NCBI GenBank assembly: GCA_007126035.1
Contig: SLCC01000197.1
Coordinates: 1-37,521, forward strand
Direction of reading: 5' to 3'
Source: Gemmatimonadota bacterium
Lineage (GTDB): Bacteria; Gemmatimonadota; Gemmatimonadetes; Longimicrobiales; RSA9
DNA: 37,521 nt
Shown here: in pieces, positions 1 to 37,521 of the stretch
Layout: the number at the start of each line of letters is the position of its first letter
How positions within the stretch are numbered: position 1 is the first letter of the stretch
The notes under the pieces: generated by a model
Told to the model about the DNA's origin: nothing
The model's input: the letters and a program-made list of their open reading frames with translations, nothing else
Databases searched by the model: none
Program-made: the position numbers and the translations under genes

Positions 1-2
1 CC

Positions 3-157
3 GGCCCTCCTGCCGCGCCAGCGGCCTCTTGCGAGCGACAGCGAGCCATTGCCGGCCCCCAGGCCGGCCCTCCTGCCGCGCCAGCGGCCCTCCTGCCGCA
101 TCAGCGGCCCTCCTGCGAGCGACAGCGAGCCCTCCTGGCGAGGCCAAAGGCCTCGCC
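3..157. repeat. Array of short hairpins separated by CCTCCT boxes
   Basis: CCTCCT occurs at 6-11, 69-74, 89-94, 109-114 and 131-136, with a variant CCTCTT at 25-30; local spacing is 19 to 22 bases. Between the boxes lie short elements. Perfect hairpins are seen at 12-25 and 75-88 (GCCGC-gcca-GCGGC), 95-108 (GCCGC-atca-GCGGC), 51-68 (GCCGGCC-ccca-GGCCGGC) and 137-157. Two copies of GCGAGCGACAGCGAGC (31-46, 115-130) do not fold this way. On the minus strand the boxes read AGGAGG. The array runs into the left edge of the window, so its full length is unknown. Function is unknown. Confidence 0.75.
137..157 (-). terminator. Stem-loop just after the MFS gene stop
   Basis: GGCGAGGCC-AAA-GGCCTCGCC forms a perfect 9-bp stem with a 3-base loop, 3 bases beyond the stop codon of the minus-strand carrier gene. 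There is no T-run, so this is either a stem-only 3' end or the first member of the hairpin array. Confidence 0.5.
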
Positions 158-160
158 CCC

Positions 161-1543
161 TCAGACCTTCCCCTGCTCCTCGAACCCCGTCATCTCCGGC
201 ACGCCCGTCTTGGTCGTGATGGTCTCCAGCCCATGGCCGCCGGGGCCCTTCTCCGTCTTCCACAGCATGAAGGAGAAGAACAGACCCAGCGAGGCCAGCG
301 CCGTGAATATCCACATGCCAGGCGCATAGCCCTCCGGGTTCTCCGGGCTGGCCTGGAACCAGTCGTTGCTGAACCCGATGAGCCATGGGATGGCGGCCAT
401 CCCCAGCTGCTGGCACAGGGTCATGAGAGCGTACCCCGTCCCGAGACGGTTCTGTTCCACGATGTATGCCACCGACGGCCACATGACCGCCGGGATCAGG
501 GAAAACACCAGGCCCAGCAGGAGCATGACGATGAGGAGGGTGAGCGGGATCTCGGCGCCGGCCAGGACCACTGCCGGCCCCGCCGGCACGTACGTCACGA
601 TCAGGAACAGCGGCAGCAGAACCAGGGAGCCAATCGCCATGAAGAAAGATCGGCGACCGATCCGGTCGACCATGAGTCCAAAGATCGGAGTCGCGATCAT
701 GGCCGCGATGGGGAGCATGCTGTTTAGCAGACCGGCCGCCTCCCGCTCGAGACCGTGCGCCTGCTGGAAGTAGTAGATGGCGAAGGCCCGGAACGGGAAG
801 ACCGTGGAGTAGAAGACCACGCACAGGGCCACGATGTACCAGTACGACGCGGTGAACGAGTACAGGCCGCCCTTCTCCAGCTTCTCCGTCTCCGCCGCCT
901 CCGCCAACCGGTACCGGCCCTCCGCCCGCCGCTCCATGATCCAGTAGAGCAGCGCGCCGGCCACCGACACACCCGCGATGCCAGTGGCCAGCCACAACGG
1001 GTCCTGCCAGTTCTCGTACAGAGGCCTGGCCCAGCCCGGTGACCAGTCCGCCGACGCCGAGCCCAGCCGCGCAATCATCAGGTTGATCCCGAAGGCGAAG
1101 CTCAGCTCCTTGCCCTTGAACCACTTGGCAAGGGCCGTCGTGACCGCGACGATCAAAGGTTCCGCCCCCACACCCAGCAGGAACCTACCAGCAAGCATGA
1201 CCTCGAAACGGGGCGACATCGCCGTGACGAACGCCGCCAGTAGACAGATCAGCGCGAACAGCGTCACCGACTTCTTCGTGCCCCAGCGGTCGATTATGTA
1301 CCCGCCCACCAGCAGGACCATCACGGCGGCGATGGAATACACCGAGTAGAGCAGGCCCAGCTGCTGGTCCGTGAAGCCCAGCTGCGTCGACAGCAGGTCG
1401 AAGACAGGCGCAGCCGAGTCGTACACGTAGTAGTTCCCGAACATCGCCAGGCTGATGAATACGAGCACCGTCCAACGATAGAGTCGGCTGGGCTCGGGCA
1501 GTCTAGCAGCGTCACCAGTCGTTGCGTTCATCGAGCTATCCAT
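161..1543 (-). CDS. MFS transporter, MFSD1-like
   Basis: A 460-residue polytopic inner-membrane protein of the major facilitator superfamily. After a short hydrophilic N-terminus, TM1 begins near residue 25. The loop 2 signature GGYIIDRWGTKKS is clear. The stretches LLYSVYS, GRFLLGVGAEPL, AKWFKGKEL and MIARLGS closely resemble the eukaryotic lysosomal MFSD1 dipeptide carrier and its bacterial relatives. This suggests a small-peptide or organic solute substrate, but that is inference. A second hydrophilic segment (about residues 200-230) is the central loop between the six-helix halves. The ATG at 1541-1543 is used; an ATG four codons later (1529-1531) is equally possible, since neither has a good ribosome site. 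The gene stands alone, followed by a 9-bp stem-loop. Confidence 0.88.
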   Translation of the reverse strand: MDSSMNATTGDAARLPEPSRLYRWTVLVFISLAMFGNYYVYDSAAPVFDLLSTQLGFTDQQLGLLYSVYSIAAVMVLLVGGYIIDRWGTKKSVTLFALICLLAAFVTAMSPRFEVMLAGRFLLGVGAEPLIVAVTTALAKWFKGKELSFAFGINLMIARLGSASADWSPGWARPLYENWQDPLWLATGIAGVSVAGALLYWIMERRAEGRYRLAEAAETEKLEKGGLYSFTASYWYIVALCVVFYSTVFPFRAFAIYYFQQAHGLEREAAGLLNSMLPIAAMIATPIFGLMVDRIGRRSFFMAIGSLVLLPLFLIVTYVPAGPAVVLAGAEIPLTLLIVMLLLGLVFSLIPAVMWPSVAYIVEQNRLGTGYALMTLCQQLGMAAIPWLIGFSNDWFQASPENPEGYAPGMWIFTALASLGLFFSFMLWKTEKGPGGHGLETITTKTGVPEMTGFEEQGKV

Positions 1544-1735
1544 GTGATGTGGGCCGAGTTCTGTAGTCGGATTCCGGGGCCGCGACAGCCGCCGCCGCCA
1601 CGCCGAGCACAGTATGGGGAAACCCGTGCGACCGCGACAGAGGCGAAAGCCCTGTCAGGACCGTCGCACACGGGCAACCTGACAGTGACACCAAAGGGAC
1701 CGGGTGCGTGCCGGTTTGTCCTCGGCCGCCGCCGC

Positions 1736-2803
1736 TCACCTCGACGTAGTCGGCGGGGCGGGCGCTTGCACGTCGACGCGGTTGACGGGCGTCTCCTCCG
1801 AATCCTCGAACCAGGAGAAGTAGTTCTCTGTGCCCAGGATCCCCTGCTCCACGAGGGCGTCCTGCTTCTCCCTGGTGATATCGAAGTCGGTGGTCCGGAC
1901 GTCGAGGGTATCGATGTAGACGGTTCTCTGCCAGTCGTCGCTGTGGAGGTGCACGTTCTCCTGGACGTTCGTGAGTGACTGAAGGAGAGCGCGTGCGTAG
2001 TCGGTGAAGTGGCGGATGGGACGGCCCTGGAGGGGTTCGTCGTAACGGAATATCCCGATCTCGTCTCTGGTGTCGAGGCGTAGTCCCAGGGTCTGGCGGT
2101 TGTAGACGTAGGGGCTGCGGCCGGGTCTGGCCAGGGCGAAGCGGGCGTTTTCCTTGTTGTAGTATCCGGTGTTCCTGGCCGCGTGGGGCGCTTCGGCGAG
2201 ATCGATGTAGCGGAGTCGGTCGAAGAGCTTGACGGGGTAGTTCAGCATCATGCCACCGTCCACGAAGACGTCTTCCGGGGGGCCGTGCCGTACCGCGGCG
2301 AAGAAGAGGGGGATGGACATGCTGATGCGGACGGCGTCGGCCAGTGCCATGTCCGGGTGCCGTTCGTGGGAGAAGACTTCCGAGAACCCGGTGGACAGAT
2401 TGGTCCCGATCATGTAGACGTGGGGCCGGCCCGCGGCCTCGAGGTCCGCGAAGGTGGCCCGTTCGCTTCCCAGCTTCTGGCGCACCAGGTCGCCGACCCA
2501 GCCGGCGAAGAAATCCCCTCTGTACCAGCCGAAGTTTCGGGCCAGGCGGCGGATGTCCCTGATGACTCCGAATGAGCTGTCCATGAAGCGGCTGAACTCG
2601 GCGGACCGGAGCACCTCGTGCTGCTCGTCCATGTCGTAGCCCAGGCCGAAGATGAGGGCATTGATGGCGCCCGCGCTAGCGCCGCCCACGCGCCTGACGT
2701 CGGCCAGGATGCCGCGCTGGTGGAGGATCTGCATGGCTCCCACGTAGGCGATGCCTTTCACACCGCCCCCTTCGAAGACCAGGTTCCGGAACTGAGTCGG
2801 CAT
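1736..2803 (-). CDS. Patatin-like phospholipase
   Basis: A 355-residue patatin-family acyl hydrolase with a Ser-Asp dyad. The oxyanion motif GGGVKG lies at about residues 12-17, the nucleophile elbow GASAG at 41-45 (Ser43) and the DGG motif at 182-184 (Asp182), in normal order and spacing for the family. No signal peptide is seen, so a cytoplasmic or secreted-effector-like location cannot be decided; substrates are likely phospholipids or other acyl esters. I chose the ATG at 2801-2803 because the protein then opens a few residues before the first beta strand; an upstream ATG would add 25 unconserved residues. The 10-bp palindrome AACCTAGGTT (2811-2820) sits just upstream of the start. The neighbours are unrelated, so the physiological role is open. 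Confidence 0.9.
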   Translation of the reverse strand: MPTQFRNLVFEGGGVKGIAYVGAMQILHQRGILADVRRVGGASAGAINALIFGLGYDMDEQHEVLRSAEFSRFMDSSFGVIRDIRRLARNFGWYRGDFFAGWVGDLVRQKLGSERATFADLEAAGRPHVYMIGTNLSTGFSEVFSHERHPDMALADAVRISMSIPLFFAAVRHGPPEDVFVDGGMMLNYPVKLFDRLRYIDLAEAPHAARNTGYYNKENARFALARPGRSPYVYNRQTLGLRLDTRDEIGIFRYDEPLQGRPIRHFTDYARALLQSLTNVQENVHLHSDDWQRTVYIDTLDVRTTDFDITREKQDALVEQGILGTENYFSWFEDSEETPVNRVDVQAPAPPTTSR

Positions 2804-2907
2804 GACGGATAACCTAGGTTGAGGGAGGGGCAACCGGGCCCCGTAGGCAGAGGCTGCCGGGGCCATGATAGGCAGCAATGCGGAGGGGCGGCAATGGTGG
2901 TGGCACC

Positions 2908-2934
2908 GGAACGCGGGGCAGGTAGTTTAACGTA
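2908..2934 (+). promoter_or_regulatory. Possible ECF-sigma-like promoter of the Spy-like gene
   Basis: GGAAC (2908-2912) and CGTA (2931-2934) are separated by 18 bases, about 70 bases upstream of the Spy-like start. This resembles ECF-sigma promoters, which would suit an envelope-stress gene. It is a weak, short match in GC-rich DNA. Confidence 0.2.
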
Positions 2935-3004
2935 CCCATCCGCCGTGCGTCTGAACGTGAGAAGGCGCGACCACGATGCGGCACCAACAGCAAGGAGGCG
3001 GACG

Positions 3005-3469
3005 ATGTCACGGCAGCTCGTTCTGACGATCTCGCTGCTCACCCTGGTCCTGAGCCCCGTAGCACTGGTGGCTCAGCGAGGAGGGGGCGGAGGGGGTGCC
3101 GGTGAGGGCACGGCGTTGCAGGCGCTCCAGCGGAACCCGATCCAGGTGGTGCTGGACGCCCGTGCAGAGCTGGGCCTGACGACAGAACAGGTCGCGCTGC
3201 TCAAGCCAGTCCGGGATCGGCTCCTGGAGCAGAACCGGGAGAACCTTGCTCGAATAGACTCGATAGTCCAGGCCACGCCCCGGACGCCCACAGGCAACAG
3301 GGACGCGATGCAGGCGATGATGGAGCAGATCCGGCCACTTCGCCAGGAGGTGCAGGAGAACAATCGCGCGGCTATCCAGGAGATCAGGCCCCACCTGACC
3401 GCTGCCCAGTCGGAGCAGGTGACTGCGCTGCTCCAGCCGCAGCGGCGGCGGCCCGGCACAGGAGGCTGA
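3005..3469 (+). CDS. Spy/CpxP-like periplasmic protein
   Basis: A 154-residue exported protein. Residues 1-26 form a typical signal peptide (MSRQL, then a hydrophobic stretch ending near ALVAQ), followed by a Gly-rich linker. The rest is charged and helical, with two LTxxQ-type elements (LTTEQ and LTAAQ) as in the Spy/CpxP periplasmic chaperone family and related heavy-metal-binding proteins. A chaperone or envelope-stress role is inferred from that family resemblance. The start at 3005 is fixed by AAGGAGG at 2992-2998, six bases upstream. A longer reading from 2819 lacks such a site and would bury the signal peptide. The gene is divergent from the patatin gene. Confidence 0.8.
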   Translation: MSRQLVLTISLLTLVLSPVALVAQRGGGGGGAGEGTALQALQRNPIQVVLDARAELGLTTEQVALLKPVRDRLLEQNRENLARIDSIVQATPRTPTGNRDAMQAMMEQIRPLRQEVQENNRAAIQEIRPHLTAAQSEQVTALLQPQRRRPGTGG

Positions 3470-3620
3470 TAGCCACCCCGGCAAAGCGGGCCCTGTGTTG
3501 CCCGCCGCGGGATTCCACCAGTTCTCCGGCAGCGGCATGGTACCGGCGGCCGAAAGGCACGTAACCTGCCGTATGTCATGTGCTTGAGCCAGCAATTCCA
3601 GCTCAGCGAAGGAGGAGGAT

Positions 3621-3989
3621 ATGGCTGACGAGATCCGGAGAGACGAGCAGAGTCGGAACGTGCCGCCGCGGCCGGAGGACCGGCCGGGCCTGGAGGGCGC
3701 ACCGCCGCAGCCGGAGGACCGGCCGGAGCGCGGCGGTTCTCCGCTGGGCACGGACCCGCAAGAGGCATCGCCGCTGCCTGGTGACCCGCGGGAGGCGCAG
3801 GAGCCGCAGGAGCCCAGGACCACCCATATCGGCACGTCCGGTCGTGAGGATGGGGAGGTGGAGGATGAGGAGTCGCGGCGGATGGAGACGCGGGACCGGG
3901 AGGCGGACGAGGAGGACGACGGGAGCCGGGACAAGGGCGTGATGGACCAGTTGAAGGAGGCCTGGGACCGGATGCTGGGCAAGGAGTAG
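3621..3989 (+). CDS. Acidic disordered protein of unknown function
   Basis: A 122-residue protein rich in Glu, Asp, Arg, Pro and Gly, with no hydrophobic core until a short amphipathic helix at the C-terminus (GVMDQLKEAWDRMLGKE). A 39-base duplication (units starting near 3663 and 3702) encodes two PEDRP repeats. I recognise no family. The start is supported by a strong GGAGGAGGAT site directly before the ATG. Longer minus-strand readings across this locus are low-complexity and lack start signals. No membrane segment or signal peptide is present, so it is probably cytoplasmic and intrinsically disordered. It ends 34 bases before the convergent beta-propeller gene. Confidence 0.65.
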   Translation: MADEIRRDEQSRNVPPRPEDRPGLEGAPPQPEDRPERGGSPLGTDPQEASPLPGDPREAQEPQEPRTTHIGTSGREDGEVEDEESRRMETRDREADEEDDGSRDKGVMDQLKEAWDRMLGKE

Positions 3990-4023
3990 GAGACCCTTTC
4001 ACCAGCGGCTGGCCGGCCCGGGG

Positions 4024-5514
4024 TCACCCCTGGCGCGCCAGCGCCCCCTCCAACGACGGAGGCAGAGCCCGGGGCACGGCCCCACGTCCGGCCCCGGGCT
4101 TTCTCTGTGTCTGGCCCGTGCCGGTGGGCTGCGGTGCGGGCAGCTCGTAGACCTCCAACCGGTTCAGCCCCAGGTCATCCACGTGCACCACGAAGGCCAC
4201 TCCGTCGCCGAAGCCGATGATGCGCCGGTCCCGGGGCAGCCGGGCGCGGGAGATCCGCTCGCCGTGCTCATTGAAGATGTCGTAGACCACCGGGTCGCCC
4301 ACCTGGCTGTAGCGTTCGACCCAGAGCCGGCCCACGTCGTCGACCCGGGCGCCGCCGGACCGGAACGGCGGCAGGAGGGCGGGCCACTCGTAGTCGTCGA
4401 GCCCGCCCTGGGCGCTGGCGGGTACCATGCCGCTGCGCCCGCGGCCGACCTGTACGTCCGTGGCGCCGCCGGAGACGGAGATCATCATGGTGATGCCGGC
4501 GCTCACGGCTTCCAGCCACCTCTCCTTCTCCGCTGTGCTTACGGGTACCGGCTCGTAGTGGACCGGGGGTCCCACCGCCACGCTCCCGTCGGGTCGTAGC
4601 CACTCCACGCGGTAGGGCTCGGCGCGAACGACCGCCACGGAGCCGTCGCTGGCAACTGCCCAATCGTCCTGGTGGGCCAGGGGCATGGGTCGCATGGAGA
4701 CCATCCCCTGCCCCGGCCCGCCTGAGCCGGCGGAGGCCAGAGCCGGGGGTCGGAGGCCGGCCAGGCGGACAGGGGGCTCGTCGTTCATGCCCCACCGCCT
4801 GACCTCCGACGAGTCGGCCACCTCGCCCGTGGCGGCGCCTGGAATGCCTCGTGGGCGGGCCTGGTAATAGACGCGTCCCAGGGCATCGGTTGCCCTGGGG
4901 TGCAGGATCTGCACGGCCAGGGCTCCCCCGGGGCTCTGGGCTCTGGCCATGGCCCCGGCCATCTGGCCCCCTGGCGATCCTGTTCTGGACGTCCGGGCGC
5001 CGGCCGCTCGGGTTCCGGCCGCCGAGCCGCTTGCGGTCCCCGGGCCGGCTTCGCCGCCGCTGGCAGGGCCGGTGGGCAACAACGCCATGGGATAGCCCCG
5101 GACGAAGTTGCCGTCCGGGTCCAGGACGGAGAGCCTGGTGTTCTCCAGATCGACGAGCAGGCTCGAGTCCCCGGGGAGCGGGTAGACGGCGTCGGGCTGG
5201 CGCCATTCCCCCGGCCCGCCGCCCTCGCGGCCCACGGGCTCCGTGGCACCGGTCTCCAGGTCGATGGCCGCCAGGATCCTCCCCAGGGGGTCAGCCACCA
5301 GGAGCCGTCCGTCCGGCAGCTCCCGGACGGTCTGGAGGAGACCAAAGGCCTCCGAGAAGGTGGACCTGTGGACGAGGTCCGTGGGGAGCGGCTGGCCCGC
5401 GGGGGAGGTCTGTTCGTGCGACGGCCGAAGGACCAGCCCGGCGGCGATGGCCGCGGTGAGGAAGACAGCGACGGCGACGACCCGACCGGCGCGACCCTGG
5501 CTCCTGGCTCCCAT
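4024..5514 (-). CDS. Exported 6-bladed beta-propeller-like protein
   Basis: A 496-residue protein with an N-terminal signal or anchor helix (about residues 12-31) followed by repeated propeller-type strands. Examples are LPDGRLLVADPLGRILAAID, LEDTRLSV-like turns with LDPDGNFVRGY, VASDGSVAVVRA and the late DDVGRLWVERY. This is the style of NHL/6-bladed propeller proteins common in Gemmatimonadota, usually of unknown ligand. A Gly/Ala/Ser/Arg-rich insert at about residues 150-195 is probably a disordered loop between blades. The ATG at 5512-5514 follows a GAGGAG site. It lies 94 bases downstream of the TonB-dependent receptor on the same strand, with a stem-loop between them. The fold is likely; the function is unassigned. 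Confidence 0.8.
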   Translation of the reverse strand: MGARSQGRAGRVVAVAVFLTAAIAAGLVLRPSHEQTSPAGQPLPTDLVHRSTFSEAFGLLQTVRELPDGRLLVADPLGRILAAIDLETGATEPVGREGGGPGEWRQPDAVYPLPGDSSLLVDLENTRLSVLDPDGNFVRGYPMALLPTGPASGGEAGPGTASGSAAGTRAAGARTSRTGSPGGQMAGAMARAQSPGGALAVQILHPRATDALGRVYYQARPRGIPGAATGEVADSSEVRRWGMNDEPPVRLAGLRPPALASAGSGGPGQGMVSMRPMPLAHQDDWAVASDGSVAVVRAEPYRVEWLRPDGSVAVGPPVHYEPVPVSTAEKERWLEAVSAGITMMISVSGGATDVQVGRGRSGMVPASAQGGLDDYEWPALLPPFRSGGARVDDVGRLWVERYSQVGDPVVYDIFNEHGERISRARLPRDRRIIGFGDGVAFVVHVDDLGLNRLEVYELPAPQPTGTGQTQRKPGAGRGAVPRALPPSLEGALARQG

Positions 5515-5563
5515 AATTCCCCGCTCCTCGGCTCAGTGTTGTCAGATAAGTTTGACGCGGACC

Positions 5564-5601
5564 GGCAACGGAAGGTTGCCTTCCGCCATCAGTCTGATGG
5601 C
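5564..5601 (-). other. Three inverted repeats, two mutually exclusive, between receptor and propeller genes
   Basis: A 7-bp stem GCCATCA/TGATGGC with a 3-base loop (5585-5601) lies just after the receptor stop. Next to it GGCAAC/GTTGCC (5564-5580) and GGAAGG/CCTTCC (5570-5584) overlap, so only one of the two can form at a time. No T-run follows. The first stem is a candidate 3' end for the receptor transcript; the overlapping pair may be a switch or chance. Confidence 0.4.
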
Positions 5602-5608
5602 CGACGCG

Positions 5609-8461
5609 TCAGAACTGGTAGCGCAGCCTCAGCATGGTCAGCCGGCCCATCTCAGGCACACCGATGAAGCTCCGGTACGGGTTGTTCAGCGCGTTCTGGA
5701 CGGCGAGCTGGGCGGACAGTCCCGACTGCCCGAAGACGTATCCCATGGTGAGATCGAAGAGGAGGTGGGGGCGGACGCAGTGGCCCCGGCCCTGGGAGTC
5801 ACCTGGCCCGTCACAGTCGGTGGCTGCGAAGGCGGGGTTGTTGACGGGGTGACCGGCGGTGTATCGGCCCAGCAGCTCGCCGTGGATGCCCCGGTAGTCG
5901 TTGCGGTAGTTGACCCGGCCCGCCGCTTTCCGGGCGGGGGCGTTCAGGGCGATTATCCTGCCTGGTCCGCCATCTTCGGCGCACTGATCCGCCGGCAGCT
6001 CACGGTCCTCGCCCACGCAGAAGGCGTCGTTGCTGACCAGTGAGCCCGAGGCGCTGAGTCGCCAGCGATCGTTCAGCAGGAGGGTGGCGCCCAGGTCGGC
6101 GCCCCAGAGGTCGACCTGGCCGAAGTTGCGGACGGTGGCCATGAGGCTGGCGGTCTGGCCGGCGTTCACGTCGGCGGAGGAGACCACGGCGGCGGGCAGG
6201 TCGGCCAGGCCGGCGGCCACGGCGGCGGCGGTCTGTTCCGGGTCCGGGTCGCCGGCGGCGGCCAGTTCCCGGGCGAGCCAGCTGGTGACGTCCTGACCGT
6301 CGAGCAGGAGCATGGGCGTGACGGGGATGAGGGGGGAGACGAAGTTGCTCCGCCGCTCATACCAGCCGTCCACGGACAGGAGCAGCCGCTGCCCCATCAG
6401 CCCCCTGTAGCCCACCTCCAGGGTCCGTGTGATGGATTCGCGGACGGGGTCGAAGCGGAAGAATTCCTCGTCCAGGTCGGCCAGGGCGTGGACCTGCTGA
6501 TTGGTGAGGTCCAGGAGGTTGATCCCTATGGCCCCGTCGGCGGGCGAGAGGGCGGACAGCCGGTCGTATTGCTCCGCGCTGATCCGGTTCAGCTGGCGAG
6601 CGGCCCGGAGCGCCAGGAGCCAGAGGGTGGCGGGATCCACGGGCAGGAGGTCGCCCGGCCCCGCGCCCACCACGCCGGCGAAGGGGGACCGCATGCCGGT
6701 GAGCTGGCCGTCGTGCATGAACGAGTAGCCGGCCCGGCCGGTGCCCTGGGCCCGGAAATGGAAGCCCAGCACGTCCAGGGGGAAGGGCGCCAGGCCGCCG
6801 TGCAGGTCCAGGAACAGGTTGATGGGTGACGGGCTCGAGAAGGCGCTGTTGTAGGTGAAGCGGATGTTGTGCTCCGGCGCGGGCTTGAAGACCAGGGCCG
6901 CCCGGGGTGACAGGATCGGGTGCCGGACGTGGGAATGGAGGTCCGCCCGTCCCGCCAGGACCAGGTCCCACCTGGGGCTGAGGGGCGTCTCCGCCTGGAC
7001 GTAAGCGCCCGCCTCGGTGATCCGGTCGTCGTCCTCGAAGACACCGTGGATGGTGCCCTCGGTCTCGGGCATGGTGTACATCAGATCCATGCCGTAGGTC
7101 AGATCCGTCCGACCCAGGAGCCGGGAGTGCTGGAGCTGGCCGACCAGCATGCGAGAGCCGTCGACGATGGGGGCCCCGTCCCGGAGCAGGTAGGTGCCCC
7201 CGGCGGAGCTGGTGTTCAGGTAGACTTGCCCGAACAGGCTGCCCCGGGTGGCCCTGGCCTGGTAGAAGCTGCTACGCCAGTCCCGGGCCTGGGCCGCGCC
7301 CACCGCTGTCAACTCGATGGCGTTGGCGCTGACGGTGGTCCCGGCGGTGACGACGGCAGTCAGCCGGTCCGTGGCCGCCCAGTCCGCCCGTGCCTCCAGG
7401 GAATAGCGGCGGATGCCGTAGTCCCGGAGACCGATGCGGGTGTCCGGGTCACGAGGCAGGGCCATGGCCCGGGACTGGACCTCTATATCGTCCACGTAGA
7501 TCCACTCGTTCCCTTCGATCACCTGGCCGGACAGCTTGACGCCCAGGGTGCCCGAGCCATCCAGGAGGTGGGCGGTCCGGAACGTGGTGTGGGCAACGTA
7601 GCGGTCGGCCAGCGAGCGGTCGTAGCGCTGGGTGAACGCGCCGCCCGTCTGGTTGGCCCGGAGCCCACCGGCCATGGTGACCGTGGTGCCCTGGTCGCGG
7701 AGTGGAGAGCGGGTGATGACATGGAGCACGCCACTGGCGGTGTTCGGTCCGTAGAGTGCGGAGCCGGGCCCCAGCACCACCTCGATCCGCTCCACGTCCT
7801 CGTTGGTGGACGGGATGAAGTGCATGAGGTTGGCCCGCAGCGACGGGATGTGGGCTATCCGGTAGTCGGTCAACATGTGGAGGGCCCCGGAGAACACGTT
7901 GTTGAACCCGCGGGTCACCACGTTCGCCGCCTGGACCCCGTGCTGGACGATATCCACGGCGGGCAGCCCCCGCAGGTGATCCACCGGCGTCACCGCCGGC
8001 CGCTCCTCGATGGCGCGGGAGTCGACCACCGCGACGGACGCGGGCGCCTCCAGCGCCTTGTCCTGCCGCTTCGACGCGCTCACCACCACCGGATTGAGTT
8101 GGAATGGTCGTCTCTCCATGGCCACCTGGAGGACGGCGACCCCGTCCGCCTCCACCGCCACCGCCTCCTGCTGCCAGGACCGGTAACCTGCCGCGTCCAC
8201 CATGACGGTGTAGGTCCCGGGGGTCAGGCCGCGCACCAGGAACCGCCCCTCCTGGCCCGAGAACCCACTACCCGACCGGGTACCGCCCGGCCCCAGCACG
8301 CGGACTCCTGCGCCGACCAGAGGCAGGGCGGTCTCCGCGTCGATCACCGTCCCGCCGACAGCGCCAGCCTGCGCCGCTACCGGCCTGACCGGGTACGGGG
8401 CGGCAAGGGCGCCGAGACACAGGAGGAGGACGAGGAGAAGTGGGGCGGATCCACGTGTCAC
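5609..8461 (-). CDS. TonB-dependent outer-membrane receptor with carboxypeptidase-regulatory domain
   Basis: About 950 residues. From the GTG at 8459-8461 the protein opens with a good signal peptide (hydrophobic residues 7-22, cleavage near VAAQA). Residues 33-115 form a CarboxypepD-regulatory-like beta sandwich (GGTVIDAETALPLVGA and GTYTVMVDAAGY). A TonB-box-like PVVVSASK follows at about 124-131. The plug covers about 135-255 (RIEVVLGPGSALYGPNTASG). The remainder is a 22-strand-type barrel ending in aromatic Phe (LRLRYQF), as expected for BAM insertion. It imports an unknown ligand across the outer membrane with TonB energy. TTG/GTG starts up to 33 codons upstream are possible but would bury the signal peptide. 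The beta-propeller gene follows on the same strand. Confidence 0.92.
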   Translation of the reverse strand: MTRGSAPLLLVLLLCLGALAAPYPVRPVAAQAGAVGGTVIDAETALPLVGAGVRVLGPGGTRSGSGFSGQEGRFLVRGLTPGTYTVMVDAAGYRSWQQEAVAVEADGVAVLQVAMERRPFQLNPVVVSASKRQDKALEAPASVAVVDSRAIEERPAVTPVDHLRGLPAVDIVQHGVQAANVVTRGFNNVFSGALHMLTDYRIAHIPSLRANLMHFIPSTNEDVERIEVVLGPGSALYGPNTASGVLHVITRSPLRDQGTTVTMAGGLRANQTGGAFTQRYDRSLADRYVAHTTFRTAHLLDGSGTLGVKLSGQVIEGNEWIYVDDIEVQSRAMALPRDPDTRIGLRDYGIRRYSLEARADWAATDRLTAVVTAGTTVSANAIELTAVGAAQARDWRSSFYQARATRGSLFGQVYLNTSSAGGTYLLRDGAPIVDGSRMLVGQLQHSRLLGRTDLTYGMDLMYTMPETEGTIHGVFEDDDRITEAGAYVQAETPLSPRWDLVLAGRADLHSHVRHPILSPRAALVFKPAPEHNIRFTYNSAFSSPSPINLFLDLHGGLAPFPLDVLGFHFRAQGTGRAGYSFMHDGQLTGMRSPFAGVVGAGPGDLLPVDPATLWLLALRAARQLNRISAEQYDRLSALSPADGAIGINLLDLTNQQVHALADLDEEFFRFDPVRESITRTLEVGYRGLMGQRLLLSVDGWYERRSNFVSPLIPVTPMLLLDGQDVTSWLARELAAAGDPDPEQTAAAVAAGLADLPAAVVSSADVNAGQTASLMATVRNFGQVDLWGADLGATLLLNDRWRLSASGSLVSNDAFCVGEDRELPADQCAEDGGPGRIIALNAPARKAAGRVNYRNDYRGIHGELLGRYTAGHPVNNPAFAATDCDGPGDSQGRGHCVRPHLLFDLTMGYVFGQSGLSAQLAVQNALNNPYRSFIGVPEMGRLTMLRLRYQF

Positions 8462-8706
8462 AGTTTCACCCGGGCCGGCGCCAGCAGAGGGGGTGGCCGG
8501 CGGCCGTGCCGCCGTCACCCGGAACGATCCACTATTGCCCGAGGGCCCGGTCACAGGCAAGGCCTGCGGCCTGGAGACGAGCCGCTTCTGGTTCTGGACA
8601 GGGAGGCAGTTTCGATCCTAATGTTGGAGGCAGGCCGGGTCTCGTGCGGCGCTGACAAGACTCGACTGAACCGTCCCCTCGATCCCCAGCATCAGGAGGA
8701 GCCGTC

Positions 8707-9213
8707 ATGGATCGCTCCCGCGCCCGTACCCTGGTCGTCCTGCCTGCCGTCCTGGTCGCAGCCCTGGCCGCCGGCTGCGACGACGATTCCGTGACCGGCC
8801 TGACGCTGCGCGACCTGGCCGGGGACTGGGCGGCGTCCGCCTTCACCTTCACGTCCGTGGCCGATCCCTCCCACCAGATCGACCTGATCGCGAACCTGGG
8901 CGGCTCCATGACGCTGATCATGCAGAACAACGGGTCGTTCACGGGAACCGTCTTCCTCCCGGACGTCACCCCGATTCCGCTACCCATCGGCGGGACGGTT
9001 GCGCTGGACGCCGCGGCGGGTACCATGGCCGTGAGCTTCGACCAGCAAACGCTGGGCTACGGGCTGTTCGACGATTTCGTGGCGGAATTCACCCTGGACG
9101 AAACCCGCCGTATCCTCACCTGGAGCTTCGGCCCCACACCGTTCGACTTCCCCCAGAACCCGGAAGTCGGAGAGGAGGCGGCCATGGCGCTCGTGGTCCT
9201 GACCCGCAGCTGA
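8707..9213 (+). CDS. Small lipoprotein of unknown function
   Basis: A 168-residue protein with a lipoprotein signal: basic start MDRSRAR, hydrophobic stretch, then the lipobox LAAGC with Cys near residue 24 and Asp residues directly after it. The mature part has alternating strands (DLAGDWAASAFTFTS, GSFTGTVFLP, GTMAVSFD, TRRILTWSF), suggesting a small lipocalin-like or META-like beta-barrel, but no family is certain. AGGAGGAG at 8695-8702, a few bases before the ATG, fixes the start. It is 21 bases upstream of addB on the same strand, so the two may be co-transcribed although their roles look unrelated. Confidence 0.8.
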   Translation: MDRSRARTLVVLPAVLVAALAAGCDDDSVTGLTLRDLAGDWAASAFTFTSVADPSHQIDLIANLGGSMTLIMQNNGSFTGTVFLPDVTPIPLPIGGTVALDAAAGTMAVSFDQQTLGYGLFDDFVAEFTLDETRRILTWSFGPTPFDFPQNPEVGEEAAMALVVLTRS

Positions 9214-9234
9214 GCGGCTGCTAGATTGTAGACC

Positions 9235-12200
9235 ATGCCGCCTGAAGCCCTGCCCTCACTCGTCGCCGAGCTCCGCCGAATCACGGAGGCACACCCCTAC
9301 GACCGGAAGCTGCTGCTGTGCGCTTCGCCGGCGGAGGGCCGCGAGCTCCTGCGGGCGCTCGCGCTGCAAGGGTGCGCCTGGGTCGGCTGGGAGTCATGGT
9401 CGCTCCGCCAGCTCGCTCACCAGGTGGTGGGTCTCCAGCTCGCGGCCGAGGGACTCGGCACCGCCGACGGATTCGACGTGATGGCCGCCGTGGACGAGGC
9501 CATCGACGCGGCGGACTCTGCCAGCGAGACGGAGTTGTTCGAGGGGGGCGTCCCCGGCTCGTACCGTGACCCGATCCGGCGAACGGTCGAGGCGCTGCGG
9601 CTGGCCGGCCTGGGAGCCGAGGCCATGGCCGCCGCGGCGGGCCGCGATGCGAAGCTGCGGCTTCTGGCCACAGTGCTTTCGCGGTATGAGGATACCCTGA
9701 TCGCTCGCAACCTCCTGGACGGGCCGGGGCTCATGGCCCGGGCGGCTGCCGCGCTGGAGTCGGGACCCGACGACAGCGGCGTAAGCGCCGGCACCGACGG
9801 GTTGCCGGCTGCCCTGCTCTTCCTCCTCCCCGGGCTGACGCTCCGGGGCGTGGAGGGCCGGCTGCTCCGGTCCCTGCTGGACCGGGGCGCCCGGGTGCTG
9901 GCCACCGATCCGGTGGCGGGCCTGCAAGCGCCGGCCAGCCTGCTCTGGGCGGCGTCGCCAGAGACGGCGGGGCCGCTCTCGGTGCTGCACGACCCGGAGC
10001 CCGCTGTTCCCGAGCGCGGGCCCCACGCCGGGTGTGCGGGAGACGGGAGCCCCGGCCCCCCCGTCGCCCTGTTCGCCGCGGCCACCCCAACCGACGAGCT
10101 GAAGGAGGTGCTCCGCCGCGTCGTGGCAGCCGGCGCCCCGTGCGACGAGGTGGAGATCGTGGCGACGGACCCTACTACCTATGGCATGGCTCTGGACGGC
10201 CTGGCCCGCAGGCTGGGGATCCCCGTCACCTATTCCGAAGGGCTGCCCCTGAGCCGGACCCGTGCGGGGCGCGCCGCCGACGCGTACTTCCGCTGGGTCT
10301 CTGACGGATTCTCCGTGGACCCCATCCGCCAGCTCCTGGAGTCCGGGGACCTGGCGGCGTCCGACACAGGGCCCTCGGCGGCGGCACTGGCCCGGCGGCT
10401 CCGACGCCTGCACATCGGGTGGGGCCACGACCGCTACCTGGCCACACTGGACCGGGTCCTGGCCGCCGCCGAGCAGGAGCCCAGAGCGACCGGTGACGAC
10501 GACGAGCGGCTGGAGGCCGCCCGGGAGCGGGAGAGGACGGAGCTGGTGGCGTTGCGGGGGCTGCTGGCGCCAATCCTGGCGGCGACGCCGCGGCCTGAAC
10601 ACCGCCGGGCGGACTGGCGCGACCGGACGTCGCCGGCCGCGTTGGCGGAGGGTCTGCTGGCCCTCCTGGAGCGAGTGCCCGGGGGCGACGAGGTGGAGAA
10701 CACCGCCCGGACCGTATTGGTCCATCGCCTAGAGCGGGCCCGGGCCACCCTCACGCGGGACACCGGTTGGACGGCAGCCACGGCCGTGCTCCGGTCACGA
10801 CTCGAGACCAGGATCTCCGCCACCGCCGCCGCCGGCCGGCTGGCGCCATGGACCTCCACGGGCGGGCACCTCCACCTGAGCGGCATCGCCAGGGGCGGGC
10901 TGGCAGCGCGTCCGCACACCTTCGTGGTGGGGCTGTCCGCGGGTGCGGTGGGCGCCGGGCTGGTGGACCCGCTCCTGACCGATCCGGATCGGGTCCGACT
11001 GAACGGGCTGAACCGGAACGCTGCCACCGGGCCCGGTGCCCCGGTCCTGCTGCCCGGGACCGCCGACCGGATCCACGAGGCGAAGCACGCCCTGGCCGCC
11101 ATGCTGGCACGGCTGAGGGGGCGGATCACCCTGTCATACGCCGCCTGGGACATGAGCGAGGGCCGCACCATCGGCCCCGCGCCCGAGCTGCTCCAGTCCC
11201 TGCGCCTCCTGGAGGGTGACCGGGCCCTGACGTACGAGGACCTGCGGAAGCGGCTGGGACGGTTGGCCTGCGCCGTACCCGACCCGGCGAAGACGGGCGC
11301 CGGCTTGCTGGACGGCGCCGACGTCTGGCTCACCGCCCTGGCCATGCCGGACGGCCGGCTCAGGGACGGCAGCGACACCGTACGGTCAGCCCACCCCGGC
11401 CTGGATCGGGGCCTGCAGGCCCAGGAAGCCCGCACGGGCGCCTGCGTGACGGTGTACCACGGGCTCGTGCGCCCTGAGCCCGGTTTGGACCCGCGGGCCG
11501 CGGGGGAGGTGGTCTCCGCCTCCAGGCTCGAGAGCCTGGGCTCGTGCCCGCTCCGGTACTTCTACCGCTACGTGCTGGGAATCCGTCCGGTAAGGGACCC
11601 GTCCTACGACCCGGAGCGGTGGCTGGACGCCCTGGAGCGCGGCTCGCTGCTTCACGACGTCTATGAGCTGACGCTGGAGCACCAACCCCCCGGCGTGGCA
11701 TACGATGATGGCGCCTTCCTGGACCACGCACTGGCCGTTCTGGACGAGCAGGTACGCCGGATGCTCCAGCGACTGCCTGCCCCGAACACGGCGGTCTTCC
11801 GGTCCGAGCGAGACGCCCTGGAAGCAGACGTCCGCTCCTTCGTGGCCATGGTCCGGGACCAGCGGCCGAATGTGTTGCGGACCGAGCTGGCCTTCGGCCC
11901 CGACCGGTACGCCGAGGGCGAGGTCCAGGTGGAGGTCGGCGAGCGGCCGCTCCGGCTCCGGGGTCGTGTGGACCGACTGGATGCACTGGAGGCGGGCGGG
12001 CTCAGGATCGTGGACTACAAGACCGGACAGGCCAGGGCCTATCACGCCGACTTCCCCTTCCATGGCGGACGACGACTCCAGCACCTTCTCTATTCGCTCG
12101 CCGTGGAGCGACTGCGCCCCGGCGAACGGGTCGAAGCCGCCGAGTATCATTTCCCATCGGTCCGCGGAGAGAACCAGATCGCCGGCTACGCCCGGGCCGC

Positions 12201-12444
12201 CCTGGCCGCTGGCGAAGACGTCGTGGACACTCTCCTGGGAATCGCCCGGCAGGGCCGGTTCCTGGCCACCACGGAGCCCAACGACTGCGCGTTCTGCGAC
12301 TTCCACGCCCCCTGTCGCGTGACGGTCGGTGACTGGAACAACGCCTGCTCGCCCCGGGCGGTGTGGGCCAAGGCCAACGCCGAAGGGCTGGACGAGTTCC
12401 GCCCACTGGTCAGGCTGCGGGCGGAGTACGGAGCAGGATCATGA
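9235..12444 (+). CDS. addB: AddB-like subunit: inactive helicase fold plus iron-sulfur nuclease
   Basis: A 1069-residue partner of the downstream AddA. AddAB unwinds and resects double-strand breaks ahead of RecA loading. The N-terminal half has the spacing of an SF1 helicase but no intact Walker A, as in AddB, where this part scans for Chi-like sites. The C-terminal RecB-family PD-(D/E)XK nuclease has DYKTG with Asp927 and Lys929, preceded by the GRVDRLD strand. Four cysteines, Cys771 plus Cys1018, Cys1021 and Cys1027, reproduce the C...CxxCx5C iron-sulfur staple of Bacillus AddB. No clear ribosome site precedes the ATG. Its stop overlaps the addA start (ATGA), indicating translational coupling. 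Confidence 0.88.
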   Translation: MPPEALPSLVAELRRITEAHPYDRKLLLCASPAEGRELLRALALQGCAWVGWESWSLRQLAHQVVGLQLAAEGLGTADGFDVMAAVDEAIDAADSASETELFEGGVPGSYRDPIRRTVEALRLAGLGAEAMAAAAGRDAKLRLLATVLSRYEDTLIARNLLDGPGLMARAAAALESGPDDSGVSAGTDGLPAALLFLLPGLTLRGVEGRLLRSLLDRGARVLATDPVAGLQAPASLLWAASPETAGPLSVLHDPEPAVPERGPHAGCAGDGSPGPPVALFAAATPTDELKEVLRRVVAAGAPCDEVEIVATDPTTYGMALDGLARRLGIPVTYSEGLPLSRTRAGRAADAYFRWVSDGFSVDPIRQLLESGDLAASDTGPSAAALARRLRRLHIGWGHDRYLATLDRVLAAAEQEPRATGDDDERLEAARERERTELVALRGLLAPILAATPRPEHRRADWRDRTSPAALAEGLLALLERVPGGDEVENTARTVLVHRLERARATLTRDTGWTAATAVLRSRLETRISATAAAGRLAPWTSTGGHLHLSGIARGGLAARPHTFVVGLSAGAVGAGLVDPLLTDPDRVRLNGLNRNAATGPGAPVLLPGTADRIHEAKHALAAMLARLRGRITLSYAAWDMSEGRTIGPAPELLQSLRLLEGDRALTYEDLRKRLGRLACAVPDPAKTGAGLLDGADVWLTALAMPDGRLRDGSDTVRSAHPGLDRGLQAQEARTGACVTVYHGLVRPEPGLDPRAAGEVVSASRLESLGSCPLRYFYRYVLGIRPVRDPSYDPERWLDALERGSLLHDVYELTLEHQPPGVAYDDGAFLDHALAVLDEQVRRMLQRLPAPNTAVFRSERDALEADVRSFVAMVRDQRPNVLRTELAFGPDRYAEGEVQVEVGERPLRLRGRVDRLDALEAGGLRIVDYKTGQARAYHADFPFHGGRRLQHLLYSLAVERLRPGERVEAAEYHFPSVRGENQIAGYARAALAAGEDVVDTLLGIARQGRFLATTEPNDCAFCDFHAPCRVTVGDWNNACSPRAVWAKANAEGLDEFRPLVRLRAEYGAGS

Positions 12445-15400
12445 GCCAGCAGAGCTTCGACTTCGGCCATCCTGACACCGACTCGCCGCCATCGCCGGAA
12501 CACGCGCCGGGAGAGGGAGCGGTGGCGTCGCCGGCAGCTGACGTTAACGGCGAGAGGACGGCATCGACGGTCGACTGGACGCCGCCGGACCAGGCGCAAC
12601 GGTACCGGATCCTCTCCGAGCTGGACGCGAACCTGCTGGTCGAGGCCGGGGCCGGCTCGGGCAAGACTACCAGCATGGTCGGCCGGATGGTGGAGCTGGT
12701 CCGGGCGGGCCGCGACGTTGACCGGATAGCCGCGGTCACCTTCACCCGCAAGGCGGCCGCCGAGCTGCGCGAGCGGTTCCAGGTGGCACTGGAATCGGCG
12801 TACCGGACCGCTGCCGAAGGAGGTAACGACGTGGAGCGGGCCCGCTTCGGCACCGCCCTGGACGCCGTGGACCGATGCTTCCTGGGAACCATCCACTCCT
12901 TCTGCGCCCGACTGCTGCGGGAGCGGCCACTGGAGGCCGGGATCCCGCCCGACTTCGAGGAGATCTCGGGCCCGGACGAGGACCGGCTCCGTGTGGACAG
13001 CTGGACCCGATTCCTCGAGCGACTGGCGGAGAAGCAACCGTCGCGGCTGGGCCGCGCCCTGGCCAGCCACGCACTACGCCCCGCACAGCTGCAGGGAGCG
13101 TTCAGGGAGATCGCCGACAACCCGGATGTGAGCTTCCCCGCCCCCGTCGCGCCGCCGCTGGACCCGGTACAGGTGGCGGCGGTGAGGCGACGGCTGGACC
13201 TACTCCTCGGCGAGTCGAGAAGACTCCTCCCCGTGCAGGAGCCAACCAGGGGCTGGGACCCGCTCCAGAACAAGCTCAGGCGTCTCCTGTTCCGCCGCCG
13301 TGTGGTGGGCTGGGACCAGGAGCTGGAGTTCATGCAGGCCCTGGAGCAGGCGCTGCAGGGAAAGAACAGCGTCACGCAGAACAGGTGGGGTGAGGACGGC
13401 GCCACGAAGAAGGCGGCGAAGGCGCTGGCGGAGACATGGGACGACTTCTGCGCCGAAGAGGGCCGGGCCCGGTCTCTCCTGGAAACCTGGTGGGCGGTCC
13501 GTTACCGGGTCGCAATCCGCTTCGCACGTGCTGCGGCGGCTTCTTACGCCGTGGATCGGCTGCGACTGGGCAAGCTCACCTTCCAGGACCTCCTGGTCCG
13601 CGCCACCGCCCTGCTTCGCGACCACCCCGCCGCGCGGCGCGAGCTGGGCGAACGCTACCGCTGGCTGCTCGTCGACGAGTTCCAGGACACGGACCCCGTC
13701 CAGGCCGAGATGCTCCTGCTCCTGTCCTCCGACCCGGCCATGGACCCGGGCCGGGACCCGGACCCTTACGGGCGGGAACCGCTGTGGCAGCTCGTAGTGC
13801 CGAGGCCGGGCGCCCTCTTCGTGGTCGGGGACCCGAAGCAGAGCATCTACCGGTTCCGGCGGGCGGACGTCGTCGTCTACAACCGGGTCAAAGCCCGGTT
13901 CCGGGAATTCGGAGACATCCTGCACCTTGTTACCAATTTCCGATCGACACGCCCGATAGAGGTGCTGGTAAACCAGGTGTTCCAGTCCCGGTTCCCGGAG
14001 CGGGAGACGGAGCACCAGGCGGAGTACGCGCCGCTCCGCGTCCGTCCCGACCGCACTTCAGGGAGTGAGGGCATCTACTGCTACAGCTTCGAGCCGCTGG
14101 CCACCGGCGGACCGTTCTCCGGTCGCAGGATCGCCGAAGCCGAGTGCCACCTGCTGGCGTCGTGGGTGCGGCAGAGGATCGACCGGCATGAGCGCAAGCC
14201 GGGCGACTTCATGATCCTGGCATCCCGTAAGAGCGAGCTGGCCACCTATGCCCGTGCCCTGGAGGCCCAGGGTGTCCCCGTCCAGGTAACCGGCGCGGGA
14301 GTGGGCGTCGACGAAGAGTTGAGCGAGCTGATCCTCCTGCTCCGGGCCCTGGCGGACCCCGAGGACCCGATCCTGATCCTGGCGGTCCTGGAGGGCCTGT
14401 TCTTCGGCCTGTCGCACCAGGACCTCCACGACCACGCCCGCGCGGGGGGTCGGTTCACCCTGCTCATGGAGCCTCCGGCAGGCAGCCCCGCCAGCCATGC
14501 CCTCGATACATTGCGCAGGTTCTGGGAAGCGACCCGCCACCTGCCCGCCGATGTGGCCGTGGCCAAGATCGTGGAAGGTCTTGGCATCCTGCCCTGGGCC
14601 GCCGCCGGCGACCTCGGCGCCACGCGAGCGGGGGCCGTGGTCTACGCTCTGGACACTCTCCGGGCAGCAGCCCGGGACGGTTGCGCTTCCCTGCACGAGG
14701 CCATCGAGCTCCTGGAAGCGGCACTGGAGCAGGAGGTGGACGCACCCCTGATTCCCGGCGAGACGAACGCGGTGCGGGTGATGAACCTGCACAAGGCGAA
14801 GGGGCTGGAGGCGCCCGTGGTCGTGCTGGCGTACCCCGCGAGCCTGAACGAGCACGCGCTGCGTCGCCACGTGGCCCGGGACGCCGCGGGAGAGGCGGTG
14901 GGCTGGCTGTCGCTGGTCGACCCGACGCAGGCGGGTAACCGGATCATTGCCCAGCCCGCCGACTGGTCGGACCACGAAGCCGCCGAGGCCCCCTTCCAGG
15001 AGGCCGAAGAGGTCCGGCGGCTGTACGTGGCCGCTACCCGCGCCGCCGAAGAACTGGTGATCGCCCGTTGCGACAGGACCGCGGACGGCTCCTGCTGGTC
15101 CCCGCTCCACGAGGCGCTGGACCGACCGGGGATCGCCATCGAGATCGCCCTCACGGAGGCGCCGCCACCGGAGCGGGAGCGGCTCACCACCACGGTCGGC
15201 GAGATCGAGGCGCAGATCCAGGAGGCGGCGGATGCCAGGCGACGGCTGGGCCGGCCGTCCTATCGAGCATGGTCGGTCACCGCACGAGTCCACGGGCAGG
15301 GACCCGGCGCCGTGGAGCAAGACCCGGAGCTCGAGGTGGCGGAGCTGGGTGTGGACGTCGAACTCCTGTACCTGGCCGGGCCCGGCTTCCGCGCCCCCGC

Positions 15401-15902
15401 CGGGCCGTCTCCCGAGCCCAGGGGGACGGAGTGGGGTAGCGCCGTGCACCGGGCCATGGAAGCGGCTGCCCGGGGCGCCCAGGGCCAGGTCCTCCGGAGA
15501 ATGTGCCGGGCGGCGCTCCGGGAGTTCGAGCGCCCACTTGATGCCCAGACGGGAGAGCCCGTCGAGCTCGCGGAGCTGGTCGGACTGGTCGAAGCCGTAC
15601 GGACCCAGCCCGTATGGGACCGGGTCCGCGGCGCCCGTCGCGTCCTGGTCGAGGCGCCCTTCAGCCTGGCCCTATCGGCAGACCAGGCCCGGCGCGTGGG
15701 CGTGACCGAACCGGCGGAGGTGGAAGTGCTGGAAGGGACCATAGACCTGGCCCTCCAGGATCCCGACGGCCGCTGGACCGTGGTGGACTTCAAGACCGAT
15801 GCGCGCCAGGACCCGGAGCGGGAGCGGGCCTATCGGAGACAGCTGCTGCTGTACGCGCTGGGCGTGGTGGTGCCGGCTACGCGCCCTGCACCAGGCGGGT
15901 GA
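12441..15902 (+). CDS. addA: AddA-like helicase-nuclease (UvrD/RecB type)
   Basis: A 1153-residue SF1A helicase with a C-terminal RecB-family nuclease. Walker A (GAGSGKTT) is at about residues 70-77, followed by motif Ia VTFTRKAAAELRER, motif II LLVDEFQDTDPVQ, motif III VVGDPKQSIYRFR, motif IV NFRSTRP, motif V NLHKAKGLEAPVVVLA and motif VI VRRLYVAATRAAEEL. The nuclease carries GTIDL and VVDFKTD (Asp1116, Lys1118) and a QxxxY motif near residue 1136. All catalytic elements appear intact, so with AddB it should form a dual-nuclease AddAB complex. The ATG at 12441 overlaps the addB stop. Its last 26 bases overlap the convergent SbcC-like gene; only about 14 residues follow the final motif. Confidence 0.93.
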   Translation: MSQQSFDFGHPDTDSPPSPEHAPGEGAVASPAADVNGERTASTVDWTPPDQAQRYRILSELDANLLVEAGAGSGKTTSMVGRMVELVRAGRDVDRIAAVTFTRKAAAELRERFQVALESAYRTAAEGGNDVERARFGTALDAVDRCFLGTIHSFCARLLRERPLEAGIPPDFEEISGPDEDRLRVDSWTRFLERLAEKQPSRLGRALASHALRPAQLQGAFREIADNPDVSFPAPVAPPLDPVQVAAVRRRLDLLLGESRRLLPVQEPTRGWDPLQNKLRRLLFRRRVVGWDQELEFMQALEQALQGKNSVTQNRWGEDGATKKAAKALAETWDDFCAEEGRARSLLETWWAVRYRVAIRFARAAAASYAVDRLRLGKLTFQDLLVRATALLRDHPAARRELGERYRWLLVDEFQDTDPVQAEMLLLLSSDPAMDPGRDPDPYGREPLWQLVVPRPGALFVVGDPKQSIYRFRRADVVVYNRVKARFREFGDILHLVTNFRSTRPIEVLVNQVFQSRFPERETEHQAEYAPLRVRPDRTSGSEGIYCYSFEPLATGGPFSGRRIAEAECHLLASWVRQRIDRHERKPGDFMILASRKSELATYARALEAQGVPVQVTGAGVGVDEELSELILLLRALADPEDPILILAVLEGLFFGLSHQDLHDHARAGGRFTLLMEPPAGSPASHALDTLRRFWEATRHLPADVAVAKIVEGLGILPWAAAGDLGATRAGAVVYALDTLRAAARDGCASLHEAIELLEAALEQEVDAPLIPGETNAVRVMNLHKAKGLEAPVVVLAYPASLNEHALRRHVARDAAGEAVGWLSLVDPTQAGNRIIAQPADWSDHEAAEAPFQEAEEVRRLYVAATRAAEELVIARCDRTADGSCWSPLHEALDRPGIAIEIALTEAPPPERERLTTTVGEIEAQIQEAADARRRLGRPSYRAWSVTARVHGQGPGAVEQDPELEVAELGVDVELLYLAGPGFRAPAGPSPEPRGTEWGSAVHRAMEAAARGAQGQVLRRMCRAALREFERPLDAQTGEPVELAELVGLVEAVRTQPVWDRVRGARRVLVEAPFSLALSADQARRVGVTEPAEVEVLEGTIDLALQDPDGRWTVVDFKTDARQDPERERAYRRQLLLYALGVVVPATRPAPGG

Positions 15903-18900
15903 TCAGCAGGTCCACGTCCAACCCCGGGTCTGCACCGGTCTCCGCCAGGAGCCTGATCCGGATGTGTGCCTGCGTCAGCGGCTCCTCCTCACTCAGGTAG
16001 CCATGGGCCTGGAGGAAGGTCCGGAGCTCTTCGGTCTTGCCTGCCTGGAACCTTGGCACGCGGCGCTGGACAAGCGCGTCCATCAATGCCTCCGCTTGCC
16101 CTTCCAACTCGTGGCAGAGGGCGGCGACCTGGTCGATGAAATTGTCACTGACGGCGCCGGACTCGGCGAGCACAGACCGGTCCACGGGCCGGCCGCGGCC
16201 CTGGCGCCAGAGCTGGCGGAACCGGTCGCAGATGCGCGCGGCGAGGCGGGCCTGCTCCAGGGCGTCACGGGCCACGCCTGGCAGTACACAGTTCCCGGCC
16301 ATCTCGAGCAGGTGCTCCAGTTGGCCCCAACTGGTCACTCCCATGGCCAGCAGCTGATGGAGCGCGTCGACGTCGTCCACCAGGTACCAGAGGTGGAGCC
16401 CGCCCACGCCGTCGGCCCAGGGATCGAATGGCGGCACGTTCAGGGCGCGGCCGTAGGCGGGATGGTCGAGGGCGGCGGATTCCGGGAGTTGGTCTCCAGG
16501 GGTGGGGTCCCAATCGATATCGGCCAGGGCGCCGCCGGCGCCCGGGTGCGTTATTCTGCGGACGCACCAGTCGACGCGTTCAGCGTCCGGGTCCTGGTCC
16601 TGGCCCTCGAGCCGGGTCCGCCATTTGACCAACTCGTCCGCCTGTGCGGTGAAGTAGAAGATCTGGCGTCCGTCCCTGGCGACGGCTATGGCAGCGTCGA
16701 TTATGGCGGCGGCCCGATCGTCGTCGCAGTTGGCCAGGACCTCGTCCAGTAGGAGGGGCAGCGACGCGCCGGCCTCCTGGGTCTCCACGAAGGCCAGGCG
16801 TACCGCCAGCAGGAGCTGGAGCCGGGTCCCCGAGGACAGCTCTTCCAGGCCATGTCCGCGTTGGGTGGTGGTGTCGTAGGCCCGGAACGCGGCGTCATCG
16901 CCCTGCTGCATGTCGAGACGATAGCGACCGCGGGTGATGAGCCTGAACAGCTCACGAGCCCGGTGGAAGACGCGGGGGCGATTCCTGTCCCGGTCGTGTT
17001 CGGCGAGCCAACCGACCAGCGCCGCGCCGATCTCCGCTTCCACGTCCCGGTCTCGTCGCTCGGCCAGGTCGGCGGTGGCTTCGGTCACCGCCGCCAGCGC
17101 TTCCTCGACGTCGTGCTTCCGCCGTGCGACACTGATCCTCGCCTCGATCCCGGCGATCACCGACTCCAGCTGCCGGACGGACTCGGCCGCTTCACGCGCC
17201 CGCTCCACCGCCCGCTCCAGATCGGCGACCGTCACTCCATGCCGGTCTCTCTCCTGGCCGTCACGATGGCCAGCTTCTGTGATCGCGTCCGTGATCGCGT
17301 CTGTGACCGCGTCGAAGGTCGAGGCAGGCTCCCGCCCGGAAGTCGTCTGTGCTTCCACTGCTGCCGCGGCTGCGGCCTCCTGCCGTTCCGCTTGTTCCAG
17401 GTCGGTACGGGCGCGCTGGACCTCCTCGAGCTGGCCGGCCCAGTTGCGGAGGATCGGCTCCTCAGCGGGCGTCAGCTCCAGGGCCCGGAAGAGAGAGATT
17501 CTCCGCTGTTCCAGTGACTGGATCTCGTCTCGCGCGCGATGTCCCTGGAGGCGCGCTGCCTGGAGCTCGCCGGTGGCGGACTGGTGTCGGTCGCGTCGCT
17601 CCCTGAGATCACGGAGCGCCCCGGCTACCGTCTCCCCGTCGGTGGGTTGGTGCCCGTATGGGGCCAGGCTACCGGCGGCGGCGCTGATGGCGACGGCCTT
17701 TCGGTCCATCAGGTCCTGGAGGAGCGCCTCGGCGGCAGCCTCCTCCAGCCGGGCCTCGTTCCAGAGCCGGAGTAGAGTGGCCATGGCGTGGAGGGGCAGC
17801 GGCTCGGGCGCCGGCTCCAGGCCCAGCGAGCTTGCCAGTTCGGCGCGCTCCGTTTCCAGCTCCGCGTCCTCGATCGCCACCTGCCGCAGCTCGTCCTGTA
17901 GCCGGATCGCCTCCCTCTTCTGCTCGGCCGCCAAGGTCTCACCGGCGACGAGGCGCTCGAGCGTGTCCAGGAGGAACTCTACGCCCTCGGTGGTCCATGC
18001 ATCTGGCTCGTGACCCAGGCGCCGGGCCTCCCGCTGGAGGTCGCCACGGGGATCGATCTCCTGTGCGGGCCGGGACAGGAACAGGGCAGCCGCCAGCAGG
18101 ACCAGGATCACGCCGGCCCCCGCCGACCATACCGGCCCGACCAGGGCGCCGGCCACGATGAGTGCCAGGCCCGCCAGCCCCAGACCGGCAACAACTCCGT
18201 TTACGAGGCGCCACAGGCGACGCACCGCTCCCCGGTCACCACCTCCCGCCCGCAACCACCGGCGAAGGAGCGGGATCACCTCGGCTGCACGGCTCACCGT
18301 TGCGGCGTCATCAGTCGTGAGGGCACGGATCCGCGACTCCAGCGCCTGGCGCCGCTCCCGCAGCGAGCCCGCCACCTGGGCGAACCGGTCCAGCCGCTGG
18401 ACGTCTGCGACGGACGGATCCGGCATGGGCTGGGTGGTCGGGCCAACGCCCAGGGCTGCACCAGCCTGTTCACGGCGACCACGGGCCCTTCCCAACGAAT
18501 TCCGGGCACGGGCAATCTCGTCGTCCAGCTGCCGGATCGCTTCGAGCCTCTCCTCCAGCTCGCCCAGAAGCGATATCGGGACCCCGCTGTCGCCCAGGCC
18601 CACCTCCTCGAGGATGGCAGCGGCACGGGCCACATCAGCATCAGCCTCGGCCACCAGGCGGTCCAGCCGCTCCCTGTCAGCGGACCACTCGTCGAGGCGC
18701 TCCAACTCGTTTCCTCGCAACCGCCAGACTCCGGGCGGGAAAGCGGCCACGGCCCGCTCCGCGTCGGCCAGTCGCTCCCTGGCCCGGGCCAGGTCCAGGG
18801 CCGAATTCAGCAATTGGAGCCTGCCCGCCTCCACCTCCAGCGTGGCCAGGTCGTGCCGGAGTCGCTCGAGCCGGACCTGGTCCTCCCTGAGCTCCGCCTC

Positions 18901-19416
18901 CCCCGCCCGCGCCTGGTCCAGGTCCTCCCGGGCCGCGGCCAGTTGGGCAAGGAGTGACACCGGCCGGCCGCGAGCCCCGAAGTCCAGCGCGGCGGCGGCG
19001 GCCGACACGTCGTAACCGCCGGCGGACTCGATCCGGATCCGGTCCGCCAGGGCACGATCGTCAGCCCGGAGGAGGCCGTGGAGTGACAGGAGGTAGCGCT
19101 CCCGGTCGTCGCCGGGCGGCAGGGGCGGCGGCGCCGAGTCGTGGCCGGCCCGCTGCCACGAGGCCCGGCGAGACTCCACGTCCACGTGCCAATCGTCGTC
19201 TCCCACCCGGAACCTGCCCACGAGCCCCGCCTGCTCGGGGGCCGTGCGAGGCCACAGCAAGCCCTGGAGTGCCAGGGCAGCCGTCGTCTTGCCCGAGGCG
19301 TTGGGCCCGTGAATCAGGTTGATCCCAGGGGACAGGTTCTCCAGGCGCGGACCGCCGCCAGGGAAACCTGGCATGCGCCGGATGGCAAGCTCCCGGAAGA
19401 CCAGCGACCGCTTCAC
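15877..19416 (-). CDS. SbcC/YhaN-like SMC-type ATPase with central membrane hairpin and C-terminal extension
   Basis: A 1179-residue Rad50/SbcC-type ATPase, the expected partner of the upstream metallophosphoesterase. Walker A GPNASGKTT is at 37-45, long coiled coils fill about 160-400 and 480-800, the ABC signature LSSGT is at 860-864 and Walker B (LPLLLDEVL) at about 886-894. Two hydrophobic segments at about 404-428 and 432-448 sit where SbcC has its hinge. YhaN of Bacillus also has a central hydrophobic region, so this is a YhaN-like rather than a classical SbcC protein. After the ATPase, about 245 extra residues (935-1179) match no domain I know. The GTG at 19414-19416 follows AGAAGGAGG and overlaps the sbcD-like stop (GTGA). 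The 3' end overlaps addA by 26 bases. Confidence 0.88.
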   Translation of the reverse strand: MKRSLVFRELAIRRMPGFPGGGPRLENLSPGINLIHGPNASGKTTAALALQGLLWPRTAPEQAGLVGRFRVGDDDWHVDVESRRASWQRAGHDSAPPPLPPGDDRERYLLSLHGLLRADDRALADRIRIESAGGYDVSAAAAALDFGARGRPVSLLAQLAAAREDLDQARAGEAELREDQVRLERLRHDLATLEVEAGRLQLLNSALDLARARERLADAERAVAAFPPGVWRLRGNELERLDEWSADRERLDRLVAEADADVARAAAILEEVGLGDSGVPISLLGELEERLEAIRQLDDEIARARNSLGRARGRREQAGAALGVGPTTQPMPDPSVADVQRLDRFAQVAGSLRERRQALESRIRALTTDDAATVSRAAEVIPLLRRWLRAGGGDRGAVRRLWRLVNGVVAGLGLAGLALIVAGALVGPVWSAGAGVILVLLAAALFLSRPAQEIDPRGDLQREARRLGHEPDAWTTEGVEFLLDTLERLVAGETLAAEQKREAIRLQDELRQVAIEDAELETERAELASSLGLEPAPEPLPLHAMATLLRLWNEARLEEAAAEALLQDLMDRKAVAISAAAGSLAPYGHQPTDGETVAGALRDLRERRDRHQSATGELQAARLQGHRARDEIQSLEQRRISLFRALELTPAEEPILRNWAGQLEEVQRARTDLEQAERQEAAAAAAVEAQTTSGREPASTFDAVTDAITDAITEAGHRDGQERDRHGVTVADLERAVERAREAAESVRQLESVIAGIEARISVARRKHDVEEALAAVTEATADLAERRDRDVEAEIGAALVGWLAEHDRDRNRPRVFHRARELFRLITRGRYRLDMQQGDDAAFRAYDTTTQRGHGLEELSSGTRLQLLLAVRLAFVETQEAGASLPLLLDEVLANCDDDRAAAIIDAAIAVARDGRQIFYFTAQADELVKWRTRLEGQDQDPDAERVDWCVRRITHPGAGGALADIDWDPTPGDQLPESAALDHPAYGRALNVPPFDPWADGVGGLHLWYLVDDVDALHQLLAMGVTSWGQLEHLLEMAGNCVLPGVARDALEQARLAARICDRFRQLWRQGRGRPVDRSVLAESGAVSDNFIDQVAALCHELEGQAEALMDALVQRRVPRFQAGKTEELRTFLQAHGYLSEEEPLTQAHIRIRLLAETGADPGLDVDLLITRLVQGA
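17279..17314. repeat. Three 12-bp tandem repeats inside the SbcC-like gene
   Basis: GTGATCGCGTCC, GTGATCGCGTCT and GTGACCGCGTCG are consecutive. On the coding strand they encode a repeated DAxT/DAIT run at about residues 702-714 in a linker between coiled coils. They preserve the frame and probably arose by slippage. Confidence 0.85.
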
Positions 19417-20780
19417 CCCGCCTCCTTCTGACGCACCAGCTCGTCCAGCAGCCGCCACGCCTGGCGACGTAGTGCCGATACCGCACCGATGCCACCCGCG
19501 GCCGCACCGACAGCCGGAGCCGGGTGGTTGCCGTCCGAGGCCATCACGGCCCACGCCGCGCCACTATCGGTGTCATTCGGGACAGTCAGGCCCGCGTAAC
19601 TCGGGCGACGCCGCACCGTCTCCGCCGCCCGGACCGCACACTCCAGAAGTGGCTGCTGGACCTGCCCCTCGTCGCCTTCCAGCTCGAGGAGGAGTCTGGC
19701 CAGTAGACCGGGGGCGTCGCTGCCCCGGGCCACGTCGTGGAGGTCCAGGGCGGGACGGGTGTCCACCTCCACCCGCTCCACCGCCAGTCGCACACCGCCC
19801 TCGCCGCTCAGCTCCAGCTCGTCGATGCCCGCCATCAGCTTGTCCGGCCGGACGTGATGGGAGGTCCGGCCGGTGAGCCGGACACGGCAGGAGACCAGCT
19901 CCAGGGGCCCGGCCCCCTCCTCCACTACCTCATCCAAGCGGCCCTGGAGCGTGCTGGCCACCAGGCCGCGGACGGACTCCGGGTCAGCAGCGGCGTCCAG
20001 GGCAACGCCCACCGTCTCGTATCGAACCCGGGAAAGGGGCAGGTGGGAAAAGGAGGGCGACGCGGTGTCACGGAGCTCCACCAGCCAGCCCCCCCGCAGG
20101 CCGCGCTCCCGGGGGTCCAGGGCCAGGAGCGAGCCGGTGTACAGGAGCGGCGCGGCCCCGGTCGGTCGAAGCAGTCGGGGAACGTGGACATGCCCCAGGA
20201 CCCACAGCGATGCCGGCAGGCGAGTCAGAGCGGCCGCGGGTACCGGGGCGTAACGAGGCTCGCGACCATCCAGGTCGCAGTGGAGCAAACCCACCACAGG
20301 GGCATCGTCGCCGGGATCGGGCAGAGGCAGATCGTAGGCCGCCGTGGGGTCGCTGCCGTGGCGGGAGGCGGGAAAGGACCAACCGTCCACATGAAGTCGG
20401 GCCCGCCCGGTGTCGTCTCGTAGCGTCCACCGCTCCCAGCGCCCGCCACGCCCCAGCACCCGCAGGTGCTCGGCGCCGACCTGGGCAGCCACCTCGTGGA
20501 GGGTATGATGATCATGGTTGCCCGCCACGCCGACCACGGCGATCCCCGCCTCCTTCAGGCGTCGGACCCCATGACCCAGCGGGCCGAAAGCCTCGAAGTA
20601 ACGGTTGTCCTGGTCCACCACGTCGCCGGCAAGGAGAACCACGTCGACGGCACGGGCAAGAGCCAGCTCGACCAGGTCCTCCCAGGCGAGGGCGGCGGAC
20701 AGACGCCCTCCGGCCACGCGGCCAGGCAACCGCGCAGGACGGCGTCCGACGTGCAGGTCAGCGGCGCAAAGAAGCTTCAA
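19413..20780 (-). CDS. SbcD/YhaO-like metallophosphoesterase (Mre11-type nuclease)
   Basis: A 455-residue calcineurin-like phosphoesterase of the Mre11/SbcD/YhaO family. Metal-binding motifs are in order: DLH (Asp8, His10), GDVVD (Asp53), GNHD (Asn88-His89), His167 and GHVH (196-199). With the SbcC-like ATPase it should form a nuclease that opens hairpins and cleans protein-blocked or recombinogenic DNA ends. Residues beyond about 210 form the capping and ATPase-binding region. The start is TTG at 20778-20780, chosen because MKLLCAADLHVG begins exactly where the family begins; no strong ribosome site is visible. The stop overlaps the SbcC-like GTG start. It lies 32 bases after the 107-residue unknown, making a three-gene operon. 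Confidence 0.9.
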   Translation of the reverse strand: MKLLCAADLHVGRRPARLPGRVAGGRLSAALAWEDLVELALARAVDVVLLAGDVVDQDNRYFEAFGPLGHGVRRLKEAGIAVVGVAGNHDHHTLHEVAAQVGAEHLRVLGRGGRWERWTLRDDTGRARLHVDGWSFPASRHGSDPTAAYDLPLPDPGDDAPVVGLLHCDLDGREPRYAPVPAAALTRLPASLWVLGHVHVPRLLRPTGAAPLLYTGSLLALDPRERGLRGGWLVELRDTASPSFSHLPLSRVRYETVGVALDAAADPESVRGLVASTLQGRLDEVVEEGAGPLELVSCRVRLTGRTSHHVRPDKLMAGIDELELSGEGGVRLAVERVEVDTRPALDLHDVARGSDAPGLLARLLLELEGDEGQVQQPLLECAVRAAETVRRRPSYAGLTVPNDTDSGAAWAVMASDGNHPAPAVGAAAGGIGAVSALRRQAWRLLDELVRQKEAG

Positions 20781-20812
20781 GAGTTGTCAGTCCGGCCCGA
20801 CCCCCCCGCGGT

Positions 20813-21136
20813 CTACAGCCGGCCCAGCAGGCTGGCGGGTATACCGGCCAGGGCAGACAGGCGATCGGCGGCACCGCCCACCTCCTCGCTCAGCTCCCGC
20901 ACCCGGGCATCGGGCGACAGACGTAGTCGTTCGGCAGCGGCGTGCAACACGCCGGCTTCCTCGGCGATATAGTCATTGAGCGCGATCCCCGTCTCGGTGG
21001 TGAGGAGCCACCGTCGGACGACGGACATGTCGTCCTCGCCGGGTCGCGCGGGAAACTGTCTGATCTGGCTGAGTAACTGCTCGAGCAGTGTATGGTCGTC
21101 GAGCTTCAGAACGGGTCGTGAGAGTGCGCTGCTCAT
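20813..21136 (-). CDS. Unknown 107-residue helical protein heading the sbcDC-like operon
   Basis: A soluble, mostly helical protein (LEQLLSQIRQF, VVRRWLLTTET, AAERLRL, RVRELSEEVGGAADRL) without signal peptide, Cys motif or family I recognise. The start at 21134-21136 is supported by AGGAGGG immediately upstream. That site lies in a small palindrome CCCTC-ctg-GAGGG (21139-21151) that could hide it. Earlier in-frame starts give unconserved-looking sequence. Close spacing to the metallophosphoesterase (32 bases) suggests co-expression and a possible accessory role in DNA end processing; that role is inferred from position only. Confidence 0.7.
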   Translation of the reverse strand: MSSALSRPVLKLDDHTLLEQLLSQIRQFPARPGEDDMSVVRRWLLTTETGIALNDYIAEEAGVLHAAAERLRLSPDARVRELSEEVGGAADRLSALAGIPASLLGRL

Positions 21137-21339
21137 ATCCCTCCTGGAGGGTGATCCGACAACCCCAAAGATGTCCGATTTCACTACTGCGCGCAACTGC
21201 CGAAAGGCCTCCGGACCTGCCCCGACGCTGCCGCTGCACCGGCTGCCCCGGCTCACCCTGTTGTTTACGGGCAAGCTCCGGGGGAGCGGGTGCTTTCAGC
21301 GGGTGCCGCACCGTCGAGGTTCAGCTCACCGGTCGAGGC

Positions 21340-21573
21340 TCAGACGCGATCCGTCAGCTCAGTGACCCCCTCCTGCTGTGCGCAGTGGGCAGAGCAGTAG
21401 ATGGTGCCTTCGCTCTCGACGCCGTGTCCGACCACGCGCACGGAGCAGTGGGCGCAGGTGGGGGCCATCACCTGGATCGCGCACTCGAAGCTGTCGAACG
21501 TGTGTGACTCATCGCCGCGGACGATGTCGAAGGTCTTGTCGTAGTCGTTTCCGCAATGATCGCAACGCGCCAT
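21340..21573 (-). CDS. Metallothionein-like Cys/His-rich protein
   Basis: A 77-residue soluble protein with CDHCGNDYD at the N-terminus, a HTFDSFECAI segment, APTCAHC, GHGVE and YCSAHC: seven cysteines and several histidines. This pattern matches a widespread small family often annotated as prokaryotic metallothionein; zinc binding is the safe prediction, the cellular role is not known. The ATG at 21571-21573 is preceded by TGGAGG with a five-base gap. The ATG at 21583-21585 would add four residues. The gene is divergent from the lrgA-like gene, with 137 bases between the starts. Confidence 0.8.
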   Translation of the reverse strand: MARCDHCGNDYDKTFDIVRGDESHTFDSFECAIQVMAPTCAHCSVRVVGHGVESEGTIYCSAHCAQQEGVTELTDRV

Positions 21574-21710
21574 GTCGGCCTCCATCGAGGGGTGAGGGTC
21601 GTGGTGGACGTCACGGAGCAGTGGTGCAACCAGCGGGCCAGCGCGTCGGGTACTGGCAGCGGAAGCGGCAAGGCGTCTATTCTTTGTTCCCCGAGACCCT
21701 GGATAGAGTG

Positions 21711-22103
21711 GTGACTTTGGCACGGAGGCCTCCTGACCGGCGACTGCTCCCCCGGCTGACCCGGGCCCTGGCGGCCCTGGTCCTGATCGTCCTGTTCCTG
21801 GTGGCCGGGGTCCTGATCGCGGAGCATGCTCGTCTGCCGGTGCCGGGCAGCGTGCTGGGCATGGTCCTGCTGACGCTGGCGCTCCAGACCCGGGTCATCC
21901 GGCCCTCGTGGGTCAGACCGGCGGCGGACCTCCTGCTCCGGCACATGGCCCTCTTCTTCGTGCCGCCCGGAGTGGCCGTCATGGTCCACGCCGACCTGAT
22001 CCGGGCGGAGTGGCTGCCCATCGTGGTGGGTAGCGCGGCGAGCACGGTGGCCGTGCTGCTCACGGTGGGCTGGGTTCAGCAGCGTCTGGAGCCGGGTGAC
22101 TGA
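21711..22103 (+). CDS. CidA/LrgA family membrane protein
   Basis: About 130 residues with four predicted membrane helices (about 20-38, 46-62, 75-95, 100-120). The family hallmark PVPGSVLGMVLL follows the first helix, and a basic N-terminus (ARRPPDRRLLPR) is present. CidA/LrgA proteins are holin-like or small-metabolite (pyruvate) transport proteins that work with LrgB/CidB. The start is uncertain: GTG at 21708 or 21711, or TTG at 21717, all lacking a good ribosome site. Its stop overlaps the next gene by 8 bases, so the two are an lrgAB-type operon. Confidence 0.85.
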   Translation: MTLARRPPDRRLLPRLTRALAALVLIVLFLVAGVLIAEHARLPVPGSVLGMVLLTLALQTRVIRPSWVRPAADLLLRHMALFFVPPGVAVMVHADLIRAEWLPIVVGSAASTVAVLLTVGWVQQRLEPGD

Positions 22104-22866
22104 GGGCGCAGTGATCGTAGCCCTGACGCCGCCGTCGCCGGTCCACTGGCCAGACTTCCTGGTGCCGGTGGGCGCAGCCGCTGCCGGCGTGGTGGCCACG
22201 GTGCTGGTGTACGCCGCCTCGCTCTGGCTCTACCGCCGCGTGCGGCATCCGCTGGCGAACCCGGTGCTGGTCACCATCGCCGCCCTGATCCTGCTCCTGG
22301 TAGCCATGGACGTGGACTACCGGGCCTACGAGACTGGCGGTGGGCTGATCGGCTTGCTGCTGGGCCCGGCGGTGGTAGCCCTGGGCCTGCCGCTCCACCT
22401 CCAGATGGCTGAGATCATCCGACGGCGACGGGCCATCCTGGTGGCGACGCTGGCCGGTGCGACCATCGGTATCCTGGCCGGGGTGCTGGCGGCCGTTGGG
22501 CTGGGCGCGTCACGGGCGGTGGCCCTGTCGCTCACACCCCGATCAGTGACCACCCCCATCGCCGTGGGCATCGCCGAGCAGGTGGGCGGGATCCCGCCAC
22601 TGGCGGCAACGGTGGTGATCGCCACTGGCGTGCTGGGCGCGGTGATCGGGCCATGGGTCCTGCGCAGGAGCGGTATCCGGAGCAGGACGGCCTTCGGACT
22701 GGCCATGGGCGCGTCGGCCCACGGCGCCGGCACCGCCCGCGCCCTCGAGGAGGGGGCGGTGGAGGGCGCCACCAGCGGCCTGGCCATCGGGCTGATGGGA
22801 GTGGCCACGGCCGTGCTGGCGCCGTTGCTGCTGGCGGCGCTCAGCTGGTTGGGGCTGCTGTCCTGA
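22096..22866 (+). CDS. LrgB/CidB family membrane protein
   Basis: A 256-residue polytopic protein with the LrgB pattern: NPVLVTIAALI, LLGPAVVALGLPL, the ALSLTPRSVTTPIA segment and the ASAHGAGTARA segment with its conserved His. It pairs with the preceding LrgA-like protein and may export pyruvate or a similar metabolite or modulate murein hydrolase activity, as proposed for the family. The GTG at 22096 lies inside lrgA and has CTGGAG upstream. A GTG at 22111 with GAGGG before it is an alternative that removes five residues. A 6-bp stem-loop follows the stop. Confidence 0.9.
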   Translation: MTEGAVIVALTPPSPVHWPDFLVPVGAAAAGVVATVLVYAASLWLYRRVRHPLANPVLVTIAALILLLVAMDVDYRAYETGGGLIGLLLGPAVVALGLPLHLQMAEIIRRRRAILVATLAGATIGILAGVLAAVGLGASRAVALSLTPRSVTTPIAVGIAEQVGGIPPLAATVVIATGVLGAVIGPWVLRRSGIRSRTAFGLAMGASAHGAGTARALEEGAVEGATSGLAIGLMGVATAVLAPLLLAALSWLGLLS

Positions 22867-22867
22867 C

Positions 22868-22887
22868 GGTGGTCAGGTCGCACCACC
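22868..22887 (+). terminator. Stem-loop after lrgB
   Basis: GGTGGT-caggtcgc-ACCACC begins one base after the lrgB stop and could mark its 3' end. There is no T-run and the stem is only 6 bp. Confidence 0.35.
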
Positions 22888-23001
22888 GCGGATCACGCCA
22901 TCGCGGGGGGCGACCCGAAGCACACGGCGCAGAGCCCCGAAGGCTGGCCCGGGTGCGCGCCGCTGACGGGCCGGAGCCCCCCGGAGCCGTTTCCGTAAGC
23001 C

Positions 23002-25803
23002 CTACAACTGGTCCCAGTGCAGGATTGTGTTCCAGACCAGTGAGAACATCCCGTGGGTCTGGTACCGGTGCAGGGGGTTGAACCCGAACAGCACTGCCCT
23101 CCCCGATCCCATCGGCAGGGCCACCACGGCGGCCCGGTCGGCCAGCCCCCGGCCGTTGATGACCAGGCCGCTGAGGAACAGCTCGTCGGCGTTACCGTAG
23201 CGCACCACCACCCGGTCCTCCAGGGCGTCGGGCACCTCCAGGTATGGGCCGAAGCGGTTGATCAGCGGCATTGTCTCGTCGTAGCCCCATGCGATGGGGT
23301 GATCCTGCCTGGCCACCCGGCCCTGCACCACCGACCCGGGCACGAAGAGGCCCTGCGGCGAGGCCAGCGATATGCCGCGGACCAGCCCCAGCTCCACCGG
23401 CAGCGTGGTGGCCGAGCCCAGGGTGATGAACGTGCCGCCCGCGTCCATGAACTGCTGGAGGGCCGCCAGCCCCTCGTAGCCCATACCGCCGGTGATGTCG
23501 GCCGTCTCGCTGTGGACGCCCAGGGACGGGTAGTCGGGGTCGGGCCGGTAGGCCATGGGCGAGAACTTCGGGTCGACGCCCTGGAAGATGGCCCGGCCCG
23601 ATGAGCCCCGGCCCTGCTCCGGGAACAGGATTACGTCGTAATGAGCCCGGAGGTCCAATCCTCCGATCCGGTCCTCGGGCAGGTAGGTGTAGGGGATGCC
23701 GGCGTGGTCCAGGTTGTAGCGGACCCAGCCGTCGTCCTGGGTGTTGCGCCAGCTGTGGAGCAGGGCGATCCGGGGCAGCCGCATCTCGTGGCGCTCCACG
23801 TCCCGCACCTGGCCCGCCGTGAGGCCCAACAGGTCGAAGCCGTGGCGGGCGGCCCAGCCCTCCACCCGGTCCCGGTCCACGGCGCCGGCGGGGATGAGCC
23901 ACGCGCCGGCGGGGATGGTGCGGCCCCGGGCAGCGATCTCTGAGCGGGCCGCCTCCATGGGCACGTCATGGAGCTCGAAGCGAGCGCCCAGGGAGTAGGC
24001 GGAAGCCGACGGCTGGACGGCGTACCACTCGAATCGACGGGGGATGTCCACGGCGCCCGGGATGACCACGTCGTCGGTGACGACGGCCGCTGCCAGCTGC
24101 TGGACGTCCCGGTCCGCCACGGGGCTGGTGGTCACGTTGTAGAGGTAGCCGAAGGTCCAGCCCACGTCGTCATAGGGGCGAGGCGCGTCTTCGGGGAAGC
24201 GCTGCACCCCCAACAGCGTCTCGATGTAGTTCCGATACGGCTGGTCCATCCGCACCAGGTAGTCGCCAGGCCGGACCACCACATCGCCGAAGGTGGCGCC
24301 CGCGTCCGCCCGGTGCACCTCGATGCCCTGGCGACGGAGGTTGTTGAGCAGGTGCGCCACGTTCGCCTTCCGGGCCTGGTCCACGGGCAGGTGGTAGGCG
24401 AAAGGCGCGGTGGTGCGGCCCGCCTCCAGGGAGTTCTTCGACTTGGTCCAGAACTGCTCCAGGACCCGGGTCCGGTTCTGGGCGTAGAGGTGCAACGAGT
24501 GGAGCAGGCCGGTCTGGCCGTAGTTCACGTTGTTGCGCAGGGACCAGATCGTCTCGGTCCGCGGCGGATTGGGCCGGTACCACTCCACGGACGTCTGCCG
24601 CTGGCCCAGGCTCCGCGTCATGGTCTGGGGCAGGCTGTTGCCGAACACCTCGTAGAACCTGCCGATGGCGTTACGGTTGTTGGTCTGCCAGAGCAGGTAG
24701 CTGGGGTTCCAGCCGTCGTAGAACCCGTGGGTCCAGACGCCGGGCTTGCCCAGTGCCGTCAGCGCGGTGACCTCGTAGTTGGAGATCCACTGCCATTCGC
24801 TCACCGTGATGGGGTCCACGTTCGGGTTGTACGGCCCGGTCCCCGTCGAGACGTACAGGTAGGGGACCGATTCGTGGAGGTCCACGCCCACGGGGAACCG
24901 CCAGTCCAGGAACAGCTGGAGCATCTCCCGCGTGAGCCGGGCGATCATCTGGAGGCCGTCCCGGTTGTTGTCATGGCGGATGTACTTGCCCCAGAACGGG
25001 GGCCCGGGGATCCGCTCATCGAACTCCACCACGTCGGTCCCGTGGAGCCGGTACCAGTCCACCACCCGGTTCCGTCCGTCCGGCTCGACGACCGGGACGA
25101 TGAAGACGACCACGCTGTCCCGGATCGCCTGGATCATCGGGTCATCGGATGCGGCCAGCCGGTAGGCCAGCTCCATGCTCGTTTCTGGCTGGCCCGTCTC
25201 AGGGGAGTGGAGGCCCGCGTAGATGGTGTGGATGACCGGCAGCTCGGCTATCCAGCGCCGCGCCTCCGCCTCCGTGGTGCGACGCGGATCGGCCAGCGCG
25301 TTCATCCCCTCCCGCACCCGCTCGAGGCGAGTCAGGTTCTCCGTGGAGCCCACCTGCACCAGGGCAATGTGGTTCCCCTCCTCCGTCTCGCCCAGGAGCT
25401 GGAAGTTCACCCGGGGCGAGCTCTCCGCCAGCGCCTGATGGTAGCCGTAGATCTCGTCCACCCGATGGAGGTAGCCAGGCCGGCCAATGGGATAGCCGAA
25501 ATGGTCCATGGGCGAGACCACTCCGGGCGCCACCGGCAGGTGATCCACGTACCGGTTCGTGTATTCCGGCATGGTGGTCCACGACCTCATCAGCTCCGTC
25601 GCCCGCACATCGATGGGCTGACCCCAGGGCGTGGTGGTGGGGATCGGTGCGTCGCGCCACCAGTCGAAGGTCTGGAGCGGGCCGTCCTGCTGGGCCGCCA
25701 GCGGCGCCGCCCAGGCCAGGGCCAGGGCCAGGGCGAGCGAGAGGATCGAATTACCCCGGGAGCCGACCGGGACGAGGCTGCCGTCGCTGGTGTTGGGTCG
25801 CAT
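23002..25803 (-). CDS. Secreted M14 zinc carboxypeptidase-family protein with C-terminal amidotransferase-like domain
   Basis: A 933-residue exported metallopeptidase. A signal peptide covers about residues 18-38 (cleavage near PLAAQQ). The M14 domain shows HSPE (zinc ligands His199 and Glu202), PDGRNR and DNNRDG (Asn280, Arg281 for substrate carboxylate) and DLHES (His310, third zinc ligand). The C-terminal third, from about LPRIALLHSW, resembles the class I amidotransferase-like fold that often follows such M14 domains, and ends with VLFGFNPLHRYQTHGMF. It probably trims peptides in the periplasm or outside. The ATG at 25801-25803 gives the best signal peptide; an upstream start would add 37 residues. 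It is convergent with lrgB and transcribed alone. Confidence 0.88.
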   Translation of the reverse strand: MRPNTSDGSLVPVGSRGNSILSLALALALAWAAPLAAQQDGPLQTFDWWRDAPIPTTTPWGQPIDVRATELMRSWTTMPEYTNRYVDHLPVAPGVVSPMDHFGYPIGRPGYLHRVDEIYGYHQALAESSPRVNFQLLGETEEGNHIALVQVGSTENLTRLERVREGMNALADPRRTTEAEARRWIAELPVIHTIYAGLHSPETGQPETSMELAYRLAASDDPMIQAIRDSVVVFIVPVVEPDGRNRVVDWYRLHGTDVVEFDERIPGPPFWGKYIRHDNNRDGLQMIARLTREMLQLFLDWRFPVGVDLHESVPYLYVSTGTGPYNPNVDPITVSEWQWISNYEVTALTALGKPGVWTHGFYDGWNPSYLLWQTNNRNAIGRFYEVFGNSLPQTMTRSLGQRQTSVEWYRPNPPRTETIWSLRNNVNYGQTGLLHSLHLYAQNRTRVLEQFWTKSKNSLEAGRTTAPFAYHLPVDQARKANVAHLLNNLRRQGIEVHRADAGATFGDVVVRPGDYLVRMDQPYRNYIETLLGVQRFPEDAPRPYDDVGWTFGYLYNVTTSPVADRDVQQLAAAVVTDDVVIPGAVDIPRRFEWYAVQPSASAYSLGARFELHDVPMEAARSEIAARGRTIPAGAWLIPAGAVDRDRVEGWAARHGFDLLGLTAGQVRDVERHEMRLPRIALLHSWRNTQDDGWVRYNLDHAGIPYTYLPEDRIGGLDLRAHYDVILFPEQGRGSSGRAIFQGVDPKFSPMAYRPDPDYPSLGVHSETADITGGMGYEGLAALQQFMDAGGTFITLGSATTLPVELGLVRGISLASPQGLFVPGSVVQGRVARQDHPIAWGYDETMPLINRFGPYLEVPDALEDRVVVRYGNADELFLSGLVINGRGLADRAAVVALPMGSGRAVLFGFNPLHRYQTHGMFSLVWNTILHWDQL

Positions 25804-25979
25804 GGCTTTGCGTGTATCCAATGGTTCTTTGGGTGCGTATCGGGAAAAGATATCGCTGTGACCCCGTTCGGGGAAACAGTCACTCTCGAGCCGGGGCGGG
25901 CTTGCCCCTACCACGGACCTCCCGGACCTCCCCTTGCATCGTCAGCCTGACGAATATGCACCTGCACCGGAGCGGTCAT

Positions 25980-26156
25980 ATGAGCGATGACAGACTGGAG
26001 CATGACGGCCCGGCGGCCGAGGGCCCGGCGGAAGAAGGGACGGAGGCCCCGGGCGCAGAGCCCCGGCGGCTGGCCTGCGCGCTCCCCTTCCTTCTGGGCA
26101 TGGGCATCGTGCTGGGCCTGCTCATCCTGTTCTTGTATCTGCTGGTGGCCTGGTGA
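25980..26156 (+). CDS. Single-pass membrane mini-protein
   Basis: A 58-residue protein: an acidic, Glu/Ala/Pro-rich N-terminal half (about residues 1-28), RR, then one strong membrane helix (about 34-56, LPFLLGMGIVLGLLILFLYLL) ending LVAW. The ATG at 25980 has CGGAG seven bases upstream. The charge arrangement would place the C-terminus outside if the N-terminus stays in the cytoplasm. No family is recognised. It is divergent from the M14 peptidase gene. Confidence 0.55.
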   Translation: MSDDRLEHDGPAAEGPAEEGTEAPGAEPRRLACALPFLLGMGIVLGLLILFLYLLVAW

Positions 26157-26528
26157 AGAATGTGTGTGACCGAATGCGGTACTTTCCCCAGAAATCGTCG
26201 CTGACTTGCGTAGCCTGTTCAACCGCAACAGATACCGGATACGTGGAAGTAGAACTGAGGGTCCTTCGGCTGAGGTAGGCGGAGCTCGGAGTTCGGAGCC
26301 TCGACGGCCGCCCAGGCAGAGCGTTTGCCAAACAAACTCCCAGGTTCCGCGTTCCGAGGTCCGCGCTCCGCTTCATCCGACCCGTCCGAGCCCACCGTAT
26401 CACGCTGTTAGAAGCTTGGGGTCGCCCAGGGGCAGGAGAATAGCCGGATCGGCCGAACCCATAGGAGTCGCCGGCCAGGGACGCTCGGGCGGCATGCGGA
26501 AATGGGGGAAGTCCTTGACCGAATATCC
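26157..26528. other. Intergenic region without a convincing gene
   Basis: About 370 bases. Readings on both strands are low-complexity and lack ribosome sites. It holds a small hairpin GTTTG-ccaaa-CAAAC (26322-26336) and, around it, two degenerate repeat patches (see the repeat entry). Confidence 0.6.
26281..26372. repeat. Degenerate CTCCG/TTCCG repeats in inverted patches
   Basis: Left patch 26281-26303 carries repeated CGGAG; right patch 26343-26372 carries repeated TTCCG/GTCCG/CTCCG, its approximate complement. Together they could pair imperfectly around a small hairpin. The units are too degenerate to define a repeat family. Confidence 0.4.
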
Positions 26529-26556
26529 TTGACACGCCAACGGCCTCCGTTGATAT
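26529..26556 (+). promoter_or_regulatory. Sigma70-type promoter upstream of csp
   Basis: TTGACA (26529-26534, perfect consensus) and TGATAT (26551-26556) are separated by 16 bases; GATATT one base later gives 17. It is the best promoter match I found in the window. Transcription would start near 26563, about 150 bases before the csp start codon. Confidence 0.7.
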
Positions 26557-26562
26557 TGGTCG

Positions 26563-26715
26563 CGGCGAAGACCCCGGGCGAGTGTCCCGGGGACCAGTAA
26601 CGCAAGGACCTGGGCGCTACGCCTGGGTTTTTTTGTTGCTCGCCGTGGACCGGTGGGATCGTGTGGTACGGATAGACCGTCCCCGAGAGCACCAGAACAA
26701 CAGGGAGTACGGTAC
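26563..26715 (+). ncRNA. Structured csp leader RNA or short attenuated RNA
   Basis: From the predicted transcription start, the RNA first forms CCCCGGG/CCCGGGG (26572-26578 with 26586-26592, 7-base loop). It then reaches an intrinsic terminator at 26608-26634, so a stable RNA of about 72 bases may be released. Read-through would give a leader of about 153 bases, similar in length to known cspA leaders. No Rfam family is recognised by eye. The exact start is inferred from the promoter position. Confidence 0.5.
26608..26634 (+). terminator. Intrinsic terminator inside the csp leader
   Basis: A 9-bp stem, 26608-26616 (ACCTGGGCG) with 26620-26628 (CGCCTGGGT), includes two G-U pairs, has a CTA loop and is followed directly by a run of seven T (26628-26634). 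It lies between the strong promoter and the csp gene, so it can act as an attenuator or end a small RNA. Confidence 0.7.
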
Positions 26716-26724
26716 ATGCGTACC
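26711..26724 (+). promoter_or_regulatory. Hairpin with the csp start codon in its loop
   Basis: GGTAC-ATGC-GTACC is a perfect 5-bp stem whose four-base loop holds the ATG of csp. This could tune initiation with temperature, but the stem is short and may be chance. Confidence 0.4.
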
Positions 26725-26925
26725 AGAGGGACCGTGAAGTGGTTCAATGATCAGAAGGGCTTCGGTTTCATCACGCCGGAGGACGGTGGCAAGGACTGCT
26801 TCGTGCACCATTCGGCCATCAACGGGAGTGGCTTCAAGAGCCTGAGCGAGGGCGAGACGGTGGAGTTCGACGTCGTGCAGGGCCAGAAGGGCCCGGCGGC
26901 GGAGAACGTGAGCCGGCTCGGCTGA
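26716..26925 (+). CDS. Cold-shock protein (CspA family)
   Basis: A 69-residue OB-fold nucleic-acid chaperone. It starts [19 protein letters not shown], contains RNP1 (KGFGFI) and an RNP2-like DCFVHH, and ends with the usual [21 protein letters not shown]. It binds single-stranded RNA or DNA and melts secondary structure, at low temperature or constitutively. The length is normal. The ATG at 26716 is preceded by GGGAG eight bases upstream and sits in a small hairpin loop. The gene is monocistronic, with a strong promoter, a terminator-bearing leader and a 12-bp stem-loop after the stop. The leader architecture suggests post-transcriptional control. Confidence 0.96.
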
Positions 26926-26946
26926 GTCAGCCGCAGCCGACAGTGT

Positions 26947-26981
26947 AGAGAGCCGCCCTGGCCTGGCTGGGGCGGCTCTCT
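26947..26981 (+). terminator. Strong stem-loop after csp
   Basis: A 12-bp perfect stem AGAGAGCCGCCC/GGGCGGCTCTCT (26947-26958 with 26970-26981), 11-base loop, about 20 bases past the csp stop. No T-run on the plus strand. It may also serve the minus-strand operon arriving from the right. Confidence 0.65.
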
Positions 26982-26997
26982 CGCATCATCCTACCGG

Positions 26998-27180
26998 CTA
27001 CTGGCCCGACCTGGAGCCGTCCCGGGTCAGACCATCCCGCTCCAGGCGCCGGACAGCCCGCTCCACGGTCTGCCCGTCCCTGCCGCAGATCACCACGGCG
27101 CAGCCTTCCCGGACCAGCCACCGGGCCATGAGGCAGCCGAGCCCGCGGGATCCGCCCGTGACCAGGGCAACGTTCCGGGA
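26998..27180 (-). pseudogene. Remnant of a short-chain dehydrogenase/reductase (N-terminal part, no start codon)
   Basis: Read on the minus strand from 27180, the sequence opens NVALVTGGSRGLG, the Rossmann nucleotide-binding TGxxxGxG motif of SDR enzymes, followed by LVREGCAVVICGRD and VERAVRRLERDG, all typical of the first 50 residues of an SDR. It stops after about 60 codons at TAG (26998-27000), where a real enzyme has about 250 residues with a YxxxK site. No ATG, GTG or TTG precedes the Rossmann motif in frame. The reading continues directly, in the same frame, from the TAG of the small membrane protein. It looks like a decayed, truncated gene, the former last gene of the AtuA operon. Confidence 0.75.
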
Positions 27181-27366
27181 CTAATCGGGGCGGGGCAGGA
27201 AGCGGAGTATGATCCCGCCCACCAGCAGGAGCGCGCCCAGGATCATGACCATGGTGTTGTCCATGAGCATCCCGACAAGGGCCGCCACGCCCCCCAGGGT
27301 GAAGAGCCAGAGCTTCTCGGTCAGCCAGGGATCATCCTTGTCGCTGGCTCTACGGCGGAAGAACAT
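27181..27366 (-). CDS. Small two-helix membrane protein
   Basis: A 61-residue protein: basic, charged N-terminus (MFFRRRASDKDD), then two hydrophobic helices (about 19-35 and 38-56) and RFLPRPD at the end. No family is recognised. The ATG at 27364-27366 is 4 bases after the enoyl-CoA hydratase stop, with GGAAG upstream, so it is co-transcribed with the AtuA operon. The same frame runs on into the SDR remnant after its TAG. Confidence 0.65.
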   Translation of the reverse strand: MFFRRRASDKDDPWLTEKLWLFTLGGVAALVGMLMDNTMVMILGALLLVGGIILRFLPRPD

Positions 27367-27370
27367 AGGC

Positions 27371-28138
27371 CTACTTCCGTTCGAGGAAACGACGCAACCC
27401 TTCCCTGGTGTCAGGCGTCATCCGTGCCAGCACGTTCACTTCGGCGCCCCGTGCAATGGCTTCCTCGAAGGAAAGGCCGTCCATGCCGTAGAGGAGCCGT
27501 TTGCTCAGGGACACGGCGCTGGGTGAATGCTCGACCAGCTCCTTGGTGTACGCCCTGAGCCCTGCCTCCCACTCGGCGGCGGGTACTACCCTGTTCACGA
27601 GACCCAGCCCGGCGGCCTCTTCCGCCCCGATCCGGTCTCCCCGGACCAGCAGCTCGAAAGCGACCTTCTCGCCGACCAGGCGCCGGAGCAGCGCCATCAC
27701 CATGGCGGGCACGAAGCCCAGGTGGATCTCCGGGTATCCGAAGACCGCGTCATCCCTGGCTATGACCAGGTCGCACGCCGTGGCCAGACCCGCGCCGCCA
27801 GCCAGGGCGTGGCCGTGAACGGCGGCGACGACGGGCTTGGGATGCCGCCGTATGAGGACCAGGAGCGCACCCAGCGCCTGGGCGTCCGCCAGGTTCTCCG
27901 TGACGTCACTGGTCTCGGCGATCCGCTTCAGGGAGTCCAGGTCCGCACCGGCACAGAAATCTGGGCCATCACCGCGGATCAGGACCAGGTGCACGCTCCG
28001 GTCGGCCGCCGCGTCCCCAAGGGCACCGGCCAGTGTCTCGATCAACTCGCTGTTCAGGGCGTTGCGGCGCTCCGGGCGATCCAGGATCAGCGCCCGGACG
28101 CCGCCCGCCGTCTCGAGCCGCAAGGGCGACCTGGTCAT
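27371..28138 (-). CDS. Enoyl-CoA hydratase/isomerase family protein
   Basis: A 255-residue crotonase-fold enzyme. The CoA-binding and oxyanion segments DFCAGADLDSL (about residues 61-71) and HGHALAGGAGLATACDLVIA (about 108-127) are present, with FGYPEIHLGFVPAM carrying the usual Glu. It likely hydrates an enoyl-CoA intermediate of branched-chain, terpenoid or related acyl-CoA catabolism; the substrate is not determined. The ATG at 28136-28138 overlaps the previous stop (ATGA) and has GGAGGAG upstream. Gene context with AtuA suggests a role like AtuE or LiuC, by inference. Confidence 0.88.
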   Translation of the reverse strand: MTRSPLRLETAGGVRALILDRPERRNALNSELIETLAGALGDAAADRSVHLVLIRGDGPDFCAGADLDSLKRIAETSDVTENLADAQALGALLVLIRRHPKPVVAAVHGHALAGGAGLATACDLVIARDDAVFGYPEIHLGFVPAMVMALLRRLVGEKVAFELLVRGDRIGAEEAAGLGLVNRVVPAAEWEAGLRAYTKELVEHSPSAVSLSKRLLYGMDGLSFEEAIARGAEVNVLARMTPDTREGLRRFLERK

Positions 28139-28467
28139 GGCAGCAACTCCTCCGGCACGTCCACCTCCATGCGTAACAGTGCTGTCGAGAACGTCTTCCC
28201 CTGGGCATCGGTCATCAGCGACACCGTCCCGCCTCCCCCCAGGGCGTTGTGCAGCAGAAAGTTCAGGGCCCCGAGATTGGGCAGCTCGAACCGCTTCACC
28301 TCGCCCTTGACCATGTCACCGAAGTGCTCCTTCACCCGGCGCTCGGTGAGCTGTTCGACCAGCAGGTCGTAATGCTCCGCCCGGTAGGAGATGACGCCCA
28401 CGTTCACCGTGTCGCCCTTGTCGCCCGAGCGGGCGTGGGCGAGATCCTTGAGCTGTACTCTACGCAC
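28135..28467 (-). CDS. AtuA-like ferredoxin-fold protein
   Basis: A 110-residue protein corresponding to the C-terminal domain found fused to AtuA in some bacteria: LKDLAHARSGDKGDTVNVGV near the start, then VKRFELPNLGALNFLLHNALGGGG and the final VDVPEEL. Its molecular role is unknown, but it always travels with AtuA. I chose the GTG at 28465-28467 because GGAGG lies eight bases before it and the conserved part then starts at once; a GTG at 28509 would add 14 residues. It lies between AtuA and the enoyl-CoA hydratase, overlapping the latter. Confidence 0.82.
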   Translation of the reverse strand: MRRVQLKDLAHARSGDKGDTVNVGVISYRAEHYDLLVEQLTERRVKEHFGDMVKGEVKRFELPNLGALNFLLHNALGGGGTVSLMTDAQGKTFSTALLRMEVDVPEELLP

Positions 28468-28512
28468 CGTTCGGTCCTCCAGTTGGGTCCGACAAGGCCG
28501 ACCCTCCACGCA

Positions 28513-29901
28513 TCACGCCTCCGTGACCTCGACATGGAGATCCGGCTCGATCTGGCGGCGATCTATGAGGGCAGGCCAGAAGGCCATGATCTCCTGGACC
28601 CTGGGCCGCCCCCCGGCAAAGCCGGTGACGGACGGCGGGCCGGAGAGGATGAGTGGCGCGATCTCCCGGCTGAACTGCTCGACCGAGGCTCGGTCCTCGC
28701 TGCGCACGGCTATCCGGAGCTGGACCTCGGGCAAGTCGTCTGGTGGGTCCCCTGCCAGATGGCCGTGGGTGGAGCTCCAGCCAACGAGCTCGGTGCGGAC
28801 CTCTTCGAACCGAAGGCCCAACCGATGGAGGCGCTCCCTGAGGACCTGGTCTGCCGCCCGGGCCTTCCGCACGGCATCGGGCCAGGCGTAGACCAGCGTG
28901 CCCACCGCCTTCCAGCCGGCGGAATAGGCGATGGAGACCTTGAGCATGCCGGTGCGCGGTCTGCCTCTCACGCCGCTGACCCGGACCCGGTCGGGCCCGT
29001 CGTCGTCGAGCCGGATAGTGGTGAAGTCGGCGACCACGTCAGGGGTTATGTATTCGGCAGGGTCGCCCATCTCGTAAAGCAGCTGCTCCTTGATTATGGC
29101 CGGGTCGATCCTGCCGCCGGTGCCCTGGTGTTTGGTGACGACGAAGCTGCCATCGGGATAGGCCTCGACGATGGGGTATCCGATCCCCGCCAGGTCCGGG
29201 ATTGTGTCCCAGTCCACCAGGCAGTTGCCGCCACTGGCCTGGGCCCCGCACTCGTTGATGTGGCCGGCCACCACGCCTGCCGCCAGGAAGTCCCACTGGT
29301 CGGGTGCCCAGCCGAACTCGAAGATCATGGGCGCGTAGGTGAGGGCCGTGTCCGTGGAGCGACCCGTCACCACCACGGTAGCCCCACGCTCCAGCGCCTG
29401 GACGATGGGGCGTGCACCGATGTAGACGTTGGCGCTCGCCACCCGATCGATCACGTCGCTCAGGGGCCTGCCGGTGTCCATGTGCCTCAGCTCGTGGCCC
29501 TGCTCGACCAGTGACTCCAGGCGTCCCAGCAGGTCATCCCCGAAGACGATACCAACCCGGGGCCGTTCGTCGGACTTGCCGACGCGGGATCGGGCCGCCT
29601 CGAGCAGAGCGTCCCGACAACCCTCCAGGTTGACGCCGCCGGCGTTGCTTATGACCCGGACCCGGTTCCGGAGCAGGTCGGGGAACAACTCGGCCATGAG
29701 GGGCACGAAGTCCCGGGCGTATCCCTGTGTCGGGTCCCGGTCCCTCTGCTTCTGGAGGATGGACATGGTGACCTCGGCCAGGTAGTCCATCATGAGATAG
29801 TCAAGCGGGCCTCGCCTGACCTGCTCGATGGGGGCGTCCGGTCGATCACCCCAGAAGCCCTGGCCGCTGCCGATCCGGATCGGTCCGCGCTGTACTGTCA
29901 T
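28513..29901 (-). CDS. AtuA family protein (DUF1446, acyclic terpene utilization)
   Basis: A 462-residue protein of the AtuA/DUF1446 family: [16 protein letters not shown] at the N-terminus, [56 protein letters not shown] and [12 protein letters not shown] are all hallmark segments. In Pseudomonas the family is needed for citronellol/geraniol breakdown, but relatives occur widely next to acyl-CoA enzymes and the reaction is not established. The ATG at 29899-29901 has GGGAG upstream. It heads a minus-strand operon with the detached ferredoxin-fold protein and an enoyl-CoA hydratase. A good promoter lies about 75 bases upstream. Confidence 0.9.
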
Positions 29902-29975
29902 GGCTCTCCCGTACAGGTCCCCGCCGCTTCGTCAGGCCGGACGCCGGCCATCCGGCTCAACTCCGGCTCCAGGCT

Positions 29976-30004
29976 AGGATACGCGGACCAGGGCCCACGG
30001 ACAA
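29976..30004 (-). promoter_or_regulatory. Candidate sigma70 promoter of the AtuA operon
   Basis: On the minus strand TTGTCC (30004-29999) and TATCCT (29981-29976) are separated by exactly 17 bases, about 75 bases upstream of the AtuA start. Confidence 0.5.
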
Positions 30005-30082
30005 CCGCCAAACGAACGGAGGACGAGTGGGCGGGCCTTGCGAGTAAATGGGTGGCGGACGAGTGATCTGGAGTGTATGAAG

Positions 30083-30111
30083 TTGCATCGGACCGACCGG
30101 CCAGATAACAT
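30083..30111 (+). promoter_or_regulatory. Candidate sigma70 promoter of the Mrp/Mbh-type operon
   Basis: TTGCAT (30083-30088) and TAACAT (30106-30111) are separated by exactly 17 bases. Transcription would start near 30118, leaving a short leader before the first gene at 30145. Confidence 0.5.
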
Positions 30112-30144
30112 CCCCGCCGTCCCGATCTCAGACAGAGGTTAAGG

Positions 30145-30645
30145 ATGCACGTTCGACAGTACGCCCAGAGGGTCGTGCTAACCGCGCTCATACTTGCGGC
30201 GGCGTGGTACGTGCTGTCTGGCCGGTTCGACCTGCTGCATTTCGGGACGGGCGTGGTCGTTGCCCTGGCCATCGCCGCCAACCTGCCGGGCATCGATGAC
30301 CGGACACACTTCCGCCCGCTCCGGTTCCTCCTGTACTGCCCGTGGCTGGCGGTGCAGGTAGTGAAGTCGAACCTGCGGGTGGCCCGTGGCGTTCTGAGTG
30401 CCCGCCTGGACATTGCGCCCACGTTCATCAGCCGACGTCCCGACGTGATCGGAGACCGTGCCCTGACGTTGCTGGGCGCCAGCACTACGCTGACGCCGGG
30501 CACCCTGACCGTGGATGTGTCACAGCACGAGGTCTTCATTCATGCCCTGGACACCAAGTCGGCCCGGGACATAGAGGAAGGCGCCATCGCCAGCCAGGTA
30601 GCGCGGGTCTTCGTGGCGCCGGAGCTCGAGGAGCCGCGGTCGTGA
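30145..30645 (+). CDS. mrpE: Mrp/Mnh antiporter subunit E (MbhA-like)
   Basis: A 166-residue MnhE-family membrane protein. Two or three helices lie in the first 80 residues (VVLTALILAAAWYVLSG and HFGTGVVVALAIAANL), then LLYCPWLAVQVVKSNLRVARGVL. The soluble tail has the family motif LLGASTTLTPGTLTVDV. It is a structural subunit of a multisubunit cation/proton antiporter in the inner membrane. First gene of the operon; TTAAGG precedes the ATG. The stop overlaps the next start (GTGA). Confidence 0.92.
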   Translation: MHVRQYAQRVVLTALILAAAWYVLSGRFDLLHFGTGVVVALAIAANLPGIDDRTHFRPLRFLLYCPWLAVQVVKSNLRVARGVLSARLDIAPTFISRRPDVIGDRALTLLGASTTLTPGTLTVDVSQHEVFIHALDTKSARDIEEGAIASQVARVFVAPELEEPRS

Positions 30646-30914
30646 CTATGCTGTTCGCGGTCGTGACATCCACCATAGTAGTCGTCATCGCCTTCTTCAT
30701 GGCCCGGCTGATCATCGGTCCCACCATATTCGACCGGGTGGTGGCGCTGAACGGTATCGGGACGCTGATCCCGGTGCTGATGGTGATGACGGGCATGTTC
30801 TACGCCCGGCTGGACATGTTCGTGGACCTGGCCCTGGCCATTTACCTGCTCAACCTGTTCACCACCCTCCTGATCGCCCGGTACGTCCGGCAGAAAGCGG
30901 AGACGGAGGAATGA
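30642..30914 (+). CDS. mrpF: Mrp/Mnh antiporter subunit F (MbhB-like)
   Basis: A 90-residue MrpF/PhaF protein with three helices. The family segment GPTIFDRVVALNGIGT follows the first helix, and YARLDMFVDLALAIYLLNLFTT the second. The GTG at 30642 is preferred to the ATG at 30648: it overlaps the mrpE stop and has GAGGAG eight bases upstream. Confidence 0.92.
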   Translation: MTMLFAVVTSTIVVVIAFFMARLIIGPTIFDRVVALNGIGTLIPVLMVMTGMFYARLDMFVDLALAIYLLNLFTTLLIARYVRQKAETEE

Positions 30915-31270
30915 TGCTGCAGGTGATCGCCGGTCTCTTCATGGCCGTGGGCACCTTCTTCCTGGTGGTGGCGGCCATCGGATTCGTCCGGCTGCCGGAC
31001 GTGTTCTGCCGGCTCCATGTGAACGGGGTGATCGACACGCTGGGCGCGCCCCTGATCCTGCTGGGTGCAGCCATCTTCATCGGCGCCAGCCTGGTATCGC
31101 TCAAGCTGCTCCTGGCCATCGGATTCCTGCTGGTCAGCAGCCCGCTGGTGGCCCATCTCCTGGCCAGGGCCGCCCTTGAGGCGGGGCACCAGCCAGGCGT
31201 GATCGAGGAGCGCTCCGAGCACCGGTGGGCCCAGGTCCGGACGCGACGCGGGGCCGGGAGGCAGGAATGA
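30911..31270 (+). CDS. mrpG: Mrp/Mnh antiporter subunit G (MbhC-like)
   Basis: A 119-residue MnhG-family protein with three helices. It has FVRLPDVFCRLHVNG and the second element DTLGAPLILLGAAIF as in other MrpG subunits. The hydrophilic tail (from about residue 88) is longer than usual. The ATG at 30911 overlaps the mrpF stop; the stop overlaps the next start (ATGA). Confidence 0.92.
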   Translation: MMLQVIAGLFMAVGTFFLVVAAIGFVRLPDVFCRLHVNGVIDTLGAPLILLGAAIFIGASLVSLKLLLAIGFLLVSSPLVAHLLARAALEAGHQPGVIEERSEHRWAQVRTRRGAGRQE

Positions 31271-31809
31271 TCACATTCCTGATCCACGCCGTCACGCTGC
31301 TCACGGCCGTGACTGCCCTGGCCATCATCCGGGTCCGGGACCTCTTCGCCCTGATCGCGCTCCTGGCCGTGTACAGCGGGCTGCTGGCCACGCTCTTCGT
31401 GCTCATGGGCGCAGTGGACGTGGGTCTCACCGAGGCGGTGGTGGGTCTCAGCGTTTCCGTGGTCTTCCTCATGGCCCTCATGTGGTGGATCGACCCCTAC
31501 GAGGTGAGCAACCATCCGCCTCTGCGGCAGGCGCTGCCGGCGATCCCCGCCGTGGGGCTGGGCGCGCTGCTGGTCTACGGCGTCATGGCCCTGCCACCCT
31601 TCGGGGACCCCACCGCGCCGCCCATGCAGCGGGTGTCCCCGTACTACATCGAGAGCAGCTACGCCGACATGGCGACGCCCAATGTGGTGGCGGCTGTTCT
31701 TGCAGACTATCGAAGCCTGGACACGCTGGTGGAGGCTGCGGTCGTGTTCGCCGCCGCGCTGGCCTGTCTGCTGATCCTGTTGTATCGCGATGATCCGACC
31801 GTTCGATAG
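31267..31809 (+). CDS. Fused MbhD-MbhE-like subunit (MrpA C-terminal equivalent)
   Basis: A 180-residue membrane protein made of two parts. Residues 1-73 are MbhD/DUF4040-like (IIRVRDLFALIALLAVYSGL, MGAVDVGLTEAVVG). Residues about 80-180 are MbhE-like (YYIESSYADMATPNVVAAVL, DYRSLDTLVEAAVV). In classical Mrp these parts form the C-terminus of the giant MrpA subunit; in archaeal Mbh they are the separate proteins MbhD and MbhE. Here they are fused to each other but free of any NuoL-like domain. The ATG at 31267 overlaps the mrpG stop; the 3' end overlaps the MnhB-type gene by 20 bases. Confidence 0.88.
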   Translation: MITFLIHAVTLLTAVTALAIIRVRDLFALIALLAVYSGLLATLFVLMGAVDVGLTEAVVGLSVSVVFLMALMWWIDPYEVSNHPPLRQALPAIPAVGLGALLVYGVMALPPFGDPTAPPMQRVSPYYIESSYADMATPNVVAAVLADYRSLDTLVEAAVVFAAALACLLILLYRDDPTVR

Positions 31810-32233
31810 TCTCATGCTCCGCACGCTGCTCGGCCCGCTGGTGGCCGCAATGCAGCTGTTCGCCTTCTACATCCTTGTCCACGGGCACTACAGCCCCGGC
31901 GGCGGGTTCCAGGCGGGCATCCTCCTGGGCGCATCCATGATCCTGCCCCGCCTGACCCTGGGCCGAGCGCAGGGACCGCTCGCGCTGACACCTGGCGGCG
32001 CCGGCGTCCTCACGGCCGTAGGCGTCCTGATCTTCGCCGGTCTGGGAACGGTTGCCGTATTGGTCGGACAGCCCATGCTGGACTACTCCGTCCTGCCCCT
32101 GGACCCGGACCCCGCCGTGCGCCGGTCCCTGGCCATCCTGCTCATCGAGGTGGGCGTCACCCTGGCCGTGGCGGGCGCCATGCTGTCGATCTTCTACGCC
32201 CTGTCCGGGAAGCTGGGAGGCGAGGAACGATGA
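31790..32233 (+). CDS. mrpB: Mrp/Mnh antiporter subunit B (MbhF-like)
   Basis: A 147-residue MnhB-family protein with four helices. It carries the hallmark HGHYSPGGGFQAGILLGAS near residue 31 and the final EVGVTLAVAGAMLSIFYAL. It follows the MbhDE fusion with a 20-base overlap and runs into the next gene with ATGA. It is a membrane subunit of the antiporter, with the Gly-rich loop typical of the family. Confidence 0.93.
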   Translation: MIRPFDSLMLRTLLGPLVAAMQLFAFYILVHGHYSPGGGFQAGILLGASMILPRLTLGRAQGPLALTPGGAGVLTAVGVLIFAGLGTVAVLVGQPMLDYSVLPLDPDPAVRRSLAILLIEVGVTLAVAGAMLSIFYALSGKLGGEER

Positions 32234-32580
32234 TCGAGGACATCGTCGCCCGCGGCCCGTACCTCCTGTTCGCCCTCCTGGCGGTGGCTGGGCTGTACCT
32301 GATGATGTCCCACCGGAACCTGATGAAGGCGGTGGCCGGTCTCTATTTGTTCCAGACCGCCGCCATACTGCTGTTCATCGCCCTGAGCTACCGGGAAGGG
32401 GCCTCGGTTCCCATCGCCGCGGACGGCCTCGAGCTGCACAACCCCCTGCCCCACGCCATGATGCTCACCGCTATCGTGGTGGGCGTGGCCATCCTGGGCG
32501 TGGCCATCGCCATACTCCGGCGCATCCAGGCCGAGACCGGCTCCATTGAAGAGGGGCCCACCGGCGACGAGGGCGGCTGA
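32230..32580 (+). CDS. mrpC: Mrp/Mnh antiporter subunit C (NuoK-like, MbhG-like)
   Basis: A 116-residue three-helix NuoK/MnhC homologue (GLYLMMSHRNLMKAVAGLYL, ELHNPLPHAMMLTAIVVGVA). The motif NPLPHAMMLTAIVV is shared with MrpC and MbhG. The ATG at 32230 overlaps the mrpB stop and the TGATG junction leads directly into mrpD. It likely couples the small-subunit part to the large antiporter-like subunits. Confidence 0.93.
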   Translation: MIEDIVARGPYLLFALLAVAGLYLMMSHRNLMKAVAGLYLFQTAAILLFIALSYREGASVPIAADGLELHNPLPHAMMLTAIVVGVAILGVAIAILRRIQAETGSIEEGPTGDEGG

Positions 32581-34046
32581 TGCAGTCCAATCTGCCGATC
32601 CTGCTGTTCCTGGTGCCGTTCCTCGCCTCCATGGTGGGTGCCATCGTGGGGTGGTACGTCCGGCACGCCGCCCGCCGGATCGCTCTCGTGGCCATGGCGG
32701 CGACGGCGGGCATCAGCATCCTGGCCCTGTTCAGGGTCCTGGAAATCGGCAGCCTCCACACCCACATGGCCGGCTGGCCGCCGCCCATCGGCATCGAGGT
32801 GCTCCTGGACCCGCTGAGCGCCTTCATCGCCGCGACCATAGCGGTGGTGGGGCTCATCGTGGTGGCCGGCGCCGTCGAGCACTCGGGCGCGGAGCTACCG
32901 CGGCGGAAGGTGGTCTACTACCCGTCGATCCTGCTCCTGATGTCGGGTCTCATGGGGATCACCATCACCGGAGACCTCTTCAACCTCTTCGTCCAGATCG
33001 AGGTGGCGAGCCTGGCGGCATACGGGCTGGTGGCCGCCGGCGGCCGGGGGGCGCCGCGGGCAGCGTTGAACTACCTGATCATCGGGAGCCTGGGCGCGTC
33101 CCTGTACCTGATGGGCGTCGGCTTCATCTACGCGGCTACCGGGACCTTGAACATGGCCCAGGTGGCCACCCTGCTAGCCGAGGCGGACCAGCGTCTGGTC
33201 CTGGTGGGCGGCCTGTTGATGGTGGGCGGGCTGGCCACGAAGATGGGGCTCTTCCCCTTCCACGTCTGGATGCCCGCAGCCTACTCCCGGGCGCCGACGG
33301 CTGCCGCCGCTTTCATGGCGCCGCTGGTGACGAAGGTGTCGGCGTACGCGCTGATACGGGTCCTGTTCTGGGTGTTTGCCGGTGGTGCGCTGTTGGTGGA
33401 CGACCTGCTCCTGGAGGTGGTGGCGTGGGCTGGTGCGGCGGCGGTGGTGCTGGGTAGCGTCCTGGCGTTCATGCAGACGGACCTGCGCCGGCTGCTGGCG
33501 TACTCGAGCGTTGGGCAGATGGGCGTGGTGGCGCTGGGCGCGGGGCTGGCCAACGCCACGGCCATGACGGGCGCGATCATGCACATCGCGAACGACGCCT
33601 TGATGAAGGGTGCGCTGTTCCTGGCGGCCGGCATGGCTTTGATCCGGTTCGGCGTGCGCAACGTTGACGAGCTGGCCCGGCTCCGGGGGCAGGCGCCGTG
33701 GACGATGGCGGTTGTGGTGGTGGCGGGGCTGTCTCTTATCGGCATCCCGCCCCTGTCGGGCTTCTTCGGCAAGTGGTACGTACTGAGCGGCGCGATCGAG
33801 GAAGCCCGTTGGGCTTTCGTGGTGGCTCTTGCGGTAGGCAGCCTCGCGGCGGTTGGTTACGTGTTCCGGATACTGGAGCCGCTCTTCTTCCGCCCCCCGG
33901 ACACTGGGCCCCTGGCACGGGAAGGCAACTGGGCGCTGGTGGTGGCGTGCGTGCTGCTGGCGACGCTGATGATCGTGCTTGGCGTCGGCAACGAGCGGCT
34001 GGTGACGGTCTTCATCATGCCGGCGCTGCCGGGGTTGGTGCCGTGA
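32580..34046 (+). CDS. mrpD: Mrp/Mnh antiporter subunit D (NuoL/M/N family, MbhH-like)
   Basis: A 488-residue proton-translocating antiporter-like subunit with about 14 helices. The ion-path residues are in place: Glu141 (NLFVQIEVASLAAYGL), Lys221 (GLATKMGLFPFHVWMP) and Lys252 (TKVSAYALIR), then QTDLRRLLAYSSVGQMG and HIANDALMKGALFL. It is the first of three large paralogs in this operon and the one most like standard MrpD. The start overlaps the mrpC stop (TGATG); the stop overlaps the next start (GTGA). Confidence 0.93.
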   Translation: MQSNLPILLFLVPFLASMVGAIVGWYVRHAARRIALVAMAATAGISILALFRVLEIGSLHTHMAGWPPPIGIEVLLDPLSAFIAATIAVVGLIVVAGAVEHSGAELPRRKVVYYPSILLLMSGLMGITITGDLFNLFVQIEVASLAAYGLVAAGGRGAPRAALNYLIIGSLGASLYLMGVGFIYAATGTLNMAQVATLLAEADQRLVLVGGLLMVGGLATKMGLFPFHVWMPAAYSRAPTAAAAFMAPLVTKVSAYALIRVLFWVFAGGALLVDDLLLEVVAWAGAAAVVLGSVLAFMQTDLRRLLAYSSVGQMGVVALGAGLANATAMTGAIMHIANDALMKGALFLAAGMALIRFGVRNVDELARLRGQAPWTMAVVVVAGLSLIGIPPLSGFFGKWYVLSGAIEEARWAFVVALAVGSLAAVGYVFRILEPLFFRPPDTGPLAREGNWALVVACVLLATLMIVLGVGNERLVTVFIMPALPGLVP

Positions 34047-35551
34047 CGGGCGGCCTCCCGGCCATCCTGGTCGCGGTTGCGGTGGCGACGCCGTTTTTGG
34101 CCGGGATCCTGATCCTGGTCACCGGGACCCGTGGCACTGAGGTATGGGGCCACATCGCTGCGGCGATCACCGCCGCGGCCGCGCTCCTGCTGGCGCCCAC
34201 GGTGATGGCCGGCGAGACGGTGGAGCTGCTGGTGGTGCCCCTTGTCCCGGGCCTGGACCTGCTGCTCCGGGTGGACGGTCTCGGCCTGGTCTTCGGGCTC
34301 CTGGCGTCGCTGCTCTGGATCGTGACCGGTGTGTACTCGGGGGGCTATGCCGCTGCCACGGCCCTGGCCAACCGGCGACGCTACTTCGCCGCCTTCGCGG
34401 CGTCCATCGGTGCCGCCATGGGGGTGGCGTTCGCGGGCAACCTGCTGACGTTCTTCCTGTTCTATGAGGCCCTGACTCTGGCCACCTACCCGCTGGTGGT
34501 CCACACGGAGAGCGACGAAGCGTTCAACGCCGGCCGGCGCTACCTGCTGTTCTCCCTCGGTGGCGGGCTGGCGCTGTTGACGGCAATGATCTGGGCCTGG
34601 CAGCTCACCGGCACCCTTGATTTCGTACCGGGCGGGTTCCTGGACCAGGTCGCCGGCACGACTCTGGTCGTGCTCTTCGTGCTATTCGTTTCCGGCGTTG
34701 CGGTCAAGTCGGCGGTCATGCCGCTGCACGCCTGGCTGCCGGCCGCCATGGTGGCGCCCACGCCGGTGAGCGCCCTCCTCCATGCCGTGGCCGTGGTGAA
34801 GGCGGGCGTGTTCGCCATGATGCGTGTACTGGGCTTCGTATTCGGGCCCGTCAGCCTGGCGGAGTTCGCCGGGCCCGAGGTGCTGGCGGCACTGGCGGCG
34901 ATCACCATCGTCATCGGCTCGCTCATCGCCGTGCGGCAGGACAACCTGAAGCGACGGCTGGCGTATTCGACGGTGGTGCACCTGTCCTACATCGTGCTGG
35001 GCGCGGCGCTGGTGGCCCCGTTCGGTACGGTGGGGTCGACGCTCCACATGGTGAACCACGGGCTGGCGAAGATCACACTCTTCTTCTGCGCGGGCGCCAT
35101 CTACGCCACCACGAAGCGGCAGAACGTGAGCGAGCTGACTGGACTGGGCCATCGGATGCCCTGGACGTTCACCGCCTTCACCATCGGATCGCTGGGTCTC
35201 ATCGGGGTACCGGGGATGTCGGGTTTCATCAGCAAGTTCTTCCTGGCCCGTGGCGCCATACAGGCGGGAGACATGGTGGCCCTCACGGTCATGTTGGGCG
35301 CATCGCTGCTCACTGCTACCTACCTGCTCCCCATAGTGCGGGTGGCATTCTTCCCTGGCACCAAAGCGCTGGGCGGACGTGGGGGTAGGCGTCTCCGGGC
35401 GCGGCGTCGCGAGGCCAGGCCGGCGCTGCTGGTGCCGCTGCTGATCACGGCGCTGCTGGTGGTGGTGTTCGGGCTCGTCCCGCCGGCGTTCGGTGTTCAG
35501 TACGAGCTTGCGGCGGACATCGCGGTCCGGATCTTCGGAGGCGGACAATGA
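34043..35551 (+). CDS. Second MrpD-like antiporter subunit
   Basis: A 502-residue NuoL/M/N-family paralog. Ion-path residues are Glu142 (LLTFFLFYEALTLATYPL), Lys222 (VKSAVMPLHAWLPAAM) and Lys253 (VVKAGVFAMMRVL), followed by RQDNLKRRLAYSTVVHLSY and HGLAKITLFFCAGAI. The GTG at 34043 overlaps the mrpD stop. Classical mrp operons have two large subunits (A and D); this is the second of three here. An Arg-rich cytoplasmic loop (GGRGGRRLRARRREARP) precedes the last helix. Confidence 0.9.
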   Translation: MTGGLPAILVAVAVATPFLAGILILVTGTRGTEVWGHIAAAITAAAALLLAPTVMAGETVELLVVPLVPGLDLLLRVDGLGLVFGLLASLLWIVTGVYSGGYAAATALANRRRYFAAFAASIGAAMGVAFAGNLLTFFLFYEALTLATYPLVVHTESDEAFNAGRRYLLFSLGGGLALLTAMIWAWQLTGTLDFVPGGFLDQVAGTTLVVLFVLFVSGVAVKSAVMPLHAWLPAAMVAPTPVSALLHAVAVVKAGVFAMMRVLGFVFGPVSLAEFAGPEVLAALAAITIVIGSLIAVRQDNLKRRLAYSTVVHLSYIVLGAALVAPFGTVGSTLHMVNHGLAKITLFFCAGAIYATTKRQNVSELTGLGHRMPWTFTAFTIGSLGLIGVPGMSGFISKFFLARGAIQAGDMVALTVMLGASLLTATYLLPIVRVAFFPGTKALGGRGGRRLRARRREARPALLVPLLITALLVVVFGLVPPAFGVQYELAADIAVRIFGGGQ

Positions 35552-35772
35552 GGGAGCGGCTCAGGGACCGCGTCACATTGACGCTGGTGGCGCTGCTGGC
35601 CGGGCTCGTGCTGGTGGAGGCGCTGTTCTTCCCCTACGACCACCCGGTCTTCCCGTGGCACTTCGTCCCCGGCTATGCCGCGGCCATAGGCTTCGTCTTC
35701 GCTCTGCTGATGGTCCTGGTGGCCAAGACGCTGGGTACACGGTTCCTCCAGAGGCCTGACCGGGATGAATAG
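35548..35772 (+). CDS. Small two-helix protein of the antiporter operon
   Basis: A 74-residue protein with two helices (about 10-28 and 42-62) separated by FFPYDHPVFPWHFVPGYAAAIGF. The His/Phe/Pro pattern before the second helix and the following AKTLG resemble a small membrane protein encoded in other multi-MrpD operons. I know no named domain. The ATG at 35548 overlaps the previous stop and its end overlaps the third large subunit by 8 bases. Tight coupling argues that it is a structural or assembly subunit of the same complex. Confidence 0.8.
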   Translation: MRERLRDRVTLTLVALLAGLVLVEALFFPYDHPVFPWHFVPGYAAAIGFVFALLMVLVAKTLGTRFLQRPDRDE

Positions 35773-37441
35773 CCTGCTGCTGCACCCGGTCCTCCCGTTC
35801 GCCGTCGCGGCTCTGCTGGTGCCGTGGGTGGGCGTCATGGGCAGGCGACTCCTGTCTCTGGCAGCGCCAGTCCTGGCCATCATCAGCCTGGCCCTGCTCC
35901 CGGACGGCGCAACCTACACGCTGGAAGCCATCGGCCACGACTGGGTTCTCCTGCGCGCCGATGGCCTGGCCGTCATCTTCGCCACCGCGTTCATCCTGTT
36001 CGCGCTCATGGCCGGCGCCTTCGCGTGGCAGGATACGGACAGGGGCCCCAAAGCCATGGGCCTGGTGCTGGCAGGGGCCGGGACCGGCGTGGTCCTGGCG
36101 GGAGACCTGCTGACCCTGTTCTTCTTCTGGGAATGGCTCACGGTAGCGTCCCTGTTCCTGATCTGGTTCGGCAACACGGAACGCTCCTGGGGCGCCGGGT
36201 TCCGCTACCTGATCTTCCATCTGGCCGGCGCCATGGTCATGCTTTCGGGCATACTCATGATGGTGGCCGAAGGGATCACCGCCTTCGAGCCCCTGCCGAC
36301 CGGCACCGCCGCCTCCTGGCTGGTCCTGGCCGGCATGGCGACGAACGCGGCGATCCCACCGCTCCACGCCTGGCTCTCGGACTCCTACCCGGAGGCCAGC
36401 ATCTACGGAACCGTCTACCTGGCGGCGTTCACCACCAAGAGCGCTGTCTACGCCTTGAGCCGGGGCTTCCCCGGCTACGAGCTGCTCATGTGGCTGGGCG
36501 TGATCATGGCCCTGTTCGGCGTCTTCTACGCCGTCATGGAGAACAACCTGAGGCGGCTCCTCAGCTATCATATCATCAGCCAGGTCGGCTACATGGTGAC
36601 GGGGATCGGCATCGGGACCGAGCTGTCTCTGAACGGCTCCTCCGCCCACGCCTTCGCCAATGTCTTCCACAAGGGCCTGCTCATGATGACGGCCAGCGCC
36701 GTCATCTACGCCACGGGCCGGAACAAGCTCTCGGACCTTGGCCAACTGGCCAAGCCGCTCAAGTGGACGCTACTCCTCATGATGGTGGGCGCGCTGTCGA
36801 TCTCCGGCGCTCCCTTCTTCGTCGGCTTCGTGAGCAAGTCCATGATCGTGTCCGCTGCCGCCTACACGGAGCGGGCGCCGGTGGAGCTGCTCCTGCTCAT
36901 CGTCTCCATGGGCACATTCCTGTCGGTGGCGCTCAAGATGGTCTGGTTCACCTTCATCGGTGTGGACCGGGGCGCCCGGGTCTACAGGCCGGTACATCCG
37001 TCCATGTACGTCGGCATGGGCCTGGCCGCCTTCGCCTGCATGATCACTGGCGTCGTGCCCGGAATGGCCCTCTACCCGGTCCTCCCCTTCGACGTGGTGT
37101 ACAACCCGTTCACTGCCCACCATTTCGTCGAGGTCCTCCAGCTCATGCTGGGCACGGCCCTGGGGTTCTGGCTCACCCGCATATACCTGGTGGGCAAGGC
37201 GAAGGAGACGCTGGATACGGATTACCTCTACCGGCGGCCCCTTACCTGGCTCATCTTCGGCGCCGGCGACCTGCTCAGCGCCACCGGGCAGAAGGTGAAG
37301 GCTGCCAACGGCCGTGCCATCGCCGCCGGTTGGGCCGCATTCCAGGAGTACCGCGTCAAGAGCGAGGGAAGGACCCTGGCCTTCCAGGCCACGGTGGTGG
37401 TGGTGGCACTTGCGGTTCTGGCGTTCCTCGTAGTCGGCTAG
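35765..37441 (+). CDS. Third MrpD-like antiporter subunit, lacking the first Lys
   Basis: A 558-residue NuoL/M/N-family membrane protein. Glu123 (LLTLFFFWEWLTVASL) and Lys225 (TTKSAVYALSRGF) are kept, as are the segment MENNLRRLLSYHIISQVGYM and His302-Lys303 (FHKGLL). The lysine expected before PPLHAWL is Asn194 (GMATNAAIPPLHAW). A long C-terminal part with a lateral amphipathic region (about 455-535) and a last helix (540-557) recalls the extended tails of NuoL-like subunits. The loss of one Lys may mean a non-pumping or differently coupled subunit, or may be normal for its subfamily. The operon appears to end here: only 80 bases without a gene follow before the window ends. Confidence 0.9.
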   Translation: MNSLLLHPVLPFAVAALLVPWVGVMGRRLLSLAAPVLAIISLALLPDGATYTLEAIGHDWVLLRADGLAVIFATAFILFALMAGAFAWQDTDRGPKAMGLVLAGAGTGVVLAGDLLTLFFFWEWLTVASLFLIWFGNTERSWGAGFRYLIFHLAGAMVMLSGILMMVAEGITAFEPLPTGTAASWLVLAGMATNAAIPPLHAWLSDSYPEASIYGTVYLAAFTTKSAVYALSRGFPGYELLMWLGVIMALFGVFYAVMENNLRRLLSYHIISQVGYMVTGIGIGTELSLNGSSAHAFANVFHKGLLMMTASAVIYATGRNKLSDLGQLAKPLKWTLLLMMVGALSISGAPFFVGFVSKSMIVSAAAYTERAPVELLLLIVSMGTFLSVALKMVWFTFIGVDRGARVYRPVHPSMYVGMGLAAFACMITGVVPGMALYPVLPFDVVYNPFTAHHFVEVLQLMLGTALGFWLTRIYLVGKAKETLDTDYLYRRPLTWLIFGAGDLLSATGQKVKAANGRAIAAGWAAFQEYRVKSEGRTLAFQATVVVVALAVLAFLVVG

Positions 37442-37521
37442 TAGTCCCTCACGATGGTTCTGACGAGCACCGAGAGCGTCGAAGCGCCGCGCTGGCAAGG
37501 CGCGAAGCCGAGGAATAGCAG
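37442..37521. other. Right-edge intergenic stretch with a weak hairpin
   Basis: No coding region is seen. GCGCC (37484-37488) and GGCGC (37499-37503) could pair around a 10-base loop and may mark the 3' end of the antiporter operon. The stretch is cut by the window edge. Confidence 0.3.

Follow-up and report, generated by a model that had tools for sequence, protein, structure and literature searches.

A probable group 3 Mrp antiporter operon with three large antiporter-like subunits and a small two-helix protein in a Gemmatimonadota genome

Gene content and order of the operon

The window, by which we mean the whole stretch of DNA analysed, is an entire contig of 37,521 bp. Ten overlapping genes occupy positions 30145-37441 of its plus strand, in the order E-F-G-MbhDE-B-C-D1-D2-small-D3. 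The ten-gene Mrp operon described in the first-pass annotation is real: all ten frames are present, and nine match their expected Pfam families above cut-off (MNHE, MrpF_PhaF, PhaG_MnhG, MbhD and MbhE in one frame, MnhB, Oxidored_q2 and three times Proton_antipo_M), the small gene being the exception. The series begins with MrpE (equivalent to MbhA; 30145..30645; MNHE 1.6e-28), MrpF (MbhB; 30642..30914; MrpF_PhaF 4.4e-8) and MrpG (MbhC; 30911..31270; PhaG_MnhG_YufB 6.1e-23, with NCBIfam TIGR01300 also above cut-off). It continues with an MbhD-MbhE fusion (31267..31809; MbhD 1.4e-10, MbhE 1.3e-8), which corresponds to the C-terminal part of MrpA and is a free protein of ~180 aa, so that MrpA as a fused gene is indeed missing, as the same annotation had stated. 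MrpB (MbhF; 31790..32233; MnhB 1.5e-23) and the NuoK-like MrpC (MbhG; 32230..32580; Oxidored_q2 2.4e-16) precede D1, the true MrpD (MbhH; 32580..34046), whose best PDB match is the MrpD chain 7qru_D at 195 bits. D2, a second antiporter-like subunit (34043..35551), has its best PDB match in the MbhH chain 6cfw_H at 137 bits. It is followed by a small two-helix membrane protein (35548..35772), matched at 2.2e-13 by the profile of its unnamed family when the window row was left out, and by the end subunit D3, with NuoL-like C-terminal helices (35765..37441; NCBIfam NF009310 at 552.8 bits, below the cut-off of 564). MbhDE most likely starts at the ATG at 31267 and D2 at the GTG at 34043, where GTGA overlaps the D1 stop; with these starts all nine junctions overlap, by 1-20 bases.

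The order had been read as that of Mbh and not mrpABCDEFG, which is correct, but it is already published (PMC8415708; PMC13274419). The two further large subunits and the small protein said to follow are likewise present, the small gene lying between D2 and D3 and not after them. A promoter scan gave 0 sites and an Rfam scan 0 matches. As 80 bp remain past D3, a lack of downstream hydrogenase genes cannot be read from the window alone and was judged on relatives instead.

Relatives and known systems

The exact ten-gene order recurs across many phyla, in 38 of 52 Mrp-type loci, and is therefore far beyond chance; among the others, only B lies elsewhere in five, seven are cut by contig ends but fit, and two are different. 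One relative with counterparts of the ten genes is the culturable Wenzhouxiangella limi (L109). In a tree of antiporter-like subunits, a phylogeny proposed in the first-pass annotation, D1, D2 and D3 form one clade each (SH-aLRT 100); this is a quick tree with two long-branched classic-Mrp rows, relied on solely for these clades. No conserved gene was found 3' of D3 among the 50 Mrp-type loci inspected, three of which have no further frame at all; in locus L072, a gene recognised by eye as ArgR-like comes after D3. Closer to home, the operon is missing from all 11 other genomes of the same family, and the AtuA neighbourhood of four of these (11.7, 11.7, 2.9 and 0.9 kb covered) does not contain it, which suggests that it is patchily kept or was acquired. 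A misbinned contig was considered and is disfavoured: the nearest relatives of its AddA-like gene (60%, G008) and of its AtuA (82%, G007) belong to same-family genomes, and the contig thus looks genuine.

The group 3 Mrp systems outlined in PMC8415708 hold MrpB-MrpG homologues in one operon, lack mrpA, have mrpD sometimes in several copies and conserve a Glu137/Lys219 pair in MrpD. The present operon contains MrpB-MrpG together, has no mrpA and carries the Glu137/Lys219 pair in D1. The stand-alone mrpEFGBB'CD of P. furiosus, for which a deletion phenotype is reported (PMC8415708), matches the first seven genes, including the homologue of the MbhD-MbhE fusion, and is likewise described there as having neither MrpA nor a hydrogenase; it has a single D, to which the window adds D2, the small protein and D3. 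The stand-alone Mrp of the soda-lake isolate Verruconatronum alginivorum, already named MrpEFGBCD1D2D3 in PMC13274419, has three D subunits and the gene order seen here; it is an annotation in that source, which prints the order as MrpABCD1D2D3EFG in a table and MrpEFGBCD1D2D3 in its text. In the Gemmatimonadota, an Mrp set BCDEFG has been tied to saline habitats, according to PMC9426454. The group 1 structures 6z16 and 7qru share homologous small subunits and MrpD, and the C-terminal part of their MrpA corresponds to MbhDE. However, group 1 systems have one MrpA fusion, one MrpD and an MrpF with Asp35; in the window no NuoL-like domain is fused to MbhDE, as groups 1 and 2 would require, and MrpF has Asn37. 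D2 and D3 probably replace the N-terminal pump domain of MrpA.

Ion-path residues and the mode of transport

The full Glu(TM5)/Lys(TM7)/Lys(TM12) set is present in both D1 and D2, all six tested residues being kept. Across the alignments, the TM7 Lys is found in 19/19 D1 rows, as is the Glu of the pair, and in 30/30 D2 rows. In D3, Asn194 replaces the TM7 Lys, and Asn occupies this position in 34/34 rows of one D3 alignment and 12/21 of another. The AlphaFold2 model of D3 (pLDDT 87) superposes on E. coli NuoL with a Z score of 43.7; its C-terminal tail is the low-confidence part, with blocks past residue 470 at 49-72.

On the cation side, MrpF Asn37 aligns with group 1 Asp35 (alignment to 6cfw_B, 6u8y_B and 6z16_F), and the Asp is absent from 43 of 44 relatives and present in one. 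The classic Mrp that adjoins the cassette in L072 has an MrpF with the Asp. Asp35 is part of the proposed Na+ path and has been termed invariably conserved and important for activity (PMC7419157); with this residue missing, Na+ as the transported ion is not certain. MbhDE Glu56 is kept in 43/43 relatives. Loss of a key Glu from MbhDE was also considered, since the alignment to MrpA (7qru_A 633-796) gave Gly60 at Glu687, and was set aside: the alignment to MbhD (6cfw_D; weak, E 0.37) places Glu56 at MbhD Glu69, which has been called the E706 homologue (PMC7419157), and no residue loss is claimed for MbhDE.

We propose that the locus is likely to be a complete group 3 Mrp (CPA3) operon, encoding a cation/H+ antiporter driven by the proton motive force, and that it represents a type of bacterial exchanger of sodium-like ions for protons that is known, though little studied. 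The ten products would form one complex, in which the cation half comprises E, F, G, B and MbhDE, and C connects this half with the pump half D1-D2-D3. D1 and D2 would conduct protons inward, driven by the proton motive force, and a charge relay would drive the cation, most likely Na+, outward past MbhDE Glu56. D3 would cap the far end through its NuoL-like tail of TM15, amphipathic helix and TM16; the small protein, with its two helices, would probably seat D3 against D2. In favour of an antiporter we counted the identity of nine genes, the shared order, the three clades, Glu56, the D1 and D2 residues, the missing partner, the lack of a second Mrp, the named precedents and the link of a Gemmatimonadota Mrp set to saline habitats; the analysis supports the earlier suggestion of a secondary antiporter whose membrane arm is extended. 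Against it we counted the loss of MrpF Asp35, the loss of the D3 TM7 Lys, the low-confidence D3 tail, the nesting within nuo in two loci and the fact that we found no transport measurement for a three-D Mrp in the literature.

It is rather unlikely that the same complex exports protons using an inward Na+ gradient or carries another cation such as K+ or Ca2+. For the Mrp of P. furiosus, whose core order is the same, PMC8415708 infers Na+ entry and H+ exit, which also counts against outward Na+ movement in our proposal; the 43 of 44 MrpF sequences lacking Asp35 and a reported group 1 Mrp that moves Ca2+ (PMC5703873) likewise speak for this reading. However, most Mrps described in the literature drawn on here are Na+(Li+/K+)/H+ exchangers driven by the proton motive force, and D1 and D2 keep their pump residues, which argues against this reading. 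A further reading, which we regard as improbable, takes the operon for the ion-pumping arm of a redox complex, docking on complex I or on another redox partner. The gene order, equal to MbhA-H, would fit, as would the finding that in 36/100 loci examined the D2-small-D3 trio belongs to a complex I locus. The cassette is also nested in a nuo operon in two of the 52 Mrp-type loci, between nuoM and nuoN in L138 and between nuoK and nuoL in L112, which speaks against a flat rejection of a complex I link. Yet NuoB/C/D/H-like or NiFe-hydrogenase-like genes, the latter expected in the operon of a membrane-bound hydrogenase, are found in 0/52 Mrp-type loci within the stretch covered, in agreement with the hydrogenase-free operon first described; one weak NuoI-like ferredoxin match was seen, in L137.

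The genome itself (98% complete, 218 contigs) gives the same picture. Its one 49-kDa/NuoD gene and its one NuoH gene belong to a nuo operon of ordinary type, located on a different contig (C102); of two NuoB-like genes, one is part of this operon and the other lies on C41, in what was recognised by eye as a small cluster of NiFe hydrogenase genes that looks like a soluble NAD-linked type. The search for orphan 49-kDa, NuoB and NuoH genes thus left none to spare, and the idea of a pumping module served by a redox partner from another locus is rejected for this genome. No second Mrp was found by an MbhD family search, and PF00361 is limited to three nuo genes and D1, D2 and D3. DabB is likewise a Proton_antipo_M protein, and a DabAB-like device for bicarbonate/CO2 uptake was weighed on this ground; it is very improbable, with DabA (PF10070) at 0 in the genome (control matches in 2/14 genomes) and the full set of Mrp small subunits present.

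The D2-small-D3 module

The Mrp system as such is ordinary, widespread and already named, and it is the D2-small-D3 module that deserves a look. The small gene product has 74 aa, in a family of ~70-100 aa, and its AlphaFold2 model (pLDDT 88) consists of helices 2-27 and 43-67. Its gene lies directly 5' of D3 in 97/101 loci, in Mrp and in green complex I of the rhizobial type alike; in the four exceptions (L151, L154, L121 and L073) it lies ~280 bp earlier in two, is cut in one and is lacking in one. Searches of Pfam, NCBIfam and PDB sequences found no family for the small protein, and Foldseek against PDB folds returned nothing (best E 9.1). A tblastn search of plasmids gave no match either, although D3 is present on 99 plasmid records, which indicates that the single-sequence search was too weak.

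In green complex I (nuo2) of rhizobia, as described in PMC9040806 and PMC7415380 and seen in S. meliloti (L175), the trio D2-small-D3 occurs in identical order, and D3 is 46.8% identical to its counterpart there over residues 6-491; the small gene of that nuo2 locus is annotated as a hypothetical protein (QND30148.1). The trio replaces NuoL between NuoK and NuoM-NuoN in that complex, whereas in the window it follows MrpD, and NuoK, NuoM, NuoN and redox subunits are not beside it. We tentatively suggest, at somewhat less than even confidence, that D2-small-D3 forms a portable end module within the complex I superfamily, one that has a never-named subunit of its own and is common to Mrp and green complex I. 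Since its TM7 Lys is lost, D3 would in that case be no ordinary pump and might act as an anchor or a gate, or pump by a different design, and the module-bearing Mrps, having lost the MrpF Asp, may take the cation by another route. Green complex I is up-regulated in symbiosis, according to PMC7415380, so that an overlooked subunit would matter there. D3 is a large antiporter-like subunit without the TM7 Lys across phyla, nearly always accompanied by a small two-helix protein, and it offers a natural test of how far-end antiporter-like subunits pump and of whether each needs the TM5-Glu/TM7-Lys pair.

A known kind of group 3 Mrp operon

The ten frames at 30145-37441 (+), each overlapping its neighbour, constitute a complete group 3 Mrp operon of a kind already known. 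The Mrp gene set in Mbh-like order read in the first-pass annotation is confirmed by these overlapping frames and by the Pfam matches over the cut-off, namely MNHE, MrpF, MnhG, MbhD plus MbhE, MnhB, a NuoK-like protein and three Proton_antipo_M subunits (D1, the true MrpD, D2 and D3). NCBIfam agrees with Pfam; for NF009310, whose cut-off is 564, the D3 score is 552.8 bits. The proposed MbhDE fusion also stands, the MbhD and MbhE domains sitting in one frame. The two further large subunits and the small protein are all present, but the latter, a 74-aa frame with no Pfam match at 0.001, had to be placed between D2 and D3 (35548-35772). The window is the entire contig, and 80 bp remain past D3.

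Passages of PMC8415708 describe group 3 Mrp as being without mrpA and having mrpD alone, sometimes in multiple copies. For P. furiosus mrpEFGBB'CD, the same passages give MrpB as homologous to an MbhD-MbhE fusion, report greater sensitivity to acidification upon mrp deletion, and deduce transport of Na+ in and H+ out. Excerpts of other papers already name MrpEFGBCD1D2D3 (PMC13274419), MrpEFGBBCDD (PMC4287430) and MrpEFGBBBCD with MrpDD (PMC6305446), and PMC7784846 mentions a group 3 Mrp whose mrpD is followed by two NuoM/NuoL-like genes. Searches of the CC-licensed PMC literature yielded no transport assay on an Mrp with three D subunits.

D3 was detected at E <= 1e-60 in 111 of 394 genomes of the class, the window genome counted. 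Twenty class-relative regions of at most 20 kb, hand-chosen from these genomes, together with the best 80 of 582 confirmed stretches, all of them named loci, gave 100 loci, typed by content as Mrp (52), complex I (36) or undetermined (12, mostly short). Within the 52 Mrp-type loci of this set, which includes the best 80 of 582, the order E-F-G-DE-B-C-D1-D2-D3 is exact in 38, B is shifted to behind E in five, seven end at a contig edge yet fit the order, and two (L092 and L147) deviate. MbhDE is split into two genes in some loci and single in others, and no recurring gene was seen downstream of D3 in 50 Mrp-type loci inspected. At L072 (genome G341, 4141-17763), one of the 38 loci with the exact order, the group 3 Mrp with three D subunits adjoins a classic MrpA-type Mrp.

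The closest D3 (63% identity) belongs to a different family within the order; two other window genes are nearest to same-family genomes. None of 11 other genomes of the family has D3 at 1e-60, and the Mrp operon is absent beside AtuA in four same-family genomes inspected. In the window, AtuA, a small gene and an enoyl-CoA hydratase occupy 27371-29901 (-); AtuA and its neighbour are retained in same-family genomes without the Mrp operon. Elsewhere, of two overlapping frames (9235-15902), one encodes a PD-(D/E)XK protein and the other a UvrD helicase that also carries a domain of this type, a pair that we take to be AddAB-like.

Redox partner and complex I

The absence of hydrogenase genes was borne out, no NuoB/C/D/H-like or NiFe-like match being found in the 52 Mrp-type loci (set including the best 80 of 582), among which L137 gave one weak NuoI-like match. 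The window genome, 98.05% complete and 4.24% contaminated, holds six copies of PF00361 (three in nuo on contig C102, three in this operon), one each of PF00346, PF00146 and PF13244, and two of PF01058, the second on C41, a contig of 3.6 kb. It can therefore be concluded that the operon is the only Mrp found there, without an orphan partner; the suggestion of a redox partner encoded elsewhere was not upheld, the genome search for such genes having given none. The NiFe hydrogenase fragment on this contig C41 (L012, 1-3581), by eye HoxU-Y-H with a maturation protease, looks soluble.

In the Bacteroidota MAG Yes70-14 (L138, 1-13224), a whole Mrp cassette lies between nuoM (end 4276) and nuoN (start 11806), with MrpE starting at 4277 and the cassette on the strand of nuoJ-K-L-M. 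In a Balneolaceae MAG (L112, 201-13184), a reversed cassette separates nuoJ-K from nuoL-M of the nuo operon. Because these insertion points differ, a functional tie of the Mrp cassette to complex I is hinted at.

The large subunits and conserved residues

The phylogeny of MrpD-type subunits called for at first reading (a quick tree of 89 rows) resolved D1 (19 rows), D2 (30) and D3 (30) as separate clades, each with SH-aLRT 100, those of D2 and D3 mixing rows from Mrp and complex I loci. The nearest PDB sequences are the MrpD of a group 1 Mrp (7qru_D, 195 bits) for D1, MbhH of MBH (6cfw_H, 137 bits) for D2 and MbsH' of Mbs (6u8y_X, 90 bits) for D3. The D3 model has a mean pLDDT of 87; past residue 470, in blocks at 49-72, a helix pair resembles the NuoL lateral helix and last TM helix. 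The top VIA-align match is E. coli NuoL, 9q8i_L, at Z 43.7 with 483 residues aligned and an rmsd of 2.6; 7qru_D, at Z 42.8, lies within 1 of it.

Alignment to 7qru_D pairs D3 Asn194 with MrpD Lys219, a member of a Glu/Lys pair given as strictly conserved in a passage of PMC9568556. In two alignments of D3 relatives, position 194 is Asn in 34/34 rows (A3) and Asn in 12/21 or Lys in 9/21 (A1); in the tree set, it is Asn in 27/30 D3 rows and Lys in three. The same TM7 site is Lys in all D1 (19/19), D2 (30/30) and reference rows (10/10) of that set, and TM5 Glu and TM12 Lys are present in 30/30 D3 rows. MrpF Asn37 aligns with Asp35 of the group 1 MrpF 6z16_F, according to PMC7419157 an invariably conserved residue of the Na+ path that is important for activity. 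This site is Asp in one of 44 relatives (L092), the others having N, G, S or A; Asp also occurs in the classic MrpF of L072, in MbhB and in MbsB. MbhDE Glu56 is Glu in 43/43 relatives and corresponds to MbhD Glu69 in a weak alignment (E 0.37).

The small two-helix protein and its trio

The small protein belongs to an unnamed family of membrane proteins, roughly 70-100 aa long and with a pair of hydrophobic helices, encoded between D2 and D3; most members end in an (R/K)xEDYYD-like motif, and the window copy has a different end. A profile of 29 rows, the window row excluded, was searched against 20,455 frames from the 100 loci (including the best 80 of 582), the window and the controls L008, L174 and L012. 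It matched 103 frames, 99 of them directly upstream of D3, recovered the window protein at 2.2e-13 and gave no match in the three controls. The gene is directly 5' of D3 in 97 of 101 D3 loci (including the best 80 of 582); at L128 and L168, the small gene-D3 pair occurs twice, in tandem. Against Pfam and NCBIfam, 36 members fell into no family, with just scattered matches of 0.004 or weaker; in the PDB, neither a sequence at E <= 1 nor a fold at 0.001 matched the small protein. AlphaFold2 predicts two helices (pLDDT 88, pTM 0.60), and the S. meliloti homologue is annotated 'hypothetical protein'.

As described in parts of PMC9040806, NuoL is replaced by two MrpD-like subunits in the rhizobial green complex I, and in a relative the second of these carries an insert in its C-terminal amphipathic helix. 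The green complex I literature may already mention the small protein. The D2-small-D3 trio is common to the Mrp operon and green complex I, and it is the part of the operon that deserves follow-up.
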